Below, piece after piece: positions 1 through 64,000 of a stretch of 64,000 nucleotides of DNA (within the stretch, counting starts at the first letter, position 1; each line of letters starts with the position of its first letter). The notes below the pieces were generated by a model, which saw nothing but the letters and a program-made list of their open reading frames with translations, was not told where the DNA came from and made no database searches. A program made the position numbers and the translations under genes. This DNA comes from Thermoplasmata archaeon (GTDB taxonomy: Archaea > Thermoplasmatota > Thermoplasmata > Lutacidiplasmatales > UBA184), in the NCBI GenBank assembly GCA_022750115.1, contig JAKIWI010000002.1, positions 45,221-109,220 of the forward strand. Direction: 5' to 3'.

Positions 1-1
1 G

Positions 2-262
2 GCGGGCGCGACCACGGTCCTGACCGCCGAGGCGGACCCGATCCATCCGGCCGTGACGCGCGACGGACTTTCGGAGTACATCGCCGACGGCGTCGTGCTG
101 CTCGGGTACTCGTCGGCCGAGGACGGCCATCGGATCGGCCTCTCGCTCCGCATCCTCAAGATGCGCCGCACGGCCCACGCGCGGACCGTTCAGCCCTACC
201 AGATCGGCGCCGGCGGGATCACCGTCGACTCCAAGGCCGTCGATTTCGGTCGCGGCCGATAG
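2..262 (+). CDS. C-terminal end of a RecA/KaiC-like (RAD55-type) ATPase, 5' truncated by window edge
   Basis: Only the last 86 residues lie in the window; the open frame runs off the left edge, so no start is visible. The text GVVLLGYSSAEDG followed by LRILKMRRTAHARTVQPYQI and then GITVD matches the last strands of archaeal KaiC/RAD55-like ATPases, where RxLxIxKMRxTxH leads into a short tail. The nucleotide-binding core would be upstream. The frame closes 50 bp before the Y-family polymerase gene on the same strand, so cotranscription is possible. The family call rests on this C-terminal signature alone and the substrate is unknown. Confidence 0.7.
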   Translation, partial: AGATTVLTAEADPIHPAVTRDGLSEYIADGVVLLGYSSAEDGHRIGLSLRILKMRRTAHARTVQPYQIGAGGITVDSKAVDFGRGR

Positions 263-312
263 GGAAACCGCCAAACTCGCGTCGACCCTCCCCACCCTCC
301 GGGAGGTCGCCG

Positions 313-1407
313 ATGCGCTGGACCGTGTACCTCGACATCGACGCCTACTACGTCTCCTGCGAGCTGCGCGACCGTCCCGAGCTCGAGGGACGAGCGGTCA
401 TCGTGGGTCCGAATCCCGCCCTCGGGGCGACGCGCGGCGTCGTCCTCTCCGCGAGCTACGAGGCTCGGACGTTCGGGATCCGGAGCGCGATGCCCGCCTC
501 GGAGGCCGCTCGCCGATGTCCGGAAGCGATCTGGCTCGCTCCGGACTTCGCGAAGTACGGCCGCATCGCGGAGGAGCTCCGCGCCCGTCTCGGGTCGAAG
601 TTTTCGGACGTCGTACCGTTCAGCATCGACGAGGTGGCGGTCGCCGTCGAGGCGCCGGATGCCGATGCGGTCGGTCGCGTGGCCCTGGAGGTCCAGGCCG
701 ACATCCGCGATGCCCTGCGGCTGCCCGCTTCGATCGGTGTCGCGTCCTCCCGGACGGTCGCGAAGGTCGCCAGCGACCGCGCGAAACCCGGCGGGGTCGT
801 CGTCGTGCGGCCCGAGTCCGTCGCGACGTTCCTCGCGCCGCTTTCGGTCCGTGCGATCCCCGGAGTAGGTCCGAAGACCGAAGCGCGTCTCGCCGCGTTC
901 GGCGTCGTGACGATCGCCGACCTCGCGAAGGGGCTCCCGCTCCCCGCTCGTCGGGAGTTCGGCGACCACGGCCGGTTCCTGGTGCGACTCGCGCGCGGCG
1001 AGCCGATCATCGAATCGAGCGACGACCTCGGACCGCGGTCCCGCTCCTCGGACCAGACGTTCTCGACCGACGTCTCCGACCTCCGAGAGGTCCAGATCGC
1101 CCTCGACCGGCTCGCCCACGAGCTCGCGGAGAGCCTCCTGAGAGAGCGGTTGCGGTTCCAGACGGTGGCCGTCGGCCTCCGATGGGAGGACTTCACCCGC
1201 ACGACCCGGAGCCGGACGTTGCCCGTCATGACCGAGGGTGGCGAACGGCTCGCTTCGGTGGCCCTCCGGTTGCTCGACGAGTTGTGGACCGACGAGTCGG
1301 AGGGTCGGCATCGGCGCGTGCGGACGGTCTCCGTCCACACGGAGCGGTTTCACGCCGCCAAGGACCGGCAGACGAAGCTCGATGGGTTCGTGCCGTCCAC
1401 TTCCTGA
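313..1407 (+). CDS. dinB: DNA polymerase IV (Y-family translesion polymerase)
   Basis: This 364-residue protein has the usual Dpo4/DinB length. The palm begins at LDIDAYY (metal ligand D8 and nearby D10, steric-gate aromatics after it) and continues with SIDEVAV at residues 104-110, supplying the second acidic pair D106/E107. A helix-hairpin-helix stretch (AIPGVGPKTEARLAAFG) and a little-finger domain follow. The C-terminus reads QTKLDGFVPSTS, which resembles a PCNA-interacting (PIP) box, Q-x-x-L-x-x-F, though the usual second aromatic is Val. It should copy damaged templates at low fidelity. The ATG follows a purine-rich GGGAGG about 5 bases upstream, so this gene may be translated from a leadered message. 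Confidence 0.95.
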   Translation: MRWTVYLDIDAYYVSCELRDRPELEGRAVIVGPNPALGATRGVVLSASYEARTFGIRSAMPASEAARRCPEAIWLAPDFAKYGRIAEELRARLGSKFSDVVPFSIDEVAVAVEAPDADAVGRVALEVQADIRDALRLPASIGVASSRTVAKVASDRAKPGGVVVVRPESVATFLAPLSVRAIPGVGPKTEARLAAFGVVTIADLAKGLPLPARREFGDHGRFLVRLARGEPIIESSDDLGPRSRSSDQTFSTDVSDLREVQIALDRLAHELAESLLRERLRFQTVAVGLRWEDFTRTTRSRTLPVMTEGGERLASVALRLLDELWTDESEGRHRRVRTVSVHTERFHAAKDRQTKLDGFVPSTS

Positions 1408-1567
1408 CGAATCGCGGTCCACCGAGTTGCGTGCGGAGCGTCCTGCGAGAGTGGCTCGGCGCCTCCCAGAGGGCGGTCTCGGACGGCGACCCTCACGTCC
1501 GTCGACCTGAGTTCGCCGGCGGCCGGACGAGTTAAGTAACGAGCCCCGGCTGGCGACGAGAGGGCGA

Positions 1568-2455
1568 GTGTCCGGGCTGGTCGTCGTCACCGCGGCCGGG
1601 TTCGGCTCGCTGCTCGCGCTCCTGCTCCTGCTCGCGGTTGCCTTCGCCGCCGGGGCCGTGGGAGCCGCGCTCGGAACGGGGGGCGGGCTGTTCCTCGTGC
1701 CCGCTCTCGTCCTGCTGTTCGACGTCGACATCCATCTCGCGGTCGCGGCGAGCCTCATCAGCGTCATCGCAACCTCCTCCGCGTCAGCGTCGTTCGGCGT
1801 CGAGTCGGGGCTGACGAACGTCCGTCTCGCGATGTTTCTCGAGACGGGGACCGCGATCGGCGGACTTGCGGGGGCGATCATCGCGGTCACCGTCCTGGCC
1901 GCGCGCTCGAACGTACTCGCGTTCGTCTTCGTGCCGGTCGTTCTGCTGGCGGCGCTGCTGATGGCGTCGTCTCGGGACCGGGACATCGACCCCGACCCAC
2001 CGCCCGACGCGTTGGCCCGAAGGCTCCGGCTCGAGGGCGAGTACATTGGCCCCGCGACCGGCATCCACCGCTCGTACCGGGTGACCCACACGCGCCTCGG
2101 TCTCGTCTTCGCCGGCCTCGCCGGGATCGCGTCGGGGTTGCTGGGCATCGGCGGGGGGATCTTCAAGGTCCCGGCGATGAACGGGGCCATGAACGTCCCG
2201 CTTCGCGTCGCGGCCGCGACCTCCACGTTCATGATCGGCGTGACCGCCGCCGCAGGGGCGCTCGTCTACCTGTTCGCGGGGGACGTCGTGCTCGCGCTCG
2301 TGGCCCCGGTCGTTCTCGCGGTGTTCGTCGGGACGATCGTCGGTCGTCGGTACGGCCACACGGCTCCCATTTCCCGCCTGAAGCTCCTCTTCATCGCCGT
2401 CTTGGTGGTCTCGGCCTTCCTCATGGTCGCCCGCGGCGTGGGGGTGCTAGCGTGA
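1568..2455 (+). CDS. TauE/SafE-family membrane permease
   Basis: A 295-residue polytopic protein starting at GTG. Long hydrophobic runs rich in Gly and Ala surround paired glycine signatures (GAVGAALGTGGGLFLVPALV near residue 30 and GLLGIGGGIFKVPAM near 200), the internal duplication typical of the TauE/SafE sulfite/organic-anion exporter family. Its stop overlaps the start of the next gene in a GTGA tetranucleotide, so the two are surely translated together. A possible TATA-like AGTTAAGTAAC lies about 30 bp before the GTG. The substrate cannot be read from sequence; sulfur oxyanion or organic acid export is the family default. Confidence 0.88.
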   Translation: MSGLVVVTAAGFGSLLALLLLLAVAFAAGAVGAALGTGGGLFLVPALVLLFDVDIHLAVAASLISVIATSSASASFGVESGLTNVRLAMFLETGTAIGGLAGAIIAVTVLAARSNVLAFVFVPVVLLAALLMASSRDRDIDPDPPPDALARRLRLEGEYIGPATGIHRSYRVTHTRLGLVFAGLAGIASGLLGIGGGIFKVPAMNGAMNVPLRVAAATSTFMIGVTAAAGALVYLFAGDVVLALVAPVVLAVFVGTIVGRRYGHTAPISRLKLLFIAVLVVSAFLMVARGVGVLA

Positions 2456-2832
2456 GCGAGTTGGCGACGTCGGTCGCGCGAGATTCTCCCACGATGCGCA
2501 ACTCCTTCGTCCGCGAACTCCGGGCCGGGGTCGCGGTGTCCGGAGCACTGCTTCTTCTCGGACTGCTCGCCGTTGCGTGGCACGGGTCGGCGGGCATCGC
2601 GGGCGTGTCGGGCGTTCCCCCGCTCTCCCAGTTCGGGACCGATCTCCTCGCCGGCCAGGCATGGACGTTCCTCTGGCTCGGGGTCGCGGTATTGGCCCTG
2701 ACGCCGGTCGTGCGGGTCGCGTTCGCGCTCGCCCAGTTCGCCCAGGTCAAAGACCGAGACTACGTCGGCCTCACCGCGTTCGTGCTCGCCGTCCTCGGCG
2801 TCAGCCTGCTCGTCGGAGTGACGGCCGCGTGA
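2452..2832 (+). CDS. DUF1634 small membrane protein
   Basis: 126 residues, GTG start overlapping the TauE stop by four bases. Three hydrophobic segments are visible (about 27-46, 70-90 and 103-124), with the signature LTPVVRVA followed by a charged turn KDRDYVGLT. DUF1634 proteins are usually encoded directly after TauE-type permeases, exactly as here, so it is probably an accessory subunit. No function is established. Its own stop overlaps the next start, again as GTGA, extending the coupled series. Confidence 0.8.
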   Translation: MSELATSVARDSPTMRNSFVRELRAGVAVSGALLLLGLLAVAWHGSAGIAGVSGVPPLSQFGTDLLAGQAWTFLWLGVAVLALTPVVRVAFALAQFAQVKDRDYVGLTAFVLAVLGVSLLVGVTAA

Positions 2833-4160
2833 CGCGCCCGGCGTTCGCGCCGCCCGAGGACCCGGCCGCCCGGCGGGTGTGGTCCGTCGATGCGTCGACC
2901 GGGCTCCCCAAGCCCCGCTACGATGGGCGGTCGATCGTGAATCTCGCGGTCAGCGTTCAGCAGAGCATCGGCCGGGCCAGCAAGGGGAGCGATTCCCCGC
3001 TCGCCCTCCCGCTCACCGAGGACCTCGATCCGTTCCACGGACGTCGGGCCCGGGGCACCGTCGTCGTGGTGTTGGTCGACGCGCTGGGTTGGACCGGATT
3101 CCGGCATTGGTGCGAGGGAGCGGGGGAGGCCGGCCGCGTGTGGGGCCAGAACGCTTCGCCCATCACCACCGTGTTCCCTTCGACGACGACGGCCGCCCTC
3201 GTCTCGCTGTCCACCGGCGTCCCCCCCGGCCGCCACGGGGTCGTCGGGTATCGCCAGTACCTCCCCCGATACGGGGTCGTCGGAGACATGCTGAACATGA
3301 CCCCGGTCGGGGTCGGAAGCCGCGACTCCTTGATCGGTCCCGGCTGGCGGCCGTCGGACATCACCGGCGCACCGACGTTGTTCCGGCGCGGCCTGAATGC
3401 CACGGTGCTGTCGCGCGACATTTTCGAGGGGACGGGGTTCACGCGACTCCTCTACGATGGCGCGGAGTTCGTGGGGTACGCGACCGCGGTCCACCTCGTC
3501 CAGCAGTTGGTCGCGATCCTCAAGCGGCCCCGCCCGCCGCCGGCGGTGTTCGTCTACTGGCCGGACCTCGACACGATCCAGCACCTCGCCGGGACCGACC
3601 CGCGCTGGTTCGACATGGAGCTCGACCGACTGGTGCACTTGATCGAGAGAACGGCGGCGGAGCTCCCCCGCAACCTCGTGGAACGGATCACGGTCGCGGT
3701 GACCGGCGACCACGGCCAGGTCCTCGCCGACCCCGCGCTGACCGTTGCGGTCGATGAGGAACCGTCGCTGGTGCAAGAGATGGTCCGCCCGCTCGCGGGG
3801 GATCGGCGCGCGGGGTTCTTCGCGGCGCGCCCGGGTCGACAAGCCGCGCTTCGCAAGGCGCTCGTTCGCCGGCTGCTCCCGAAGACCCCCGTGCTCGACC
3901 GTCAGGCCATCCTCGACGCGGGCCTCTTCGGCCCGCCGCCGTTCCACCCCGAGATCGACGAACGGATCGGCGACGTGATCGCCCTTCCCCGGAGCCCCCA
4001 GTGCCTGACGTACCGGGTCCCGGGCGCGGCGCTCCCGAAACGGTTCCTCATCGGCGCGCACGGGGGATTGGAGGCGGACGAGCTGATCGTTCCGCTCATC
4101 CAGGGCTCGCTCGCCGAGCTCGGCTCGGTCCGGTCTCGCCTGACGCCCTCGAAAGCCTAA
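2829..4160 (+). CDS. Type I phosphodiesterase / nucleotide pyrophosphatase (alkaline phosphatase superfamily)
   Basis: The GTG at 2829 overlaps the DUF1634 stop and gives 443 residues; the frame is open further upstream, but that part overlaps the previous genes. Superfamily metal-site elements are in order: VLVDALGW (D84), PSTTTAAL with the nucleophile Thr near 119-121, WPDLDTIQH (D248, H252), TGDHG (D294, H295) and GAHGG near the C-terminus. No signal peptide is evident, so it likely acts in the cytoplasm on a phosphodiester or pyrophosphate bond of unknown substrate. It closes the TauE-DUF1634 set and is followed 25 bp later by aIF5B on the same strand. Confidence 0.85.
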   Translation: MTRPAFAPPEDPAARRVWSVDASTGLPKPRYDGRSIVNLAVSVQQSIGRASKGSDSPLALPLTEDLDPFHGRRARGTVVVVLVDALGWTGFRHWCEGAGEAGRVWGQNASPITTVFPSTTTAALVSLSTGVPPGRHGVVGYRQYLPRYGVVGDMLNMTPVGVGSRDSLIGPGWRPSDITGAPTLFRRGLNATVLSRDIFEGTGFTRLLYDGAEFVGYATAVHLVQQLVAILKRPRPPPAVFVYWPDLDTIQHLAGTDPRWFDMELDRLVHLIERTAAELPRNLVERITVAVTGDHGQVLADPALTVAVDEEPSLVQEMVRPLAGDRRAGFFAARPGRQAALRKALVRRLLPKTPVLDRQAILDAGLFGPPPFHPEIDERIGDVIALPRSPQCLTYRVPGAALPKRFLIGAHGGLEADELIVPLIQGSLAELGSVRSRLTPSKA

Positions 4161-4185
4161 TTCCACACACGCCGTCGGGCGACTC

Positions 4186-5952
4186 GTGACCGACGGGCTC
4201 CGCCCTCCCATCGTCTCGCTGCTCGGTCACGTCGACCACGGCAAGACGACGCTGCTCGACCGCATCGCCGGGTCGATCCGCGCCCAGCGGGAGGCCGGTG
4301 GGATCACTCAGCACATCGGCGCGCTGATGGTCCCGTTCGCCACCGTGCAGGCGCTGAGCCACGGGATCGTCTCGACGGAGGGATTCCAGATCCCCGGCCT
4401 GCTGTTCATCGACACCCCCGGCCATCGCTCGTTCGAGACCATGCGACGCCGCGGCGGGGCTCTCGCGGACCTCGCCGTGCTGGTGGTGGACATCAAGGAG
4501 GGGTTCAAGCCCCAGACGCGCGAGTCGGTCCAGATCCTTCGCCACGAGAAGACCCCGTTCGTGGTCGCCCTCACGAAGATCGACCTCGTGCCGGGCTGGC
4601 GGAAACCGTCGGGCCCGGTCGCCCTCGCCGACCAGATCAGCCGCTCCGGACCGGAGTACGTCCGCGCCCTCGACGAGCGGATCTACTCGGTCGCGGAACA
4701 GCTCGACCAGGTCGGGTTCTCGGCCGACCGGTACGACCGCGTGAGCGATTTCGCTCGGAACGTGGGTCTCGTCCCCGTCTCGGCCAAGACCGGGGTCGGG
4801 GTGGCCGAGCTCCTCGCCCTCCTCGTCGGACTTTCGCAACGATTCCTGAAGACGGAGCTCAAGATCAGTACGGGCGGCGGCGAAGCGACGATCCTCGAGC
4901 GCAGCGACCAGAAGGGGATCGGCCCGGTCGGGAACGTCATCGTCTACCGGGGCCGCTTGAAGGTCGGCGACGAGGTCATCGCCAACGGCCGGCGCGAACC
5001 GTTCGCGACGCGGATCCGGGGGATCTACCGGCCCGCTCCCCCGAAGCGGGGCGCGGCGGGCAAGACCATCCGGCTCGAGTCCCTCACGGAGGTGGAGGCC
5101 GCGGCCGGCGTGTACATCTCCGCGCCGGGGATCGAGGACGCGATGCCGGGGGGCCTGCTCAAGGTCGTCCGCGATGCGGCCGACCGCGAGACGGTCATCC
5201 TCGCGCTCCAGTCGGAAAGTCATCCCGTCGCGGACCTCGCCGAGAGCGGCGTCGCGATCGCGGCCGACACCCTCGGCGGGCTCGAGGCCCTGGCCTTCGA
5301 GTGCCGCACCGAGAAGATCCCGATCCACGAGGCGGAGGTCGGCCCGATCGCGCAGACGACCGTCGTCAAGGAGGCCGATGTCGAGGACGTCTCGCACCGC
5401 GCCGTGCTCGCGTTCCAAGTTCCCGTTTCCGACGAGGCCCTCGACGCGGCGAAGCTGGCCGACGTGCGGATCTTCCGCGGCGACGTGATGTACCGGATCC
5501 TCGAGGAGTACCTCGCCTGGCGGACCGAGCGCCTCTCGGCGCTGGACGCCCAGCGACGGGTCGATACCGTCCATCCGGCGAAGCTCCAGATCCTCCCCGG
5601 GTTCATCTTCCGCGCGTCGAAGCCCGCGATCGTCGGCGTGAAGGTGCTCTCGGGGACCTTGCGACCGGGGGTGCGACTGATGAACCGGAAGGGCGAGGAG
5701 GTCGGCCTCCTGAAGTCGCTCCAGAAGGAGGGCGACTCGGTCCAGAGCGCGGAGGAGGGGACCGAGCTCGCCGCCTCGATCGACGGCGCCGTTGTGCACC
5801 GGACGATCGAGGAGGGGGACACCCTCTACGTCCAGTTCAACGAAGGGGCGGCCCGGGCGCTGCGCGCGGCGAACCTCACCGCGACCGAGAAGGCGGTCCT
5901 GGACGAAGTGGTCCGGATCCGCCGTCAGAGCTCCCCGTTCTGGGGCCAGTGA
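4186..5952 (+). CDS. infB: Translation initiation factor aIF5B (IF-2/eIF5B homologue)
   Basis: 588 residues, the normal archaeal aIF5B length, with a GTG start. The GTPase motifs are clear: GHVDHGKT (residues 14-21), DTPGH (76-80) and TKID (130-133). They are followed by the beta-barrel domain II, a domain III stretch and the C-terminal domain that contacts initiator tRNA. The protein promotes ribosomal subunit joining with GTP hydrolysis. The last 77 bp overlap the 3' end of a convergent gene on the minus strand. Identity is firm. Confidence 0.97.
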   Translation: MTDGLRPPIVSLLGHVDHGKTTLLDRIAGSIRAQREAGGITQHIGALMVPFATVQALSHGIVSTEGFQIPGLLFIDTPGHRSFETMRRRGGALADLAVLVVDIKEGFKPQTRESVQILRHEKTPFVVALTKIDLVPGWRKPSGPVALADQISRSGPEYVRALDERIYSVAEQLDQVGFSADRYDRVSDFARNVGLVPVSAKTGVGVAELLALLVGLSQRFLKTELKISTGGGEATILERSDQKGIGPVGNVIVYRGRLKVGDEVIANGRREPFATRIRGIYRPAPPKRGAAGKTIRLESLTEVEAAAGVYISAPGIEDAMPGGLLKVVRDAADRETVILALQSESHPVADLAESGVAIAADTLGGLEALAFECRTEKIPIHEAEVGPIAQTTVVKEADVEDVSHRAVLAFQVPVSDEALDAAKLADVRIFRGDVMYRILEEYLAWRTERLSALDAQRRVDTVHPAKLQILPGFIFRASKPAIVGVKVLSGTLRPGVRLMNRKGEEVGLLKSLQKEGDSVQSAEEGTELAASIDGAVVHRTIEEGDTLYVQFNEGAARALRAANLTATEKAVLDEVVRIRRQSSPFWGQ

Positions 5953-6538
5953 GCCCGGCGACCTCGTTCGCGTCGTCGGCCGACCGGGACACGATCGGCG
6001 GCGCGGCGCGGAAGTCGCCGCGCAGGAACAATCCGAGGAAGAGCCCGATCCCGCCCACGACGGCCAGGATCCCGCTCGCGACCTCCGCCGTGATCTGCGC
6101 GAGCGTGGCGGGCGGGCTCACCTGCCATGATACGAGCGCCGTGGCGCTCACGTTCGCATACACATGGGCCGGGGTCGTCCACGCCAGTGCGTAGTTCGAG
6201 TCCAGCTTTCCGGACCAGTGGAGGGAACCGGAGGAGTTCAATGGCCACGCCGCGAGCACCGGACCCGAACAGCTTGCGGCGCCGCCGGAGCACGTCGCGG
6301 CGTTGAGGGCGACGGAGATCCGCGCCGTGGACGTCCAACTGACCGTGAGCGAGCCCATGGCGTTGGAAGCTCCCGCGAACGGGAACACGCCGACCGACTC
6401 GGGCAGCGTGGCGTGACTCACCAATTGGGCCGAGGATTGCTGCTGAATGCTCGGAGGGGGTAGGAGCAGGATCGCCACCAGCGCCCCGCCCCCGACGAGG
6501 AGGAACGACGTGCCGAGGACGACCAGCCACGGGCGCAT
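5876..6538 (-). CDS. Membrane-anchored protein of unknown function
   Basis: 220 residues. An N-terminal hydrophobic segment (about 4-26) follows MRPW and looks like a signal anchor; an extracellular-type Ser/Thr/Ala-rich middle has one disulfide-like CSGGAASCSG; a second hydrophobic segment lies near 148-172; the tail is Gly/Pro/Arg-rich and polar. This one-helix-in, one-helix-out plan recurs in other envelope proteins of this window. The last 77 bases overlap the 3' end of aIF5B, tail to tail. The tail could therefore be artificially long, but no earlier stop is in frame. No family recognised. Confidence 0.6.
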   Translation of the reverse strand: MRPWLVVLGTSFLLVGGGALVAILLLPPPSIQQQSSAQLVSHATLPESVGVFPFAGASNAMGSLTVSWTSTARISVALNAATCSGGAASCSGPVLAAWPLNSSGSLHWSGKLDSNYALAWTTPAHVYANVSATALVSWQVSPPATLAQITAEVASGILAVVGGIGLFLGLFLRGDFRAAPPIVSRSADDANEVAGLTGPRTGSSDGGSGPLRPGPPSRSR

Positions 6539-6657
6539 CGCTCGTCTAGGCCGGGACGAGTCGAAATAGCATTCGCACGGTGGGACGAGGGAACGTCCCT
6601 CGAGCGGAAAGAAGGACCATGACCCTCAAATAGCCCGCCCCGTGTCCATGTTAGACT

Positions 6658-7605
6658 GTGACAGGGTCCGGGGACCTCCCCAGTGACGAGGCGGCCGACG
6701 GCGCCGCCTGCCCGATGTGCGGGGCGCGTCACCGTGTGATGGACGCCGCCCTCGTCGAGGAGCACTGCGGCGAGTGCGGGTTGGTGTTCGACGGCAAGGC
6801 CCTGATCGCCCAACCGCCGCGCCGATCCGAGGAGGCCAGCTCCGATGGGTCCGGCCGTGGCATCGGGCCGTTCGTCGCCCCCGGGGGCAGCCGCCGCGCC
6901 CTCGGATCCGTCCTGACGGGTTCTCGAGATGGGCAGGGCCGGCCGCTCGGTTGGCACCGCCGCTACGAGTTCCAGCATCTCAACCGGGTTTCCCGCCGCC
7001 AGACGTCTCGAGCGATCGAAGGACCGCTCGACCGGTCGGAGGCACGGACCGAGATCGCCCAATCCGGGGGCCGCCTCGGCTTACCAGTCGTCGTGATCCA
7101 GGAGGCGGAGCGGACGTTCCGGGAGGCCAAGGTTCGTGGCCTGTTCCGGGGCCGAAGCCTTCCCTCCAGCGTCGGGGCGACGCTCTACGCGGCCTGCCGA
7201 CGCTACTCGATCCCACGGACTCTCGGCGAGGTCTCCAAGGCCGTGGGCGCCCGTCGGTCCGAGGTCGGCCGCGCGTTCAAGGTCGTCCAGCGGGGCGGAG
7301 TCGCTCCGGTGCAAGCGGTCAGCTCGCGCGCGTTCCTCGCTCGGTACGCCGAAGAGCTCGCGCTTTCGGCCCAGGTCCGTCAGACGGTGGAAGAGATGCT
7401 GGAGGTCGCCCACGAGGACCCCGAACTGTCGGGCTTGTCCCCCCACGGCCTCGTGGCCGCACTGATCTACCTCGCCGCGGAGCGGAATGGCGAGCGACGT
7501 TCGCGGGCCCAGGTCGCCCACGTGAGCGCCGTCACCGAAGTGACGCTCCGCTCCACCAGTCGCCTCGTCGAGCGGCTGATGCACCGTACGGAAACGGTTC
7601 CGTAG
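6658..7605 (+). CDS. tfb: Transcription initiation factor IIB (TFB)
   Basis: 315 residues from a GTG start. The N-terminal zinc ribbon has C18/C21 and C37/C40 (CPMC ... CGEC). A B-finger-like linker follows, then two cyclin-fold repeats, the first containing GATLYAACRRYSIPRTL and the second ALIYLAAERNGERRS. TFB bridges TBP at the TATA/BRE element and RNA polymerase. Relative to typical TFB the linker is Gly/Ser-rich and several usually conserved positions are altered, so this may be one of several TFB paralogues rather than the housekeeping copy. That last point is inference. Confidence 0.92.
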   Translation: MTGSGDLPSDEAADGAACPMCGARHRVMDAALVEEHCGECGLVFDGKALIAQPPRRSEEASSDGSGRGIGPFVAPGGSRRALGSVLTGSRDGQGRPLGWHRRYEFQHLNRVSRRQTSRAIEGPLDRSEARTEIAQSGGRLGLPVVVIQEAERTFREAKVRGLFRGRSLPSSVGATLYAACRRYSIPRTLGEVSKAVGARRSEVGRAFKVVQRGGVAPVQAVSSRAFLARYAEELALSAQVRQTVEEMLEVAHEDPELSGLSPHGLVAALIYLAAERNGERRSRAQVAHVSAVTEVTLRSTSRLVERLMHRTETVP

Positions 7606-7654
7606 CGGATCCCTTGGGACGCACGGCGGCGCCCAGGGGCTGCGCGGTCCGGCG

Positions 7655-7879
7655 CTACTTGAGGAGATAGTAGCCGGCGGCCTTCTCGCGGACCTTGCGG
7701 CGAGCGAACCCCTTCGTCTGGAGTTCCTGGAGCGCGTTGAGCACCATGTTCTTCGGGAGTTTCGAGGTCTGGGTGACGCGCTCGGCGGTCGTCATCTTCT
7801 CCTCGCTCGTCATGCCCATGTCGCGGAGCGCCTTGTAGACCTTCACGGCGTTCGGCGACACCTCGTCCTCGATCCCCAT
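7655..7879 (-). CDS. Small winged-helix protein, putative transcriptional regulator
   Basis: The ATG at 7879 gives a compact 74-residue protein beginning MGIEDEVSPNAVKVYKALRD. Helix, helix and wing segments are readable: the recognition helix is around SKLPKNMVLNALQELQTKGF (about 39-58), and a basic C-terminus ends GYYLLK. The frame is open upstream but that part is low-complexity Ala/Pro/Arg and does not look coding. It resembles small single-domain archaeal wHTH proteins that are probably DNA-binding; target unknown. It converges on TFB with a 49-bp gap. Confidence 0.72.
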   Translation of the reverse strand: MGIEDEVSPNAVKVYKALRDMGMTSEEKMTTAERVTQTSKLPKNMVLNALQELQTKGFARRKVREKAAGYYLLK

Positions 7880-7958
7880 CGATGCGTCCCGGCCGGGGGA
7901 CGAGTTCGGGGAGATAAGACCCGCCGCCCGACCGAGGGAGAGCCAACGATCGACGGGC

Positions 7959-9302
7959 TCACCAAGTCGCGCGGCGCTCTCGCCGGGGTTCCTGGGTGGG
8001 CCGTCCGCTGCCGCGGCGCGGGGGTCCGCGGCCCCGCCCACCGCCGGAGCGGCCCCTCGCGGGACCCTCCCGACGGCCGCGGCCGCCGCCTCCGCCCCCA
8101 CGGTACTGCCCCGCGTCTCGCGCGGGACGGTCGGGGGGAGGTCGGTCGTAATCGAACCCTGGGATCTTGGCGCGGCGGATCGGAACACCCAGACGCTGCT
8201 CGATCCGGTGAAGGTCATCCTCTTCCTCGCGTCCGACCAGGCTGAAGGCGTCACCGAGGCGCTGCGCCCGGGCGGTGCGGCCGACCCGGTGGATGTAGAC
8301 GTCGGGCTCGGTGGGAATGTCGTAGTTCACGACGTGGCTGACTCCTTCGACGTCGATCCCTCGGGCCGCGATGTCGGTCGCGACGAGGACCCGGTGGTGG
8401 CCGGTGCGGAATCCGTGGAGCGCCTTGACGCGCTGGGCCTGGCTGCGGTCGCCGTGGATGACCGTCGCGTCGACGCGGCGCAGTTCGAGCTGGCGCATCA
8501 GTCGGTCGGCGCGGTGCTTGGTCCGCGTGAAGACGAGCACGCTCGTCATCGTCTCGTCGGCGAGCAGCTCGATCAAGAGGTCGGTCTTGAGGTGGGACGG
8601 GACCGGGAGGGCGAGGTGGGATACGCCGACCGCGGCCGCGGCGGTCGGGTCGACTTGGACCGTCTTCGGCTCGTGGAGGAAGTCCTTCGCGAGTCGGACG
8701 ACCTCGGGGGGCATCGTCGCGCTGAACAGCATCGTCTGGCGGCGGCGGGGCAGTCGCTCGAGGATCCGGCGCACGTCGGGCAGGAACCCCATGTCGAGCA
8801 TTCGGTCGCCTTCGTCGAGGACCAGGATCTCCAAGGAATCGAAGCGGACGTAGCCGCGCGACATGTGGTCGAGCAGTCGCCCGGGTGTGGCGACGATGAT
8901 CTCGGCGCCGCCCCGCAGGGCGCGCTCTTGGTCGCCCATCCCAACGCCACCGTAGACCGCCGCTCCTTTCAGGCGGGTGTGGCGGCCGAGCTTGTCGAGG
9001 AACTCCTTCGCCTGCAGAGCGAGTTCGCGGGTCGGCGTCAGCACGAGGGCCAGGATGCGGCCGTTGGGACGGTCGAGGAGTCGCTCGAGGATCGGCAGGA
9101 GGAAGGCGGCGGTCTTTCCGGTCCCCGTCTGGGCGGTCCCGATGAGGTCGCGTCCGAGGACGGCGTCGGGGATCGTTCGGCTCTGGATCGGCGTCGGCTC
9201 GGTGTAGCCGAGCTCGCGCACCCCGGCGCGGATCGTGGGGTGGAGCGGCAACTCCTCGAAGGAGGAGGCCGTCGCGGGAGGCTCGGTCGGTGGGGCTGTC
9301 AT
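7959..9302 (-). CDS. DEAD-box type RNA helicase with DEGD Walker B and RGG-rich tail
   Basis: 447 residues from the ATG at 9302 (MTAPPTEPPA). Motifs in order: Q-motif FEELPLHPTI, AQTGTGKT (57-64), PTRELA (90-95), GG, TPGR, DEGD (163-166), SAT (194-196), VFTRTK, ARGID and HRVGRTARA. The third Walker B residue is Gly, not Ala, giving DEGD instead of DEAD. The C-terminus is a Gly/Arg tail with several RGG and GRGR units that could bind RNA non-specifically. The role is ATP-dependent RNA unwinding or ribonucleoprotein remodelling. An earlier in-frame start exists at 9419, but the added stretch does not look like protein. Confidence 0.93.
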   Translation of the reverse strand: MTAPPTEPPATASSFEELPLHPTIRAGVRELGYTEPTPIQSRTIPDAVLGRDLIGTAQTGTGKTAAFLLPILERLLDRPNGRILALVLTPTRELALQAKEFLDKLGRHTRLKGAAVYGGVGMGDQERALRGGAEIIVATPGRLLDHMSRGYVRFDSLEILVLDEGDRMLDMGFLPDVRRILERLPRRRQTMLFSATMPPEVVRLAKDFLHEPKTVQVDPTAAAAVGVSHLALPVPSHLKTDLLIELLADETMTSVLVFTRTKHRADRLMRQLELRRVDATVIHGDRSQAQRVKALHGFRTGHHRVLVATDIAARGIDVEGVSHVVNYDIPTEPDVYIHRVGRTARAQRLGDAFSLVGREEEDDLHRIEQRLGVPIRRAKIPGFDYDRPPPDRPARDAGQYRGGGGGGRGRREGPARGRSGGGRGRGPPRRGSGRPTQEPRRERRATW

Positions 9303-9437
9303 TCGGCTCCGACACTTTCGGGGGGGATTAACCGTTCCCACCTGCGCGTCGTGTCGCGACTTAGCCTGCCCCGAAGGTCGCCCGGAGCGGTGTGTCGCCG
9401 AAAGGATCCGGGAGTCCACCGGGTCGGTCCGCCCGGG

Positions 9438-10511
9438 TCAGAACCGGCGCCCGGTCGTCGGCCGGTCGAGCCACTCGGCGTCGGTGGCGCGGATGCCGTT
9501 CCAGACGTCCGCGGCGTCGAGTGGGCCGTCTCGGCCGTCGAGTCGCTGGAGCACGCTCCCTCGCGAGAGCGCCGTCGCGGCAGTTCGGATCAGGTCCGCT
9601 TGGGCCGCGGACTCGAGCGGTCCCGCCGGAGCCGCCTCGGCGAGGACCGCGTCGAGGAGGTCATCGCGCTCGACCAGGTAGTGGAGGTAGCCCCGCAGGA
9701 CTCGATCGCCCGGGCTCGACACGGCCGGCGGTGCGTCCGGCGGCGGAACGACCGCCAGCGTACGGGGCTCCTCGCCTCGCTCCGAGAGCGCGAGGAGCAT
9801 CCATCCGCCGGGATGCGAGGCGAAGGCGAGGCGCCCGTGGCTCGGAGAGAACGTCACCGGGAGCTCCGCCATGGACTCGGCCGCGTCGGGCGGCTCCTCC
9901 GGCGGAAAATCGGCGGCCTCCGGCCAAGGGAGGGAATCGTGCAGGGCCCTGCGCAATTCCTGGAGCGAATCCTCCCCGCGCTTCGGCCGGAATCTCACCC
10001 GGTGGCGCTCGAGCTCCCGGACCGACCCTGAACGAAGCCACTCTCGGCGCGCCGCCTCGATCTCCCCCGCGAGCCCCACCGACGGCGCCGATTTCGGTGG
10101 ACCGTCCGCCCATCGCAGGATTCCGGACGGCTCGATCCCCGGGCACGAGAACACGAGCGTCGCCTGCGCGCGGTCGCTGACGTGCACCGTCACGGGAAAC
10201 TCCGCACAGGGGGCGGGGCGGGCGGTGTGGGCGCCGCAGCGCAGGTCGTGGAGGAGGGAGCACGCTCCGCCGTTCGGACGGTGGTCGAGGAACGACCAGC
10301 CCCCCTCTCCGTCGACGATCGGGAGCATCGGCTCGATCTGGAGCAGCCGCGTCCGCTCCTCGGAGGTCACGGCGGGGCTTGCGAAGCAGCAGAGCCCGCA
10401 GCCCGGTCGACACTGGAACCGGAACCCGCCGAGGAGGGAGGTGTCCAGCGGCGGTAGCTCCACCCGGCGCTCCGACGGGTCAGCCGCGCCGGGACGGTCT
10501 CGGGGTCGCAT
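9438..10511 (-). CDS. YkgJ-family cysteine cluster protein
   Basis: 357 residues. The N-terminal part has the cysteine cluster: CRPGCGLCCF, then GACSLL, LRCGAH, PAPCAEFP and later FSCPG. This is the arrangement of the YkgJ/UPF0153 family, thought to chelate zinc or iron. After about residue 150 the protein is Glu/Arg-rich with no recognised domain, so it is longer than simple YkgJ proteins. Its start overlaps the end of the upstream minus-strand gene by 32 bp, implying cotranscription. The catalytic role is unknown. Confidence 0.82.
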   Translation of the reverse strand: MRPRDRPGAADPSERRVELPPLDTSLLGGFRFQCRPGCGLCCFASPAVTSEERTRLLQIEPMLPIVDGEGGWSFLDHRPNGGACSLLHDLRCGAHTARPAPCAEFPVTVHVSDRAQATLVFSCPGIEPSGILRWADGPPKSAPSVGLAGEIEAARREWLRSGSVRELERHRVRFRPKRGEDSLQELRRALHDSLPWPEAADFPPEEPPDAAESMAELPVTFSPSHGRLAFASHPGGWMLLALSERGEEPRTLAVVPPPDAPPAVSSPGDRVLRGYLHYLVERDDLLDAVLAEAAPAGPLESAAQADLIRTAATALSRGSVLQRLDGRDGPLDAADVWNGIRATDAEWLDRPTTGRRF

Positions 10512-11415
10512 CCGGCGGCGGGGCGTAGGCGCAGGCCGATGCGGGGGCGGGGCACTGATTCGCGGCGGCGGGCTGAACGATCGCGTTCAGAAATAACCCG
10601 TACGGGAACGGCGGAGGGAACGCCGTCGTGGCGCCGAGGAACGCCCCCGCCTGGTCGAAGTACGACCGGATCGGGGTTTGACAGTTCGGGCCGCACGGGT
10701 CGCAAACCTCGGGGTTCGCGAGGTTCGCGCTCGGGTCGACCGCGAGCTCGGCGAGCTCGTGGCTCAGCGCAAGGGCGTAGAGGTCCGCCGGGTCGGAGAC
10801 CGTCAGTCCCGTCCCCATCACGTTCACGAAGGCGTACGGGACCGCGGCGAGGCCGTGGTAGCCGAGCACACCGCGCCCCGGGTCGGCGTCCGTGTTCAAC
10901 GGGCCGGGAGGGTTCAGGATGACGATCGCGGTCGTGGCCCCGTCGAGATGCTGGGCGGCGACGACCGCGTTGACCCACTGCTGGACGGTCGCATCGTTGT
11001 AGACCCCTTTCGGGAGGGAGACGGGGACCTCGACCGTCGACGCCGTCACGGACATCGTATTCGGTCCGTACTGGGCGGCGTAGCGGGTGATCTGGGCGAC
11101 CGCGCCCCCGGCGAACTGGAGCGCGACGCCGAGGTCGGACGGCGAGAGGGCGAAACTGCGCGAGCCGACGGTGACGTTCAGTCGAAGGAACACCAGGGAT
11201 CCGTTGAAGAGCGGAGCGACGGCCTTCGTGCCGGCGCTGGGAACGCCGGCGGGACCGAAGGCATCGCGAAGGACGAAGCGCAGGGACGGGTCGCTCCCCT
11301 CCAGGATCGAGCCGAACCCCTCCAGCGGCTCGACTGCGGGGACGATGTCGGGCCGGGTCCTCTGCAGGTGGTGGGCGACCTTGAGCGATCGCGTGGAACA
11401 GCTGCGGTCCGTCAT
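10480..11415 (-). CDS. Putative zincin-like protein with a SHELAE motif
   Basis: 311 residues, no obvious signal peptide. The most telling piece is ALALSHELAELAVDP near residue 218, followed by a Cys-rich stretch EVCDPCGPNCQ. The S-H-E-x-x-E-x-x-x-DP pattern recurs in uncharacterised zincin-like proteins; it resembles HExxH but carries Glu at the second His position, so peptidase activity is uncertain. The middle has long mixed beta/alpha segments (TTAIVILNPPGPLNTD). It sits upstream of the YkgJ gene with a short overlap. It could be a secreted-type hydrolase or simply a metal-binding fold. Confidence 0.55.
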   Translation of the reverse strand: MTDRSCSTRSLKVAHHLQRTRPDIVPAVEPLEGFGSILEGSDPSLRFVLRDAFGPAGVPSAGTKAVAPLFNGSLVFLRLNVTVGSRSFALSPSDLGVALQFAGGAVAQITRYAAQYGPNTMSVTASTVEVPVSLPKGVYNDATVQQWVNAVVAAQHLDGATTAIVILNPPGPLNTDADPGRGVLGYHGLAAVPYAFVNVMGTGLTVSDPADLYALALSHELAELAVDPSANLANPEVCDPCGPNCQTPIRSYFDQAGAFLGATTAFPPPFPYGLFLNAIVQPAAANQCPAPASACAYAPPPDATPRPSRRG

Positions 11416-11493
11416 CCCCGACCTCCTTCTCGAATCCGAATCCGCACCTTCGGGAACCGGAGCGTGGACCCGCGGGCGCCCAGTACTCCGAGC

Positions 11494-11841
11494 CTAGACG
11501 CGGTGCCGGCAGTGCTGCTGGATCCGGTCGGACAGCGCGGGGAACTGCCAGGGCCTGCCGAACTTCTCGAGTTCCGTGTGCCCGGACTTGTTGGACCAGT
11601 AGAACCAGTCGTCGCAGACGCCCTCGGACCGCTCGACGACCATCCCCGAGCTGCCGACCTGTCCGCTGCGGGCGAGGTGGTTGAGCGCGCGTTGGGTCTC
11701 GACGAGGATGTCCTCGCCCATGTGCTTCAGTCCAACCTTGTCGTAGAGCTCGTGGACGCACCACGGTTGCTCCGGGTGCGCGTTCAGGAACGCTTCGAGG
11801 TCGGTCATCAGCGGCGCGAGAGAGTCCGTGTCGTCCGCCAT
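11494..11841 (-). CDS. Small helical protein, possible winged-helix fold, unknown function
   Basis: The ATG at 11841 gives 115 residues. Text such as LEAFLNAHPEQPWCVHELYD, then ILVETQRALNHLARSGQVGSSGMVVE, has the rhythm of a winged-helix domain: a helical start, a recognition-type helix, then a beta hairpin wing. The C-terminal half is aromatic and His-rich (DDWFYWSNKSGHTELEKFGR). No catalytic motif. It lies 22 bp after the MFS gene on the same strand, so it may be in that operon. Function not recognised. Confidence 0.6.
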   Translation of the reverse strand: MADDTDSLAPLMTDLEAFLNAHPEQPWCVHELYDKVGLKHMGEDILVETQRALNHLARSGQVGSSGMVVERSEGVCDDWFYWSNKSGHTELEKFGRPWQFPALSDRIQQHCRHRV

Positions 11842-11863
11842 GGGTCGCTGGAGCGGGGTCGGC

Positions 11864-13189
11864 CTACTTGAACGCTCTGGCGCTCGGGGGGCCCTCGGTC
11901 TCTGGCACGGGCGGCCCGCGCTCCTCCGGCGGGCGGAGGTGGCGGAACCGCGCGTAGACGGCGGCATCGTAGGCGATCTTGAGGCCACCGGCGATCGCGA
12001 ACGGGGCGCCGACCCAAGGTCCCCCCGCCGCGAGGAAGGCGCCCGCCACCGGGGCGCCGAACGCCTGCGCGCTCCGGGCCGCGGTCGTGTACCCGGCCGC
12101 GGCGGCGCCATCCTCGGCGGGGACGACCGCTTGCGTGTAGGACTGACGTGTCGGGACATCCATCTGCGAGAGGGAAGCCCGCGCAACCCACAGGGATGCC
12201 GCGACGAGGAACGACGGAGCGACGACCACGAGGATCAGGAAGACGTTGGAGGGAATATGGCTGAACACCATCGTATTCACCAGCCCGATGCGCCGGGCGA
12301 TCGGCGCGGCCAGCACGAGGGATAGTCCGGCGGCGAGGTTGCTGAGAAAGAACACGACCCCGAGGGTGTCGATCGTGGGGTGAAACCGCGTCAGGAAGTA
12401 GTAGGCGACGAGGCCGTTGACGATGAGGCCCCCGGCGAACGCATCCACGCCGAACAGGGCCGAGAGCGAGTAGACGATCGACCGCCCCGCGGGGGAGAGC
12501 GGGTTGGGACGCTCGGACCTCGCCCGCCGGTCGACGTCGTCCGAAAGGCCCCGGTAGAGCGGGATCAGTCCGACTCCGAGGAGCCCGTAGAACAGCAACG
12601 TCGCGTCGTGCGGACCGGCGGGGAGCCAAGCGGGCGTCGGGCCGGCCACCGAGTTGAGCGGGCCCGCGACAAGAGCGCCCAGCGCCACCCCGACGTACCC
12701 GAGCAGGTTGTAGAGGGCGAACGTCCCCGTCCGCGACCGGGCCTCGGTCGTTCCCGCCAGCGCGGCTTGTTCGAGGGCTCCGAGCGGGCTCACGTCCGCC
12801 CCGCCCGCGACGATGCCCCCGAGCAGGAGGGCGGCGAGCAGGATCGCCGGATTCGCGATGTCGACCCAAAGGAGCGCCCCCCCGAACCCGAGGGCGATGG
12901 CCGAGAGGACGAACACCGAGCGGCGCCGCCAGCTCCGCTCGATCCGGGGAACCGCGATCGCCCACGCCGCCGCGCCCCCCAGGGCCGCACCGAGGGTCAG
13001 GCCGATGTCGAACGACGAGTAGCCGACCTGGGCGAGGTCGAGCGCGATGACGATCGAAAGGGCGCCGGCGCCGAACCCGCGCGCCGCCCGCGTTGCCATC
13101 AAGAGGACGCGGTCGTGGAACTGAGCTGATCGAGCGAGTGGCGACGACGCAGACGGAGGGAGCGACCCCTCGGACCGATTCACGGACAT
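11864..13189 (-). CDS. MFS transporter, partner of ChrB-C protein
   Basis: The ATG at 13189 (MSVNRSEG) gives 441 residues with about 12 hydrophobic segments and an MFS-like fold; a cytosolic loop after the sixth (LYRGLSDDVDRRARSERPNP) is charged as expected. An earlier start would overlap the upstream ChrB-C gene. MFS proteins are frequently adjacent or fused to ChrB-C domains in bacteria and archaea, so a linked role in chromate or oxyanion export is plausible. The substrate is not visible in the sequence. Confidence 0.8.
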   Translation of the reverse strand: MSVNRSEGSLPPSASSPLARSAQFHDRVLLMATRAARGFGAGALSIVIALDLAQVGYSSFDIGLTLGAALGGAAAWAIAVPRIERSWRRRSVFVLSAIALGFGGALLWVDIANPAILLAALLLGGIVAGGADVSPLGALEQAALAGTTEARSRTGTFALYNLLGYVGVALGALVAGPLNSVAGPTPAWLPAGPHDATLLFYGLLGVGLIPLYRGLSDDVDRRARSERPNPLSPAGRSIVYSLSALFGVDAFAGGLIVNGLVAYYFLTRFHPTIDTLGVVFFLSNLAAGLSLVLAAPIARRIGLVNTMVFSHIPSNVFLILVVVAPSFLVAASLWVARASLSQMDVPTRQSYTQAVVPAEDGAAAAGYTTAARSAQAFGAPVAGAFLAAGGPWVGAPFAIAGGLKIAYDAAVYARFRHLRPPEERGPPVPETEGPPSARAFK

Positions 13190-13244
13190 CGGGCGATTCG
13201 CGCTCCATTCGGCTCGAGAATGGGTGCGCCGGTTGGGAACGGCG

Positions 13245-13718
13245 CTACGCCTTCCGACCGGGTTCCGTGGAAGCCGGCCGGCCGTCCTTCCGTCGCTGCG
13301 CGCAGTAGGCGTAGAGCGCGTCGTAGAGCGGGAACTGCAGGCGCTGGTTCTCGAAGTCGTCCTTCGCGATCGCTCGAAAGCCCGTCGCGGCGGCAACCAG
13401 GCCCGCCGCTTCGACCGCCTGTCCGGACCCTCCGTCGGCGACTCGGACGATCTTGGCCAGCTCGAGCAGCGCGGGGTCCCGAAGTTGGTACTTCCGGATG
13501 AACGCGTCGAAGCTCACGTGTTCGGCTCCGTCGACGGTGGAGTGGTGCAGCTCCGCCCCGGGGGTATCAAACGGAGTCGCTCCCTCCGACTTCGCTACCT
13601 CCATCACTCGCTCGTTCGGCACATACAGGAACTCCGCGGAGGGGTCGATGAAACGGCGGATCAGCCACGGGCATGCGATCCGGTCCACCATCGCTCGTTC
13701 TCGAGTCACCCACTTCAT
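13245..13718 (-). CDS. ChrB C-terminal domain protein (chromate resistance type)
   Basis: 157 residues starting MKWVTRERAMVDRIACPW. The family core is clear: WLIRRFIDPSAEFLYVP, then GATPFDTPGAELHH, FDAFIRKYQL, and a later LYDALYAYC. These match the ChrB C-terminal domain, which in chromate-resistance loci accompanies transporters. The N-terminal ChrB half is absent, as is common for stand-alone versions. It precedes the MFS gene by 55 bp on the same strand. True chromate involvement is untested; some homologues sit in other contexts. Confidence 0.85.
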   Translation of the reverse strand: MKWVTRERAMVDRIACPWLIRRFIDPSAEFLYVPNERVMEVAKSEGATPFDTPGAELHHSTVDGAEHVSFDAFIRKYQLRDPALLELAKIVRVADGGSGQAVEAAGLVAAATGFRAIAKDDFENQRLQFPLYDALYAYCAQRRKDGRPASTEPGRKA

Positions 13719-13826
13719 CGACGGGCCCTCGGGAACCGCAGCTCGAGCGAACAGATGAGCGCGCGAGCGTGGCCGACCGAACTTCCCGAGGGGGAGGAGG
13801 CCGGCGGGTCGCAGTGCGGGACGCCG

Positions 13827-14513
13827 TTACCGAACCGGAACCGGCTCGTAACTGGCCGCCAACGTGCGATGCTCCAGGACGAGGAGGGCTTGGTCGAGGG
13901 CGATGACGTCGACGTACTGGGGGCCGATGAACCCGCCCGTCGGATGCACGATGGAGTCGTTGACGAGGCCGAGGAGGACGGACTGGCTCAGGTTCGAGAA
14001 GTGCGCCACCCGGGGGATCTGAACGAGGGCTGCCTCGGGTGTGATGTCCGGGTCGAGCCCGCTCTGGGACTGCGAGACCAGCTCGAGGGGGACCGTGACG
14101 TTGGTGAGGCCGTACTCCGCGATGTACGCTTTCGTTTCGTTCAAGAGGGCCGGGTCGACCGGGCCGTACGGGACCTCGGAGGCGTTCCCGCTATAGGGCT
14201 GATAGTCGATCCCCGAAGGCCGAAGCCAAAACAGCGCGGGGTCGGTGATGTTCTGGCCCAGGGTGATGTTCCCTCCGCTGGCCGTCGCCGGGGTCAGGTA
14301 GTGGGCGGCTTCCGTGAAGACGAACGGGTAGGCGAGGCCCGTCAGCAACGTCAGCAGGACGACCGATGCGACGAGCGATCGGGCGCTGGGCCATCGGAAC
14401 GGAGGGTCCGGCGCGAGCCCCGTGCCCACGGGCTCGACGCCACCACGGAGGTCCGGGGAGAGTTCCCGCGGCTCGCGCGGGGGCCGGCGGTGCCCGACGG
14501 TCCGGCCGCTCAT
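13827..14513 (-). CDS. kdpC: Potassium-transporting ATPase subunit KdpC
   Basis: 228 residues with one N-terminal membrane helix (about 46-68) preceded by an unusually long Pro/Arg-rich cytoplasmic stretch. Diagnostic text: FWLRPSGIDYQPYSGNAS, PVDPALLNE, and SQSQSGLDPDITPEAALVQ followed by PRVA, matching the KdpC SASGLDP region. KdpC stabilises the KdpA-KdpB complex and raises potassium affinity. Its ATG overlaps the kdpB stop as ATGA. The long N-terminal extension is the only oddity; a later start is possible but not compelled. Confidence 0.93.
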   Translation of the reverse strand: MSGRTVGHRRPPREPRELSPDLRGGVEPVGTGLAPDPPFRWPSARSLVASVVLLTLLTGLAYPFVFTEAAHYLTPATASGGNITLGQNITDPALFWLRPSGIDYQPYSGNASEVPYGPVDPALLNETKAYIAEYGLTNVTVPLELVSQSQSGLDPDITPEAALVQIPRVAHFSNLSQSVLLGLVNDSIVHPTGGFIGPQYVDVIALDQALLVLEHRTLAASYEPVPVR

Positions 14514-16591
14514 GGCGACCCCAGGCCGAGCCAGACGAGCAGGATGTAGAGGAGTTTGATCCCGATGAACGCGCTCACGAGGCCGCCGAGCCCGTAGAGG
14601 AGAAGGTTGCGGCGCAGCAGGTCGACCGCGGCCATCGGCCGGAACGACGCACCGACGAGGGCGAGCGGGATCAGCATCGGGATCATCAACGCGTTGAACA
14701 GGAGGGTGGCGAGCACGGCCGTCTGCGGATTGCCGAGCTGCAGGACGTTCAGGAACACGAGCGTCGGGATCCCGATGAAGATCGCCGGGATCACGGCGAA
14801 ATACTTCGCCACGTCGTTCGTGATCGAGAACGTCGTCAGCGCGCCTCGCGTGATCAGAAGCTGTTTGCCGATCGAGATCACGTCGATGATCTTGGTCGGG
14901 TCGCTATCGAGGTCGACCATGTTGCCCGCCTCCTTCGCGGCGGAGGTGCCGCTGTTCATGGCGAACCCGACGTCGGCGCGGGCGAGGGCGGGGGCGTCGT
15001 TCGTCCCGTCGCCGGTCATCGCCACGAGGCGCCCGTGGCTCTTCTCGATCGCGACGAGGCGCAGCTTGGTCTCGGGTTTCGCCTCGGCGACGAACTCGTC
15101 GACGTTGCTCTCCCGGGCGATCGAGAGGGCGGTCAAGCGGTTGTCCCCGGTGCACATGATCGTGCGGATCCCCATCGTCTTCAGTTCCTGGAGCCGCTGG
15201 CCGATGCCGGGTTTGACGACGTCCTTCAGGATGACGAGCCCCATGACCTGATTCTGGCGGGCGAGCGCGAGCGGCGTCATCCCCTTCAGGCTCGCCGCGT
15301 CGGCCGTCTTGCGGAGCTCCTCCGGGAAGCCGCCGGCGAGGGCCGAGACGGCCGAAATCGACCCCTTCATCATCTCGGTCCCGTCCGGCAGCACGAGTCC
15401 GGACATCCGGCGGGCCGTCGAGAACGGGAGGATCTTGCACTCGTTCACGTTCAGCTTCGGCGACCGCGTTCCCCGCAGCGTGGCGAGCCGGGCGATCGAC
15501 CGACCTTCCGGCGTCTCGTCGAACAGCGAGGCGAGGAGCCCCGTCAGCTGGGCGGTCTCCGCGTCCACGCCCGGCGCGGCGACGAACTGGACCGCGAGGC
15601 GATTCCCGACCGTGATGGTGCCGGTCTTGTCGAGAATGAGGACGTCGAGGTCGCCCGCGGCCTCGATGGCCTTGCCGGACTTGCAGACGACGTTCGCCTT
15701 CGCGACCCGGGTGACCCCCGAGATCCCGACGGCCGACAGGAGCCCTCCGATCGTCGTCGGAACCAGACACACGAGCATGGCCACCAGGGTGGCCAGGTCG
15801 AGGGTTCCGATCCCCGTGTAGCCGAGCAGGTAGGCGAGCGTGACGATGACGACCAGGAGTGCGAGCGTGAGCGCGTTGAGGACGAGCGTCAGCGCGATCT
15901 CGTTCGGGCTCTTGTCGCGGCTCGTCGCCTCCACGAGCTGGATCATCCGGTCGAGGAAGCTGGTCCCGGGTTCCGCCGTGATGCGGAGCTCGAGCGATCC
16001 GTCGAGGACCTTGCTGCCGCCGAGGACGCTCGTGCGGTCCCCCCCGCTCTCGCGGACGACCGCCGCCGACTCCCCCGTCATCATCGACTCGTCGATGAGG
16101 GCCCCCCCCTTCGCGACGTCCCCGTCGAGGGGGATCGTCTCCGCGGCGCGGACCTCGACCAGGTCGCCGCGATGCAGCTGGGTGGCCGCGACCCAGCGCC
16201 GCTTGCCGTCGGGAAGGATCTGGCGGGCGCGGAGCCCCGAGCGGACCTCCCGGAGACTGTCGGCCTGGGCCTTCGCCTGCGCCTCGGCGATCGCTTCGGC
16301 GAGGTTCGCGAACCAGACGGTCGCGAGCAGGATCAGCGTGACGTCAATGTAGTAGGCCCGGTGGAAGCCGTGCCGGACGATGTCGGGGAAGATCGGCGGG
16401 TAGAGCGCGACGGCCGCGGTGAACATCGTGAAGATGTAGACGATGAAGATCACCGGGTTGCGGACCTGCTGGCGCGGGTCGAACTTCGCGATCGACCGGG
16501 TGAGGACGAGGCCGATGCGGGTGTGGCTCTCGCGCCGCACACTGACCGTCGCCCCGATGGCGTGCGGACGGGACACGGTGGCCCCGCTCAC
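14510..16591 (-). CDS. kdpB: Potassium-transporting P-type ATPase subunit KdpB
   Basis: The GTG at 16591 overlaps the kdpA stop and gives 693 residues, the standard KdpB length; the much longer open frame beyond it is the antisense of kdpA and is not coding. P-type hallmarks: MMTGES (172-175 for TGES), phosphorylation site DKTGTIT with D321, and GDGTNDAP (527-534). KdpB hydrolyses ATP to drive potassium uptake through KdpA. All three Kdp subunits are joined by four-base overlaps, so stoichiometric translation is likely. Confidence 0.96.
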   Translation of the reverse strand: MSGATVSRPHAIGATVSVRRESHTRIGLVLTRSIAKFDPRQQVRNPVIFIVYIFTMFTAAVALYPPIFPDIVRHGFHRAYYIDVTLILLATVWFANLAEAIAEAQAKAQADSLREVRSGLRARQILPDGKRRWVAATQLHRGDLVEVRAAETIPLDGDVAKGGALIDESMMTGESAAVVRESGGDRTSVLGGSKVLDGSLELRITAEPGTSFLDRMIQLVEATSRDKSPNEIALTLVLNALTLALLVVIVTLAYLLGYTGIGTLDLATLVAMLVCLVPTTIGGLLSAVGISGVTRVAKANVVCKSGKAIEAAGDLDVLILDKTGTITVGNRLAVQFVAAPGVDAETAQLTGLLASLFDETPEGRSIARLATLRGTRSPKLNVNECKILPFSTARRMSGLVLPDGTEMMKGSISAVSALAGGFPEELRKTADAASLKGMTPLALARQNQVMGLVILKDVVKPGIGQRLQELKTMGIRTIMCTGDNRLTALSIARESNVDEFVAEAKPETKLRLVAIEKSHGRLVAMTGDGTNDAPALARADVGFAMNSGTSAAKEAGNMVDLDSDPTKIIDVISIGKQLLITRGALTTFSITNDVAKYFAVIPAIFIGIPTLVFLNVLQLGNPQTAVLATLLFNALMIPMLIPLALVGASFRPMAAVDLLRRNLLLYGLGGLVSAFIGIKLLYILLVWLGLGSP

Positions 16592-18273
16592 GGCCAGTTG
16601 ACCCCCTGGGCCCACGGGCCCATGGCGAGGACCGGGAAGAACAGGAGTCCCGTGACGATGACGACGAACCCCACGAGGAACAGGGTGAACGTGACCGACG
16701 AGGTCCGTAGCGTGCCCGTGCTCGGGGGGATGGCCGGCTGGCGGGCGAGCGCGCCGCCGATCGCGAGCATCGCGACCATCGGCACGTAGCGGCCGAGCAG
16801 CATCACGAGCCCTCCGGCGACGTTGAAGTACTGCGTGTTGTCGTTGATCGGACCCATCCCGCTCCCGTTGTTCGCCGACTCGCTCGTGAACTCGTAGAGC
16901 GCGATGGTGAACGCGTGCGACCCCGGCCCGGCCGCGACCTGTTCCAGGCCCCCGGCGACGGCGATCGCGAGGGGAACGAGGATCAGCAGAGGGTGGGACA
17001 ACAGCGTGACGATCGCCCACTTGATCTGGTCTGGTCCGATCTTCTTCCCGAGGTACTCGGGGGTGCGCCCCACCATGAGGCCGCCGACGAAGATGGCGAG
17101 CAGGGCGTTGATGAGGAGCATCCCGAAGCCCGTGCCTTCCCCGCCGGGAGCGCACTGCAGGAACATTCCCCACAGCAGCACGGACTGGGCGCCCGGCGTC
17201 AGCGAGCCGAGCGACATCGACGTCGCACCAACGTTGCCGTAGACGCTGATCCCCTGGAACAGCACGGATTCGGAGATCGTGAACCGGGACTCGGCGCCCA
17301 CTAGGTAGCCGTGCGACTGGGAGACGTTCAGTCCGGAGACGTAGGGGTTGGACGCCTCGAAGTAGAACAGAAGGAGCAGGGCGACGACGAAGAGTACGAT
17401 GATCGCCCCGAGGTAGGGGTACGCCTCGTTCGGCCGGCGCACCATGCGCCCGAACATGAACGGCGGCGCGAACGTGAGCAGCATCATCATCACGATCTCG
17501 ATCATGTTCGTGAACGCGGTCGGGTTCTGGAGCGGATGGCCGGCGTTGGCGGCGAAGTAGCCGCCACCGTTCGTCCCAATCATTTCGATCGAGTCCCAAG
17601 ATGCGACGGGACCCGTCGGGATCAACTGGAACCCGCCGCCGAGCAGCGCGTTGTGCGCGCTCTGCGCGAGGGTCTCCGGCACTCCCGCGAAGAGCAGGAC
17701 GAGGGCGCCGATCGCGGCGAGCGGGACGAGGAGGCGCGTGAGCGTCCGGACGATGTCGGACCAGAAGTTGCCGACCATTCCGTCCTTGCGGACGAAGCCG
17801 CGGATGAACGCGACGAGGACCGCGATCCCACTCGCGGCCGAGAGGAACATGAGCGTCTGAAGGCCGAGCAGGGCGCTGAACAGCGAGGCCTGCGTCTCGG
17901 GGGCGTAGTGCTGGTAGTCCGTATTCGTCGTGAACGCGCTCGCGGTGTGGAACGCGAGGTCCCACGTCATCCCCGGAACGTGCCAGAAGTTGAGCGGCAG
18001 CTGGCCCTGGTAGAACAGGACGAGAAACACGAAGACGAGCGCAAGGGCGTTCGTCAGCACCAGGCAGCCAGCGTACTCCTTCCACCCCATCGGCCGGCGC
18101 GGGTCGACGCCGAGGATCCGGTAGATCGCCCGGTCGATCGGGTCGAAGACGGGGTCGACGACCGTTGGGCGGCCCTGGAACAGCCGGGACATGTACATCC
18201 CGAGCCAGCGGGCGAGCAGCAGCCCGAGCCCCAGAGTGAACAGCACGTCGGCGAGTGTGCTAGAGGCGAGCAT
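16588..18273 (-). CDS. kdpA: Potassium-transporting ATPase subunit KdpA
   Basis: 561 residues with ten or so membrane segments and four selectivity-filter-like loops: TTNTDYQHY, IGTNGGGYF, GGEGTGFG and SANNGSGM. KdpA is the channel-like potassium-binding subunit of the Kdp pump. No kdpF-like small peptide precedes it and no KdpD/KdpE sensor pair is present in this window, so regulation must differ from the bacterial model or lie elsewhere. Upstream, 18274-18560 holds no gene; a GTTTATCA on the minus strand near 18450 is a possible but distant TATA element. Confidence 0.95.
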   Translation of the reverse strand: MLASSTLADVLFTLGLGLLLARWLGMYMSRLFQGRPTVVDPVFDPIDRAIYRILGVDPRRPMGWKEYAGCLVLTNALALVFVFLVLFYQGQLPLNFWHVPGMTWDLAFHTASAFTTNTDYQHYAPETQASLFSALLGLQTLMFLSAASGIAVLVAFIRGFVRKDGMVGNFWSDIVRTLTRLLVPLAAIGALVLLFAGVPETLAQSAHNALLGGGFQLIPTGPVASWDSIEMIGTNGGGYFAANAGHPLQNPTAFTNMIEIVMMMLLTFAPPFMFGRMVRRPNEAYPYLGAIIVLFVVALLLLFYFEASNPYVSGLNVSQSHGYLVGAESRFTISESVLFQGISVYGNVGATSMSLGSLTPGAQSVLLWGMFLQCAPGGEGTGFGMLLINALLAIFVGGLMVGRTPEYLGKKIGPDQIKWAIVTLLSHPLLILVPLAIAVAGGLEQVAAGPGSHAFTIALYEFTSESANNGSGMGPINDNTQYFNVAGGLVMLLGRYVPMVAMLAIGGALARQPAIPPSTGTLRTSSVTFTLFLVGFVVIVTGLLFFPVLAMGPWAQGVNWP

Positions 18274-18560
18274 CGAAGCGGACTCCGCTGGCCGCGCCTA
18301 GGGCGCGGTCCCGAAGGGCCGGCGAGCCGCCGAGGAATCGAACGCGCCCCCGACCGAGGCGCGGGTCCAGACCGAACGAATTCGGGTCCGCAGGGCAGGG
18401 CAGCCTCCGGTCGTAACGCCTCGGGCGGGCGGACCCGGAATGCCGCTGATAAACCCATCGTTCGACGGCGCGTCCCGAGCTAGCATGGCGTCGCCCCGGG
18501 CCGTAGCCTCGTCGCGAGCGCGAGGGGCAACCTCCACCGTTCATCGCCGCCCGGAATCCC

Positions 18561-18800
18561 ATGTACCATAATGCCATGGTAATATTCGTGGCGGAATTCG
18601 AGGCGACGGTGCGCCGGGTAGGCGATTCGATCGGGATCATCATCCCGCACCGGATCGTCGAGCAGGTCCAGGCGCGGCCGGGTCAAACAGTCCGAATCGT
18701 CATCCCGGGCAAAGTGGACTGGTCCAAGATCTGGGGGCGACTCCCCACCGAGGACTCGACCGGTGAGATGATTCGAACGGCGCGCTCCGAACGCGACTGA
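18561..18800 (+). CDS. MazE/AbrB-like antitoxin
   Basis: 79 residues. The core FEATVRRVGDSIGIIIPHRI then VQARPGQTVRIVIPGK is the swapped-hairpin AbrB/MazE DNA-binding fold, and the C-terminal third (WSKIWGRLPTEDSTGEMIRT) would bind the toxin. Other in-frame starts are the ATG at 18576 and the GTG at 18588; the domain itself begins near 18590, so one of these later starts may be used. The stop abuts the PIN gene start at 18800, as in VapBC-type operons. Confidence 0.82.
   Translation: MYHNAMVIFVAEFEATVRRVGDSIGIIIPHRIVEQVQARPGQTVRIVIPGKVDWSKIWGRLPTEDSTGEMIRTARSERD
18564..18581. promoter_or_regulatory. Inverted repeat TACCAT-n6-ATGGTA at the antitoxin 5' end
   Basis: TACCAT at 18564-18569 and ATGGTA at 18576-18581 are exact reverse complements separated by six bases and overlap the first codons of the longest antitoxin reading. 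AbrB-type antitoxins usually repress their own operon through a palindrome at the promoter, so this is a candidate operator. Its position inside the longest reading frame also argues that translation begins later. Confidence 0.4.
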
Positions 18801-19348
18801 TGTACTTTCTGGATAGCCACGCCATCCTCGAAATGGCGAAAGGGAATCCGCGGTACCATCGGTTTCGATCCGAGCCGTCCGTGACGTCCCGGGCCCATCT
18901 CCTGGAGGTGTACTACATTCTCACACACCAGGGGCACGGGCCGCTCGCCGAGGCCTGCCTCGCATCGCTCGGCCCGCAGGCCACGGACCTTCCCCTCGAC
19001 TCGATCCCGCAGGTCGCACGCTTCCGCCGGGGCCAGACGGGCGTCACGGGCCACCGATTGTCCTACGCCGACGCCTTCGGGTACGTCTATGCGCGCGAGA
19101 ACGGCGACACCCTGCTCACCGGAGCGCACGAGTTCGAGGGTAGCCGGACCTCTGCTTCGTTCGGTGATCCCGACGGACCGGGCTCAGCACCAGCTCCCCG
19201 GAGGCTCCGATCGAGGACGCCTTGGAACGGTGGGGGTCGTGGAGGTCCCGAAGCGGGGACAGGGGTGCGCGACCGGAATCAATCTCGTGCGCGCGGCGGT
19301 TCGGAAAGCGGAAGGTTCGCGGGGATCGCGGCGGAAGAGTCGCCCTAG
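18800..19348 (+). CDS. PIN-domain (VapC-like) toxin with atypical C-terminal tail
   Basis: 182 residues. PIN core acids are visible: D5 in FLDSHAIL, E36 in HLLEVYYIL, D91 in LSYADAFGYVYA, and TGAHEFEG near 107-114 at the fourth position. PIN toxins cleave RNA with metal ions. The fold should finish by about residue 125, yet the frame continues with 65 Gly/Arg/Ser-rich residues that look non-globular, possibly because the original stop was lost. The terminal TAG shares the palindrome CTAG with the stop of the convergent gene. Confidence 0.78.
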   Translation: MYFLDSHAILEMAKGNPRYHRFRSEPSVTSRAHLLEVYYILTHQGHGPLAEACLASLGPQATDLPLDSIPQVARFRRGQTGVTGHRLSYADAFGYVYARENGDTLLTGAHEFEGSRTSASFGDPDGPGSAPAPRRLRSRTPWNGGGRGGPEAGTGVRDRNQSRARGGSESGRFAGIAAEESP

Positions 19349-19764
19349 GCCTTCGCGCGCATCCGGTTCCCTTTCGGATTGTGCTCGACGTCGGCCATCC
19401 CGAGCTTTTCCATCACCGGGGGAACGTAGTTCCCGAAGCGGCCCCGGAGTCCCTTTTTCAGACCGTACCAGCCGCCGACGGGGTTCTTCGGGGATCTCGC
19501 CCAGCTCTCCACGGAACCCTCCGGGGCCGGCTTCTGTTCGTCGGCGTTCCCGAGCGGGACCCAGTCGCCGCGCCGCCGGAGCTCCGCGGAGAGGTCGTCG
19601 AGGCACCGAAGATGGTAGCGGAGCTCCGTCTTGCCGACCTGGACCACGAGCGCGGGCGGGTCGAGCGCCGCGTCTCGAAACGCCACGAACTCCGACTGGA
19701 GGCTGGGGGTTTTCAGGGTCCAAGGGTGCGCGCGCGTACCATCGGCTTTCGGGTCGCTTGCCAT
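19345..19764 (-). CDS. Conserved protein of unknown function (GWYGLKKGLRGRFGNY type)
   Basis: The ATG at 19764 gives 139 residues. The protein is compact and looks well conserved: PPALVVQVGKTELRYHLRC, then RRGDWVPLGNADEQKPAPEG, NPVGGWYGLKKGLRGRFGNY and a basic end. I recognise this pattern from bacterial proteins of unknown function rather than from archaea, which hints at transfer. No catalytic motif or membrane segment. An upstream in-frame start at 19917 would add a low-complexity stretch and is disfavoured. Confidence 0.7.
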   Translation of the reverse strand: MASDPKADGTRAHPWTLKTPSLQSEFVAFRDAALDPPALVVQVGKTELRYHLRCLDDLSAELRRRGDWVPLGNADEQKPAPEGSVESWARSPKNPVGGWYGLKKGLRGRFGNYVPPVMEKLGMADVEHNPKGNRMRAKA

Positions 19765-19962
19765 CGATGCTCTTCGTCCCGGTCCCGGCGACCGGGCGGA
19801 CCGCCCCGTCCTCGCCGAGTGACCAGTTCCCGCCCAGGCTTGGGCCGCAATAGACCTTCCGCCCGCTCTTCTGGCAAGTCGGTTGAGAACGGACGGAAGA
19901 GGGACAGCCTCCGCCACCCAAATCCCGGGCGGGCCGACCGCACCTGGCCCAGGCCAGCGTCG

Positions 19963-20919
19963 CTAGGCGTCCGCCCGAGCCAGTGTGTCGAGCGCCTCCC
20001 GGTCGAGCGAGAGGCGGGTTCCTTCCAAGAGTTGCTCGAGCTGCATCGGCGACGTCGCGCTCGCGATCGGGGCCGTGACAGAGGGTCGGGCCAGGATCCA
20101 GGCGATCGCGACCGCCGTCCGGGGTGCCCCGAGCCGGCGCGCGACGTCGTCGAGGGCCTCCAGGATCTTCTGACCATGCGCATCGAGGCGGGAGATTCCT
20201 CTCGCCCCCCGGGCGCTCTTGGTGGCATCCGCCGCGGTGCGGTACTTTCCGGAGAGGAAGCCCGACGCGAGTGCGGAGTAGGTCAGGACGCCGAGGCCGT
20301 TCGACACGCAGACGCGTTCGACGTCTCCCTCGAACTCCTTGCGGTCGAGCAGGTTGTATCGAGGTTGAAGTGACTCAAAGCGGTCGAACCCCTGGTCCGA
20401 GCTCACCCGAAGGGCCTCCTCGAGGCGGAGGGCCGAGTAGTTCGAAGCGCCGAACGCCCGGATCCTACCTTCGGAGCGAAGGCCGCTGAACGCCCGCAGC
20501 GTCCCCTCGAGCGGGGTCGCCGGGTCGTCGACGTGAGCCTGGTAGAGGTCGATCCGGTCGGTTTGCAGCCGGCGCAGGGAGCCCTCGATGGACGCGCGAA
20601 TACGGTCCGGCGACAGGCCCTTGCGCCCGTCGGAGGTCTCCATCCCGACCTTCGTCGCCAGGATCACCTCGTCACGTCGGCCTCCAGCGCGGAGCCAGCG
20701 CCCGATCATCTCCTCGGACTCTCCCCCCTTGTGCCCGGGAACCCAAACCGAGTACGTGTCGGCCGTGTCGATCAGGTTGAACCCAGCATCGACGAAGGCG
20801 TCCAACAACGGAAACGCCACCCGGTCGTCGACGGTCCATCCGAACACGTTGCCCCCGAGCGCGAGAGGGGCGACGGAGAGCTCAGAGCGTCCCAGGCGGC
20901 GGCGGGATGGCTTGGTCAT
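19963..20919 (-). CDS. Aldo/keto reductase
   Basis: 318 residues, full family length. The TIM-barrel catalytic tetrad is present: D and Y in DTADTYS, K in ATKVGMETS, and H in YQAHVDDP. The GASNYSALRLEEAL, YNLLDR and LSGKY segments are typical of the YghZ/Tas-like NADPH-dependent group. The substrate is unknown; likely reduction of aldehydes or ketones. It starts at an ATG and stands alone on the minus strand between the small DUF gene and the divergent YVTN surface protein gene. Confidence 0.93.
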   Translation of the reverse strand: MTKPSRRRLGRSELSVAPLALGGNVFGWTVDDRVAFPLLDAFVDAGFNLIDTADTYSVWVPGHKGGESEEMIGRWLRAGGRRDEVILATKVGMETSDGRKGLSPDRIRASIEGSLRRLQTDRIDLYQAHVDDPATPLEGTLRAFSGLRSEGRIRAFGASNYSALRLEEALRVSSDQGFDRFESLQPRYNLLDRKEFEGDVERVCVSNGLGVLTYSALASGFLSGKYRTAADATKSARGARGISRLDAHGQKILEALDDVARRLGAPRTAVAIAWILARPSVTAPIASATSPMQLEQLLEGTRLSLDREALDTLARADA

Positions 20920-21108
20920 CGTATCGACCGGGGGAGAATCGCGACCCGAGCTTCATCCTTCCTCAGGACCGCAGCTGGGCGGGAGGTACCATCTGTCCGG
21001 TGCCCTTTGGGCGGCCTGCCGTCGCCAATCCGCCCGGTCCCGCGAAGGGACGTCCGACCGAGTCGGCGCGGGAGTCTATTAGTAACGAACCTCGGTGGCG
21101 AGTCCGTC

Positions 21109-24100
21109 ATGGCGGGAGGTCGGCCACGATCCCGGGCGGGGTCGCGCTTCATGAATCGCAGCTCGTTCTGGACCGTCCTCCTCGTCGTCGCGGTCACTTC
21201 CGCACTCCTCATCCTGCCCACCGCCGCGGGCGAGTGGGCGACCGGGCGTGCCCCGTCTCCGACGGGACTGGGGAGAGCTTCGTTCGCACCCACGCCCCCC
21301 GCTGAGATTCTTGCCGCCTCGGACGCTCAGGCCCCCGCGAGCGCTCGTCCGGCGTCCGGAATCGGCAGCGTCCTATCGACCCTCGACCTGGCCACGAACC
21401 AGTTGCTGCCGGGCACCACCGCCCCCGGTCTTCAGGACGGTCCGACCACCGGCGTCCTCGATAATCAGAACGGACGGATCTACGTCCGGGGCGACGTGGG
21501 GACGGACATCTCGGTCGTCCAGGTGTCGACCCACCGCGACATCGCCGACATTCCGGTGCCCTACTCCCAGCAGGTCTACTTCCAGGTACCCTCGATCGCG
21601 GTCGACACCGCGAACGGCTACCTCTACACCGCAAACGTGAACGCGGGAAACGTCAGCATCATCGACGCGCGGACCAACCAGGTGACGGGCTCCATCTCGA
21701 CGGGAGGGAGCCCGTACGGTATCCTGTTCGACCCGGCGAACGGCGAACTTTACGTCTCGAACTACGGCGGCAACAACGTCACGGTCATCAACGGCGCGAC
21801 GAACCATACCGTCGCGAACGTCCGCGCCGGCACGTCCCCGGGGGCGATGGCGCTTGATTTGGCCCAGCACGAGCTGTTCGTCGCGAACTACTTCTCCGCC
21901 AACGTCACCATCCTCAACACCTCCTCCGATTCCGCTGTTGGAACGGTGGCGGTGGGGACGAACCCGATCGCGGTCGTGGTCAACACCGTCAGCGGCCTGG
22001 TCGACGTCGTCAACGTCAACGGCGCCTCGGGAAGTGTCACCACCATCAACCCCGTCTCCCACACCGTCGGCGCCACCATCCCCGTCGGTTCGGTCCCCGA
22101 GGCGGCCGCGCTCGATCCGGTTCTCAACCGCCTCTACGTACCGAACGGGGCGTCCAACAACGTGTCCGTCGTCGACGACGCCAACGGCACCGTCGACGCC
22201 ACGATCGCGATCGGCCACGGCGCGGGGCCGAACTCGATCGTCTTCGACCCGACGAGCGGCGACCTCTACGTAGCCTGCTCCGGGTCGCAGAACATCACCG
22301 TGATCAACCCGGCCACCAACCGGTCGGTCGCGAACCTTTCGACCGGGACGCTCCTGCCCTCCTCCGCTGTCCTCGACACCTCGGCGAACGAGATCTTCGT
22401 CCTCGACGGCCAGACGACCACGACCGAGGCGAACATCACCGTCGTCAGCGGGGCGACCAACCGTGCGATCGCCTCCGTGGCGCTCGAAGCGTACCCCACC
22501 GGGGTCGTCTACAACCCATCCGACCGCCAGATCTACGTCGCGAACGGCGGGGGCAACGACACCTACTGGCTCAACGCGTCGACCCAACTCCTGGCCGGGA
22601 CTGCCTCGGTCGGTCCGTGGCCGGACGTACTCGAGAACCCTCTCGTGTTCGACACGCTGAACCACGACCTCTACGTCCTCAATCCGTACGACTCCAGCGT
22701 GCTCGTCGTCGGAGCGGCCCGCACGCTGCTGGCCACCATCCCCGCGGGACTCACCCCGGTCGCGATCGCCTTCGACGCGACGAACGGCTACATCTACGTC
22801 GCGAACAACTACGATGGCAACGTCACGGTCATCAACGGCGCGACGAACCACGTGGTCGGTTCGCTGCTCGTCAAGATGTACGAATCGCTCGACGCCCTGG
22901 TCGTCGACCCGGTGACCAACGAGCTGTACGTGGCCGACGGCAGCGGCAACAACGTCACCGTGTTCGGCGCGACGAACTTCACGAAGCTCGCGACGATCCC
23001 GGTGGGGAACTCGCCCCGCGCGATGGTCTACGACTCGCTCAACGGCACGATCCTAGTCGGCAATTTCGGCTCGGGGAACCTGTCCGTCATCTCCGGCGCG
23101 ACCCGGACCGTCGTGGGCTCGTTCGCCTTTGTGTCGACGGGAGTCCTCCTCTACGACAACCTCACGAACTCCGTCTACAACGCCGCCGCATTCAATCCCC
23201 TCGTGTATGCGGTGAACGCATCGACCTACCAACCGCTCGCGGGCAGCCCGCTCCACCTCGGAACGGGGGCCTACACGGCGGGGATCGCGCTCGACCCCAC
23301 GACCGGTCTCCTCTACGTCTCGACCCAGTACAGCGGCACAATCTCCGTGATTGGGACGAGCACCACCTACCCCGTCAACTTCGTCGCATCGGGGCTCGCG
23401 AACGCGACCCGCTGGGGCGTGACCCTCGGCGGCGTATCGAACACGTCGTCGGGAACGACCGTTGGGTTCGGCGAACCGAACGGATCGTATGCGTTCAGCG
23501 TCGCCGCCGTCCCCGGCTACAACGTCAACCGATCGAGCGGTTCGGTGAACGTGATCGGAACCGGCGTCACCGTCGACCTCGGATTCTCTTCGTCGGGAGG
23601 GAATCAGAGCGGGAACGGGACCTACTCGGTGACGTTCACGGCGACCGGACTTTCGTCGCAATCGTCCTGGTCGGTGGCACTTGCGGGATCCACGCAGTCG
23701 GGGGGGCCGACCGCCAGCCTCACGTTCTCCAAGACGAACGGCACCTACTCGTTCTCCGTAGGCGCCGTGGCGGGCTACTCGGCTTCGCCCACCTCTGGCT
23801 CGATTGTGGTGCAGGGCATGCCGGTGCAGCAGACGATCGTGTTCACGACGGTGACCCACGCCCTCGTCGTCTCCCTATCGATCGTTCCGCGGGCGGTCGC
23901 CGTCGGGGCCTCGACCACGATCACGGCGACGCCGAGCGGTGGCACACCTCCCTACTCGTTCGCCTACACGGGTCTCCCTCGCGGATGCACGACCGCCAAC
24001 ATCGCATCGTTCGATTGCACGCCGACGGCCCCCGGGAGCTTCACCGTGGGCGTGAACGTCACGGACCACAACGGGACCGTCTCCCCCGCGCGCGCCGTTC

Positions 24101-24366
24101 TCACGGTGACCTCCGCGGCGGGAAATTCGCCCAACGCGGGAGGTGGCGGAAGCAACTCCTCCTGGGTCTGGTGGATCCTCCTCCTCGCGGTCGTGATCAT
24201 CGCGATGTTGATCGTCTTCGCCTGGCGGCGGAAGCGCCGACCTCCCGACTCCTCGACGGCCCCGGGCAGCGTCGCCACCAGCCCTCCGGGCGCCAGCTCC
24301 GCTCCGCCGATCCCACCCCCGAACGGCGCCGCGCCGGGCGTTACGGGGTTCCCCCGGTGTGGCTAG
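21109..24366 (+). CDS. Large surface protein with YVTN beta-propeller repeats, two GLP-type domains and a C-terminal anchor
   Basis: 1085 residues from the ATG at 21109 (an ATG at 21151 is an alternative). An N-terminal hydrophobic signal segment (about 19-37) is followed by 14 or more repeats of the form LYVANYxxxNVTVINGATN spanning roughly residues 85-745, enough for two seven-bladed propellers. Two paralogous domains start at YPVNFVASGL (about 753) and YSVTFTATGL (about 838); a PKD/Ig-like domain with SGGTPPYSF follows near 930. The C-terminus has a membrane helix (about 1018-1038), a basic RRKRR stop-transfer and a Pro-rich tail. It is a cell-surface protein, probably for adhesion or glycan contact. 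Confidence 0.88.
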   Translation: MAGGRPRSRAGSRFMNRSSFWTVLLVVAVTSALLILPTAAGEWATGRAPSPTGLGRASFAPTPPAEILAASDAQAPASARPASGIGSVLSTLDLATNQLLPGTTAPGLQDGPTTGVLDNQNGRIYVRGDVGTDISVVQVSTHRDIADIPVPYSQQVYFQVPSIAVDTANGYLYTANVNAGNVSIIDARTNQVTGSISTGGSPYGILFDPANGELYVSNYGGNNVTVINGATNHTVANVRAGTSPGAMALDLAQHELFVANYFSANVTILNTSSDSAVGTVAVGTNPIAVVVNTVSGLVDVVNVNGASGSVTTINPVSHTVGATIPVGSVPEAAALDPVLNRLYVPNGASNNVSVVDDANGTVDATIAIGHGAGPNSIVFDPTSGDLYVACSGSQNITVINPATNRSVANLSTGTLLPSSAVLDTSANEIFVLDGQTTTTEANITVVSGATNRAIASVALEAYPTGVVYNPSDRQIYVANGGGNDTYWLNASTQLLAGTASVGPWPDVLENPLVFDTLNHDLYVLNPYDSSVLVVGAARTLLATIPAGLTPVAIAFDATNGYIYVANNYDGNVTVINGATNHVVGSLLVKMYESLDALVVDPVTNELYVADGSGNNVTVFGATNFTKLATIPVGNSPRAMVYDSLNGTILVGNFGSGNLSVISGATRTVVGSFAFVSTGVLLYDNLTNSVYNAAAFNPLVYAVNASTYQPLAGSPLHLGTGAYTAGIALDPTTGLLYVSTQYSGTISVIGTSTTYPVNFVASGLANATRWGVTLGGVSNTSSGTTVGFGEPNGSYAFSVAAVPGYNVNRSSGSVNVIGTGVTVDLGFSSSGGNQSGNGTYSVTFTATGLSSQSSWSVALAGSTQSGGPTASLTFSKTNGTYSFSVGAVAGYSASPTSGSIVVQGMPVQQTIVFTTVTHALVVSLSIVPRAVAVGASTTITATPSGGTPPYSFAYTGLPRGCTTANIASFDCTPTAPGSFTVGVNVTDHNGTVSPARAVLTVTSAAGNSPNAGGGGSNSSWVWWILLLAVVIIAMLIVFAWRRKRRPPDSSTAPGSVATSPPGASSAPPIPPPNGAAPGVTGFPRCG

Positions 24367-24866
24367 TACTCGCCCGCGAGCCGCTGACCCGCCGTTCGGT
24401 TGACGAGCGGACCGCTCAGCAAATTCGAGTTGCTGACCAGCGCGAGACTGCCGTCCTCGAGTCGGAGAACGGTCGTCACGAGGCCCACGATGGCGACTCG
24501 TCCGTGTACGCTCCCGATCGTCACATCGTCGCCGAGCCGAAGGAACCGGCGTCGGAGGAGAACGTAGCCGGCCACGACGTTCTGCAAGACGGTCTGGAGC
24601 GCGAGGGTCGCCCCGATCCCCGCGACCGCGGACACGGTGAGGGTCGAGAGTGGATTGACCGGACCCACCGACACCGACACGCCGGCGATGACGACGGAAA
24701 CCCAGACCACCGTCAGCAGGACGCGAGTGGCCTGGACGAGGTGGGGCGGCCAGTGGCGCTTCTTCGCGGCGTCGCCGGCCCATTGCGTGACGAGGATGCC
24801 GGCGACGGCCGGCACCAGGACGAAGAAGACGAGCTCGAGGATCGTCGTCTGGTTTGGAAGGGTCAC
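24363..24866 (-). CDS. Small mechanosensitive channel (MscS) family protein
   Basis: 167 residues. Three hydrophobic segments precede the MscS core: the pore helix reads AVAGIGATLALQTVLQNVVAG, then the beta domain RFLRLGDDVTIGSVHGRVAI and LRLEDGSLALVSNSNLL. The protein stops just after the beta domain and lacks the large C-terminal vestibule of full MscS, so it is a minimal version. It likely releases osmolytes under hypo-osmotic stress. Its stop codon shares the palindrome CTAG with the stop of the convergent YVTN gene. Confidence 0.85.
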   Translation of the reverse strand: MTLPNQTTILELVFFVLVPAVAGILVTQWAGDAAKKRHWPPHLVQATRVLLTVVWVSVVIAGVSVSVGPVNPLSTLTVSAVAGIGATLALQTVLQNVVAGYVLLRRRFLRLGDDVTIGSVHGRVAIVGLVTTVLRLEDGSLALVSNSNLLSGPLVNRTAGQRLAGEY

Positions 24867-24943
24867 GGGAGAACTCGGCTCCGCGACGGCGAGCGGGTCC
24901 GGCCTATTTCACGCCCTCGGGAAGTGGGGGTGCCCCGACGGGC

Positions 24944-25654
24944 CTACCAGCGAGGTTCCTTCGGTCGGGCGCGCGGGGAGGCCCGGAGTGCGCGCTCGAA
25001 GGTCGACGACACGTCCGGCAACCCGCCCAACGAGCGGGACTGCCCGTCGGCGAGGATCTCTCCGAGGCCGCCCTGTTCACAGTGGATCTGTCCGCCCCGC
25101 CACGACTCGAGGTCATCGAGTTCGACGCGGAGGGCGACCTCGAACCCCGTGCGGTCCGAGGGGGCGGGACCCGTGTGGCCGACGATGAGCGGGTAGGTGA
25201 ATCTTCGGGAGAGCTCGAGCAAAGTCACGAGGGGAGTGAGGCCGGAGTGTCCCACGGGCGGCAACCGGTCCGCATTCGCCACCACGACCGCGCTCCGAGC
25301 GGCCGGGATGAGTGGCGGACACAGGACGTCCTGGGCTGCGACCGGGAGGCCGAGGTAGCCCCGCAGGAGGGCGACGGTGTCGCTCGAGTCCCCGGATTGG
25401 ATCACCGCGAAGACGGCTCCGTCGGTCGGTTCGCCCGCCCGGGTCCTTCTGGTCCGGACGAGGGACGGAAACGCGCGCTCCCGCGGAATCCATCCCCAGT
25501 CGAACGGACCCGTCGGGCCCTCCGGTCCGCCCTGGACCTCGGTCCAGAGGAACCCGGGGTGGAACTGCTCGGCGAGCGCGAACACGACGGTGTTCACGGA
25601 GAGACGGGCATCTCCGCCGACGAAGATTGACGCGGGCGCGCTCGGTTGTTGCAT
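24944..25654 (-). CDS. Uncharacterised protein, possibly a degenerate RecA/KaiC-like fold
   Basis: The ATG at 25654 (MQQPSAPASIFVGGD) gives 236 residues. Alternating hydrophobic strands and helices (SIFVGGDARLSVNTVVFALA, SAVVVANADRLPP, FTYPLIVGHTG) recall RecA/KaiC-type proteins, and several archaeal lineages have such ATPase-like proteins without a Walker A motif next to bat-type regulators. Here no P-loop is present, so nucleotide binding is doubtful. The gene lies downstream of the bat-type HTH gene on the same strand, separated by a strong inverted repeat. Family assignment is tentative. Confidence 0.5.
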   Translation of the reverse strand: MQQPSAPASIFVGGDARLSVNTVVFALAEQFHPGFLWTEVQGGPEGPTGPFDWGWIPRERAFPSLVRTRRTRAGEPTDGAVFAVIQSGDSSDTVALLRGYLGLPVAAQDVLCPPLIPAARSAVVVANADRLPPVGHSGLTPLVTLLELSRRFTYPLIVGHTGPAPSDRTGFEVALRVELDDLESWRGGQIHCEQGGLGEILADGQSRSLGGLPDVSSTFERALRASPRARPKEPRW

Positions 25655-25722
25655 GGGTGGGTGCGGACACGCCCGCGACGGGGCGCTCAGCACTCCAGTC
25701 CCGAGGGACACTTGGGCGTGCA

Positions 25723-25754
25723 ACGAACCGGTTCGAGTAGTCGAACCGGTTCGT
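25723..25754. repeat. 32-bp perfect inverted repeat built from two CGAACCGGTTCG palindromes
   Basis: Two identical 12-bp palindromes CGAACCGGTTCG lie at 25724-25735 and 25742-25753, and the whole block is itself a perfect inverted repeat with 14-bp arms (25723-25736 and 25741-25754) around GTAG. It sits 23 bp beyond the bat-type regulator stop and about 70 bp upstream of the next minus-strand start. It could be an operator for a multimeric regulator, or in RNA a very stable hairpin that terminates or processes the transcript. No T-run follows it. Confidence 0.7.
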
Positions 25755-25776
25755 ACGAGTTTCCTCGCCCAGGCCA

Positions 25777-26541
25777 CTAGGGTGTGAGCTGAAACGAGGC
25801 GAGGTCGAGCTGCAACGCCGAATCGGCGAGGCGGTTCTGGATCTTCGAGAGGGCCACGGAGACGGTGGACTTGCTACGCCCGAGCCGGTCGGCGAGGTCG
25901 GTGACGGAGATGCCGCGCGGGACCGAGAAATAGCCGGTCGAGAGCGCCTCACGGAACACCGAGTCCTGGGCCGGCGTCAATCCGAGCTTCCCCAGCGACA
26001 TGTCGCTGCGCCGAACCGACTCCACGTGGCCCGGCCCGACGCGCGACTCGAGTTCGGCGAGGAACTCGCGCATCTGGCCGGGACCGGCGAACGTCTCGAA
26101 CCGGCTCCAGCCGTTCTGGATCACGATGGGGTAGCGCGTCAGGACGCGGTGGCGCTGCGTCACGGTGTGGATCGAGGGCACCTTGAACACGACGCGGTAG
26201 AGGACGTTCCGTTCGGACTCCGGGTACGCCTCGACCTTCACGACGATGGGCTGCTCGCGCGCGGCTGCCGGCCATTGGTCAGCGCCCTCGCCGACCATGC
26301 GAACCTCGGCGAGAAGGAGACCGTTCCCCACCTCGATCCGGTTCATCAGTTCCAACCGGAGGTTCGGCCAGTCGCGGCTGAACTGGTAGCCCCACGAGTC
26401 GCGGGGGAGCTGCGCGGCGACCCGGTACAGCGCGAGCGGCTCGGCCGGCTCGTGGGATGGCTTCGCAGTCGAACGACTGGGCCGGGCGCGGGACGAAGGC
26501 CGCGGGAGCGACTTGGGGGTCGACCGCGGCACCGATTTCAC
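25777..26541 (-). CDS. Bat-type helix-turn-helix transcriptional regulator
   Basis: 254 residues from a GTG at 26541 (start uncertain; the frame is open to 26772 but the added part is low-complexity and antisense to the divergent gene). The C-terminal HTH is the bacterio-opsin-activator type: LGLTPAQDSVFREALSTGYF, then PRGISVTDLADRLGRSKSTV and SKIQNRLAD. The N-terminal two thirds are a beta-rich sensor-like domain as in archaeal bat homologues. It probably controls nearby genes; the 32-bp inverted repeat directly downstream is a candidate binding site. Confidence 0.85.
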   Translation of the reverse strand: MKSVPRSTPKSLPRPSSRARPSRSTAKPSHEPAEPLALYRVAAQLPRDSWGYQFSRDWPNLRLELMNRIEVGNGLLLAEVRMVGEGADQWPAAAREQPIVVKVEAYPESERNVLYRVVFKVPSIHTVTQRHRVLTRYPIVIQNGWSRFETFAGPGQMREFLAELESRVGPGHVESVRRSDMSLGKLGLTPAQDSVFREALSTGYFSVPRGISVTDLADRLGRSKSTVSVALSKIQNRLADSALQLDLASFQLTP

Positions 26542-26735
26542 TCGTCGGCGCGCGAGCGCTAGTCGCTTTCGAGGAAACGCCGTCGTACCGTCCTCCGCCG
26601 GTATCGAGCTTCGACCCTTATACGTTCCAAGGCGCCTCCAGACCGCTCCGCTCCCTCGCCGATGGCGAGATTTATTCCTCCCAAGGTCCTCGACCGGCTG
26701 CTCGGGACCCAACCCCGGACAGCGACCGCAAGACC

Positions 26736-27572
26736 ATGCCGTGGGAATACACGGACGAGTACTACCGCGCATACACTCGCACGACCTGGAACGAAAGCGC
26801 GGAGGCCTACGCCCGGTTCGCCGCCCAGCTGGCCGAGTTCCGAACGGACCTCGTGGCCGCGGTCTCGCCCCAGGCGGGCGAACGGGTTCTCGATATGGGC
26901 TGCGGACCCGGCGAGCCGGCCCTGACGATTGCCGGGATGGTGGGGTCCTCGGGGTCCGTGCTCGGAATCGACCTGGCCGAAAAGATGGTGGCCCTTGCCG
27001 GCGAAACCGCCCAGGCGCGGGGAATGCCCAACGCCGCGTTCCGCACGATGGACTGCGCGGAGTTGGATCTGCCGCAGGCGTCGTTCGACCTCGTTACGTC
27101 CGCGTTTGGGTTCCAGATCTTCACAGACCCGGAGAAGGCGGCCCGCGAGGCGCTCCGTGTCCTCCGACCGAGAGGACGCATCGGCGTCGCCGTATGGGGA
27201 CTGGGAGCGAACGTGCCCGCGCTCGACGCGCTGGTGGCCCCGATGCTCGAGTACGCCGAGCCGGACGAGACCGGGTACCTCCCCACGCCCTACGAGACCG
27301 GCGGGCCCGGGGAGATGGTGAGATTCCTCGAGGCGGCGGGATTCCACGATGCGCGGGAGGAGCGCGTGACCCATCTCTGGAGGTTTGAGGGCGCCGAGGA
27401 CTACCTCGACTCGATCCTCTCGTCGACACCACTCGGTCACTCCCTGCACGAAGAGACACCCGAGGTCCAACGGGACGTTTTGCGGAAAACCCGCCAAAAC
27501 CTTCGTCGGTGGGAAGTCGGCTCGAAATTGGAGCTCCCCGCCGAGGCTGCGATCGTGACCGCGTTCCGCTAG
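26736..27572 (+). CDS. Class I SAM-dependent methyltransferase (UbiE/MenG-like)
   Basis: 278 residues from the ATG at 26736 (MPWEYTDEYY). SAM-binding motif I is VLDMGCGPGEPALTIAG, motif II region has IDLAEKMV, and LRPRGRIGVAVWG is post-motif III. The layout matches small-molecule methyltransferases of the UbiE/COQ5 type; the acceptor is unknown. Transcribed away from the bat-type gene; CTTATA near 26615 and ATTTATTC near 26670 in the 194-bp gap are candidate TATA elements, the latter about 65 bp from the ATG. Confidence 0.88.
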   Translation: MPWEYTDEYYRAYTRTTWNESAEAYARFAAQLAEFRTDLVAAVSPQAGERVLDMGCGPGEPALTIAGMVGSSGSVLGIDLAEKMVALAGETAQARGMPNAAFRTMDCAELDLPQASFDLVTSAFGFQIFTDPEKAAREALRVLRPRGRIGVAVWGLGANVPALDALVAPMLEYAEPDETGYLPTPYETGGPGEMVRFLEAAGFHDAREERVTHLWRFEGAEDYLDSILSSTPLGHSLHEETPEVQRDVLRKTRQNLRRWEVGSKLELPAEAAIVTAFR

Positions 27573-27702
27573 GCGGTCCATCTCCCGTCGGAACGGTCCA
27601 GCCGCGCCCGGACGGCGGGAGCGATCGTTGCGCACGCCCGCTCGCGAGGAGCGAGGAGTAAGTGCCGACGATCGAAGGCACCGCGCGGCGGGGGCGCTTC
27701 CG

Positions 27703-30426
27703 TTACGCAGCTCGACGGCGCCAGAGCAGGACGGCCACCACCGCAACGAGCACGAGGGCGGACAGCGCCCCGATCTCGAGGAGACCTGCGAACGGTGCCG
27801 GAGCCGAGGTCGTCACCGTATGACAGGGAGGGGGTGCGAAAACGGCCGTCGGGAGGGGGGCAGTCGCGTTGGCGGTGGCTCCCGATGCGTCGGTGACCAT
27901 CAGGGTGGGAACGACGTTCGACGACGGGGCCGGGCCGCCGAGGTAGACGTGGACCACGGTCGCCCCCGTGGCCGTCGTTCCGTCGCCGAACGCCCACGTG
28001 AACGTGTACGGTGCCGTGCCTCCGTTCGCGGTCCCGACAAAGTGATACTCGACGTGAATCCCCGAGCAGCTCCCTGCGGCAACGGCGTTCACCGTGGCGT
28101 TGGCGGACAGCGCGGGGGCAACTTGGGGAGACACCACAGTCACGTTGACGCTCTCGCCCACCGTGCCGCCGAGCGAGTCGGCGACGGAAGCGAGAACGGT
28201 GTAGGAGCCGGGGCCAGCGAACGTGTGTTCCAGCGAGAGTCCCGTTCCGGTGGACCCATCGCCGAACTGCCACACGACCTGGTAGGGCCCGAGTCCCCCG
28301 CTGGGACTCGCCGCGAAGAGGACGGGGAGGGGGAAACTTCCGGTGGCGCCGACCGGGACGACGGTCGTGACGAGAGGGGAGAGCACCGTGACCCAACGGG
28401 AGAGGTTCAGCGCGGCTCCGCTCGCATCCCGAAGCGAGACGACCATGTGGTAGAATCCCGACGTCGCGTAGGTGTGGTTCGCGAACGCCGAGCTTGCGTT
28501 CTGGAAGGTTCCGTCGCCGAACGACCACGATTCGACGAACGGTGGGTACCCTCCGCTGGTGACCGCCTGCAGGGCGAGCGGGGAGAGCGCGTCCACCGTT
28601 TCGGTGGGAGGGACGAGCGACCCGCTCAGCCCGGGGGCGGCCGCGATCGACTCGGTCACCAGCGGGAACGATTCGTGCAGCAGGACGGGGAACCGCCCGC
28701 TCTGAAATTGGATCCCACTGGTCGCCGATGCGCCGGCGAGGCACTCGATCGTCGCGCAGATGTCCACGGCCGCGACCGAGGATGGCGCGCCGCTCGCTTC
28801 GAGGTTGAACCAGGCATCCCACGAGTCGCCGGCCAGCATGGCGCTGTGATCGGCCGACGTCGACCAGTTCCACCCGAGGACCGTGCTCCCGTTGGCGGTC
28901 CGCACGGCGGGGGTCTGGGGGCACGGCGTGAGCGGCCCGGCGGCCGACGTACAGGTCGCGTTGGCGTCCAGCGAGGGGGCGACGGTGAAGGCGGGCGCAG
29001 TCACGAATTGGAACATCGGGCCCGAGGGTGGCGGCACAGCGACCATCCCGCTCCCCGGGCTCCCAAGGGAGATGTTCCCGAGCGAGGAGACGAGCGTCGG
29101 GTCGGACGAATTCGCCGAGTAGGCGAGCGTTCCGGAACGGTTCCCGCACGTGGAGGAACGCGGCCCGTCCCACGACCCCCCGGTGAACGCGGCCATGTCG
29201 CAACCGGCCGAGATGATGTGGTCGGCGTCGGCGCGGACGTCCGAGGTGTTCCAACCTGAGACGTTCTTGGGCGACCAACCGCGCGAAGAGGGATCGGTGG
29301 AGGTGGCGTTGACGATGACGGCGTCGAACGTGCAGTGGCCGAAGCTGGAGTTGAAGCACGCGGACGCGGTGACCGAAAGGTCCGCGATGGAGTCGAGGGG
29401 GTTGCCGTCCTGGGAGGTGATCCACCCTTGGCAGGTCGGCATCGCGCCCGTGATGCCCTCGGAGGAGGCGCACCCACCCATCGACGTGTTCGTGGTCGTC
29501 GCCGAACACCCCTCGTAAAGGATCGGGCAGGGGTATTCGGTGTAGTTCGCGTCGACCGGCGCGGCGGCCCCAACCCAGACCACGACGTGATTGTCGCCCA
29601 AGGTCCAGTTCACCGGACCGGCGAGAGACTTCGGGGACCCACCAAGATAGGACGTGTTTGCCGCGGCCCCGGCGAACGAGGCGTACAGGGCCGTCACGAG
29701 TCCGGACTGGAGACCATTGTCCGCCATGTCCTCGTCCCCGTTCGGCATGAGAGTTCGGTTGACGGCCGGTCCAAATAGGCTCGCGTTCGTGAAGTTCGCG
29801 ACCGGGACCCCGAACGGAACCGAGTCCCCATCGTCGAACTCCCCGGGAGGGCTCTGCGTGGTGGCGAGTCCGAAGGTAATGTTCACGCCGGGATGGGCGA
29901 GTTGAATCGCTCTCGCATCCTGCCCTGCGGTGGTCTTGAAGGTGCTGAAAGCGTCCGAAGTCCCGACGTAGCACTCGCCGGAGAGCTCGCACCCCACCAT
30001 CATGGGGGACTCGTCGAGCAGGAAGAGGACCTGGGCCGCATCGGTGCTCGAGACCGCGGTTGTCGGCACATGGACGGTCAGGTGCACGCGCACCGTGGAC
30101 GGCGCGCTCGGGCACCGAGTACCGGCGAACGCGCAGACCGAGGAAACGTTCGTGGTTGCGGAGAGCCTCAGGGGCCAGGAATCGCTCAGGGTCGAATCTG
30201 ACCCATGGACGAGTGTCGAGGGGATCGCCTCGGACCCTATCGCGGGAGCGAGTGACCGGTACCCCGCTCCGGATGCAGCGGCCGATGGAGCGCCGATTAG
30301 CGCCGATCCGGCCGGGCTTGCCAAGATCACTACGACGAGCGCGGTCGCGCTGAGGAGAACCGCCACACGCTGGACGCCCGCGGAACCGCGGTTCGTCGGC
30401 GGGAATCGTCCCGAGCCTAGCTCCAT
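27703..30426 (-). CDS. Membrane-anchored surface protein with VWA-like segment and three PKD domains (paralogue 1)
   Basis: 907 residues. An N-terminal hydrophobic segment (about 19-44) exports it. AQVLFLLDESPMMVG near residue 130 resembles the first strand and a degenerate metal site (D-x-S) of von Willebrand A domains. A long Cys-containing, N-glycosylation-rich middle follows. Three PKD repeats show WSFGDGT (about 635), WQFGDGS (about 722) and WAFGDGT (about 813). A C-terminal helix (about 880-900) ends in LLWRRRAA. It is probably a surface adhesin or S-layer-associated protein. A TTTTTAAG element about 30 bp upstream of the ATG is a likely TATA box. Closely paralogous to the 31236-33929 gene. 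Confidence 0.88.
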   Translation of the reverse strand: MELGSGRFPPTNRGSAGVQRVAVLLSATALVVVILASPAGSALIGAPSAAASGAGYRSLAPAIGSEAIPSTLVHGSDSTLSDSWPLRLSATTNVSSVCAFAGTRCPSAPSTVRVHLTVHVPTTAVSSTDAAQVLFLLDESPMMVGCELSGECYVGTSDAFSTFKTTAGQDARAIQLAHPGVNITFGLATTQSPPGEFDDGDSVPFGVPVANFTNASLFGPAVNRTLMPNGDEDMADNGLQSGLVTALYASFAGAAANTSYLGGSPKSLAGPVNWTLGDNHVVVWVGAAAPVDANYTEYPCPILYEGCSATTTNTSMGGCASSEGITGAMPTCQGWITSQDGNPLDSIADLSVTASACFNSSFGHCTFDAVIVNATSTDPSSRGWSPKNVSGWNTSDVRADADHIISAGCDMAAFTGGSWDGPRSSTCGNRSGTLAYSANSSDPTLVSSLGNISLGSPGSGMVAVPPPSGPMFQFVTAPAFTVAPSLDANATCTSAAGPLTPCPQTPAVRTANGSTVLGWNWSTSADHSAMLAGDSWDAWFNLEASGAPSSVAAVDICATIECLAGASATSGIQFQSGRFPVLLHESFPLVTESIAAAPGLSGSLVPPTETVDALSPLALQAVTSGGYPPFVESWSFGDGTFQNASSAFANHTYATSGFYHMVVSLRDASGAALNLSRWVTVLSPLVTTVVPVGATGSFPLPVLFAASPSGGLGPYQVVWQFGDGSTGTGLSLEHTFAGPGSYTVLASVADSLGGTVGESVNVTVVSPQVAPALSANATVNAVAAGSCSGIHVEYHFVGTANGGTAPYTFTWAFGDGTTATGATVVHVYLGGPAPSSNVVPTLMVTDASGATANATAPLPTAVFAPPPCHTVTTSAPAPFAGLLEIGALSALVLVAVVAVLLWRRRAA

Positions 30427-30646
30427 GCTGCGTTCCTTCGAACGGATTTCGCCTTAAAAAGATGCCGATTGGGGTCGCCAGCCTCGGCGGGGCCCCCCGC
30501 GAATCCCAAGGAGCTCGACGGGGAACCGGGTCAGCGGGGGGTGGCCCGGCATCCCCGGGTCGGACCGAGGGCCGGCGGGGCTCCTCTCGGCTCCTGTGCG
30601 GTGAGTTCCGAACCGGCGACGGGGACCTCGGGGGTGTCGATTGGTC

Positions 30647-31012
30647 TCACGAAGGTTGGAACAGCTCGATCGGATTGCCGGAGGGATCCTCGCACAGCGT
30701 CTGCTGGCCGCCGGGTCCCTTCACGATCTCGTTGCGAAACGGGACTCCGGCGCGATGCAGCCTATCAACCATCAAGGTGAGGTCCTCGACCTCGAGGACG
30801 ATGCGATTCCAGCCGCCCGGTTGAGGGGAACTCCCGTCCCGCATCGGCCGGGCCGCGGAGGAGGTAGGCCCCGCGAGCCAGAGCCGGACGTCTCCGCGGC
30901 TGACGATGGCCATCGCCGACCCAAACTGTTCTTCGAGGTGGAAAGCCAAGTGGCCCGTGTAGAACGCAACCGCCGCGTCCACCTCCCGGACCAGGTAGCG
31001 AAATTGCGCCAT
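30647..31012 (-). CDS. VOC (glyoxalase/bleomycin-resistance) family protein
   Basis: 121 residues, one complete VOC module of paired beta-alpha-beta-beta-beta units: VREVDAAVAFYTGHLAF at the front, GGWNRIVLEVEDLTLMVDRL in the middle and CEDPSGNPIELFQPS at the end with the usual terminal Glu metal ligand. The other ligands are poorly preserved at the first position, so the metal-dependent reaction is uncertain. It sits between the two PKD surface protein genes on the same strand, likely an independent insertion. Confidence 0.88.
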   Translation of the reverse strand: MAQFRYLVREVDAAVAFYTGHLAFHLEEQFGSAMAIVSRGDVRLWLAGPTSSAARPMRDGSSPQPGGWNRIVLEVEDLTLMVDRLHRAGVPFRNEIVKGPGGQQTLCEDPSGNPIELFQPS

Positions 31013-31235
31013 GAAGTCGACCCGGGTGCCGCCCGCGGCGGTGCAGTTCGCCTGGGCTATTGAATTGCTTGAGCGGGGGACTCGCGTCGAATCGCCCGAG
31101 CATTCTTCGCGGGGTGAGCCGAGTGGACCCCCGATCCTCTCCCCGAAGGGTCAACCACGGTAGGACGCCCGACGGGCACGCGGGAATCTCGCCCTGCTCC
31201 GGGAGGGTACGACTGGGCCGGGCCGAGGTTTCTGG

Positions 31236-33929
31236 TCAGCGCCGACCCTGTCGACGGATCACGAACCCCACGACGGCGGCGGCGATCGCGGCCGCGGCGC
31301 CCCCCGCCAAGACAATCACGAGGAGCGGGAGCGACGGTGCCGCTGCGCCGGTTGCCGGGCAGGGTGGAGCCGCCGACACCCCGGGGAGGGTCGCGGGAGT
31401 CGTGAACGTCGCGCCCACCGAATCGGTCACCGTAAGCGTAGAGTGCAACGAGGTCGGCGCGGCCACCCCTCGACTGTACGAGTGAACGACTGTGGCACCC
31501 GAGCCCCCGGTGCCGTCTCCGAACATCCACGAGAAGTCGTACGGCGGTTGGCCGCCGCTCGCTGTCCCTACGAACGTGTAATGCACCTCGCGGGTGGGGC
31601 AGCCGGTCGAGGCCGTCGCGCGCACGGTGGCCTGCCCAGTGAGGGCGGGCCCCGAGAGGGCGCCACCGACGTCGACGGAGAGGTTCACGGCCGATGAGTG
31701 ACCCAAGGCGTCGGATTCGATTGCGACGATGGTGTAGAGACCAGGGACCACGAAGACGTGGAGCAGCGAACTCCCATTTCCCACCGTCCCGTCGCCGAAT
31801 TGCCACGTCACATTGTACGGCGCCAACCCGCCGGTCGGGGTAGCTGTGAAGTTGATCGGGAGCGGCACGTAGCCGACGATTCCGGTCGGTCCCGCGCTCG
31901 CCTCGAGAAGTGGGAGTACCGTGACCGTACTCGAGACGTTCACGGTGGAGCGGGTCTTGTCCACCACTCGGGCCAACACGTGGACGAATCCCGCGGTCGC
32001 GTAGGTATGATTCGCGAACATCGATGCGGAGTCGTTCTCGTACGTGCCATCACCGAACGCCCAGGATACCTCGAATGGGGCGTAACCGCCCGCGATCGCG
32101 ACCTCCATCGAGACTGGGGTCCGCGCTTCGCTGGTGAAGATTGCCGGGACCACGGCTCCGGTCAGCCCGGGGGTGGCGACGATGGCGATCGCGAGAAGGG
32201 GGAACGACTCGGCCAGCCCACCGGGGAGAGGCGGGGAGCGGAACTGAACTCCGGTCGTGAACATCGCAGAGCTCCGGTTCTCGACGGTCGCGCACTCCGA
32301 GGTCGAGCAGGAGTCGATCGGTGCCGATGGCGAGGGTGCCCCGCTCGCCACGAGGTCGAAGGAGGCGTGCCAGGTGTCTCCGGCGTGCATGGAGCTGTTC
32401 CCGGGGAAGGACGACCAATTCCAGGCGAGGATGGCGGACCCGTGGCCCGGAACCAACGAGGGCTCCTGAGGGCACGATGGAAGCGGTCCGAACCGCGAGG
32501 AGCACGTGGCCACCGCGTGGAGTGAGAGGGCGATCGAGAATTGCGGAGCGGTCACGAAGCGGAACATCGATCGGTTGGCGAAGGGCTCGGCGACCGTCCC
32601 ATTCCCGGAGGTCCCGAGCGAGACGTTCTCGAGCGCCGAGACGAGGGCGGGGTACGTGAAGCTGCCGGCGGAACCAAGGGTCCCCGAGAGATTCCCGCAG
32701 CGCGACCCCTTCGGACCATCCCAGGAGCCGCCCGTGAATCGGGCCATGTCACAACCGGCACCGACGATGTGGGCGACGTCGGTTCGCACGTCGGTGGCAT
32801 TCTGGCCGGAGGTGTTGCGGACGAGCCAGGCGGGTCCGGTCGGGTCGGTTGAGCTGGCGTTGACCACGACCGAATCGATCGTGCAATGACCCAGACTGGA
32901 GTTGACGCAGTCCGCAGAGGTTCGGGAGAGCGCGGCGATGGAGTCGAGCGCGTTGCCGGTCTGAGACGAGATCCATCCCTCGCACGCGGGCAGGGATGGG
33001 TGAATACCCGAGGGGGACGCGCACGTCGGCATCGAGGCGTTCGAGCCGTGGGCCAGGCACAACGGCACGAACGCACACGGAGCCTCCGAGTAGTTCGCAT
33101 CGACCGGAGCCGTGGATCCCAGCCAAACGATCGCGTGGTCCTCGCCGGGCGTCCAATTGACCGGGCCGCTCGGCATGCTCGCATAGGGCGAGCTGTTCGC
33201 CGCGCCATCCGACATTGCGCCGAAGAGCGCCGTGATCACATCGCTCTGCAGGCTGTTGTCGGATCGGTCGGAGTCTCCGGGAAAGTTCAGGTGGTGGCTG
33301 ACGGCCACGCCGAACATGGAGGCGTTGGTGAAGTTTCCGACCGGGACGGCGAACGGGGTAGAGTCGCCGTCATCGTACCCCTCGCCGGCGCTGTCGGTGA
33401 CCGCCAGCGCGAACGAGACGGCGACGCTGGGATGACTGTGTTGGATCGCGTGGGCGATGACGGACGCCGAACCCAAGAACGTCTGGAAGGCGTTGGAGCC
33501 GCCGGCGGGGCACCCTACGCCGGCGTTGCAGACCATCATCGGAGACTCGTCGAGGAGGAACAGCACCTGCGCGGAGGCCGAGCCGGTGGCGACGGGCAGC
33601 GGATCGGTCGCCGTGAGCGAAATTCGCACCACCGACGAGGCGCGGTCACACCGGGAACTCCCGAACGCGCAGACGGAGGAAGCGCTCGAAGAGATGTTGA
33701 GGAGCAGGGGCCACGTGGAGTCCAGGATCGGGCCGGAGCCCGTCGCGCTCGCGGCAGCGGCGCCCCCTCCCGCAGTGAGGTCAGGGGAGGCCGAGTTGTC
33801 GCGCGTCGTCGGCGCGAATTTCAAGGGACCCATCGGGGACGCGTCGATATTCGGCAGACCGACGAGAGCGACTAGCAGGACTACCACCGACACGGCGACG
33901 AGGCCGCCGCCTCGGGGGCGCCGCGTCAC
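31236..33929 (-). CDS. Membrane-anchored surface protein with VWA-like segment and three PKD domains (paralogue 2)
   Basis: 897 residues from a GTG. Same plan as its neighbour: signal segment (about 10-26), AQVLFLLDESPMMVC near 126, the shared middle with PVNWTPGEDHAIVWLGS and GCDMARFTGGSWDGP, three PKD repeats (WAFGDGT near 626, WQFGDGT near 711, WMFGDGT near 803) and a C-terminal helix ending RRQGRR. The tandem arrangement implies gene duplication, with much divergence but conserved cysteines. A minus-strand CTTTATAA at 33999-34006 is the probable TATA box, leaving a leader of about 45 nt. Confidence 0.88.
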   Translation of the reverse strand: MTRRPRGGGLVAVSVVVLLVALVGLPNIDASPMGPLKFAPTTRDNSASPDLTAGGGAAAASATGSGPILDSTWPLLLNISSSASSVCAFGSSRCDRASSVVRISLTATDPLPVATGSASAQVLFLLDESPMMVCNAGVGCPAGGSNAFQTFLGSASVIAHAIQHSHPSVAVSFALAVTDSAGEGYDDGDSTPFAVPVGNFTNASMFGVAVSHHLNFPGDSDRSDNSLQSDVITALFGAMSDGAANSSPYASMPSGPVNWTPGEDHAIVWLGSTAPVDANYSEAPCAFVPLCLAHGSNASMPTCASPSGIHPSLPACEGWISSQTGNALDSIAALSRTSADCVNSSLGHCTIDSVVVNASSTDPTGPAWLVRNTSGQNATDVRTDVAHIVGAGCDMARFTGGSWDGPKGSRCGNLSGTLGSAGSFTYPALVSALENVSLGTSGNGTVAEPFANRSMFRFVTAPQFSIALSLHAVATCSSRFGPLPSCPQEPSLVPGHGSAILAWNWSSFPGNSSMHAGDTWHASFDLVASGAPSPSAPIDSCSTSECATVENRSSAMFTTGVQFRSPPLPGGLAESFPLLAIAIVATPGLTGAVVPAIFTSEARTPVSMEVAIAGGYAPFEVSWAFGDGTYENDSASMFANHTYATAGFVHVLARVVDKTRSTVNVSSTVTVLPLLEASAGPTGIVGYVPLPINFTATPTGGLAPYNVTWQFGDGTVGNGSSLLHVFVVPGLYTIVAIESDALGHSSAVNLSVDVGGALSGPALTGQATVRATASTGCPTREVHYTFVGTASGGQPPYDFSWMFGDGTGGSGATVVHSYSRGVAAPTSLHSTLTVTDSVGATFTTPATLPGVSAAPPCPATGAAAPSLPLLVIVLAGGAAAAIAAAVVGFVIRRQGRR

Positions 33930-34124
33930 GGGGCGCTCCGGGGGCGTCCGTCGGATTCTGCGGCGGACATGGACGGTCTCCTTCGAATAAATTTCTTGTT
34001 ATAAAGACTCGTATTCACGGACCGCGCCGTTCCCGCTCCCCCGCAGTCGTGACAGGGGGGTGCGTCTTCGCCAGGAGTTCGAGCGTGACCGATGCGCGGG
34101 GGCAACTCCTGGTTCCGGGTTGGA

Positions 34125-34129
34125 TTTAT
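34125..34129 (+). promoter_or_regulatory. TATA-like element for the VOC gene
   Basis: TTTAT at 34125-34129 inside GGATTTATCCCG lies about 30 bp upstream of the GTG at 34158, the spacing of a leaderless archaeal promoter. It argues against the longer in-frame start at 34092. Confidence 0.5.
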
Positions 34130-34157
34130 CCCGAGTCCCCGAGTTTCGGTCGAAGGG

Positions 34158-34601
34158 GTGCACGACACGGCGGCGAGTCGTCGGAAGGGAAAGCGCGTCA
34201 CGGGGATCGGCGGGATCTTCTTGCGAGCGCGGCAACCGGAGAAACTGGCGAACTGGTACCGGGACCATCTCGGCCTTTCGGTGAAGGACCAGGTGGCGGT
34301 CTTCAGGTGGGTGAGCCCTCGGAGCGAGAAGCGCATCGGAAACACCCTCTGGGCGGTCATGGCGGGCCGCGACCGGAAATGGGGGCCGGGACGTCCGACC
34401 GCTCAGGTGAACTACCGAGTCGAGGACCTGGACCGACTCCTGAAGCAGCTCCGTGCGGAGGGAGTTCTTGTCTCGTCGGAGGCGAGCGCATCGAGCTATG
34501 GGAAGTTCGGTTGGGCGGAGGACCCCGAGGGGAACCGAATGGAACTCTGGGAGCCTCCTCGACGCTACAAGTCCTCGGACCGGCACGTTTCGATGGAATG
34601 A
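34158..34601 (+). CDS. VOC (glyoxalase/bleomycin-resistance) family protein
   Basis: The GTG at 34158 gives 147 residues. Typical VOC text: TGIGGIFLRARQPEKLANWY then RDHLGL, QVNYRVEDLDRLLKQLRAEG, and WAEDPEGNRMELWEPP at the end, where the terminal Glu is a metal-ligand position. A cryptic longer reading starts at 34092 but contains the apparent promoter. Probably a small-molecule lyase, dioxygenase or resistance protein; substrate unknown. Divergently oriented to the large PKD gene. Confidence 0.85.
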   Translation: MHDTAASRRKGKRVTGIGGIFLRARQPEKLANWYRDHLGLSVKDQVAVFRWVSPRSEKRIGNTLWAVMAGRDRKWGPGRPTAQVNYRVEDLDRLLKQLRAEGVLVSSEASASSYGKFGWAEDPEGNRMELWEPPRRYKSSDRHVSME

Positions 34602-34611
34602 GAACATTCCA
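34594..34611 (+). terminator. Hairpin at the VOC stop codon
   Basis: TGGAATG (34594-34600) and CATTCCA (34605-34611) are exact reverse complements around AGAA and overlap the stop codon at 34599-34601. A seven-pair stem with a four-base loop at the gene end suggests a role in transcript end formation or stability, although no T-run follows. Confidence 0.4.
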
Positions 34612-35118
34612 CCGCGGGCATGTTCTTCGCGACCCCGGGTCGCGGACCCGGCACCATCCCGACCATCGGCCACGACGGGGCGCGACGAGCTGCTCCGACC
34701 GAGTTCACCGGTGGTCGCCGGTGCGCGGCGGCCTCAACTCGCTGGCAGCTGGAAGGGCGCGGTGGTCGCGGGATGACCCGCCACAATCCTTCCCGAAGGC
34801 GCGCCCGCGTCAGGGACCGACCAGGCCATGGTTTCTGCAACTCGGACCGCGCTCCTCCAAATGATCGAGCTCGAGCGGCACAGCAGGGGATAGCGGAACT
34901 CCCCGCTGTGGCGGATTGGCGTCGAACCTCCGGATTGGGATGAGTTCGAGAACACTCGGGCCGCTCGGTCCCCTCTGGAGGCGTAACGGGGTAGCGTAGA
35001 CCAGGACGAGGCCAACGGGTTCGAGAAACGCCGTCCTGGAAGGTGGCGACGAAAGTTTCTTTGGTCTGGCCCCTTCTCGAATCGCTCGAGTCCTCGAAAG
35101 GGGACGGAAGATCGAGGA
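34602..35118. other. Gap of about 0.5 kb without a recognisable gene
   Basis: I see no protein-like reading frame on either strand. A minus-strand frame from 35219 to 34734 is open but overlaps the next gene and lacks any domain-like pattern. No tRNA or clear repeat is visible apart from the hairpin at its left edge. Confidence 0.5.
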
Positions 35119-36579
35119 ATGGCGCGCACCGTTCGCGACTTGGCCGTTCCCATGGGCCCGGGGGTTGACGTCGATCGGTTCCTGACGGGGTGGCTCGCGA
35201 GCAACGGTTTCACGATCATCGATCCTCGGTCCGATGGAGCCGAAAAAAAGTTTCCTCACTGGGATGGCAGCCTCGTCCTCCATCCGAAGCCCGGCAGCCT
35301 GGTCGCCACGCAAACCCGGGCCGGGGGCGCCACGATCGTCTTCGAGCTGACTCTGAGTCCCGTCGGTGGCTCCCGCGTGATCCACTTCGAGGGGTACACG
35401 ACGGGACGCGGCCCCGGCTGGGGGGGAAAGGAATTCGACTTCATTCCCAGCGCGCTCGCCGTCGCGGGAGTTCCTCGGAAGCGGGGTTTGGAACTCCTCA
35501 CCGCACTGCAGGGTCAAATCGCGAGCATGGGAAGCACGCGATTCCTTCCGAACCCGCCGCCCTCGCCGACTCTCGGCTCGATTTCGGCACCCGCCCCGCC
35601 GGCGCCCCTCAGCCTCGAACAGCTCGCCTCCCAGCAAATGATTTTCGTTTACGTCGTGCTCGCCGGCGGTTTCGTTTTTCTCGTCGAGCTTCTCGTTCTG
35701 GCGGTCACATCGCACCACCTGGATGTGGTCGTCGAGTTGGGTGGCGGCGGCGCCGTGGCGTTGTGCTTCGGTGGAGCGTACTGGATGCGCCGGGGGATCC
35801 GGAATCGGATCGAATCCATCCGCGCCGGAACGACAACCGCAGCCGGCACCGGTATCTCCGCCAGCGTCCCCTCCGTGGCGGACCCTGGTTTTTGCCCGGC
35901 CTGCGGAGCGGCGAACGCCTCGACCGTCGCGGCGTGCGTCGCCTGCCAAGCACCCCTTGCGAGCAGGGAATCGTTCCTCTTGGAGTCGAGCCGCACGGAG
36001 GCGGACATTCGAAGACTTCAGCTGCTCTTTGGCGGGATGGCGCTGTTCTTCTTGGTACTTCTCGCCTGGGCCCTCTCGCCGTTGACCCGGGCGGGACGCG
36101 ACTTCGAGGCGGCCGTCCTGGGGATGCGATCGTTTGCCGATGCGCCCTCGGGGACGTTCTTGCTGCTGCTGATGGGGCCGATGTCGGCTTGGATTCTCTG
36201 GCAGGCACTGACCATCCGCCGGAGCTCCGGACCCGGCGAACTCATCGTCGATGCCACCGGAGTTACGGTGTTCGATGACTCGCGGCACCGATTCCATCTT
36301 CCGTGGGGAGACCCCGAATTCAGCATGGTGTTCCAGGACACGCACGGGAACCCGATGTTCACCCGACAGACGATTTTCATGAAGGTGCCACGGAAGGGGA
36401 ATGGCGGGGCCATCTTCCCGCCAACTGCGTTCGGGGCGCTCGAATCGGCCGCGAAGGCGCACGGCCTGTCCGTCTCCGAGCGGACGGATCAGCTGTTCGG
36501 GTCCGGACCGGTTCGGGCGATCACGATCAGCCCCTCGGTCCTACCGGTGTTTACCGACGCCTTTCCCCGCCCGCGCTAA
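35119..36579 (+). CDS. Polytopic membrane protein with an internal zinc ribbon
   Basis: 486 residues. The N-terminal 150 residues are soluble and beta-rich, followed by a Pro-rich linker and hydrophobic segments at about 174-196 and 203-220. A zinc-ribbon, CPACGAANASTVAACVACQ, lies near 259-278. Two further membrane segments (about 307-325 and 345-364) precede a C-terminal beta-rich domain with FHLPWGDPEFSMVF. The combination of soluble domain, membrane helices and zinc ribbon is familiar from archaeal envelope proteins of unknown function. No enzymatic motif seen. Confidence 0.7.
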   Translation: MARTVRDLAVPMGPGVDVDRFLTGWLASNGFTIIDPRSDGAEKKFPHWDGSLVLHPKPGSLVATQTRAGGATIVFELTLSPVGGSRVIHFEGYTTGRGPGWGGKEFDFIPSALAVAGVPRKRGLELLTALQGQIASMGSTRFLPNPPPSPTLGSISAPAPPAPLSLEQLASQQMIFVYVVLAGGFVFLVELLVLAVTSHHLDVVVELGGGGAVALCFGGAYWMRRGIRNRIESIRAGTTTAAGTGISASVPSVADPGFCPACGAANASTVAACVACQAPLASRESFLLESSRTEADIRRLQLLFGGMALFFLVLLAWALSPLTRAGRDFEAAVLGMRSFADAPSGTFLLLLMGPMSAWILWQALTIRRSSGPGELIVDATGVTVFDDSRHRFHLPWGDPEFSMVFQDTHGNPMFTRQTIFMKVPRKGNGGAIFPPTAFGALESAAKAHGLSVSERTDQLFGSGPVRAITISPSVLPVFTDAFPRPR

Positions 36580-36997
36580 GTCGCGGGGAAGGTACGCGCG
36601 CACTCGGGTCACGGGGTCGGGTCCTTCCACGAATTGGCGACCCAGGTGAGGTGTTCGGGGAGCGTGCGAGACGACTCAGGAGCCATCCGGGCGACAAGGG
36701 ACCTCCCGGGCCCCACACTACCGGTCTGGCCACGGAGGGGAAGTATAGTTCCCATGGCCCAGTCCGGATCCACTCGTTCCTGCCAACTCGCCGGAATATC
36801 CTCCCCCGACCGTGGAGTTCGTTCGGGTCGCCCACTTCCGACCGGCCGCCCCGCCGGTACGCCAACCTGACCGTCGTGAAAAGCTCGGGTTACCGACGGA
36901 GAAGCTCGTGTCCGTCAGCTGTCGCGCACGCTGTGCGTTGCTCAACTCGAACCCAGCACAGCCTTAATCCCCGATTCCGGTTGGGACGGTCGCTGAG
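36580..36997. other. Gap of about 0.4 kb without a recognisable gene
   Basis: No convincing coding frame. The only element I can suggest is CTTAAT at 36963-36968, roughly 30 bp before the next start and possibly its TATA box. Confidence 0.45.
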
Positions 36998-37243
36998 GTG
37001 TCGTCAATGGGGTATGGGGAGTACGAATGGGGCGGTCTGCTGAAGGTTCTCGGTGGGTTCGCCGTCCTTGTCGGGATCGGAGCGGCGGGCTATCTGCTGT
37101 ACCTCAGTCGAGGCTATTGGGTGATTGCGTTGGTCCTGTTCCTTGTCTTCTTGGTCCTCGGGGCGATGATGATCTCCAAGGGCAGCTACACCCGGAAGCA
37201 GAACACTCCCATCGGCCGTGTCGAGGACACCGTCGAGAAGTAG
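36998..37243 (+). CDS. Small two-helix membrane protein
   Basis: 81 residues from a GTG (an ATG three codons later is an alternative). Two hydrophobic helices, about 14-34 and 39-60, are followed by a basic, then acidic tail (GSYTRKQNTPIGRVEDTVEK). No domain recognised. It is short but has a clear membrane-protein composition and a plausible promoter about 30 bp upstream, which is why I accept it. Confidence 0.6.
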   Translation: MSSMGYGEYEWGGLLKVLGGFAVLVGIGAAGYLLYLSRGYWVIALVLFLVFLVLGAMMISKGSYTRKQNTPIGRVEDTVEK

Positions 37244-37663
37244 ATCCGGGCGTCCAGTTCGGTTTCCCGCTCGTTCGGTATCCTGGCGCGGCGCCGAATC
37301 GCCCCACCGGGGTCACCCGTTGTCTGACGAGCGACGCTTTTGCAACGGTCGAGTGCCCCAACGTTCGCCAACCCGGTGGAATCGGGGGTTGGCGGGGGGA
37401 TGGCCCCGGTCGGATTCGAGCCGTAGACTCGAGAGAGAGTCGTACCGGTCCACTCGAAAGCGGCGGAAGTCCGTCCGGGTGAGTGTCTCGATACGGCGCA
37501 CGACGCTCCCGTCCGAATGGGTGGCGTCCACGAGGACGAACCGCCCGCGACGATGGAACGCGGGGGGAGGGGCCGAAGCCCCAGCGACTTCGAAGCCCGA
37601 ATCGGGCCCGGCGCACGAGCTACCAGGTCCGGCCCGAACCGGCGGGGACCCGCCGTGCCGCAG
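37244..37663. other. Gap of about 0.4 kb without a recognisable gene
   Basis: Frames here are short and Arg/Ser/Pro-rich, as expected from random high-GC sequence. I see no RNA gene or repeat. Confidence 0.45.
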
Positions 37664-38482
37664 TTACGCCGGAGCAAGATCGCACACTCCGCACCAGGCA
37701 CGTCCGTGGGTCCGTACCGAGGTGCCAATGCATTCTCCGCACATCGACCTCCCGCACTGGGAGCATGTTCTCCAGGCCTCGCGGGGAGCGAGCGCCCGTC
37801 CGCAGCTCGTGCAAGACGGGCCGGCTCCCGCGGACGGCACCTTCGAGGCGCTCGAGGCCTCCGGAGCCGAGCCACCGCCCCGGACAGCGGCCTCGGTCGC
37901 CATCGATCTCGTCGAAGGGATGGGGCGAGGACTGTCCGAGGCGCTCCACGCCGCCATCGTCGCCGGCAACTCGAGGCGGCGGGGAGGGGACCAGACCGGC
38001 TCGCGTGACGGCGCCCTCGTCGCGGCAGACGCCGCGGGAGGCTTGGCGAGTGGAGCCGAGAGGGCGACGTGGTCGGACCCCGTCAGAGTCTCCGGACCAC
38101 CCGCCCGCTCGGTTCGCGGCTGGGGAAGGTAGGGAGACTCGGCGACCGGGGAGGCGAACCCGGCCGTCTCGTCGGACGGGGTAACCACCCCGGTCGACCG
38201 TGAGGGCAGAAAGACTCCGAGGAAGCCGGCGATGGCGATCGCCCCCGCCCCGACGAGAAAGAGCCAGACCGGGGCGTGCCCGAATGTCGTGTGGCCCGCC
38301 GAGAGTACGACCCCGGCGCCCACCAACCCGACGCCGAGCCCCAACAGCGCCGCGCCAGAACGGAGTCGATAGGACCACCGCTCGCTCCCTCTCCTCGCGG
38401 AGACGCCGGCGGCGCTCTCGAGCGCCGTCGGGTTCGATTCGACCCCGGACACGGACGCCCGGTCGACCCCGGCTCGCCCCAA
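37664..38482 (-). CDS. Membrane protein with C-terminal B-box-like zinc-binding domain
   Basis: 272 residues. Two hydrophobic segments (about 45-63 and 71-91) are followed by a long Ser/Ala/Pro-rich linker and a cysteine-rich end: CTSCGRAL, then CSQCGRSMCGECIG, and WCGVCD. The spacing resembles B-box/rhomboid-associated zinc fingers that pair with membrane helices in archaeal proteins. It is probably cytoplasmic on the zinc side. The function is unknown. The N-terminal 40 residues are low-complexity, so the true start could be later. Confidence 0.65.
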   Translation of the reverse strand: MGRAGVDRASVSGVESNPTALESAAGVSARRGSERWSYRLRSGAALLGLGVGLVGAGVVLSAGHTTFGHAPVWLFLVGAGAIAIAGFLGVFLPSRSTGVVTPSDETAGFASPVAESPYLPQPRTERAGGPETLTGSDHVALSAPLAKPPAASAATRAPSREPVWSPPRRLELPATMAAWSASDSPRPIPSTRSMATEAAVRGGGSAPEASSASKVPSAGAGPSCTSCGRALAPREAWRTCSQCGRSMCGECIGTSVRTHGRAWCGVCDLAPA

Positions 38483-38537
38483 GAGCTTGGCGGAACCTCG
38501 ACGGGGCCGTCCGGCGGCGGGCCGGCTGAGCGACCGC

Positions 38538-39098
38538 CTAGGGGCAGCTACCCACCGAGGAGCACTGCTGGCTGAGCTGCTGGAAACTGTCGAGGACGAT
38601 CGTCCCGGAGGCGGCGCTGCCCAGGTCGTAGGCGAGCGTGTACGTCTGCGCGGACGTCGGCACCGTGGCCTGCATCTCGACGTACACGGTCACGACATTG
38701 GGCGTGGGAGTCGAGCCGGTCGAGATGGTGAACGTCACTTCGAGCTCGGTGCTGGCGACGGCCGATGGCGACTCGGTGAACTTGAAGAAATGGTCGAGGT
38801 CTCCGACCGTTCCGGCGTTGATCATGTACAGCTGCCCCGTCGCGGCGAGGGTCGTCGGGGTGGCCACGGCCGAGCTCAGCGCCGTCGGCACGGTGACCGG
38901 GACGCTGCTGAGGCCCACCGCCGACTGGGTCCACCAGGGGATGGAGCCGGTCGCCTCGTAGTTGCCGTTCCCGTTCTCGTTGGGACCGTTGGTGACAGAA
39001 AACGCCGCCGCGAGGGCGAAGCCGGCGGCGAACGTGAGAATGGCGAGCACCGTCGCCATGTAGACCGTCTTCGCTGGAACTCCCTTCATCGTCCTCAT
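38538..39098 (-). CDS. Exported protein, paralogue A of a three-gene family ending in Cys-Pro
   Basis: 186 residues. A short basic start (MRTMKGVPAK) and one hydrophobic segment (about 13-33) precede a Thr/Ser/Val-rich extracellular domain with little charge. Landmarks shared with the next two genes: WW near residue 55, a PTxL segment, YxxNAGTxG then WxF or FFKFxE, ELEVTFTIS, and a C-terminal pair of cysteines ending CSSVGSCP. The composition recalls archaeal pilin-like or surface proteins, but no class III signal site is obvious. Function unknown. Confidence 0.7.
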   Translation of the reverse strand: MRTMKGVPAKTVYMATVLAILTFAAGFALAAAFSVTNGPNENGNGNYEATGSIPWWTQSAVGLSSVPVTVPTALSSAVATPTTLAATGQLYMINAGTVGDLDHFFKFTESPSAVASTELEVTFTISTGSTPTPNVVTVYVEMQATVPTSAQTYTLAYDLGSAASGTIVLDSFQQLSQQCSSVGSCP

Positions 39099-39171
39099 GC
39101 CAGTACGGCAGGGCCATCGCGGGCCCCCGTATTTACGACCGCCCTCCGAGCCGAGTCGTGCGGAATCACCA

Positions 39172-39744
39172 TCACGGGCAACTTCCGACGCTCCCGCACA
39201 GCTGGGTGACTTCCAGCACGCCGCGAAGGCCGACCAACGAGCTCCCGACGTCGAGGTAGATGGAGATCACGACTGCGCCCGTCAACGCGGCCGGTTGGGT
39301 CTCGACGAAGATGGTGTAGGTCGTGATCCCGAGGCTCTGGTTCGTCTCCGCGAGGTAGACCTCGAGCTCGGTGGCGGTCGGCGCCGAGACGAGCTCGGTG
39401 AAGTTCCACCGAACCGCGACGTGGCCAGCGGTCCCCGTGGCCAAGAGGTAGCTCTGGTTCGACGGGGTCAGGATGGTCGGGACGGAGGAGTTGAGGCTCG
39501 CGAGCGGTGGGACGGTTGCGGGAACCGTGGTCAGGGCGAGGTCCTCCTGGCCCCACCAGGCGACGGGGGTGCCGGTTCCACCGGTTCCTGCGCCGAGTTC
39601 GGCCGGGCCCAACATGATCGAGAAAGCGCCTCCCGAGGCGAGGCCGGCGACGAACGTGGAGGTCGCGAGGGCGATCGCGACGGCGAACCATCGGAGATTG
39701 CTTCGGGTCGGAGCCTTGGTCCACGTCTCGCCGACCGTCGTCAC
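39172..39744 (-). CDS. Exported protein, paralogue B of the Cys-Pro family
   Basis: 190 residues with a hydrophobic segment at about 20-44. Shares with its neighbours WWGQ near residue 65, PTILTPSNQSYLLATGTAG, VRWNFTE, ELEVYLAE and the identical final octet GSVGSCP preceded by Cys (CGSVGSCP). Its ATG overlaps the stop of paralogue C by four bases, so B and C are translationally coupled. Unrecognised family. Confidence 0.7.
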   Translation of the reverse strand: MTTVGETWTKAPTRSNLRWFAVAIALATSTFVAGLASGGAFSIMLGPAELGAGTGGTGTPVAWWGQEDLALTTVPATVPPLASLNSSVPTILTPSNQSYLLATGTAGHVAVRWNFTELVSAPTATELEVYLAETNQSLGITTYTIFVETQPAALTGAVVISIYLDVGSSLVGLRGVLEVTQLCGSVGSCP

Positions 39745-40316
39745 GGGCAGCCCCCGGGAGCAGGGGGCGTGCAGGGCACCGCGAGCTCCGTGACGCTCTG
39801 GATGTCAATGGTCCCGGGAGCGAGGGCTCCGGTTTGGAAGTAGAGAAGGATCGTCGCATTCGAGGTGAGAGTGGACGCGGCGGTCTCGAAATACACCTTG
39901 ACCTGGACGGAGGCGAGGACCCCCAGCGAAATACCGAACGTGAGCTCGACCTCGGAGCCTTTCGGGACGGCGGTTGTCTCGAGGAACCGCCAGCTCAGCG
40001 CGGCCGATCCGGCCGTTGCGGCGTTCACTGTGTAGTTCGCCGAGGTCGTGCCCAAGAGCGTCGGGGAGCTGGCATTCGAGCTCAGCTGCGACGGAACAGC
40101 CGACGGGATGTTGGTTTGGCCGTACCGCTGGAACAGCCACCACCCGCCGAGATCTCCTTCGCGTTCGTAATGGCCGTTAACCCTCTCGGGAGGGAGTTGG
40201 AGGGCCTGGAGCGAGGACGCGAGCGTGATCCCCGCGAGCGTCGCAAGAACCGCCGCCACCCCTACGAGCAGGAGAGTGCGCTGGCCCGGCCGCGTGCCTC
40301 CTCGAGCTCGATGCAC
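39741..40316 (-). CDS. Exported protein, paralogue C of the Cys-Pro family
   Basis: 191 residues, first gene of the trio in transcription order. Hydrophobic signal segment at about 15-36; then GGWWLFQRYGQTN, SPTLLGTTSANYTVNAATAG, LSWRFLE, EVELTFGIS and a C-terminal CTPPAPGGCP. The cysteine pair at the end is kept although the intervening residues differ from A and B. It probably forms one operon with B and A. Unrecognised family. Confidence 0.7.
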   Translation of the reverse strand: MHRARGGTRPGQRTLLLVGVAAVLATLAGITLASSLQALQLPPERVNGHYEREGDLGGWWLFQRYGQTNIPSAVPSQLSSNASSPTLLGTTSANYTVNAATAGSAALSWRFLETTAVPKGSEVELTFGISLGVLASVQVKVYFETAASTLTSNATILLYFQTGALAPGTIDIQSVTELAVPCTPPAPGGCP

Positions 40317-40420
40317 CGATTCGCGACCCCCGGCGGCTCGATGCGAGGGTGTTCCGCGACTTTAGTTCATCCGCACCGCGGTTGCCTCGATTCGTGACCG
40401 GCGGTCTGTCGGTTCTGGGG

Positions 40421-40470
40421 TAGTACCGAGCCGGACCGTGCCATTTTTGCGACAGAATCGGCTCCAACCC
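40421..40470 (+). repeat. Degenerate att-like repeat, type B (outermost)
   Basis: TAGTACCGAGCCGGAC followed by GTGCCATTTTTGCGACAGAATCGG lines up with the repeat at 51699 (core with three changes, then TGCCAT, CGACAGA). The core is weakly kept, but the following 30 bases agree well. It marks the probable outer edge of the array. Confidence 0.55.
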
Positions 40471-40767
40471 AAGGGGCCGGGAGGGGGGGGGTCTCGTCAA
40501 TGTTGGGGTTTCCCCCGCATCAATTCCGTCTCCCGTTGCGGCCGTGGTCCGTGTCAATTGTGGCGGAAGGGAGTCAAAGGTACCTGCCGGCGAAGAAGAG
40601 TACGCTTCCCCTGAGCCAACTCGCTGGCATCGGCTGTCTCCCGAGATTGTTCGGCGAGCGACGTTCGGACGGTCGCGGCCACTCGCCCCGAGCCTGCGTG
40701 CGAGCGCAACTTGGCCTCCGTCTACCCGCACGGAGCGGGACTCGAAGGAGGGTATGAGTCATATGTG

Positions 40768-40780
40768 AGACATTATGTCT
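40768..40780. promoter_or_regulatory. Palindrome AGACAT-T-ATGTCT upstream of HTH-MNT gene
   Basis: A perfect 6+1+6 palindrome ends four bases before the GTG at 40785, and GTGAGAC is repeated on both sides. A CATATG at 40760-40765 could be the TATA element. A candidate operator for the HTH domain encoded just downstream. Confidence 0.4.
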
Positions 40781-40784
40781 GTAC

Positions 40785-41384
40785 GTGAGACAACCGATGC
40801 GTTTCCACCGTTCGCTCGACTTGGTGCTTACTGGCCCCACCCACCTGCGGATCCTCCGCGCACTCTGGATGAATTCTGCCCGACGGCTGACTGGACGCGA
40901 GATTGCACGGGAGGCGAGAGTCTCGGCCGCCCAGACCGCTCGGGTGCTGAATGACCTCCAAGATTCGGGCATCGCAACTGCGGAAGCAGCCGGAAGGGCG
41001 TTCACCTGGCGATGGAATCAGGACCATGTTTGGGCAGCCCCGATTCAGCGGCTGTTCGAGGAGGAGGCTCGTATTCCCGCCGATCTACTCCGAGAACTCG
41101 CCGAAATGCTCCAGGGATTGCCGGTCAAGAGAGCAACCTTGTTCGGGTCGATCCCTCGAGGTCAAGAGCGAGGTGATAGCGACATTGATCTCTTCATCGA
41201 AACTCGAACCGGTGAGTCGGCCGAAATCGTGCGCGACCAGCTTGCCCACCTTCGAACGCGCCTGTGGCGAAAGTACGGGAACCCGCTCTCACCCATCGTC
41301 ATGACTACCGCGGAGGTCCGACAGGGTGCGGGCACCGAGCTTCTCCGGGCGATTCAACGCGAGGGAGTTCTCATCCAACACTAG
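40785..41384 (+). CDS. HTH-nucleotidyltransferase fusion (MNT-type antitoxin)
   Basis: 199 residues from a GTG (ATG at 40797 possible). The N-terminal winged HTH (RRLTGREIAREARVSAAQTA, about 34-53) is joined to a minimal nucleotidyltransferase domain with GSIPRGQERGDSDIDLF at 121-137, the catalytic GS...DxD signature. In MNT-HEPN modules the MNT protein neutralises the HEPN toxin, in known cases by AMPylation. The HTH fusion suggests autoregulation. The HEPN-like partner starts 9 bp downstream. Together they fill the outermost cassette. Confidence 0.85.
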   Translation: MRQPMRFHRSLDLVLTGPTHLRILRALWMNSARRLTGREIAREARVSAAQTARVLNDLQDSGIATAEAAGRAFTWRWNQDHVWAAPIQRLFEEEARIPADLLRELAEMLQGLPVKRATLFGSIPRGQERGDSDIDLFIETRTGESAEIVRDQLAHLRTRLWRKYGNPLSPIVMTTAEVRQGAGTELLRAIQREGVLIQH

Positions 41385-41392
41385 GGGCATCG

Positions 41393-41815
41393 ATGGCTCG
41401 AGTCAGAAATCAACGGAAAAGCCGATTTGTCGTCTACCTGAGCCGAGCTCGCCAGCAGGAGCGGCAGTTGGCCGTAGCGCTCGCGCATCATCGGTGGGAT
41501 GCGATCGGTCTCTCTGCGGTCCACCTCACCATTGCCTCGGTCGATGCTGTCACCTGCGCAAAGCTCGGTCAGGTCTGGAGCGGGGAGGACCATGCGGGCG
41601 CGGTCGACCTTCTCCGAGACACTGGCGTCGCCGGCGCCGAAGTGACGTCTCGTCAAGTCGCCTCGATCTTGGAGTCGAAAACTCGGGTGGAGTACGGCGC
41701 CGAAGCAGCGTCCGGCCCACGAGCCACCGAGATGTGCAAGCAGGCGAAACGAGTCTTCGAGTGGGCGGTCGCCACTCTTGGGTCCGAGGAAGTAGACCAA
41801 ACTCACCGGCATTGA
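41393..41815 (+). CDS. HEPN-like domain protein, partner of HTH-MNT
   Basis: 140 residues, all helical. VYLSRARQQERQLAVALAHH then WDAIGLSAVHLTIASVDAVT fits the HEPN helices, and TRVEYG near residue 102 followed by RATEMCKQAKRVFEWA matches the last helices seen in MNT-linked HEPN proteins. The canonical R-x4-6-H RNase motif is not complete; Arg is present in RVEYG but no matching His follows. It may be an atypical toxin or an inactive partner. Confidence 0.7.
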   Translation: MARVRNQRKSRFVVYLSRARQQERQLAVALAHHRWDAIGLSAVHLTIASVDAVTCAKLGQVWSGEDHAGAVDLLRDTGVAGAEVTSRQVASILESKTRVEYGAEAASGPRATEMCKQAKRVFEWAVATLGSEEVDQTHRH

Positions 41816-41892
41816 ACGTTGAGGGCCAGCGACTCGGCGGTTATTCCGGGTCGACGCGCGCCGTCGGGTCGTCGTGACACGCGGTTGAGATC

Positions 41893-41937
41893 TAGCCCCA
41901 AGCGGATTCGCTTCCTGTTGCAGAACAATAAGGATAC
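41893..41937 (+). repeat. att-like repeat, type A
   Basis: TAGCCCCAAGCGGATTCG (one change from the tRNA-Gln 3' end) followed, without gaps relative to the other type A copies, by a 27-base segment containing CTGTTGCAGA and ending GGATAC. It separates the HTH-MNT/HEPN unit from the DinB/VOC unit. Confidence 0.75.
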
Positions 41938-42183
41938 CCCCCTGACGGAGACGGGTCCGTGGTGCACCGGGACCCACGACCTTTCCCGGATTCTTGTTCC
42001 CGGTCCGATCGACAGCCCCTCTCCCGCAAAGTTCAGGCCGAAAGAGTGGGGAGGCGCGTTCCGCAAGGTTCCCGCCGGGAGGCGCGCCCGACGGATGCCG
42101 AGAGGGCGATCAGCTCGGGAGGGGGGCGGGAACCGAAGCAGGCGATTTGCCCACCCCAAGTGGTCGGGGCCGAGTTTTCGTTC

Positions 42184-42717
42184 TCATTCGGCGAGTGCGC
42201 TACTGAACCAGGAGCGTGTCGGTGCGTCGACGTCCATTTGCCAAAAGAGAGCGTTCATTTCGCCCCGGTGCTGCAGCTCCTCCTCCACTAGGTGCCAGAT
42301 AATCGTTCGAAGGTTCACCTTCATCTCGAAGGGTTCGCCATTCCCTTGAACCCCTCGGACCACGAAACTCCGGTCGAGCCGAGAGGTGGTCAGTGACTTC
42401 GCGAGTTTCCGATTCGAGTGCGCGATTCGGCGGACCTCTCTTCCAATTTCGGCCTTGGAGAGGCCGCCTTTCACTTCTTGGTGGGACTCCTGGCGATTCT
42501 GAGGCACGCTCTCGAGCCACCACACATTGTTGTCAAGGATGTGAAGGAAGATGTCTTGAACGGACGGGAACGATGCGCCGCGGTCTTTGATTCGATCCTT
42601 CAGAGGGAGATTGAGCAAGGTCTCCGCGTAGCCCGATCGAGTGTCAATCAGCCAATCGATCCATGTGCGCGCGAGGTCTACCTCCGTAACTCTTCGGCCC
42701 GTCCCCCTCCTCGGCAT
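42184..42717 (-). CDS. DinB/YfiT-like four-helix metal-binding protein
   Basis: 177 residues. The DinB-superfamily helices are recognisable: WIDWLIDTRSGYAETLLNLP, then SVQDIFLHILDNNVWWLE with the first His, and IIWHLVEEELQHRGEMNALF with the other two His ligands. Such proteins act in small-thiol-dependent transfer or damage responses, but the substrate is unknown here. It lies six bases downstream of the VOC gene on the minus strand and shares its cassette. Confidence 0.82.
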   Translation of the reverse strand: MPRRGTGRRVTEVDLARTWIDWLIDTRSGYAETLLNLPLKDRIKDRGASFPSVQDIFLHILDNNVWWLESVPQNRQESHQEVKGGLSKAEIGREVRRIAHSNRKLAKSLTTSRLDRSFVVRGVQGNGEPFEMKVNLRTIIWHLVEEELQHRGEMNALFWQMDVDAPTRSWFSSALAE

Positions 42718-42723
42718 CTCGGC

Positions 42724-43122
42724 TCACTCCTTCGGGAAATGCGAAATCTCCCAGAGGTTGCCCTCCGGGTCCTCGAAAAAAGCGTACCGCTGTCCGTTGC
42801 TTCGGGTCGCCGGAGGTTGCACAAACCGAACTCCCTTCTGACGCAACTCCTCATAGGCGCGGTCCGCATCCTCGAGGAAAACGGCGAAGTAGTTGCGCTG
42901 AAGTAGGCTCTCGCCGGGGCGAACCCGTTCCTTCGGAATCTCTTGTGCGAGCCCCTCCGCGGAGACGAGGGCGAGCCCGAGACCAGGTTTGTCATCGAAT
43001 TTCAGATAGGCGAACTCGTCAGATAGCTCCATGAGTTTCAGTCCAATCTTGTCCCGGTAGAACTCGGCGCATTTTCTCACATTGCGCACGGTCAAGGCGT
43101 GGGCGTTTACGTGGTCAATCAT
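42724..43122 (-). CDS. VOC family protein, cassette-borne
   Basis: The ATG at 43122 gives 132 residues. Text: DHVNAHALTVRNVRKCAEFY, YFAVFLEDADRAYEELRQKG and FFEDPEGNLWEISHFPKE; the first His and terminal Glu occupy VOC metal-ligand positions. A minus-strand CTTTATTT at 43143-43150, about 24 bp upstream, indicates a leaderless start here rather than at the TTG at 43134. Glyoxalase or resistance-type function is possible; first gene of a two-gene unit with the DinB-like gene. Confidence 0.87.
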   Translation of the reverse strand: MIDHVNAHALTVRNVRKCAEFYRDKIGLKLMELSDEFAYLKFDDKPGLGLALVSAEGLAQEIPKERVRPGESLLQRNYFAVFLEDADRAYEELRQKGVRFVQPPATRSNGQRYAFFEDPEGNLWEISHFPKE

Positions 43123-43351
43123 GGCCGCCGGCAAGATAGCTGAAATAAAGATTCTGGCCCAGAGCGCTGAACCACCCTCCGAGCATTCTCGTGGGTGACC
43201 GTGGCCGGCTGATTTTCATTGAGGTCGCGCGCAGTCGATGACCGACCGCGGGTAGGCTGCGGGTCGCGCGCGAGAGGCCACATCGCCTCGCCAGGATACC
43301 CTCACTGTGCGAGACCCCCCGGCATTGGTCGACGCGGAGACCGCTAACGGT

Positions 43352-43410
43352 TAGCCCCGGTCGGAATCGAGTCATGGCCCGAGCGGGACGATCTGCGAAC
43401 GAATTCGAAC
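43352..43410 (+). repeat. Degenerate, possibly composite att-like repeat
   Basis: TAGCCCCGGTCGGAATCGAG is followed 24 bases later by GCCCGAGCGGGACGAT, which matches the core of the type B copies, and then by AATTCGAACCC, which resembles the T-arm region. Two overlapping degraded copies are the simplest reading. It lies upstream of the first VapBC pair. No GGGTAC block follows. Confidence 0.4.
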
Positions 43411-43474
43411 CCACCCATCGTCCTCAACCTGAGCCATGAAGGCGTCTCGCCGGGCTGGGCCGCTCCGGTGACTT

Positions 43475-43482
43475 CATATAAT
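43475..43482 (+). promoter_or_regulatory. TATA box of vapBC copy 1
   Basis: CATATAAT at 43475-43482 lies about 26 bp before the vapB ATG at 43504. The second copy has GATATAAC at the matching place, and both continue to TTGCAGATTGTATGAA, so the promoter was duplicated with the genes. Confidence 0.65.
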
Positions 43483-43503
43483 CGGTAACTGTTTGCAGAT
43501 TGT

Positions 43504-43743
43504 ATGAAGCTCATCCAGACGCGCATTCCCGAAGCGGAGTATGACCTGCTTCGCCGCAAGGCAAGGGCCGAAGGGAAGACGATGCAGGAGTGGATCCGCA
43601 CCGCCATCCGAAACCGGCTACTGCCGGACGAGGTGGATCCGGCTGACCCAATCTTCGGCGCGTTCCCGCTCGTCCCCGGAAAGGGTCCCAAGGTCGACGT
43701 GGCGGAGCGTCACGACGAGCTCCTGTACGGTCCCCTTCGATGA
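43504..43743 (+). CDS. vapB: VapB-type antitoxin, copy 1
   Basis: 79 residues. MKLIQTRIPEAEYDLLRRKA followed by EWIRTAIRNRLLPDE is a ribbon-helix-helix DNA-binding domain; the tail DPIFGAFPL, KVDVAERHDELLYG is the toxin-binding part. The stop overlaps the vapC start as ATGA. By hand count it is about 87% identical to the protein at 49529. Likely represses its own promoter and blocks the PIN toxin. It carries a leaderless promoter of its own. Confidence 0.9.
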   Translation: MKLIQTRIPEAEYDLLRRKARAEGKTMQEWIRTAIRNRLLPDEVDPADPIFGAFPLVPGKGPKVDVAERHDELLYGPLR

Positions 43744-44150
43744 TTCTGGTCGACACGGGGGCTTGGTACGCCCTCACCGACCCGCAGGAACGACACCACG
43801 GCCATGCGGTGGCTCTGTTTGCTCGGTTGACCAAAGGTGAGCACGGTCGAATGGTGACGAGCGACTACATCCTCGACGAGACGTACACCCTCTTGCGGAT
43901 GCGCTTGGGGATCGAGCCGGTGAAACGGCTGCGAGGTCTTCTCGGGCAATCTTCAAGCGTTCAGATGGTCCGAGTTTCTGACACCGACTTCGAGCGTTCG
44001 TTGGATCTCATGATTTCCCACGAGGACAAGCGTTGGAGTCTCACAGATTGCACGAGCTTCGTGCTCATGCGAGAATTGGAGATTGGAGACGCGTTTACTT
44101 TCGATCACAACTTTATCGAGGCCGGTTTTCGGGTGGTTCCGGATTCCTAG
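43740..44150 (+). CDS. vapC: VapC-type PIN-domain toxin, copy 1
   Basis: 136 residues. PIN acids: D5 in LVDTGAWYAL, E47 in YILDETYTLLRMR, D102 in SLTDCTSFVLM and D121 in TFDHNF. VapC toxins are metal-dependent ribonucleases, commonly cutting tRNA or rRNA. It is translationally coupled to vapB and nearly identical in length and sequence (about 87% by hand count) to the copy at 49765. The pair fills its cassette. Confidence 0.92.
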   Translation: MILVDTGAWYALTDPQERHHGHAVALFARLTKGEHGRMVTSDYILDETYTLLRMRLGIEPVKRLRGLLGQSSSVQMVRVSDTDFERSLDLMISHEDKRWSLTDCTSFVLMRELEIGDAFTFDHNFIEAGFRVVPDS

Positions 44151-44203
44151 AACCGCCTCCCAGCCCTCAACAGGCCCGGGTCCATCTTCCCAAGGAGGGG
44201 AAA

Positions 44204-44248
44204 CAGCCCCGAGCGGATTCGCCTACTGTTGCAGACTTAGTGGGATAC
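44204..44248 (+). repeat. att-like repeat, type A
   Basis: CAGCCCCGAGCGGATTCG followed by CCTACTGTTGCAGA and, after seven bases, GGGATAC. Apart from its first base the 18-base core is identical to the tRNA-Gln 3' end. Ends the first VapBC unit. Confidence 0.8.
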
Positions 44249-44423
44249 ACCAACGGCAGTGAAGGGGGGGGTGTCTCGAAGAGAGTGGGGTCGGATTGCT
44301 GTCCTCCGTTCCCGGGTGGCTGGCCAACCCATCCACCGTGAGAGTGTCGGGCTGACCACAGGGTATCGGCACCATGAGGTTCCCGCCCTCCCAAGGCACT
44401 TGCAGGTGAGTTGCGGATCAAGG

Positions 44424-45134
44424 CTACCTCAGCATCAATGGCCCAACTGTCCCACCAAACGATCCGCTTCCAACCGCGGTCAATCCGTAACCGGCGAGAC
44501 CGTCAGGGAGTGCCGAGGATGAACCGACGTCCAGGACGAGCATCATGGTCGTGGTGAGAACCGCAGACGGCGACCGGGGCGAAATCGCATCTCCGCATGC
44601 CGAGGGTGTGCACGACACCCAGCCGCCGATTGCGGTGGTCTGCGCTATGCCCCTTCCCTCGCTGTCAAGCAACGTAACCGAGACGTAGGGGACAATCCCG
44701 CCACCATTCTCGTCAAGCTGGAATCGAATCGCGGTGATTGTCAGGCCACTGGAGGTTCCATTCATACCAACGATCTGACAGTACTCCGTTCCCTCGGCGG
44801 GCACTCGACAGCCCGGCTGAGCGGAGGCTCCCGCACTCACATTGAACGCGGTGACGTTGCCGAATGCGAACGCGGTACCGAGCGGGGTGGAGGCGGACGG
44901 GCCAAGAGGGCAGTAAACCCACCAGGCATTGCAGTCGCTGCCGGGCGGGGGATGATAGTAGTCGAAGGTGGCAACGAGAAGGAAGCAGGCTACCGCGAGA
45001 ACCGTGAGGAGGGCCCACAACCCCCTCCTTGAGGGGGGGCGAGGGCGGGCGGAACCGACCGCCGACGGCGGCGAGAGCGAATGGGGTTCCGATGGGGGTG
45101 GAGGGGGGAGCGGGGGCGGCGATTCACCGGGCAT
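44424..45134 (-). CDS. Membrane-anchored exported protein, unknown function
   Basis: 236 residues. A cytoplasmic Pro-rich start (several PPPP runs) leads to one membrane helix (about 39-58), then an extracellular domain with FDYYHPPPGSDCNAWWVYCP, paired cysteines and several N-x-S/T sites. This Pro-rich N-terminus plus single helix layout is common in archaeal membrane-anchored proteins. It is the only gene in its cassette and points toward the tRNA-distal end. No recognised domain. Confidence 0.6.
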   Translation of the reverse strand: MPGESPPPLPPPPPSEPHSLSPPSAVGSARPRPPSRRGLWALLTVLAVACFLLVATFDYYHPPPGSDCNAWWVYCPLGPSASTPLGTAFAFGNVTAFNVSAGASAQPGCRVPAEGTEYCQIVGMNGTSSGLTITAIRFQLDENGGGIVPYVSVTLLDSEGRGIAQTTAIGGWVSCTPSACGDAISPRSPSAVLTTTMMLVLDVGSSSALPDGLAGYGLTAVGSGSFGGTVGPLMLR

Positions 45135-45320
45135 CGCGAGTCCGAGTCACGGATTGTCTTCGGTGGAAATCTGACTCCGGGTATAGAAAAGGTCCGGTAC
45201 TGGCGCAACGTGACTAGGGTTGAGTTCTCCGGGACGGGCGGCCAAACTAGCCCGCGCTACACCTCATCCGGCGCGCAACGCCGGTGGGGGTGACGCGGCC
45301 TGACTTCAAGGGACGAGACC

Positions 45321-45365
45321 TAGCCCCGAGCGGGTTCACCTCCTGATACACAGTGTTAGGGATAC
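45321..45365 (+). repeat. att-like repeat, type A
   Basis: TAGCCCCGAGCGGGTTCA followed by CCTCCTGATACACAG and GGGATAC at the same distance as in the other type A copies, without gaps. Separates the membrane protein unit from the HxlR/SRPBCC unit. The 45135-45320 stretch before it has a candidate minus-strand TATA (TATAG near 45182) but no gene. Confidence 0.75.
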
Positions 45366-45449
45366 TCTACTGACGTTCGAGCCTGACGTTTGAGCAAGAT
45401 GGAGGGCGCCTCTTAGTTCAGTGCGAGCGTGGGAATCTGGAATGCTCCA

Positions 45450-45908
45450 TTACTCTCTCCTTCTCGATCCTGAACGGTCCTCACCCTTGCCCTGGCTACC
45501 TGGGCCCACCATGACTTCGAAAGTACTCCTTCCTGCGATCCGGGTCTCGTCGAGCGATGGTTCTACCGAGCGCCATTTGGCACCATAGTGCCGCAAGGTG
45601 AGCAGGACAGGCAGGACGTCGGCCGCTTTCTGCGAGGGTTGCCACCGACTGAAGCCACGTCGGTGCTCAGCTCGAACGATGAACCCACCGCGCGGAAGCT
45701 CGTTGAGTCGTAGAGCGAGTATCCGCTTACTCATCCCCGGCGTGGAACGGAGCATCTGATTGAACCTCTGGGGGCGGCCTAGAGCGATATTCGTCAGGAC
45801 CAGGAGCGCCCACTTGCGACCCAACACTCCAAGGCTCGCTTGTAAGGGATTATCGGGGAAGTTAAGGGTGATCCGAGGGCGCTGCGATTGCGGACGACTC
45901 CTAGCCAC
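45450..45908 (-). CDS. HxlR-family winged-helix regulator
   Basis: 152 residues from a GTG. HxlR core: ASLGVLGRKWALLVLTNIAL, RFNQMLRSTPGMSKRILALR, then LNELPRGGFIVRAEHRRG as wing. Usually HxlR proteins sense redox-active or toxic small molecules. Several usually conserved positions are changed (GGKWALLIL appears as GRKWALLVL). It is divergent from the SRPBCC gene with a 62-bp gap containing a single TATA-like GATATAG near 45940, so both may be controlled from it. Confidence 0.85.
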   Translation of the reverse strand: MARSRPQSQRPRITLNFPDNPLQASLGVLGRKWALLVLTNIALGRPQRFNQMLRSTPGMSKRILALRLNELPRGGFIVRAEHRRGFSRWQPSQKAADVLPVLLTLRHYGAKWRSVEPSLDETRIAGRSTFEVMVGPGSQGKGEDRSGSRRRE

Positions 45909-45970
45909 TAGCGCCCTACTTTCGTTCGCCTACTGAAAGATATAGCGGGGTCCGGTATGAGAAGGGTAAG

Positions 45971-46432
45971 GTGGGGGCCCGGATGGTCTACTTGGAGGAC
46001 GAAGGGAGTGAGTTCGACGCGCCGATCGACTTCGTGTGGAAGTACGTCTTCGGTGGGGAAAAGCACGATGGTGCCCACAAGACCACTCGGAAACCCCAGT
46101 TCAAGAAGATCTCAGACATTACGATCGAATATTCGTCGGAGCGGCTGCTCCGAGGCAAATGGGCGCCCGACCGCATGCGCATCTCGATGGTTCCGCCTAT
46201 CGCGGTGGTGACGGAATGGCTGGAGGGCGTTCTTGCCGGATCGAAGCTCGTCTATGTGTACTCCCCGAGGGGAAACAAGACCGGCATCGACGTGTACGGA
46301 GAGTTCACTTCGGCGACGCTCGCTCCGAGCGAGGTCGAGGCGGCGGCCCGTGAATTCCTCGATACGGAGTACGGCGCCGACGCTCCGGCGATTCGGACGG
46401 CGTACCAGAAGGCGAAGGGCACTTCCGCGTGA
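45971..46432 (+). CDS. SRPBCC (START-like) domain protein
   Basis: 153 residues from a GTG at 45971, 28 bp after TATA at 45941-45944, so leaderless. FDAPIDFVWKYVFGG is the first strand and helix of the SRPBCC fold, strands such as ISDITIEYSSERLLRG follow, and a long C-terminal helix AAAREFLDTEYGADAPAIRTAYQ closes it. SRPBCC proteins bind hydrophobic ligands; the divergent HxlR regulator may sense the same compound. Ligand not known. Confidence 0.75.
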   Translation: MGARMVYLEDEGSEFDAPIDFVWKYVFGGEKHDGAHKTTRKPQFKKISDITIEYSSERLLRGKWAPDRMRISMVPPIAVVTEWLEGVLAGSKLVYVYSPRGNKTGIDVYGEFTSATLAPSEVEAAAREFLDTEYGADAPAIRTAYQKAKGTSA

Positions 46433-46586
46433 CGCGTGGGTAGGACCGACTCCGTGCCCCGGGCTGTCCACCGGCGAGAGCGATGCCACCCCCCTCGATT
46501 GTAGGGATTCAGCAGGACAGGATCGGACTCGCGGACCGGTAGCCGGATACCTCGTCGGGGGCTGGGGATTGGCATCGGTCGTGGAT

Positions 46587-46635
46587 TAGCCCCGAGCGGG
46601 ACTAGTGGGAATCACGACCTTTCGGGTACCATTCC
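46587..46635 (+). repeat. att-like repeat, type B
   Basis: TAGCCCCGAGCGGGACTA followed by GTGGGAATCACGACC and GGGTACCATTCC. Aligns without gaps to the repeat at 50231 over 49 bases. In type B the core TAGCCCC-GAGC-GGGACTA is itself a near-perfect hairpin with seven-base arms. Confidence 0.8.
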
Positions 46636-46703
46636 ACGAAAGCTGGGATCTGCCTAGGTTGACGAGGGCGGCCGCCGCGGGACAATGTCTGGAATGTTTA
46701 GGT

Positions 46704-46718
46704 CTATGGACGCCATAG
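46704..46718. promoter_or_regulatory. CTATGG-acg-CCATAG operator-like palindrome (copy 1)
   Basis: CTATGG (46704-46709) and CCATAG (46713-46718) are exact reverse complements. The same element with AGC as spacer lies at 50350-50364 in front of the paralogous antitoxin. It sits between a possible TATA-like GTTTAG and the ATG at 46727, the place where an archaeal repressor would act. Confidence 0.55.
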
Positions 46719-46726
46719 ATGCCGCC

Positions 46727-46933
46727 ATGCCGGCGGATGCGATCACGAGTATTCAGGTGCACGAGTCGACCCGTCGGCTCTTCGAGAGCCGCCAGCGAGG
46801 CGGGGAGAGCTACGACGTCGTGATCCCCGACGTCATCGACCCGGAGCCGATCGAGGCGGAGAATCGAGAGTTCGATCGGAGGATGCGGGATGGAGATCCG
46901 CTTGAATCGTGGACGGCAGGCCCGCTTTTTTGA
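46727..46933 (+). pseudogene. Decayed orphan antitoxin, paralogue of the gene at 50373
   Basis: 68 residues from the ATG at 46727. ITSIQVHESTRRLFESRQRG then ESYDVVIPDVIDPEP and EFDRRMRDG match the intact antitoxin at 50373, but Leu-to-Pro changes (VIPDVIDPEP versus VILDLIDQEP) would break the helix and the C-terminus differs after RRMRDGDP. No RelE toxin follows; the AAA-TolB-TPR gene begins instead. It is most likely a remnant of a toxin-antitoxin pair. A longer reading starts at 46685. Confidence 0.6.
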
Positions 46934-46964
46934 AGTCCTCGGTGTCCTCTCGCACGGCCCGGAA

Positions 46965-49376
46965 ATGTCCGCCGACCCTACGAACTCCGGACCAAGAATT
47001 GAGGCGGCTGCGATCGGAATGCTTGTGGGCCTCGACGCGATGGACCTCGGGCGCGTCGTCGTCGCCGGTGACTACGTTCGGTTCGATGAGACCTCTCGGA
47101 GCTCGCTGAAGGATTTCCGCGGAAAGGTCAATGCCGGTCTCTCCGGTGCCAGCCACCGCCCGACCAACCTCTTGATCTGGGGCCCCCCCGGGAGCGGCAA
47201 ATCATTCCTCGTGCAGCAGGTCGCTCGCACCACGGCCCAGTCGACACGGCTGGTCGAGATCAATGTCGCATCGGTGACCGCCAACGAGTTCCGGTCCAAG
47301 CTTGCCGAAGCAGCCGCCGGGCCGACCGACGCAATTTGTCTGATCGACGAGGTCGACTCCCGACCGGCCGAAACCTGGCCCTACGAGCTTCTGTTGCCGG
47401 CCCTCGAGCCTACGTCGTCCCTTCCCCACCGAATGGTGTTCTGTCTCGCCGGCAGCGGAGGGGCGGATCTCGAGGAGTTCAGGGGAGGGATCCGGGCCCG
47501 CCCGAAAGGTCCGGACCTTCTCAGTCGGATCCCCCGCGGGAACGAGGTCTCGATCCCTGCCTTGGGAGTTGGAGACAGGCTCTGTGTGGCGGCGATTCAG
47601 CTCCTGGCGGCTGCTTCCGACGAAGGGCACCGCGTGCGGGAGGTCGAGAAGTTTGCCCTGTTCTACCTCGCGACCAACGCCGATCTCCAGACCGCACGAC
47701 AGCTGAGAGCCGCCGCCGTGTCGGGCGCGCTCCGGATCCCACCCGGAGAGGACCGGTTCCGGTTCGACCATCTGTTCGCCCCGGGGGACCCAGAAAACAA
47801 GAGATTCTGGTACGAGCATCACGATGCGCGACTGTCGCTGGCGGGAGCCTTCCTGGCAGTCACGCCCCCGCAATCCGCACACTCCGTCGGCGTCGACCGG
47901 GAAGGCCCACCGAGCCCGACCCCCGATCCGACCGGCGCGGGGGAGTCTCGGCATCGGATCGCCATCCTGCCGTTTCGGAACATCAGCCCTAACCCTTCGG
48001 ACTCCTATTTCTCCGAGGGCTTGACAGAAGAGCTGATCTCGACCGTCTCCAAGATCGGTGCCCTTCGGGTGATCGCCCGGACATCGGTGATGCGATTCCG
48101 TGACGGGACAAAGAGCGCGGCCGAAACCGCGCGGGAGCTTCGCGTCGGCTCGCTCCTGGAGGGTAGCGTCCGACGGGCCGGCGACGACCTTCGCGTCACG
48201 GCGCAACTCATCGATGTTGCTACCGAGGAGCCGGTTTGGTCCATCACCTTCGACCGCCGTCTGGAAAATGTGTTCGCCATTCAGGAGGAGCTCGCGCGCC
48301 GCATTTCGGAGTCGCTCCACGTGCAACTGGTAGGCACCGAGGGGGCCACTCTCGGCCGAACACCGACGCCGAACCTCGAGGCGTACGACCGGTATCTCCA
48401 GGGCCGCCAACGCTTCTTCGAGGCGACGGAGCCAGGATTTCACGCGGCAATCACGCTCTTCGAACAAGCGATCGCTCTCGATCCGCAGTTCGCATTGGCC
48501 TACTGCGGGTTGGCCGAGGCCCAAGCCCTGCAGGGAAACCGGGGGGACGTGCCCCTGGGCCCGGCCCTGGAACGGGCGGAGCGTTCGGTCCAAATGGCCC
48601 TTCGACTGGACCCCGATCTTGGGGAGGCACATGCCGCGATGGGCCCGATCCTGTACAATCGGTATCGCTGGAAGGAAGCCCTGCGAGAGCTGGACCGCGC
48701 GGTGGCGCTGGAGCCGAACAACGTCCAAGCCCAGTTCTGGAGGGCCGTTGCGACGGGCGCCGTCGGTCGCCCGGAGGACGGTCTCCCCAACGCACTTCGG
48801 GCGGTCGAGCTGGATCCCCTCAATCCCCGGCGTCGCGTGATTCTCGCCCAGCAGTACTACTGGATGCGACAGTTCGACCGCGCGATCGACATTCTGGGGA
48901 GCCCTCTTCTCGAGTCCCAAAAGGACTCTCAGCAAATGCTCGCGTACTCTCTACTCCTTAGCGGGAGAGCCGAGGAGGCCATCTCGGCGGCGGAGCGAGC
49001 CGTCGCCGACCTGTCGACGCCCTCCGTGCAGCCGCTGATCGATCGAGCCGCGATCTTCGCCCGAGCCGGGAAACCGGCGGATGCGCGGGAAATCCTTGGG
49101 GACCTGCTGGAGCGTCGGAAGGAGCACGCTGACGTTCCCGCCGGCGCGATCGGCTGGGTCCTCGGGGCGCTCGGCGAGTTCGGGAGCGCCGCGGACTGGT
49201 ACGTGCGAGCGCACGAAGAGGGGAGTATCGTCGGGGTGCCGGACCTCCTGGTGGATCCCTTCCTTGATTCCTTCCGGACATCCGAACGGTACCCCTCCCT
49301 GCTGAAGTTGTTCGACCTGACGCAGGCTCCTCTCCCCGTCGAGGGCACCCCCCGCTCCGCCCTGTCGCGCCGCTAG
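46965..49376 (+). CDS. AAA ATPase - TolB/FlgO-like - TPR fusion protein
   Basis: 803 residues from the ATG at 46965 (the frame is open from 46890 but that overlaps the antitoxin remnant). Walker A GPPGSGKS (73-80) and Walker B CLIDEVDS (125-132) define an AAA ATPase. RIAILPFRNISPNP, then YFSEGLTEELISTV and LRVIARTSVMRF at about 330-455 match the TolB/FlgO-like domain that accompanies TPRs in bacterial adenylate-cyclase-type proteins; here the cyclase is replaced by an ATPase. TPR repeats fill about 465-715. No membrane helix. It is the largest cassette gene and probably bacterial in origin; function unknown, signalling or defence conceivable. Confidence 0.8.
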   Translation: MSADPTNSGPRIEAAAIGMLVGLDAMDLGRVVVAGDYVRFDETSRSSLKDFRGKVNAGLSGASHRPTNLLIWGPPGSGKSFLVQQVARTTAQSTRLVEINVASVTANEFRSKLAEAAAGPTDAICLIDEVDSRPAETWPYELLLPALEPTSSLPHRMVFCLAGSGGADLEEFRGGIRARPKGPDLLSRIPRGNEVSIPALGVGDRLCVAAIQLLAAASDEGHRVREVEKFALFYLATNADLQTARQLRAAAVSGALRIPPGEDRFRFDHLFAPGDPENKRFWYEHHDARLSLAGAFLAVTPPQSAHSVGVDREGPPSPTPDPTGAGESRHRIAILPFRNISPNPSDSYFSEGLTEELISTVSKIGALRVIARTSVMRFRDGTKSAAETARELRVGSLLEGSVRRAGDDLRVTAQLIDVATEEPVWSITFDRRLENVFAIQEELARRISESLHVQLVGTEGATLGRTPTPNLEAYDRYLQGRQRFFEATEPGFHAAITLFEQAIALDPQFALAYCGLAEAQALQGNRGDVPLGPALERAERSVQMALRLDPDLGEAHAAMGPILYNRYRWKEALRELDRAVALEPNNVQAQFWRAVATGAVGRPEDGLPNALRAVELDPLNPRRRVILAQQYYWMRQFDRAIDILGSPLLESQKDSQQMLAYSLLLSGRAEEAISAAERAVADLSTPSVQPLIDRAAIFARAGKPADAREILGDLLERRKEHADVPAGAIGWVLGALGEFGSAADWYVRAHEEGSIVGVPDLLVDPFLDSFRTSERYPSLLKLFDLTQAPLPVEGTPRSALSRR

Positions 49377-49395
49377 CCCTTCCCGGAGGCGAAAC

Positions 49396-49445
49396 TAGCC
49401 CCGAGCGCAGCTGTCGGCGAAACGATCCGAACCCTGGGCAATCCC
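49396..49445 (+). repeat. att-like repeat, degenerate type B
   Basis: TAGCCCCGAGCGCAGCTG keeps the first 12 bases of the core exactly, then diverges, with TGGGCAATCCC at the position of the type B GGGTACGATCCC block. Separates the AAA-TolB-TPR unit from the second VapBC unit. Confidence 0.6.
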
Positions 49446-49528
49446 GGCGGGTTCGCCCGCGGAGAGGCGCTGGGGAGCCGCGAAGCCATCCGCCTACTTG
49501 ATATAACAAGTAATCAATTGCAGATTGT

Positions 49529-49768
49529 ATGAAACTCATCCAGACACGTATTCCCGAGGCGGAGTACGACCTGCTGCGCCGCAAGGCCAAGGCAGAAGGA
49601 ATCACGATGCAGGAGTGGATTCGCGGGGCGATCCGGAGCCGTCTGCTGCCCGACGAGGTGGATTCGGACGACCCACTCTTCCGTGCGTTCCCGCTCGTGC
49701 GCGGAAAGGGCCCGAAGGTCGACGTGGCAGAGCGTCACGACGAACTCTTGTACGGTCCTCTCCGATGA
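49529..49768 (+). CDS. vapB: VapB-type antitoxin, copy 2
   Basis: 79 residues, differing from the 43504 copy at about ten positions (for example T33G in WIRGAIRSRL). Ribbon-helix-helix start MKLIQTRIPEAEYDLLRRKA is unchanged, as is the last part KVDVAERHDELLYGPLR. TATA-like ATATAA at 49501-49506 is 23 bp before the ATG. The stop overlaps vapC as ATGA. High similarity means the two loci might cross-regulate; changes in the toxin-binding tail (FRAFPLVRG versus FGAFPLVPG) may set specificity. Confidence 0.9.
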   Translation: MKLIQTRIPEAEYDLLRRKAKAEGITMQEWIRGAIRSRLLPDEVDSDDPLFRAFPLVRGKGPKVDVAERHDELLYGPLR

Positions 49769-50175
49769 TCCTCATCGACACCGGGGCGTGGTACGCCCTC
49801 GCGGATTCCCAGGAGCGCCACCATGGCCACGCGGTGGCGTTGTTCGGTCGGTTGACCAACGGGGAGCATGGTCGCATGCTCACGAGCGACTACATCCTCG
49901 ACGAGACCTACACCCTTCTCCGGATGCGTCTGGGAATCGAGCCCGTGAAACGCCTTCGTGGCCTGCTGAGACAATCGTCGAGCGTTCAGGTGGTTCGGGT
50001 ATCGGACAACGACTTCGAGCGGTCCGTGGACCTCATGCTCGCCCACGAGGACAAACGCTGGAGCCTCACCGATTGTACGAGCTTCGTCCTCATGCAGGAA
50101 TTGGAGGTCGCAGATGCCTTCACCTTCGACCACAACTTTGCGGAGGCCGGCTTTCGTGTGCTGCCACGTTCCTAG
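49765..50175 (+). CDS. vapC: VapC-type PIN-domain toxin, copy 2
   Basis: 136 residues with the same PIN acids as copy 1 (D5, E47, D102, D121) and 18 substitutions by hand count, mostly conservative. The start is the ATG overlapping the vapB stop. It presumably cleaves the same RNA target. Its location in a separate cassette 6 kb from copy 1, with its own repeat on each side, shows that whole cassettes were duplicated or acquired twice. Confidence 0.92.
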   Translation: MILIDTGAWYALADSQERHHGHAVALFGRLTNGEHGRMLTSDYILDETYTLLRMRLGIEPVKRLRGLLRQSSSVQVVRVSDNDFERSVDLMLAHEDKRWSLTDCTSFVLMQELEVADAFTFDHNFAEAGFRVLPRS

Positions 50176-50230
50176 ATTCGTTCCTGGCCCGTTGGGGCGG
50201 AACCGACCACCTCCGGTCGCAAGCGGGATC

Positions 50231-50279
50231 TAGCCCCGAGCGGGACTAATGCGAAGCTCGACAGATTGGGTACCATTCC
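50231..50279 (+). repeat. att-like repeat, type B
   Basis: TAGCCCCGAGCGGGACTA followed by ATGCGAAGCTCGACAG and GGGTACCATTCC. Matches the 46587 copy without gaps. Separates the second VapBC unit from the RelBE-like unit. Confidence 0.8.
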
Positions 50280-50349
50280 AGCTTTCCCGGTGGGCTGTCT
50301 GAGCTGATGCACCCCGTCGCAGAGGGACGAGCGGATGAAACGATTAAGT

Positions 50350-50364
50350 CTATGGAGCCCATAG
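50350..50364. promoter_or_regulatory. CTATGG-agc-CCATAG operator-like palindrome (copy 2)
   Basis: CTATGG (50350-50355) and CCATAG (50359-50364) are exact reverse complements. They sit between GATTAAG near 50343 and the ATG at 50373. Because the palindrome is kept exactly while its spacer changed relative to copy 1, it looks selected. Confidence 0.6.
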
Positions 50365-50372
50365 ATGACGGC

Positions 50373-50588
50373 ATGCCGACGGACGTGATCACGAGCATCC
50401 AGGTCCACGAGTCGACGCGGCGGCTCCTCGAGAGTCGAAAGCGTGGTGGAGAGAGCTACGACGACGTGATCCTCGACCTCATAGACCAGGAGCCTACGGA
50501 GGCGGAAATTCGAGAGTTCGACCGGAGGATGCGGGAGGGAGGTCCGGGCATCCCCCTCGAGGAGACACGCAAGCGGCTCGGACTGTAG
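50373..50588 (+). CDS. Putative antitoxin of a RelBE-like pair
   Basis: 71 residues from the ATG at 50373, about 28 bp after a TATA-like GATTAAG; ATGs at 50352 and upstream exist but lie within or before the palindrome. ITSIQVHESTRRLLESRKRG gives a strand and helix, ESYDDVILDLIDQEPTEAE a second helix, and PLEETRKRLGL a C-terminal segment that would bind the toxin. Similar small archaeal antitoxin-like proteins precede RelE toxins. The stop is directly followed by the toxin GTG. Confidence 0.78.
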   Translation: MPTDVITSIQVHESTRRLLESRKRGGESYDDVILDLIDQEPTEAEIREFDRRMREGGPGIPLEETRKRLGL

Positions 50589-50882
50589 GTGCCCCCGGCG
50601 TACCGGGTCGAGCATCGCCCGGCGGCCGAGCGCGAGCTCGAGCTGCTCCCGCGGGATACGCAGATCCGCGTGATAGCGGCCCTCGTGCGCCTATCGTTTC
50701 GACCCACGGGCGGAGACCCGTTGCTCGACATTCGACAAGTTCGAGATGCTGCGGGGCTTTGGCGGCTGTCCGTCGCGGGTTGGAGGGTGTTCTATCGGCT
50801 GGACGGCCAGGTGGTGTCGATCGTGGGCTATCGGCCCCGAAGTTCCTCCACCTACTCCGACCTCCGAAAGCTCCCTCGGTAG
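50589..50882 (+). CDS. RelE/ParE-type toxin
   Basis: 97 residues, GTG start immediately after the antitoxin stop. RVEHRPAAERELELLPRDTQ is the helical hairpin, DPLLDIRQVRDAAGLWRLSV and GWRVFYRLDGQVVSIVGYRP are the beta sheet, and the R-x-x-Y end is retained. The residues fit an mRNA-interferase fold. The pair fills its cassette. Confidence 0.85.
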   Translation: MPPAYRVEHRPAAERELELLPRDTQIRVIAALVRLSFRPTGGDPLLDIRQVRDAAGLWRLSVAGWRVFYRLDGQVVSIVGYRPRSSSTYSDLRKLPR

Positions 50883-51045
50883 ACTCGCGCTGCCGATATC
50901 GGATACGACAGTCCCCGGCACCAATCGGTCGATGGGAGCCTAACCCGCCGTCGGGCCGGCCCGGACACCCCGAACGGGGGTTCGACGTAGGAGGAATGGG
51001 CGGGCGCGCCTCGATATGGTCGACTCGCGCACACGCGTCGACGGG

Positions 51046-51090
51046 TAGCCCCGCGCGGATTCGCCTGCTACCGCAGAAGGACTTGGATAC
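51046..51090 (+). repeat. att-like repeat, type A
   Basis: TAGCCCCGCGCGGATTCG followed by CCTGCTACCGCAGA and TTGGATAC; ungapped against the other type A copies. Separates the RelBE-like unit from the SRPBCC-like unit. The 50883-51242 gap holds no gene otherwise. Confidence 0.75.
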
Positions 51091-51242
51091 ACCCCCCTCG
51101 ACGCTGTCCTGACGATTGGGGGCCAACGCACCGCCATTTTCGGCCCGGGGGCGCTCTCACTTCAGCTCCCCTAACTCCTGCCGGGACGAAAGAGGGAAGC
51201 CAAACCCCCGTATAGTACGCCGTTCGGAATCGTGCGATCCAG

Positions 51243-51701
51243 ATGTCGGGTAAGCTCGTAACGCTTCGATTCCGAAAAGTCGTGCTTGCACCAGCGAGGT
51301 TCGTCTTCGCCTGGTGCACGGATTATCGCGAAGACGACGACCAAATCACGAAATCGATCTATCACTATGAGGCACGAATCTTACTTCGCGAGCCGACGAG
51401 GATTGTTCGGACGATCACCGTACCGGGGCGTAACCGAAACCGGAGCACGGATGTGGAAATCATTTCGCTGCAGCCGCCGGATCGGTGGCATCTGCGCAAA
51501 CTAAGCGTCACCGACGACGAAACGGGGAGCTACCGACTCATCCGCCAGGGTTCCTCGCGCACCCTAATTGAGATGCGATTTCGGAGGAAATGCAAAACCA
51601 GACGCATGCCAAATCTAGGGAATTATCGGGCCCTCTTCAGTCGGGTCTGGGACCGCTACGTCGATGAGATCGAGCGGGAATACCACCGGGAGAAGGTCTA
51701 G
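51243..51701 (+). CDS. SRPBCC-like protein, stop codon formed by an att-like repeat
   Basis: 152 residues. FRKVVLAPARFVFAWCTDYR is the first strand and helix of an SRPBCC-type fold, followed by several amphipathic strands (IVRTITVPGRNRN, STDVEIISLQPPDRWHL) and a terminal helix RALFSRVWDRYVDEIEREYH. TATA at 51211-51214 lies 30 bp before the ATG, indicating a leaderless message. The TAG stop at 51699-51701 is the first three bases of the next repeat, so the gene runs exactly to the cassette edge. Ligand not known. Confidence 0.75.
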   Translation: MSGKLVTLRFRKVVLAPARFVFAWCTDYREDDDQITKSIYHYEARILLREPTRIVRTITVPGRNRNRSTDVEIISLQPPDRWHLRKLSVTDDETGSYRLIRQGSSRTLIEMRFRRKCKTRRMPNLGNYRALFSRVWDRYVDEIEREYHREKV

Positions 51702-51748
51702 CCCCGAGCGGGACTATGCCATCTCTACGACAGAGTGGGTACGATCCC
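51699..51748 (+). repeat. att-like repeat, type B
   Basis: TAGCCCCGAGCGGGACTA followed by TGCCATCTCTACGACAGA and GGGTACGATCCC, one base longer than the other type B copies. Its first three bases serve as the stop codon of the SRPBCC-like gene. Innermost repeat before the tRNA. Confidence 0.8.
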
Positions 51749-51973
51749 GACGAACCCGGATTGACTCGAGGACCCAACCGGTGGGGGGGGGTCGCCTTGC
51801 GGCGGGTCCGACGCCGGTTTCTTCGAAGGCCCGGGTCGGATTCGGTAGCGCTTGCGGAGGTACCGAGATGCGCCACGCGACTGGCGGGATTCCTCGTCGG
51901 ACTGGACCCCGGATTGGCTCCCAGCTGGACGGCTGAATCGGGTCCATTCCCAGGCTCGGCCGCGCGACAAGGG

Positions 51974-52249
51974 CTACTTTGGGAGCCGCTGATACACGTT
52001 CGCCCGGTGTCCAAACCGGATGAATCGCGCTTCCGCTCCGTCCCAGCGGAAGATGCCTCGGTAGGGGCCGACCTTCAGCGTCCAGAGTCCACGTCCCCCT
52101 TCGAGAGGGTGCGTGTCGAACTCACCGGGCAACCGCAGGGTGGTCGACCTTTGGAACCGAAGCAGGAGCTGATCGAACCTGGTTCGGGGCGAGATCGGAA
52201 GTCGGCGGAGCGACGCAAACCCCTCCGGGCTGAGGGTTACCCGGACCAT
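51974..52249 (-). CDS. RelE/ParE-like toxin
   Basis: 91 residues. LSPEGFASLRRLPISPRTRF and a second helix give the hairpin; EFDTHPLEGGRGLWTLKVGP and YRGIFRWDGAEARFIRFGHR give the sheet, ending in NVYQRLPK. The text is a typical RelE superfamily sequence. It begins directly where the antitoxin ends. The pair occupies the cassette next to the tRNA and points away from it. Confidence 0.83.
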   Translation of the reverse strand: MVRVTLSPEGFASLRRLPISPRTRFDQLLLRFQRSTTLRLPGEFDTHPLEGGRGLWTLKVGPYRGIFRWDGAEARFIRFGHRANVYQRLPK

Positions 52250-52468
52250 CTAGCGTCCCGGGAGCCCGAGCCGCCGGCGGGCAGTCGTGTACGAGATCGG
52301 GGGACGGGTCAGCTCTTGTTCGGCCCACGCAAGGAACTCCTTCGGCGGGACCGCGTCCATGAACTCCTCCAAGATCTCGGCGTACGTCCGACCCCCCGTC
52401 TTGTACAACTTGAGGCGACGAGCAATCGAAGTCGGTACCGTGATCGTCGTCGGCGAGTCCGCGAGCAT
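52250..52468 (-). CDS. Antitoxin of the RelE-like pair
   Basis: 72 residues. PTTITVPTSIARRLKLYKTG has a short strand then a helix, as in ribbon-helix-helix or related antitoxins, followed by YAEILEEFMDAVPPKEFLAW and ISYTTARRRLGL. The last Arg-rich piece parallels the RKRLGL tail of the antitoxin at 50373, so the two pairs may be distantly related. It abuts the toxin gene. TTGTTCCAATTGGGATAA just upstream includes a partial palindrome that may be its operator. Confidence 0.75.
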   Translation of the reverse strand: MLADSPTTITVPTSIARRLKLYKTGGRTYAEILEEFMDAVPPKEFLAWAEQELTRPPISYTTARRRLGLPGR

Positions 52469-52560
52469 GCCTCCTCAATTGTTCCAATTGGGATAACGGT
52501 TTCTGCGATCCGCCCTCGACAGGTAGATAGCAACGCCAGGGTGGGCTGAAGCGAGGAACG

Positions 52561-52633
52561 TAGCCCCGAGCGGATTCGAACCGCTGTCGCCGGCTCCAAA
52601 GGCCAGCATGCTTGGCCACTACACCACGGGGCT
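52561..52633 (-). tRNA. tRNA-Gln (anticodon UUG)
   Basis: On the minus strand a 73-nt cloverleaf can be drawn: acceptor AGCCCCG paired with CGGGGCT, anticodon stem CTGGC/GCCGG with loop CTTTGGA giving anticodon UUG, T-arm AGCGG-TTCGAAT-CCGCT, discriminator A at 52561. No CCA is encoded. A minus-strand CTTTTGTAA at 52657-52665 stands about 25 bp upstream as TATA element. Its last 18 nt are the source of the repeats in the adjacent array. Confidence 0.93.
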
Positions 52634-52656
52634 GCGGGCAAGCGAGCGTAACCCGC

Positions 52657-52665
52657 TTACAAAAG
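52657..52665 (-). promoter_or_regulatory. TATA-like box of tRNA-Gln
   Basis: CTTTTGTAA on the minus strand, centred about 27 bp upstream of the tRNA 5' end, the normal archaeal distance for a transcript starting at or next to the mature end. Confidence 0.5.
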
Positions 52666-52739
52666 TCGTCCGCATCTCGATCGAGATGGGGGACTTCTCG
52701 TTTCCCCTGGGTTAAAGGTCAGGTTCCGTTCCGGTCTTC

Positions 52740-54206
52740 GTGCGTCGAACGAAACTCCTCGTGACCATCGGGCCGGCCTCCTCCGCTCCAGCCGTGATCG
52801 ACCGGATGCTCGCCCTGGGCGTCGATGCGTTCCGAATCAACTTCTCCCACGGCACGGACCAAGAGCACCAGGCGGCGCTACGTATGCTGCGCTCCACTGC
52901 GGCCCGCGCCCATCGCGAGGTCGCCCTGGTCGCCGATCTCCAGGGACCAAAGATCCGAATTGGAGAGATCGCCGGCGGCTCCGTCGTTCTCGAGGACGGC
53001 GGGTCGTGGCAGCTGGACACCTCCGGCGAGGTGGGGGACCGCCGTCGCGTCTCGGTGTCGGTTCCGCACCTCACGAAGTCCGCGCGGCCGGGGGACCCGC
53101 TTCTGCTGGGGGATGGCCAAGTCGAGCTCGTGGTGTCCGGTGTGCGCGGCGCCGGCGTCGACGTCCGCGTCGAGCACGGCGGGCGGGTCACCTCCCATGC
53201 GGGTCTGTTCCTGCCGAGAGCCCGGTTGCGAACTCCCATCCTCGCTTCCAAGGACCTCCACGACCTCGGCATCGCCCTCGCAGAAGGCGTCGATTTCGTC
53301 GCCCTTTCGTTCGTCCGTGCGGGCTCGGACGTTCTCGCCGCGCGGCGCCGCCTGGACCGGGCGGGTCACCCGGACGTCGGGCTAATCGCGAAGATCGAGC
53401 GCGCTGAGGCGCTCGCCAACATCAACGGCATCCTCGGAGCCGCCGACGGGATCATGGTCGCCCGCGGAGACCTCGGGATCGAAGTCCCCCTCGAGCGTCT
53501 CGCCCTCGAACAGAAGTCGCTCGTCGCGCGGGCCAACGCGGTCCACAAGCCGGTCGTCGTCGCGACGCAGATGCTCCTGAGCATGGTCGCCTCGCCCCGA
53601 CCAACCAGGGCCGAGGCGACGGATGTCGCCAACGCCGTCCTGGACGGCGCCGACACGGTGATGCTGAGCGAGGAGAGCGCGGTCGGTCAATTCCCCGTCG
53701 AGGCGGTTTCCTGGCTCGACCGGATCTGTCGGTCCACCGAGGCGGCGATTGCCTCGGGCGCCGTTCGCGTCGCGCGCCCGCCGACCGTCTCGTCCGAGCG
53801 GGACGCCGCGGTCGCGGAGGCGGCGGTGCGACTCGCCGACGAGTCGGGGGCCGCCGCCATCGTGACGCCCACGCACTCCGGCCGGACGGCCCGAATTGTG
53901 GCGAGTGCTCGACCCAGATCGGTCGTCCTCGCCATCTCCTCCCAAGCCGCGACCCGACGAAGGCTCGCGCTCACCTGGGGAGTCGAGGCCCACGAATGTC
54001 CCGCCAGCCTGCCGCTCGATTCGCTCCGGGACTTCGCTCAAGCGCTCGTCGCGACTCGCCCGGGAGTCCGACGGGGCGACTCCATCGTCCTGACGGCGGG
54101 CTACCCCGTCGAGGGACGGCCGACCAACCTCGTCACCGTGTTGTCGGTTGACCGGCCGCGCGGCTCGGGGAGACCAGCCACAGGGCCGGCAAGAGCGCGA
54201 AGCTGA
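52740..54206 (+). CDS. pyk: Pyruvate kinase
   Basis: 488 residues from a GTG, 23 bp after a TATA-like TTAAAG. Landmarks: RRTKLLVTIGPASS, FRINFSHGT, DLQGPKIRIG, a B-domain with LGDGQVELVV, LSFVRAGSD, the catalytic-site helix IAKIERAEAL, IMVARGDLGIE with the metal ligands, ATQMLLSM and a regulatory C-domain with PTHSGRTARIVA. It transfers phosphate from phosphoenolpyruvate to ADP in glycolysis. The usual ATQMLESM reads ATQMLLSM, a change worth noting at the Glu. The end overlaps the convergent MFS gene by 74 bp. Confidence 0.95.
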   Translation: MRRTKLLVTIGPASSAPAVIDRMLALGVDAFRINFSHGTDQEHQAALRMLRSTAARAHREVALVADLQGPKIRIGEIAGGSVVLEDGGSWQLDTSGEVGDRRRVSVSVPHLTKSARPGDPLLLGDGQVELVVSGVRGAGVDVRVEHGGRVTSHAGLFLPRARLRTPILASKDLHDLGIALAEGVDFVALSFVRAGSDVLAARRRLDRAGHPDVGLIAKIERAEALANINGILGAADGIMVARGDLGIEVPLERLALEQKSLVARANAVHKPVVVATQMLLSMVASPRPTRAEATDVANAVLDGADTVMLSEESAVGQFPVEAVSWLDRICRSTEAAIASGAVRVARPPTVSSERDAAVAEAAVRLADESGAAAIVTPTHSGRTARIVASARPRSVVLAISSQAATRRRLALTWGVEAHECPASLPLDSLRDFAQALVATRPGVRRGDSIVLTAGYPVEGRPTNLVTVLSVDRPRGSGRPATGPARARS

Positions 54207-55341
54207 GCGCCCCCGCGTAGAGCCAAGCGCCCGTGAACCCCACCGTCTCGACGAGGACGCCGAATACGACGACGAACCCGCTCCCGAGCATGACCTGGAT
54301 CGAGTTCACGACTCCGACGCCGAGCGCCAGCCCCTCTCCCTGGGTCTCGGGGAGGTAGGTGGGGATCAGGTAGAGGATCGTGAACACCACACCGTCGAGG
54401 AACCCCAGGGCGAGAAACAGCGGGCCGATCTCCCACAAGTTCGCGAACGGCACCAGGAGGACGAGTGAGCTGACCAAGGCGCCGAACAGCCCGATGAGCA
54501 GCCGCCGGTCGCCCCCGCGCTCGGCGATCCACCCGCCGATCGGACCACCCGGGAACGACGAGACCACAACGATCGCGGTCAGCGTCGCCGCGACTCCCGC
54601 GCCCCAGTCGGGATGAACGAAGTGCGCGTAGTCGACGAAGTCCTGGGCGACGAGGTAGATCGCGGTCCAGAACCCGGTGAGCGCGATCGACAGACCCCAC
54701 ATCGACCGGCTTCGCAGTACCGCGCGGCCCGCGGCGTAGACCGCCGAGCTGTCCCGGGTCGACCCCTCGGGGAGCTGGGGCGGGAGGAGGAGGAACGCCG
54801 CGGCCGTGGTGGCGAGCAGGGCGACGCCGCCAAGACCGAGGGCGACCGGCCATCCGTAGGCGAGGCCGAGGGCGGCGCCGCCGACGAGTCCGATCGCGCC
54901 GCCCACCGAGAAGCCCCCGTTGTAGAACCCGATGACCGGGCCGCGCTCACCGGGAGGATAGTACGATGCGATCAGGCTCAGGGCCGGGGAGAAGAAGAAC
55001 GCGGCCCCGACGCCCCCGAGGAACCGCACCAAAGCGAGGAGCTCCCACGTTGGTGCGAAGGCGGTCGCGACGCTCGCGAGACCGAACAGGGTCACACCGA
55101 CGAGCGATACCCTCCGGGAGCCCCATCGAACCGACGCGAGTCCCGCGGGAACTTGGAAGATCCCGACCCCGACGAGGAAGGCGCCGAGGACGATGGCGAG
55201 CTGGGCGGGGGAGGCGCGGAGAGTGGTGGCGACGAGCGGGAGCACCGCTCCGATGTTGTACCAGTTGAACGCGTAGACGATCCGGACGACGAACAGCGCG
55301 CCGGACGGAACCGCGCGTCGCCCCGGCGCCAGCTCGGCCAA
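54133..55341 (-). CDS. MFS transporter
   Basis: 402 residues with twelve hydrophobic segments. MFS motif A-like text VRWGSRRVSLVG follows helix 2, and a central loop LRSRSMWG begins the second half. No substrate-specific motif recognised. The start lies six bases after the MBL-fold gene stop, so it is the last gene of a five-gene minus-strand operon. Its 3' end overlaps pyruvate kinase tail to tail. Confidence 0.88.
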   Translation of the reverse strand: MAELAPGRRAVPSGALFVVRIVYAFNWYNIGAVLPLVATTLRASPAQLAIVLGAFLVGVGIFQVPAGLASVRWGSRRVSLVGVTLFGLASVATAFAPTWELLALVRFLGGVGAAFFFSPALSLIASYYPPGERGPVIGFYNGGFSVGGAIGLVGGAALGLAYGWPVALGLGGVALLATTAAAFLLLPPQLPEGSTRDSSAVYAAGRAVLRSRSMWGLSIALTGFWTAIYLVAQDFVDYAHFVHPDWGAGVAATLTAIVVVSSFPGGPIGGWIAERGGDRRLLIGLFGALVSSLVLLVPFANLWEIGPLFLALGFLDGVVFTILYLIPTYLPETQGEGLALGVGVVNSIQVMLGSGFVVVFGVLVETVGFTGAWLYAGALSFALLPALWLVSPSRAAGQPTTR

Positions 55342-55347
55342 CGCGGA

Positions 55348-56289
55348 TCACTCCGGGAGAAGACCCCGGACGCGGAAGTACCGGACCAGTCCCTGGGCGG
55401 CGAGCTCGTAGCCCGAGACGAGCGCACCCCGGTCGTCCGATGCGGGAGCATGTCCCTCGGCCCGCGCCACGGCCTCCTCGTGCTCGCGCAGCGCGCGCGT
55501 GACGTACTCGATGCTCGGGTCGACGCGGGCCGCGCCGAGCGCGACGTCGCGCCATTCCTCGATCGCGCGCCGGTACCCGGCGAGGTCGGCGACCGGGTCG
55601 TCCGACCCGCCGAAGTGCGTCCGGAACAGCCGCTTCGGTTCGACGGAGGCGATGCGGTCGAGGCTCTCGAACAATTGCTCCAGGTCGAGGTCGGGGGGCG
55701 GCACCGCCGGACGGGCGCGGCGACCGTCGGAGAGTCGGACCCCCGCCGCGTCGCCGGTGAAGACGGCCGAGAGCCCGGTGTCGAGGAAGGCGATGTGGTG
55801 GCGGGCGTGCCCGGGAGTCGGGAGCACTTCCAGGGTTCCGTTCGTGAGCTCGAACGATTCCCCCCCGTCGAGGGGGCCGAGCCGCACCGGTGGCACCGGC
55901 GTGATCGCTCCCCAGAGCTCGTCGGAGGCGGAGCCCCACGCCCGCCGCGCGCTCGCCGCGAGTCGGGTCGGGTCGACGAGATGGGGTACGCCCAGTCGGT
56001 GGGCGAACAGCTCGGCCGACGGGAATCGCTCCGCCGCGGCACCGAGCGCCCCTGCGTGATCCAGGTGGATGTGGGTGACGAAGATCCGCGCGACCTCGCG
56101 GGGGTCCACCCCGGCGCGCAGCACGGCCGCCTCGAGGCGGGGGAGACAACTCGTCGGACCGGTCTCAATGATCGTCCAGCCCTCCGGCCCCGGCAGCAGG
56201 AAGCTCGCGATCAGCCCCTCGGTGTTTCGGAACCCGAGGTCGAGGCTGAACCGGTCCCGCCCGAGCTCGGTGACGGTGGGGGCGCTCAC
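55348..56289 (-). CDS. Metallo-beta-lactamase fold hydrolase
   Basis: The GTG at 56289 overlaps the M50 stop by four bases and gives 313 residues. The metal-site motif is FVTHIHLDHAG (HxHxDH), followed by LPTPGHARHH, VFTGDAAG and RTHFGG with the other ligands. The family includes glyoxalase II, lactonases and other hydrolases; the C-terminal helical extension is typical of thiolesterase-like members. Substrate unknown. Longer in-frame starts would overlap the M50 gene widely. Confidence 0.9.
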   Translation of the reverse strand: MSAPTVTELGRDRFSLDLGFRNTEGLIASFLLPGPEGWTIIETGPTSCLPRLEAAVLRAGVDPREVARIFVTHIHLDHAGALGAAAERFPSAELFAHRLGVPHLVDPTRLAASARRAWGSASDELWGAITPVPPVRLGPLDGGESFELTNGTLEVLPTPGHARHHIAFLDTGLSAVFTGDAAGVRLSDGRRARPAVPPPDLDLEQLFESLDRIASVEPKRLFRTHFGGSDDPVADLAGYRRAIEEWRDVALGAARVDPSIEYVTRALREHEEAVARAEGHAPASDDRGALVSGYELAAQGLVRYFRVRGLLPE

Positions 56290-57005
56290 GTTCCCCCGAT
56301 GCCGAACGGCCAGCCGAGGGAGACGATCGCGAACATGAGGGCGGCGAACGCCGCGGCGACGACGAAGGAGGCCAGCCAGACCGGGCGACTCCATCGGAGG
56401 ACCTTGCGGCCGTCGAGGGGTCCGAACGGGAGCAGGTTGAACGCGGCGAACCAGCCGTTGATGAACGCAAGCAGCAGGAGGAACACGGCGATCGTTGTGT
56501 ACCCGGTCACGAGCGAAATGCCGAAGCCCGCCGACGCGAAGATCGTCGCTTCGACCAGGTTCAGCGCGGGACCGGCGAGACTCGTGCGGCCCCAATCTTC
56601 GGCGCTCCCCATGCCCCCGATGACGGTCGCCCCGGGGGCCGCGAACAGAAAGCCGAACAACGCCGTGACGACGGAGAGAAGGAGGCCGGTCGGGGACATT
56701 CGGAACTCCGCCCAGAAGCCCCGACGCTCGGCCGAGACCTTGTGAGCGAGCTCGTGGAACAGGAATCCGGTGAGCGCGGCCGCGGCGCCGAATCCGAGCC
56801 CCGCGACCAGCGCGTTCGGGTTGAAGCCGCCGAATTGGACCTTCCGGAGCAGCCTGGTCTCGACGATGGCGATGTCCACGGTCAGCACCACGAACGCGAT
56901 CAGGGCATGCAAGATCTCTGTCGGCGAGGTCGTGACCCGGCGCGACGGGAGCGGCGTCGACCCGACCCAGTATCCGCCCCCCGGAGGGCTCGACCAGCTG
57001 CTCAC
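56286..57005 (-). CDS. M50/site-2-protease-type membrane metalloprotease
   Basis: The GTG at 57005 overlaps the stop of the BtuF-like gene and gives 239 residues. Zinc site: FHELAHKV (HExxH) in the second half of a membrane helix, and LLPFGPLDGRKV (the third ligand, D in LDG). Six or so hydrophobic segments. Such intramembrane proteases cut membrane-spanning substrates. No PDZ or CBS domain is attached. It belongs to the operon by overlaps on both sides. Confidence 0.88.
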   Translation of the reverse strand: MSSWSSPPGGGYWVGSTPLPSRRVTTSPTEILHALIAFVVLTVDIAIVETRLLRKVQFGGFNPNALVAGLGFGAAAALTGFLFHELAHKVSAERRGFWAEFRMSPTGLLLSVVTALFGFLFAAPGATVIGGMGSAEDWGRTSLAGPALNLVEATIFASAGFGISLVTGYTTIAVFLLLLAFINGWFAAFNLLPFGPLDGRKVLRWSRPVWLASFVVAAAFAALMFAIVSLGWPFGIGGT

Positions 57006-57910
57006 GACGCCGCGACCTCGCGCGCGGACGGAGGGTCCCACCGTTGTATCGCCATCGGTCGGTCGTCGCGGGACACCCCGAGAAGCGAACGGAGGACCCG
57101 GATCCCTTCTACGAGCCGTGGGCCGGGTCGACTGAAGTATCCCTCATCGACGAGCCAGGTGCCGCGAGGAACTTGGCGAGCGAGGAGCTCGTCTCCTAGC
57201 GGGGAGCGAGCCAGTTCGCGCACGGACCTCTCGACGGAGAAGCTGCACGGCGCGAGGACGAGGAGCTCAGGCTCCCGGGCCCGAATCGAGGACCACGTGG
57301 TTCGTTCCCCCACCTTCCCCTCCGCCGGGCCGATGGAGACTCCGCCGGCGCTCCGCACCATCTCGGCCGCCCACAGCCCGGCGAGGATCGGGGGGTCCAG
57401 CCATTCGACGATGGCCACGCGGGCGGGCCGGCCGATCGACGGCGCCGTCTCGGCGAGCATCGCTCGGGCCATCTCCTCCGCGCGGGCGCGTTGGCCGATC
57501 GCGGCGCCGATCGATTCGATGGTCTCAGCGACCTCCGGGAGGGTTCGGGGGGAGAGACTGAGGACTTTCGGTCGGATACCGGCGGCCTCGCACGCCGCCC
57601 CGACCTCCGCCTCGGTCACGGAACAGACCCCGCAGAGATCCTGCGTCAGCACGAGGTCGGGCTGCAGGCGCGCGAGGGCCGGAGTGTCGAGCTCGTAGAG
57701 GCTCTCGCCCGCGCCACGCGTTCCGCGCACACGCTCGTCGATCTCCGCCGATGAGCGGTCCGGGTCCCAGATTCGCGGTCGCATGACGGCCGGCAGCCTC
57801 TGGACGGACCGGGGCACATCGCACTCGGAACTTCGGCCGACCAGATCCTTGGCCCGACCGAGGGCGGCCACCGTCTCGGTCGCGCTGGGCAGCAGCGAGA
57901 CGATCCGCAC
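57002..57910 (-). CDS. Cobalamin/siderophore-type substrate-binding protein (BtuF-like)
   Basis: 302 residues from a GTG at 57910. RIVSLLPSATETVAALG at the front, VGRSSECDVP, then DLVLTQDLCGVCSVTE in the middle and LAPCSFSVERSV towards the end are characteristic of the cytoplasmic-type cobalamin-binding BtuF homologues. No signal peptide or lipobox is present, and no ABC permease gene is nearby, so it may not act in uptake. The start follows the TPR gene stop by 20 bp. Confidence 0.85.
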   Translation of the reverse strand: MRIVSLLPSATETVAALGRAKDLVGRSSECDVPRSVQRLPAVMRPRIWDPDRSSAEIDERVRGTRGAGESLYELDTPALARLQPDLVLTQDLCGVCSVTEAEVGAACEAAGIRPKVLSLSPRTLPEVAETIESIGAAIGQRARAEEMARAMLAETAPSIGRPARVAIVEWLDPPILAGLWAAEMVRSAGGVSIGPAEGKVGERTTWSSIRAREPELLVLAPCSFSVERSVRELARSPLGDELLARQVPRGTWLVDEGYFSRPGPRLVEGIRVLRSLLGVSRDDRPMAIQRWDPPSAREVAAS

Positions 57911-57929
57911 AGGCGCTCTCCGGATCGGG

Positions 57930-59045
57930 CTACCGCGACGTGCGGGACTTCCCGCTCCGGTGGGCGGTGCGCGCGGCGGCAGGAGCCTTCTTGCTTCGGC
58001 GGGGCGGGGCGCGGGAGGGACGCGAGCGCGACTTCGGGGCGGGCGCGGAGGGGCGGGGCCCACCGGACGTCGCGCCCGGGAGGGGCGCGGGCGTTGGGGC
58101 GGGAAGGCCGAGATGTTCGCACAGTGCCACTTCGGCGTCGAACGGAAGTCCGAGGGCCCGGGCTCGCTCCCGCTCGCCCGTCGCCTCCCGAGCGTGGCCG
58201 AGCTTCTCGAGTGTCACCGAGTGCAGGAATCGCATCCGCGGGTCGTCGGGCATCGTGCGCAGCATCGCCTCGACCTCTGCGCGCGCGTCGGTCCACGCCT
58301 TCGCGTCGAGCAGGGCGGCGAGCAGGTGCGCCCGCACGTCCGCTCGCGACTCGTTCGCCGCGAGGAGCGCTCGATAGGCATCGATCTCCTTCGCCGTGTG
58401 ACCCGTCGCCCCCAGAACAGTGGCACGCCCGATCCCGGCGTCGACGCTGTCGGGGTGCGAGCGGAGAACCTGCTCGAAGGCGCGGTCGGCCTCCATCGGA
58501 AGACCGAGGGCGAGCAGGGAGCGACCGACACCGAGCTTCGCCGGGACGAACTCTGGCTTCAGCTCGGCGGCGTGATGGTAGAATCGCAGCGAAAGTGCGG
58601 GGACTCCCCACTCCTCCCACGTCCGGGCCCGGTCGAGTACGTCGTCGAGAAGGCGCGCGGACGGCAGCAAGCGCGCCTTCTTCTCCGTGACCTCCGCGCG
58701 GGGGGGCTCGCCGAGCCGGTCCGCGAGGCCGAGACCTTTCGCGAGTTCGGTGAACCGATTCCCCTCGACGACCGTCCCGCCGCGGCGGGAGACCTCGGCC
58801 CCCAACGCGAGCGGAAGCCGGTCCGGCGTCAGCACGACGACCTTCGCGGGCGAGTCGGGGACCTCGGCGAACATGCGACCGATGTGGTCGAGCGAGAGCC
58901 GGGTCGTATCGTCGACGAACGCGAGCAGGAACCCGTCCGGCGTCCGGACGAGCACCGCTTCTTCGCGCGGTCGGGCCGCCGCGACGTTCAAACCCATCGC
59001 TTCGACGAGCCGGCCGACCAGGTCGGCGAACCCGGGACGCGCCAT
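57930..59045 (-). CDS. TPR-repeat protein with basic C-terminal tail
   Basis: 371 residues. The first 110 residues form an alpha/beta domain (VLVRTPDGFLLAFVDDTTRL, AKVVVLTPDRLPLALG) reminiscent of nuclease-like folds but without clear active-site residues. From about 145 to 300 there are TPR units (LSLRFYHHAAELKPEFVPAK, ADRAFEQVLRSHPDSVDAGI). The end is a Pro/Arg/Lys-rich tail. First gene of the five-gene operon, started from the shared TATA element near 59072. Confidence 0.72.
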   Translation of the reverse strand: MARPGFADLVGRLVEAMGLNVAAARPREEAVLVRTPDGFLLAFVDDTTRLSLDHIGRMFAEVPDSPAKVVVLTPDRLPLALGAEVSRRGGTVVEGNRFTELAKGLGLADRLGEPPRAEVTEKKARLLPSARLLDDVLDRARTWEEWGVPALSLRFYHHAAELKPEFVPAKLGVGRSLLALGLPMEADRAFEQVLRSHPDSVDAGIGRATVLGATGHTAKEIDAYRALLAANESRADVRAHLLAALLDAKAWTDARAEVEAMLRTMPDDPRMRFLHSVTLEKLGHAREATGERERARALGLPFDAEVALCEHLGLPAPTPAPLPGATSGGPRPSAPAPKSRSRPSRAPPRRSKKAPAAARTAHRSGKSRTSR

Positions 59046-59068
59046 CGGCGGTCGATGCTCGGTCCGTA

Positions 59069-59077
59069 GTTAAATAG
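59069..59077. promoter_or_regulatory. Apparently bidirectional TATA element
   Basis: GTTAAATAG reads as a TATA box on both strands (TTAAATA one way, TATTTAA the other). It lies about 27 bp from the minus-strand start at 59045 and about 31 bp from the plus-strand GTG at 59104, so both leaderless transcripts can be served. The spacing is too short for two separate boxes. Confidence 0.5.
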
Positions 59078-59103
59078 AACCGGACTTGAATCGGACGATT
59101 CTC

Positions 59104-60165
59104 GTGGAGTTCGAGCGGCTCACCGAGTACCTGCCCCGCGTCGAGGCGACGTTGGCCGCCGACTACGCGTCGGCCCGAAAGGCGAGCGCGCCTCCGTTCC
59201 GCGGCTACCTCGACCGATCCCGCGAGTTCACGCTCCGCGGGGGGAAGCGATTCCGCGCCCTCCTCGTCCTCGCTGGCTATCATCTGGCGAGCCGCAAGGA
59301 CCCGGCCGCCGCCGTCCCTGCGGCGGCCGCGCTCGAGCATTTCCAGTCGTGGATGCTCGTCCACGACGACATCATCGACCACTCCGAGACGCGGCGGGGG
59401 GGGCCCACTCTCCACCGTTGGTTCGCCGAGGAGCACCGTCGCCTCGCGGGCCAGGGCGAATCCGACGCCTACGGGGTTGGGATGGGCATCACGCTCGGAG
59501 ACCTCGAGGAATCGTTCACCGTGGAGGCGCTCCTCGGCGTGCGCGCCCCCGCGCCCCGTCGGCTCGCCGCTCTCGCCGAGTACGTTCGGATGACACGACT
59601 CACCGCGTTCGGCCAGCTCCTCGACGTACGGAATGGAGCCGTCGAGGTCGGGGACGTGACCGAAGCCGATGTTCTGCTCGTCCACCGCCTGAAGTCCGCC
59701 GTCTACACCGTCAGCGCGCCGCTCCGGATCGGAGCCATCCTCGGGGGCGCGCGGCCCGCGCTCCTCGACGACCTCGAGGCATTCGGCCTCGCCGCCGGCG
59801 TCGCCTTCCAGCTCCGCGATGACGTGTTGGGGACCGGATTCGACGCCGTTGCGTCTGGAAAGAGCGCGAACGACCTCGCCGAAGGGAAGCGGACCCTGCT
59901 CGTCGTGCGGGCCTGGGCGCGCGGCGGCGAGGCGGAGCGCGCAGCGATCCGCGCCGTCCTCGGCCGAGCGAACGCCACGGCGCCGGAACTCGACCATGCG
60001 CGGGACGCGATCCGGACCTCCGGGAGCCTCGCGTATTCCGAGCGACGGATCGCGACGCTCACGGCGGAGGCGCTTCGGGTCGTCCGCCGCAGTCGCTCCT
60101 TGACCTCGGCGGGCCGAACCCTCCTCGGAGAGGTCGCGGATCGTCTCGTCCGGCGGCGGTCCTGA
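59104..60165 (+). CDS. Polyprenyl (geranylgeranyl-type) diphosphate synthase
   Basis: 353 residues from the GTG at 59104 (a TTG at 59086 is in frame but too close to the TATA box). First Asp-rich motif VHDDIIDHSE, then GGKRFRALL upstream and FQLRDDVLGTGFD as second motif, with GKSANDLAEGKRTLLV at the active-site lid. The last Asp of the second motif is Gly, as in many archaeal and actinobacterial members. It makes the C20 or longer isoprenoid chains for ether lipids. Residues before the first DDxxD suggest geranylgeranyl product, but this is inference. Confidence 0.9.
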   Translation: MEFERLTEYLPRVEATLAADYASARKASAPPFRGYLDRSREFTLRGGKRFRALLVLAGYHLASRKDPAAAVPAAAALEHFQSWMLVHDDIIDHSETRRGGPTLHRWFAEEHRRLAGQGESDAYGVGMGITLGDLEESFTVEALLGVRAPAPRRLAALAEYVRMTRLTAFGQLLDVRNGAVEVGDVTEADVLLVHRLKSAVYTVSAPLRIGAILGGARPALLDDLEAFGLAAGVAFQLRDDVLGTGFDAVASGKSANDLAEGKRTLLVVRAWARGGEAERAAIRAVLGRANATAPELDHARDAIRTSGSLAYSERRIATLTAEALRVVRRSRSLTSAGRTLLGEVADRLVRRRS

Positions 60166-60326
60166 TCGGGATCGCACCCGCTGCGGGCGCTGAGAGGGTT
60201 CCTCCCAAAGTCGCGTCTCCACGAATCGAATCCAACCGGATTGCGCCTGGACTCCGGACGGTCGAGCAATGGTCGCCATCCGGTAAGGTACTAGTACGGT
60301 CCCCCGGATGTCTCGGATGAAGATCC

Positions 60327-60767
60327 ATGACGCTCCCCCCGATTCGTGGCCGCCGTGACCGCAGGAGGGCTCGCTGGGCGGCGCTCGCGCTCGTCGTCGT
60401 GCTGTTCGCTCTCTCCGTCGCGCTCCTCGCGCTGGTCCCCGTCGAGCACAGCTCTCGTGCGGTCGTCCTCGAAGCTACGAACGGCTGGACCGCGAGCGCC
60501 GAATTTCGGGTCGTCCTGCCGACCGAGGTCGTCGTCCACGTCGCGAGCTCGGACCCGCTGGGTGTCTCGTACAGGGTCCAGGGACCGGGGGTCGGGGGCG
60601 GAGCTCAATCCGCGTTGGCAACCCCGACCGGCACGACCACCACGTTCTGGACGTGGGGCGGCTCCTACAGCGTCGAATTCACGCAGCCCATCGAAACTTG
60701 TCCGGTCGACGCATGTCCGCACGTCCCGTTCACGGCGTGGGCGAACGCTACCTCGGGAATCCTGTAG
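60327..60767 (+). CDS. Membrane-anchored small protein
   Basis: 146 residues. Arg-rich start, one hydrophobic segment (about 17-38) and an extracellular beta-rich remainder with GPGVGGGAQSALATPTGT and a late Cys pair (CPVDACPHVPF). No domain recognised. It sits alone between the polyprenyl synthase and the prefoldin operon, in the same strand direction as the former. Confidence 0.55.
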   Translation: MTLPPIRGRRDRRRARWAALALVVVLFALSVALLALVPVEHSSRAVVLEATNGWTASAEFRVVLPTEVVVHVASSDPLGVSYRVQGPGVGGGAQSALATPTGTTTTFWTWGGSYSVEFTQPIETCPVDACPHVPFTAWANATSGIL

Positions 60768-60804
60768 GATGGCCGCGCGACGCGGCGAACGATAGCGGGG
60801 ACGC

Positions 60805-61179
60805 TCAGGACTCGCTGCCGTCGGCGGCGACGACCCCGGCCTTGTCGAGGGCCTCGGTCAGGTCCTTCTGCATCTGGGAGTACTTTTCCTTGAGGTGCCC
60901 TTCCTGGCGCTCGAGCGCCTTGAGCCGGACCTCGAGCGTCTCCTTCTCCTCGCTCAGGAGTTCCTCAACCTCCGCGCGCCCCTTCGACTTGACGAGCAGC
61001 CCGCCGATCGGTCGGTAGATCGGCGTGTCTTCCGCGAGGGTCTTCAGCTCGTCGAGGGTGTGGACGGCTTCTCGAAGCTTGAGGTCGAACTGCATCCTCT
61101 GCTGCGCGACGTTCGAGAGGTCCTGCTGGAGACGTTGGAACTGTTTCAGGTCGTTCTGAAGCTTCGCGGGAAGGGCCAC
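60805..61179 (-). CDS. pfdB: Prefoldin beta subunit
   Basis: The GTG at 61179 gives 124 residues. Two long coiled-coil arms surround a short beta hairpin: LQNDLKQFQRLQQDLSNVAQ..., TPIYRPIGGLLVKSKGRAEV in the middle, and LSEEKETLEVRLKALERQ... Prefoldin captures unfolded chains and delivers them to the thermosome. The gap to pcc1 is 16 bp and the gene ends the purB-pcc1-pfdB operon, an arrangement seen in other archaea for the last two. Confidence 0.9.
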   Translation of the reverse strand: MALPAKLQNDLKQFQRLQQDLSNVAQQRMQFDLKLREAVHTLDELKTLAEDTPIYRPIGGLLVKSKGRAEVEELLSEEKETLEVRLKALERQEGHLKEKYSQMQKDLTEALDKAGVVAADGSES

Positions 61180-61195
61180 GGCCGCGGAGGCGAGG

Positions 61196-61492
61196 CTACG
61201 GTGATAACGGCTTCGGGCTGCGCGGGTCGAGACTGGCCCGGCGGGCCACCGATTCGGTTCCCGCGGCGAGGTCGACCCACCCCAGGTAGGTGTTCGCGGC
61301 GGCGCGGAGCGCCCCCGCATCCGAGGCTCGAACGTCGATCGTCACGACCGACGGCGACGGGCGCCCAAGCGTGGCGGTCGCCTTCGGGACCTCGCGCGTC
61401 GCCTCCGGACCGAGCACCGCCAGGAGATGCTCCGCCGCTTCGGGCCGGTCGAGCTCGATCGTGAAGTGCGCGGTCCATCGAGCCGTGGTCAC
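61196..61492 (-). CDS. pcc1: KEOPS complex subunit Pcc1
   Basis: 98 residues from a GTG overlapping the purB stop (GTGA). HFTIELDRPEAAEHLLAVLG, then VVTIDVRASDAGALRAAANT and YLGWVDLA are the Pcc1 dimer-forming fold. Pcc1 is needed for the KEOPS complex that makes threonylcarbamoyl adenosine at position 37 of tRNA. The C-terminal 20 residues are less conserved. Confidence 0.85.
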   Translation of the reverse strand: MTTARWTAHFTIELDRPEAAEHLLAVLGPEATREVPKATATLGRPSPSVVTIDVRASDAGALRAAANTYLGWVDLAAGTESVARRASLDPRSPKPLSP

Positions 61493-62853
61493 AGCGCCGC
61501 CTCGGCCCGAAGATTCGTGACGAGCCGCTCGGTCTTCCGGGCCGCGGCGCGCACGTAGCGCTCCGGGTCCAGCAGTTCCTCGATCTCACTGGGGGACAGG
61601 TGCCGCGAGATCTCCGGGTCCGCCTTCGCCCGGCTGGCGAGAGTGTCGGTGGCCGGCTCCTTGGTCAGACGACGGAGCATCTCGTGGGCCTCGGACCGAG
61701 CGAGGCCACGCGCGGTGAGAGCGAGCATCAGGCTCTCGGTCATCGGGAGCCCCTTCGACCCATCGAGATGGGTCCGCATCCGGGCCGCGTCGACGGTGAG
61801 GTGCGCGAAGACGTCGGTGAGCTTCGTGAGGATGTCGTCGGTGAGCACCACCGCGTGCGGCACGACGATCCGCTCGTTGGCCGAGTTCGCGAGGTCGCGC
61901 TCGTGCCAGAGCACCATGTTCTCGAGCGGGGGGAGGGCGAACGCCCGGACGAGGCGCGCGAGGCTCGTCACGTTCTCGGAGAGCATCGGGTTCCGCTTCT
62001 GGGCCATTGTCGAGCTGCCGACCTGTTTGCTCTCGTCGAAGGCCTCCGCGACCTCGCCGATCTCGGTGCGCTGGAGGTTGCGGACCTCCGTCGCGAGTCG
62101 CTCGGAGGTCCCCGCGACGATCGCGAGCCAGCAGCCGAATTCGGCGAGGCGGTCCCGTCCGACGATCTGCGTCGGGGCCTCGTCCGCGGTGAGCCCGAGG
62201 TCGAACATCACCTCCCGTTCGGTCGCCTCGGCGTGGGCGCCGAATCCCGCGCCCGTCCCGACCGCCCCGGCCATCTTGCCGACGGCGATCCGAGGCGTGA
62301 GCTCGTCGAGTCGCCGTCGGTTCCGCAGGACCTCCGCCGCCCCGACCGCCATCTTGTAGCCGAAACTCATCGGAACGGCGTGCTGGCCGTGGGTTCGCCC
62401 GAGCTCCGGGGTCGACGAGTGTTTCGCGGCGAGGTCGAGCAGTGCCGACGCCAGGTCGGTGAGTCCGTGGCGGAGGACATGGGCAGATTCCTTCAGTTCG
62501 AGTCCGAGCGCGGTGTCGGTGATGTCGCCCGACGTCGCCCCGTAGTGCACCCAGCGACCGGAAGGCCCTGAGACCTCGGCGAGCGAACGCGCGATCGCCA
62601 TCACGTCGTGCCGGAGCTCGCGCTCGAGGGCCTCGACGCGGTCGACCGAGACCCGGCCGGAAGCCGCGGCCTCGGCAATCGCCGCAGCGGCTTCGGGCGG
62701 TACGATTCCGAGCTTGGCCTGCGACTTGGCGAGCGACGCCTCGACGCGCAGGCATCGGTCGAGCCGGGCCTCGCGCGTGAAGATGGCACGGACCTCGGGA
62801 CGCCCGTAGCGGAACTCGATCGGACAGATGACGGATCCGGTGCCCTCGTCCAC
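61489..62853 (-). CDS. purB: Adenylosuccinate lyase
   Basis: The GTG at 62853 gives 454 residues beginning MDEGTGSVICPIEFRYGRPE, close to the family start MICPIEFRYG; the frame is open further upstream but that part is antisense of arcC. Signature GSSTMAQKRNPMLSE is the fumarase/aspartase catalytic loop; TSGDITDTA and RTHGQHAVP supply the other catalytic residues. It acts twice in purine synthesis. A minus-strand CTTTTTACA near 62876, about 25 bp before the GTG, indicates a leaderless operon promoter. Confidence 0.95.
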   Translation of the reverse strand: MDEGTGSVICPIEFRYGRPEVRAIFTREARLDRCLRVEASLAKSQAKLGIVPPEAAAAIAEAAASGRVSVDRVEALERELRHDVMAIARSLAEVSGPSGRWVHYGATSGDITDTALGLELKESAHVLRHGLTDLASALLDLAAKHSSTPELGRTHGQHAVPMSFGYKMAVGAAEVLRNRRRLDELTPRIAVGKMAGAVGTGAGFGAHAEATEREVMFDLGLTADEAPTQIVGRDRLAEFGCWLAIVAGTSERLATEVRNLQRTEIGEVAEAFDESKQVGSSTMAQKRNPMLSENVTSLARLVRAFALPPLENMVLWHERDLANSANERIVVPHAVVLTDDILTKLTDVFAHLTVDAARMRTHLDGSKGLPMTESLMLALTARGLARSEAHEMLRRLTKEPATDTLASRAKADPEISRHLSPSEIEELLDPERYVRAAARKTERLVTNLRAEAAL

Positions 62854-62974
62854 GGCGGCGCGAGCGGGCTTGGTGTAAAAAGCGAATCGGGACCGCCGGC
62901 CGAGGTCGCCCGACTGAGGCGGCGCGGCGACTTCCAGAGAGCCCATGTACCGTCCCGGTTCGTCCCCCCCCCGA

Positions 62975-63937
62975 ATGGCGGTCATCCTCGTCGCGCTCGG
63001 GGGCAACGCGCTCCAGCGCTCGGGGGGCGCGGGCGACTGGGCGGAGGCGCGGCGCCATATGCGCTCGAGCGCCGAGGCCCTCGTCGAGGTGCTCGTCGAC
63101 GGCCACGCCCTCGCCCTCACCCACGGAAACGGCCCGCAGGTCGGCCAACTGCTGCGCCAGAACGAGCTCGCGGCCCGGGAGGTAGCGCCGCGGCCCCTCG
63201 ACGTTCTCGTCGCGGAAAGCCAGGGGCAGATCGGGTATCTTCTCGCCCAGGAGCTCGAGGCCGCGCTGCGGCGGGCGAAACTTCCCCAGAGTGTGCTGGT
63301 GTTCGTCTCCCGCATGGAGGTCAAGGCGAACGATCCCGCGTTCCGCCACCCCACCAAGCCCGTGGGGCGATTCTACACCGACGCCGAGTCCCGTCCGCTG
63401 CGCAAATTGACCGGCTGGACGCTCGCCTACGACGGCGCCCGCGCCGGATGGCGGCGCGTCGTCCCCTCTCCCATCCCACTCAAGTGGGTGGAAGCGGACC
63501 CGGTCCGAGCGTTCCTGGGCCGATCCTGGGGCGGGCACATCGTGCCCGTCGTCGCCGGCGGCGGTGGAGTGCCCGTCGTGCGGGAGCGGGCCGGGGGGTA
63601 CCGGGCGGTGGAGGCCGTCATCGACAAGGACCGCGCGGCCGCCGTCGCGGGGCGAGCGCTCGGTGCCGAAACGCTCGCGATCGTCACCGATGTTCCCGGG
63701 ATCGCGATCGGGTTTCGAAAGTCGTGGGAGCGATGGCTGCGGGACGTAGCAACGGAGGAGCTCGAGGCGCATCGGAAGGCAGGGGAGTTCGCGGAGGGGA
63801 CGATGGGCCCGAAGGTCGATGCGATCCTGTCCTTCTTGCGGGAGGGCGGTCGGCTCGGCATCGTGTGCGACATCCCGACGCTGCGGCGCGCGCTTCGCGG
63901 GCAAGCGGGCACGCGAGTGTCCGCCGGCCGCCGCTAG
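62975..63937 (+). CDS. arcC: Carbamate kinase
   Basis: 320 residues from the ATG at 62975 (an ATG at 62945 is in frame but adds a Pro/Ser-rich stretch). Motifs: MAVILVALGGNALQ, THGNGPQVG, the lid region with KPVGRFYTDAES, VPVVAGGGGVPVV, AVIDKDRAAA, VTDVPG and GTMGPKVDA. It reversibly makes ATP from carbamoyl phosphate or supplies carbamoyl phosphate. No arginine-deiminase or ornithine-transcarbamylase gene is in the window, so its pathway direction cannot be told. The remaining 63 bases to the window end hold nothing recognisable. Confidence 0.95.
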   Translation: MAVILVALGGNALQRSGGAGDWAEARRHMRSSAEALVEVLVDGHALALTHGNGPQVGQLLRQNELAAREVAPRPLDVLVAESQGQIGYLLAQELEAALRRAKLPQSVLVFVSRMEVKANDPAFRHPTKPVGRFYTDAESRPLRKLTGWTLAYDGARAGWRRVVPSPIPLKWVEADPVRAFLGRSWGGHIVPVVAGGGGVPVVRERAGGYRAVEAVIDKDRAAAVAGRALGAETLAIVTDVPGIAIGFRKSWERWLRDVATEELEAHRKAGEFAEGTMGPKVDAILSFLREGGRLGIVCDIPTLRRALRGQAGTRVSAGRR

Positions 63938-64000
63938 GCCCGCGTGGCCGCTCTCACGAGCGCAGCGATACCGCTACCATACTGGATCGCCCGCTTCGGG

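What the first reader, a model, noticed from the sequence alone, without database searches (positions are those of the whole stretch)
40421..52633. Serial cassette array anchored on a tRNA-Gln gene, without a visible recombinase
Seen directly: at least eight clear and two degraded partial copies of the tRNA-Gln 3' end, all on the same strand and all beyond the tRNA 3' end, split 12 kb into ten units of 0.65-2.8 kb with one to two genes each. Known: integrases often use tRNA 3' ends as att sites and leave a repeat at the far edge. What is unusual is the number of successive units, their single-gene size, and the absence of integrase, transposase or replication genes. This resembles an integron cassette array in architecture but uses a tRNA end as recombination core and shows no fixed gene orientation. 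It may be a system in which a recombinase acting in trans captures small circular cassettes.
Basis: partly seen in the sequence, partly recalled or inferred. Interest (0 to 1): 0.95.

Follow-up and report, generated by a model that had tools for sequence, protein, structure and literature searches.

The report
tRNA-anchored gene-cassette array in archaea
Behind a glutamine tRNA gene of this archaeon lie ten small units of mostly one or two genes, each ended by a copy of the tRNA's tail, and some of the same units recur in a different order in related species, so they likely hop in one at a time with the help of a recombinase they do not encode.

Summary
tRNA-Gln(TTG) (52560-52633, -) is followed by ten units of 653-2809 bp, each closed by a copy of the tRNA's last 13 bases on the tRNA strand: 8 copies with at most 1 mismatch against 0.05 expected. 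Of 63 units from 26 genomes of the family, 22 have a homologue in another genome, in shuffled order: here A-x-B, in G070 B-A-C, in G010 x-C-B. The best pairs match end to end and similarity stops at the cores. A, B and F are 81-87% alike between this genome and G070, the conserved 5' flank 73%. A 48-bp class 1 site marks many units; it was found in 3 of 104 genera sampled, one family. Contents include many toxin-antitoxin genes; ORFs lie 47 with, 46 against the tRNA. One of 63 units encodes a tyrosine integrase, one a remnant; this genome shows only XerA. Best reading: integrase-less mini-elements inserted at the tRNA end by a tyrosine recombinase in trans. It is not an integron; tandem ssrA islands of Dehalococcoides are the nearest precedent. 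Enzyme and circles are untested.

The parts
52560..52633 (-). tRNA-Gln(TTG), the primary attachment gene; the 13-base core 52561-52573 ends at its discriminator A
51699..52560 (-). Unit 1 (cassette A, 862 bp): antitoxin-like ORF 52250-52468 (-, no Pfam match) and ParE/RelE-like toxin 51974-52249 (-, below Pfam cut-off); tail class 2/3, core 51699-51711
   Evidence: = G070 unit 2, 862 bp, 81% over the whole length
51046..51698 (-). Unit 2 (653 bp): one ORF 51243-51701 (+), SRPBCC-like by eye (no Pfam match); class 1 tail, core 51046-51058
50231..51045 (-). Unit 3 (cassette B, 815 bp): VapB-like antitoxin 50307-50588 (+, just below cut-off) and ParE toxin 50589-50882 (+); class 2 tail, core 50231-50243
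   Evidence: = G070 unit 1, 816 bp, 87% over the whole length; G010 79%, without the head
49396..50230 (-). Unit 4 (cassette D, 835 bp): ribbon-helix-helix antitoxin-like 49529-49768 (+, below cut-off) and PIN toxin 49765-50175 (+); core 49396-49408
   Evidence: G078 unit 81% over 648 bp; paralogue of unit 8
46587..49395 (-). Unit 5 (2809 bp): AAA-TPR protein 46890-49376 (+) and antitoxin-like ORF 46685-46933 (+, no Pfam match); its last 314 bp match the end of cassette B (77%); core 46587-46599
45321..46586 (-). Unit 6 (1266 bp): HxlR regulator 45450-45908 (-) and a 153-aa ORF 45971-46432 (+), SRPBCC-like by eye; class 1 tail, core 45321-45333
44204..45320 (-). Unit 7 (1117 bp): ORF 44424-45134 (-), membrane-like by eye; class 1 tail, core 44204-44216
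43352..44203 (-). Unit 8 (852 bp): ribbon-helix-helix antitoxin 43504-43743 (+) and PIN toxin 43740-44150 (+); degenerate core 43352-43364
41893..43351 (-). Unit 9 (1459 bp): glyoxalase 42724-43134 (-) and DinB-family protein 42184-42717 (-); class 1 tail, core 41893-41905
40420..41892 (-). Unit 10 (cassette F): nucleotidyltransferase 40785-41384 (+) and a following ORF 41390-41815 (+, HEPN-like by eye, no Pfam match); degenerate class 2/3 tail at 40420
   Evidence: (window 40741-41909 = G070 8644-9812, 86%)
36894..37288 (-). Possible older cassette (E) outside the stated array; homologous to a G070 unit and to the stretch beyond the last G010 site; weak core at 37400

Best explanation
The array is a stack of integrase-less gene cassettes that a tyrosine recombinase supplied in trans likely inserted, one circle at a time, into the 3' end of the tRNA-Gln(TTG) gene. 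Shown: each unit starts right after a copy of the tRNA core CCGCTCGGGGCTA and ends with its own tail (mostly an outer GTATCC- or GTACCC-type motif about 30 bp before the core, then a class-specific left arm) plus a new core; some whole units recur in other genomes at other array positions; in the best pairs similarity stops at the cores. Inferred: a circular cassette carries one tail-core-head site; recombination between its core and the tRNA core opens the circle, rebuilds an intact tRNA from the cassette's core, and pushes older cassettes outwards with the displaced core; later decay of old cores freezes distal units. The enzyme is most likely a tRNA-Gln-directed integrase brought by elements that occupy the same tRNA in related genomes; the host's XerA is the main alternative within this reading.
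For: Repeats far beyond chance and on one strand. Class 1 site: 24 members aligned; in a search of 28 genomes, most of them picked for having the site, 41 hits at E<=0.001, 24 of them the training sites; of the other 17, 11 lie on a tRNA-Gln contig, on its 3' side and its strand (read off by eye). Unit homology: 22 of 63 units have a homologue in another genome covering at least half of the shorter unit (17 pairs); A 862/862 bp and B 815/816 bp match end to end. Breakpoints for A, B (G070) and C (G010-G070): identity 52-92% inside, 16-50% outside. Order: window A-U2-B, G070 B-A-C, G010 x-C-B; G070 tRNA|B|A against window tRNA|A looks like a filled/empty pair. Exchange between species: A 81%, B 87%, F 86% (window-G070) against 72.7% for 2.6 kb of conserved 5' flank; pyruvate kinase is 69% alike as protein. 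Integrases of one family (G004, G007, G039, fragment in G035) end next to tRNA-Gln-type attachment sites in relatives, and one lies inside a cassette array (G039). Contig ends fall within 3 kb of tRNA-Gln on its 3' side in 22 of 45 cases, on its 5' side in 7 of 45.
Against: No circle, excision or live junction was seen. The window's genome (90% complete) has no tyrosine recombinase of PF00589 except XerA and no PF00239 serine recombinase; three more array genomes show a single XerA-like PF00589 hit and no PF00239 (G062, G067, G073), so arrays there may be inactive. Other recombinase families were not searched. Tails fall into at least two classes that share only the 13-bp core, which may mean more than one enzyme. 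In 15 of the 17 inter-genome pairs similarity fades before at least one unit end, and one pair is inverted. A (81%) is not far above the 78% of 390 bp of far-side flank (window-G070), and B between window and G010 (79%) equals the far-side backbone (78% over 4.4 kb). Six of the 17 non-training site hits lie on contigs without tRNA-Gln. The tRNA-Gln integrases' own sites have longer tRNA matches and other outer arms than the cassettes, and among the 31 recombinases compared only two array genomes (G035, G039) carry that family.
Confidence: 0.7

Rival explanations
1. Tandem accretion of formerly autonomous genomic islands: each unit came with its own tRNA-Gln integrase, which was later deleted.
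For: Integrase-bearing elements do use this tRNA in relatives (G004, G007, G039). One G052 unit keeps a 42-residue integrase remnant near its distal end. Of 31 tandem ssrA islands in Dehalococcoides 15 lack an integration module (PMC3146451, passages read).
Against: Units of the same size and without integrase recur in different species at different positions (862/862, 815/816, 1125/1123 bp), so they probably moved in their present form. Only 1 of 63 units carries an integrase and 1 of 63 a remnant. Cassette tails differ from the sites of the integrase elements.
Confidence: 0.17
2. Host XerA mobilises the cassettes, as XerC/D is held to do for dif modules in Acinetobacter (a sub-case of the best explanation; its odds are part of that 0.7).
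For: XerA is over the cut-off of the archaeal XerA model in the window's genome. The only PF00589 hit in G062, G067 and G073 scores like XerA (128-133 bits), and these four genomes show no PF00239. Class 2/3 sites look, by eye, like short inverted arms around a 6-bp centre, TAGTCC-CGCTCG-GGGCTA; archaeal dif sites have a 6-bp spacer (PMC2958812, passages).
Against: No dif site was found in 14 genomes with a Thermococcales-like pattern (14 hits against 12 for the control pattern), so likeness to dif is untested. Class 1 sites have an outer motif at a nearly fixed distance and a left arm like the tRNA's, which fits a tRNA-directed integrase better.
Confidence: 0.2
3. An integron (a cluster of attC sites without integrase) that happens to lie at a tRNA.
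For: Array architecture, toxin-antitoxin content, almost no unit-borne recombinase; integrons are reported in archaeal genomes of nine phyla (PMC9668308, abstract and passages). The outer GTATCC and the core's GGGGCTA are complementary in 89% of cells, more than any slid pairing (57.5% at most).
Against: All 7 recombinases scanned stay below the integron-integrase cut-off (XerA 153 bits, cut-off 265). 0 of 63 units end with GTTRRRY and hold RYYYAAC (attC boxes, recalled). The consensus fold lacks an outer stem and has no double change; outer-stem pairing does not exceed shuffles (249 of 500 as high; covariation 101 of 500). Thermoplasmatota is not named in the main text of that paper.
Confidence: 0.02
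4. The shared units reflect homologous recombination of larger array segments between species, with no site-specific step now active.
For: Paralogous units (4 and 8; G015 units 1 and 3) and a hybrid-looking unit 5 suggest that homologous exchange or duplication occurs.
Against: Order is reversed in both comparable pairs (A,B window against G070; B,C G070 against G010) and similarity ends at 13-bp cores in the best pairs, which single crossovers in long homology would not give.
Confidence: 0.1

Closest known systems
Tandem ssrA genomic islands of Dehalococcoides (PMC3146451)
   Same: Rows of units downstream of one structural RNA gene, each closed by a copy of its 3' end; an extra conserved motif beside the repeat; number varies between strains; about half lack an integration module
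   Different: There the vcr islands are about 12 kb and 16 of 31 islands encode an integration module with serine recombinases; here units are 0.46-4.2 kb, 1 of 63 encodes a tyrosine integrase, the host is an archaeon, and toxin-antitoxin genes are common
dif (pdif) modules of Acinetobacter plasmids (PMC13141974)
   Same: Small modules between short recombination sites, shuffled, often with toxin-antitoxin genes, enzyme in trans
   Different: Mainly plasmid-borne, XerC/XerD sites in alternating order (partly recalled); no tRNA anchor; here all sites point the same way
Integrons and CALINs, including archaeal ones (PMC9668308)
   Same: Array of one- or two-gene cassettes added at a primary site; enzyme can be absent
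   Different: No integron integrase over its cut-off, no attC boxes, no covarying hairpin, primary site is a tRNA gene, gene orientation unbiased
Archaeal tRNA-integrated elements with tyrosine integrases (PMC8371274)
   Same: tRNA gene as attB, tRNA restored on integration
   Different: Integrase-encoding elements; serial integrase-less units did not turn up in the passages read

Membership tests
Integron / CALIN | Integron integrase (intI) in the genome | tested here: not met
   Only PF00589 protein found in the window's genome is XerA, over the XerA cut-off and below TIGR02249; the genome is 90% complete
Integron / CALIN | attC boxes RYYYAAC ... GTTRRRY at the unit end (recalled consensus) | tested here: not met
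   0 of 63 units
Integron / CALIN | Site folds as a single-stranded hairpin | tested here: inconclusive
   Outer complement present (89% of cells) but no covariation over shuffles and not in the consensus fold
Integron / CALIN | Array of mobile cassettes at one primary site | tested here: met
Tandem tRNA/tmRNA-anchored genomic islands | Units bounded by copies of the structural RNA's 3' end | tested here: met
Tandem tRNA/tmRNA-anchored genomic islands | At least some units encode the integrase | tested here: met
   In relatives only: 1 of 63 units (G039), plus G004 and G007 elements not among the 63
Tandem tRNA/tmRNA-anchored genomic islands | Variable content between genomes at a fixed locus | tested here: met
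   Between species: shared far-side flank begins about 9 kb (G010), 17 kb (G070), 33 kb (window) from the tRNA
Xer/dif module | Sites resemble the host dif | tested here: inconclusive
   dif of this genus not found
Xer/dif module | Recombination needs Xer | not testable with these tools
   needs bench work

The most novel reading that the evidence does not exclude
A cassette-capture platform of archaea, independent of integrons, in which a tRNA gene is the primary site and the host's own XerA (or a dedicated trans-acting integrase) captures, stacks and exchanges one- and two-gene circles across genera.
Probability: 0.3. Interest if true: 0.92.

Novelty: new variant of a known kind. Interest (0 to 1): 0.72.

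Why it matters
It points to one- and two-gene units, many of them toxin-antitoxin pairs, moving as discrete cassettes between archaeal species without encoding a recombinase. If confirmed, these archaea have an integron-like gene bank of their own, built on a tRNA end, and the identity of the enzyme in trans becomes a direct bench question. The 48-bp class 1 site also gives a marker to find such arrays in other genomes.

Tried and rejected
Integron attC hairpin: suggested by the outer GTATCC / GGGGCTA complement, dropped. A dif site for XerA: a Thermococcales-like pattern (recalled) gave 14 hits against 12 for the control in 14 genomes. Sites in viral contigs: none with an exact 19-mer. Isolated copies elsewhere in the own genome: one search gives 14 hits with at most 1 mismatch, 9 on the window's array and tRNA, 5 elsewhere; the reversed control pattern gave 15. 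A Verrucomicrobia MAG hit (L077) scored 14.0 bits and was dropped as chance or contamination. L014 17865 scored 33.7 because it had entered its own training set and 18.3 when left out; it and L010 4640 were left out of the alignment of 24. A serine recombinase shared by array genomes: PF00239 in 3 of 8 searched (G010, G070, G078), none in G000, G015, G062, G067, G073. A single non-XerA tyrosine integrase shared by all array genomes: none seen, but only 31 of the hits were compared. Integrase families outside PF00589 and PF00239 were not searched.

Papers: nine searches in PMC open-licence papers only; no title or abstract listed describes an archaeal tRNA-anchored cassette array, which is no proof of absence. 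Seen: passages of PMC6563490, PMC9668308, PMC9287336, PMC3146451, PMC12302457, PMC8371274, PMC2958812; outline and abstract of PMC13141974; the rest as search listings.

Full report
What is there. The window lies in G000 contig C10 (27 contigs, 2.1 Mb, 90% complete). Exact matches to a 19-base class 1 core in named records are Thermoplasmata MAGs (AcS, SubAcS, JOPF, UBA61), 8 of 9 stretches; the ninth, Verrucomicrobia, was dropped. That these belong to the soil order Lutacidiplasmatales is my recall; PMC9287336 was seen in a listing and searched for mobile-element terms (none). tRNA-Gln(TTG) stands beside pyruvate kinase here and on the same contig in about two dozen of the 61 genomes sampled (read by eye). 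On its 3' side ten units follow, each ended by a copy of the tRNA's last 13 bases in the tRNA's orientation (one copy heavily decayed); counts and controls are.

Site anatomy. Read along the tRNA, a unit ends with a tail and a core. Class 1 tails have GTGTATCCC about 32 bp before the core and a sequence like CAACAGnAGGCGAAT just before it; 24 sites align over 51 columns with 77% mean identity. A scoring matrix puts 26 stretches above 30 bits (24 later used, 2 dropped) and the rest below 15, with no shuffled score above 4 in 523 kb. Class 2/3 tails carry GTACCC or GATACCC and TAGTCC or TAACCC before the core. Integrase elements have a longer tRNA match (GGTTCGAAT) and, in several, GGGCAAA/TTTGCCC arms. 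By a simple rule the tails of 63 units sort into 33 class 1, 9 class 2/3, 6 of the longer tRNA type and 15 others, some of them degenerate or near misses. The classes share only CCGCTCGGGGCTA, so exchange with the tRNA must fall there (inference). The core ends at the tRNA's discriminator base, so each insertion can restore the tRNA.

Mobility. I cut 63 units from 26 genomes (459-4212 bp, median 1473) and compared all with all by blastn: 22 have a homologue of at least 50% coverage in another genome (17 pairs, one inverted), 41 do not. Unit A of the window equals unit 2 of G070 and unit B equals unit 1 of G070, both end to end; unit C of G010 equals unit 3 of G070 except for its first 96 bp; D recurs in G078 and G039 without its ends. 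Window-edge tests (eight pairs): A, B and C drop to noise on both sides of their cores; the G010 copy of B lacks the head; D (two pairs), G008/G073 and G067/G078 lose similarity 25-150 bp before a core, so for these the exact breakpoint is not shown. Junctions are printed. Conserved neighbours are less alike than A, B and F: 5' flank 72.7% (window-G070), 69.2% (window-G010), 70.2% (G010-G070); far-side flank 78% (window-G070, 390 bp; window-G010, 4.4 kb), which is close to A (81%) and to B in G010 (79%). The 1.5 kb held for G078 does not contain pyruvate kinase, so no flank value exists for D. Window and G078 belong to different genera (G078 coincides with G375, g3). The shared far-side flank begins about 33 kb from the tRNA here, 17 kb in G070, 9 kb in G010, so the array is the tRNA-proximal part of a variable island.

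Cargo. In 52 units, 93 ORFs chosen by a GC-position score lie 47 with and 46 against the tRNA (the choice is heuristic, picked wrong frames in window units 4 and 10 and missed unit 2). Of 83 proteins scanned, picked by hand from these with corrections, 9 match ParE toxin, 6 PIN, 4 VapB, 4 ribbon-helix-helix and 5 guanylate cyclase at E<=0.01 (25 of 135 families are listed, so other families are not seen). The set includes the one integrase.

Enzyme. PF00589 finds only XerA in G000 and a single XerA-like hit in G062, G067 and G073; PF00239 finds nothing in these four nor in G015, and one or more in G010, G070, G078. Other array genomes have further integrases of different clusters. Four tRNA-Gln-adjacent integrases form one family of about 50% or more identity (one a fragment); three further members lie in stretches without a tRNA. 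Neither candidate is proven. I favour a visiting tRNA-Gln integrase because class 1 tails mimic the tRNA's left arm and bear outer motifs; XerA remains open.

Breadth. The class 1 site was found in 21 of 78 genomes of the genus and in 23 of 400 sampled from the class, all in one family, with strict filters that lose weak sites. Contigs end near the 3' side of tRNA-Gln more often than near the 5' side (22 against 7 of 45 within 3 kb; two contigs of unknown length were left out, both with the 3' side at the contig edge; the nearer-side test was not significant, p 0.14, Wilcoxon 0.027). This fits population-level variation but has other possible causes.

Verdict. Real, supported by comparative evidence for part of the units, and of known architectural kind (tandem RNA-gene islands), but in a reduced, nearly integrase-less cassette form in archaea.

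Noticed in passing
window 36894-37288: Possible fossil cassette outside the reported array; homologous to a unit of G070 and to the stretch beyond the last G010 site.
   Followed up: partly
window 46587-49395: Unit 5 looks hybrid: its last 314 bp match the end of toxin-antitoxin cassette B, but an AAA-TPR gene stands where B has its toxin.
   Followed up: partly
L102 around 8376 (G025 C11, near 904 kb): A tRNA-Gln type attachment site with a head arm, about 600 kb from tRNA-Gln, beside a broken integrase fragment of another cluster.
   Followed up: no
L090 (G015 C121): Two 2.36-kb cyclase cassettes in one array, 66% alike over nearly the whole unit.
   Followed up: no
L125 7075 (G080 C37): A good class 1 site on a contig without tRNA-Gln; five further non-training off-contig sites in other genomes.
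   Followed up: no
L004 339-362, L123 6748-6771: Some units begin with a second degenerate core 23 bp after the first (CGAATCCGACCGGGGCTATCCC).
   Followed up: no
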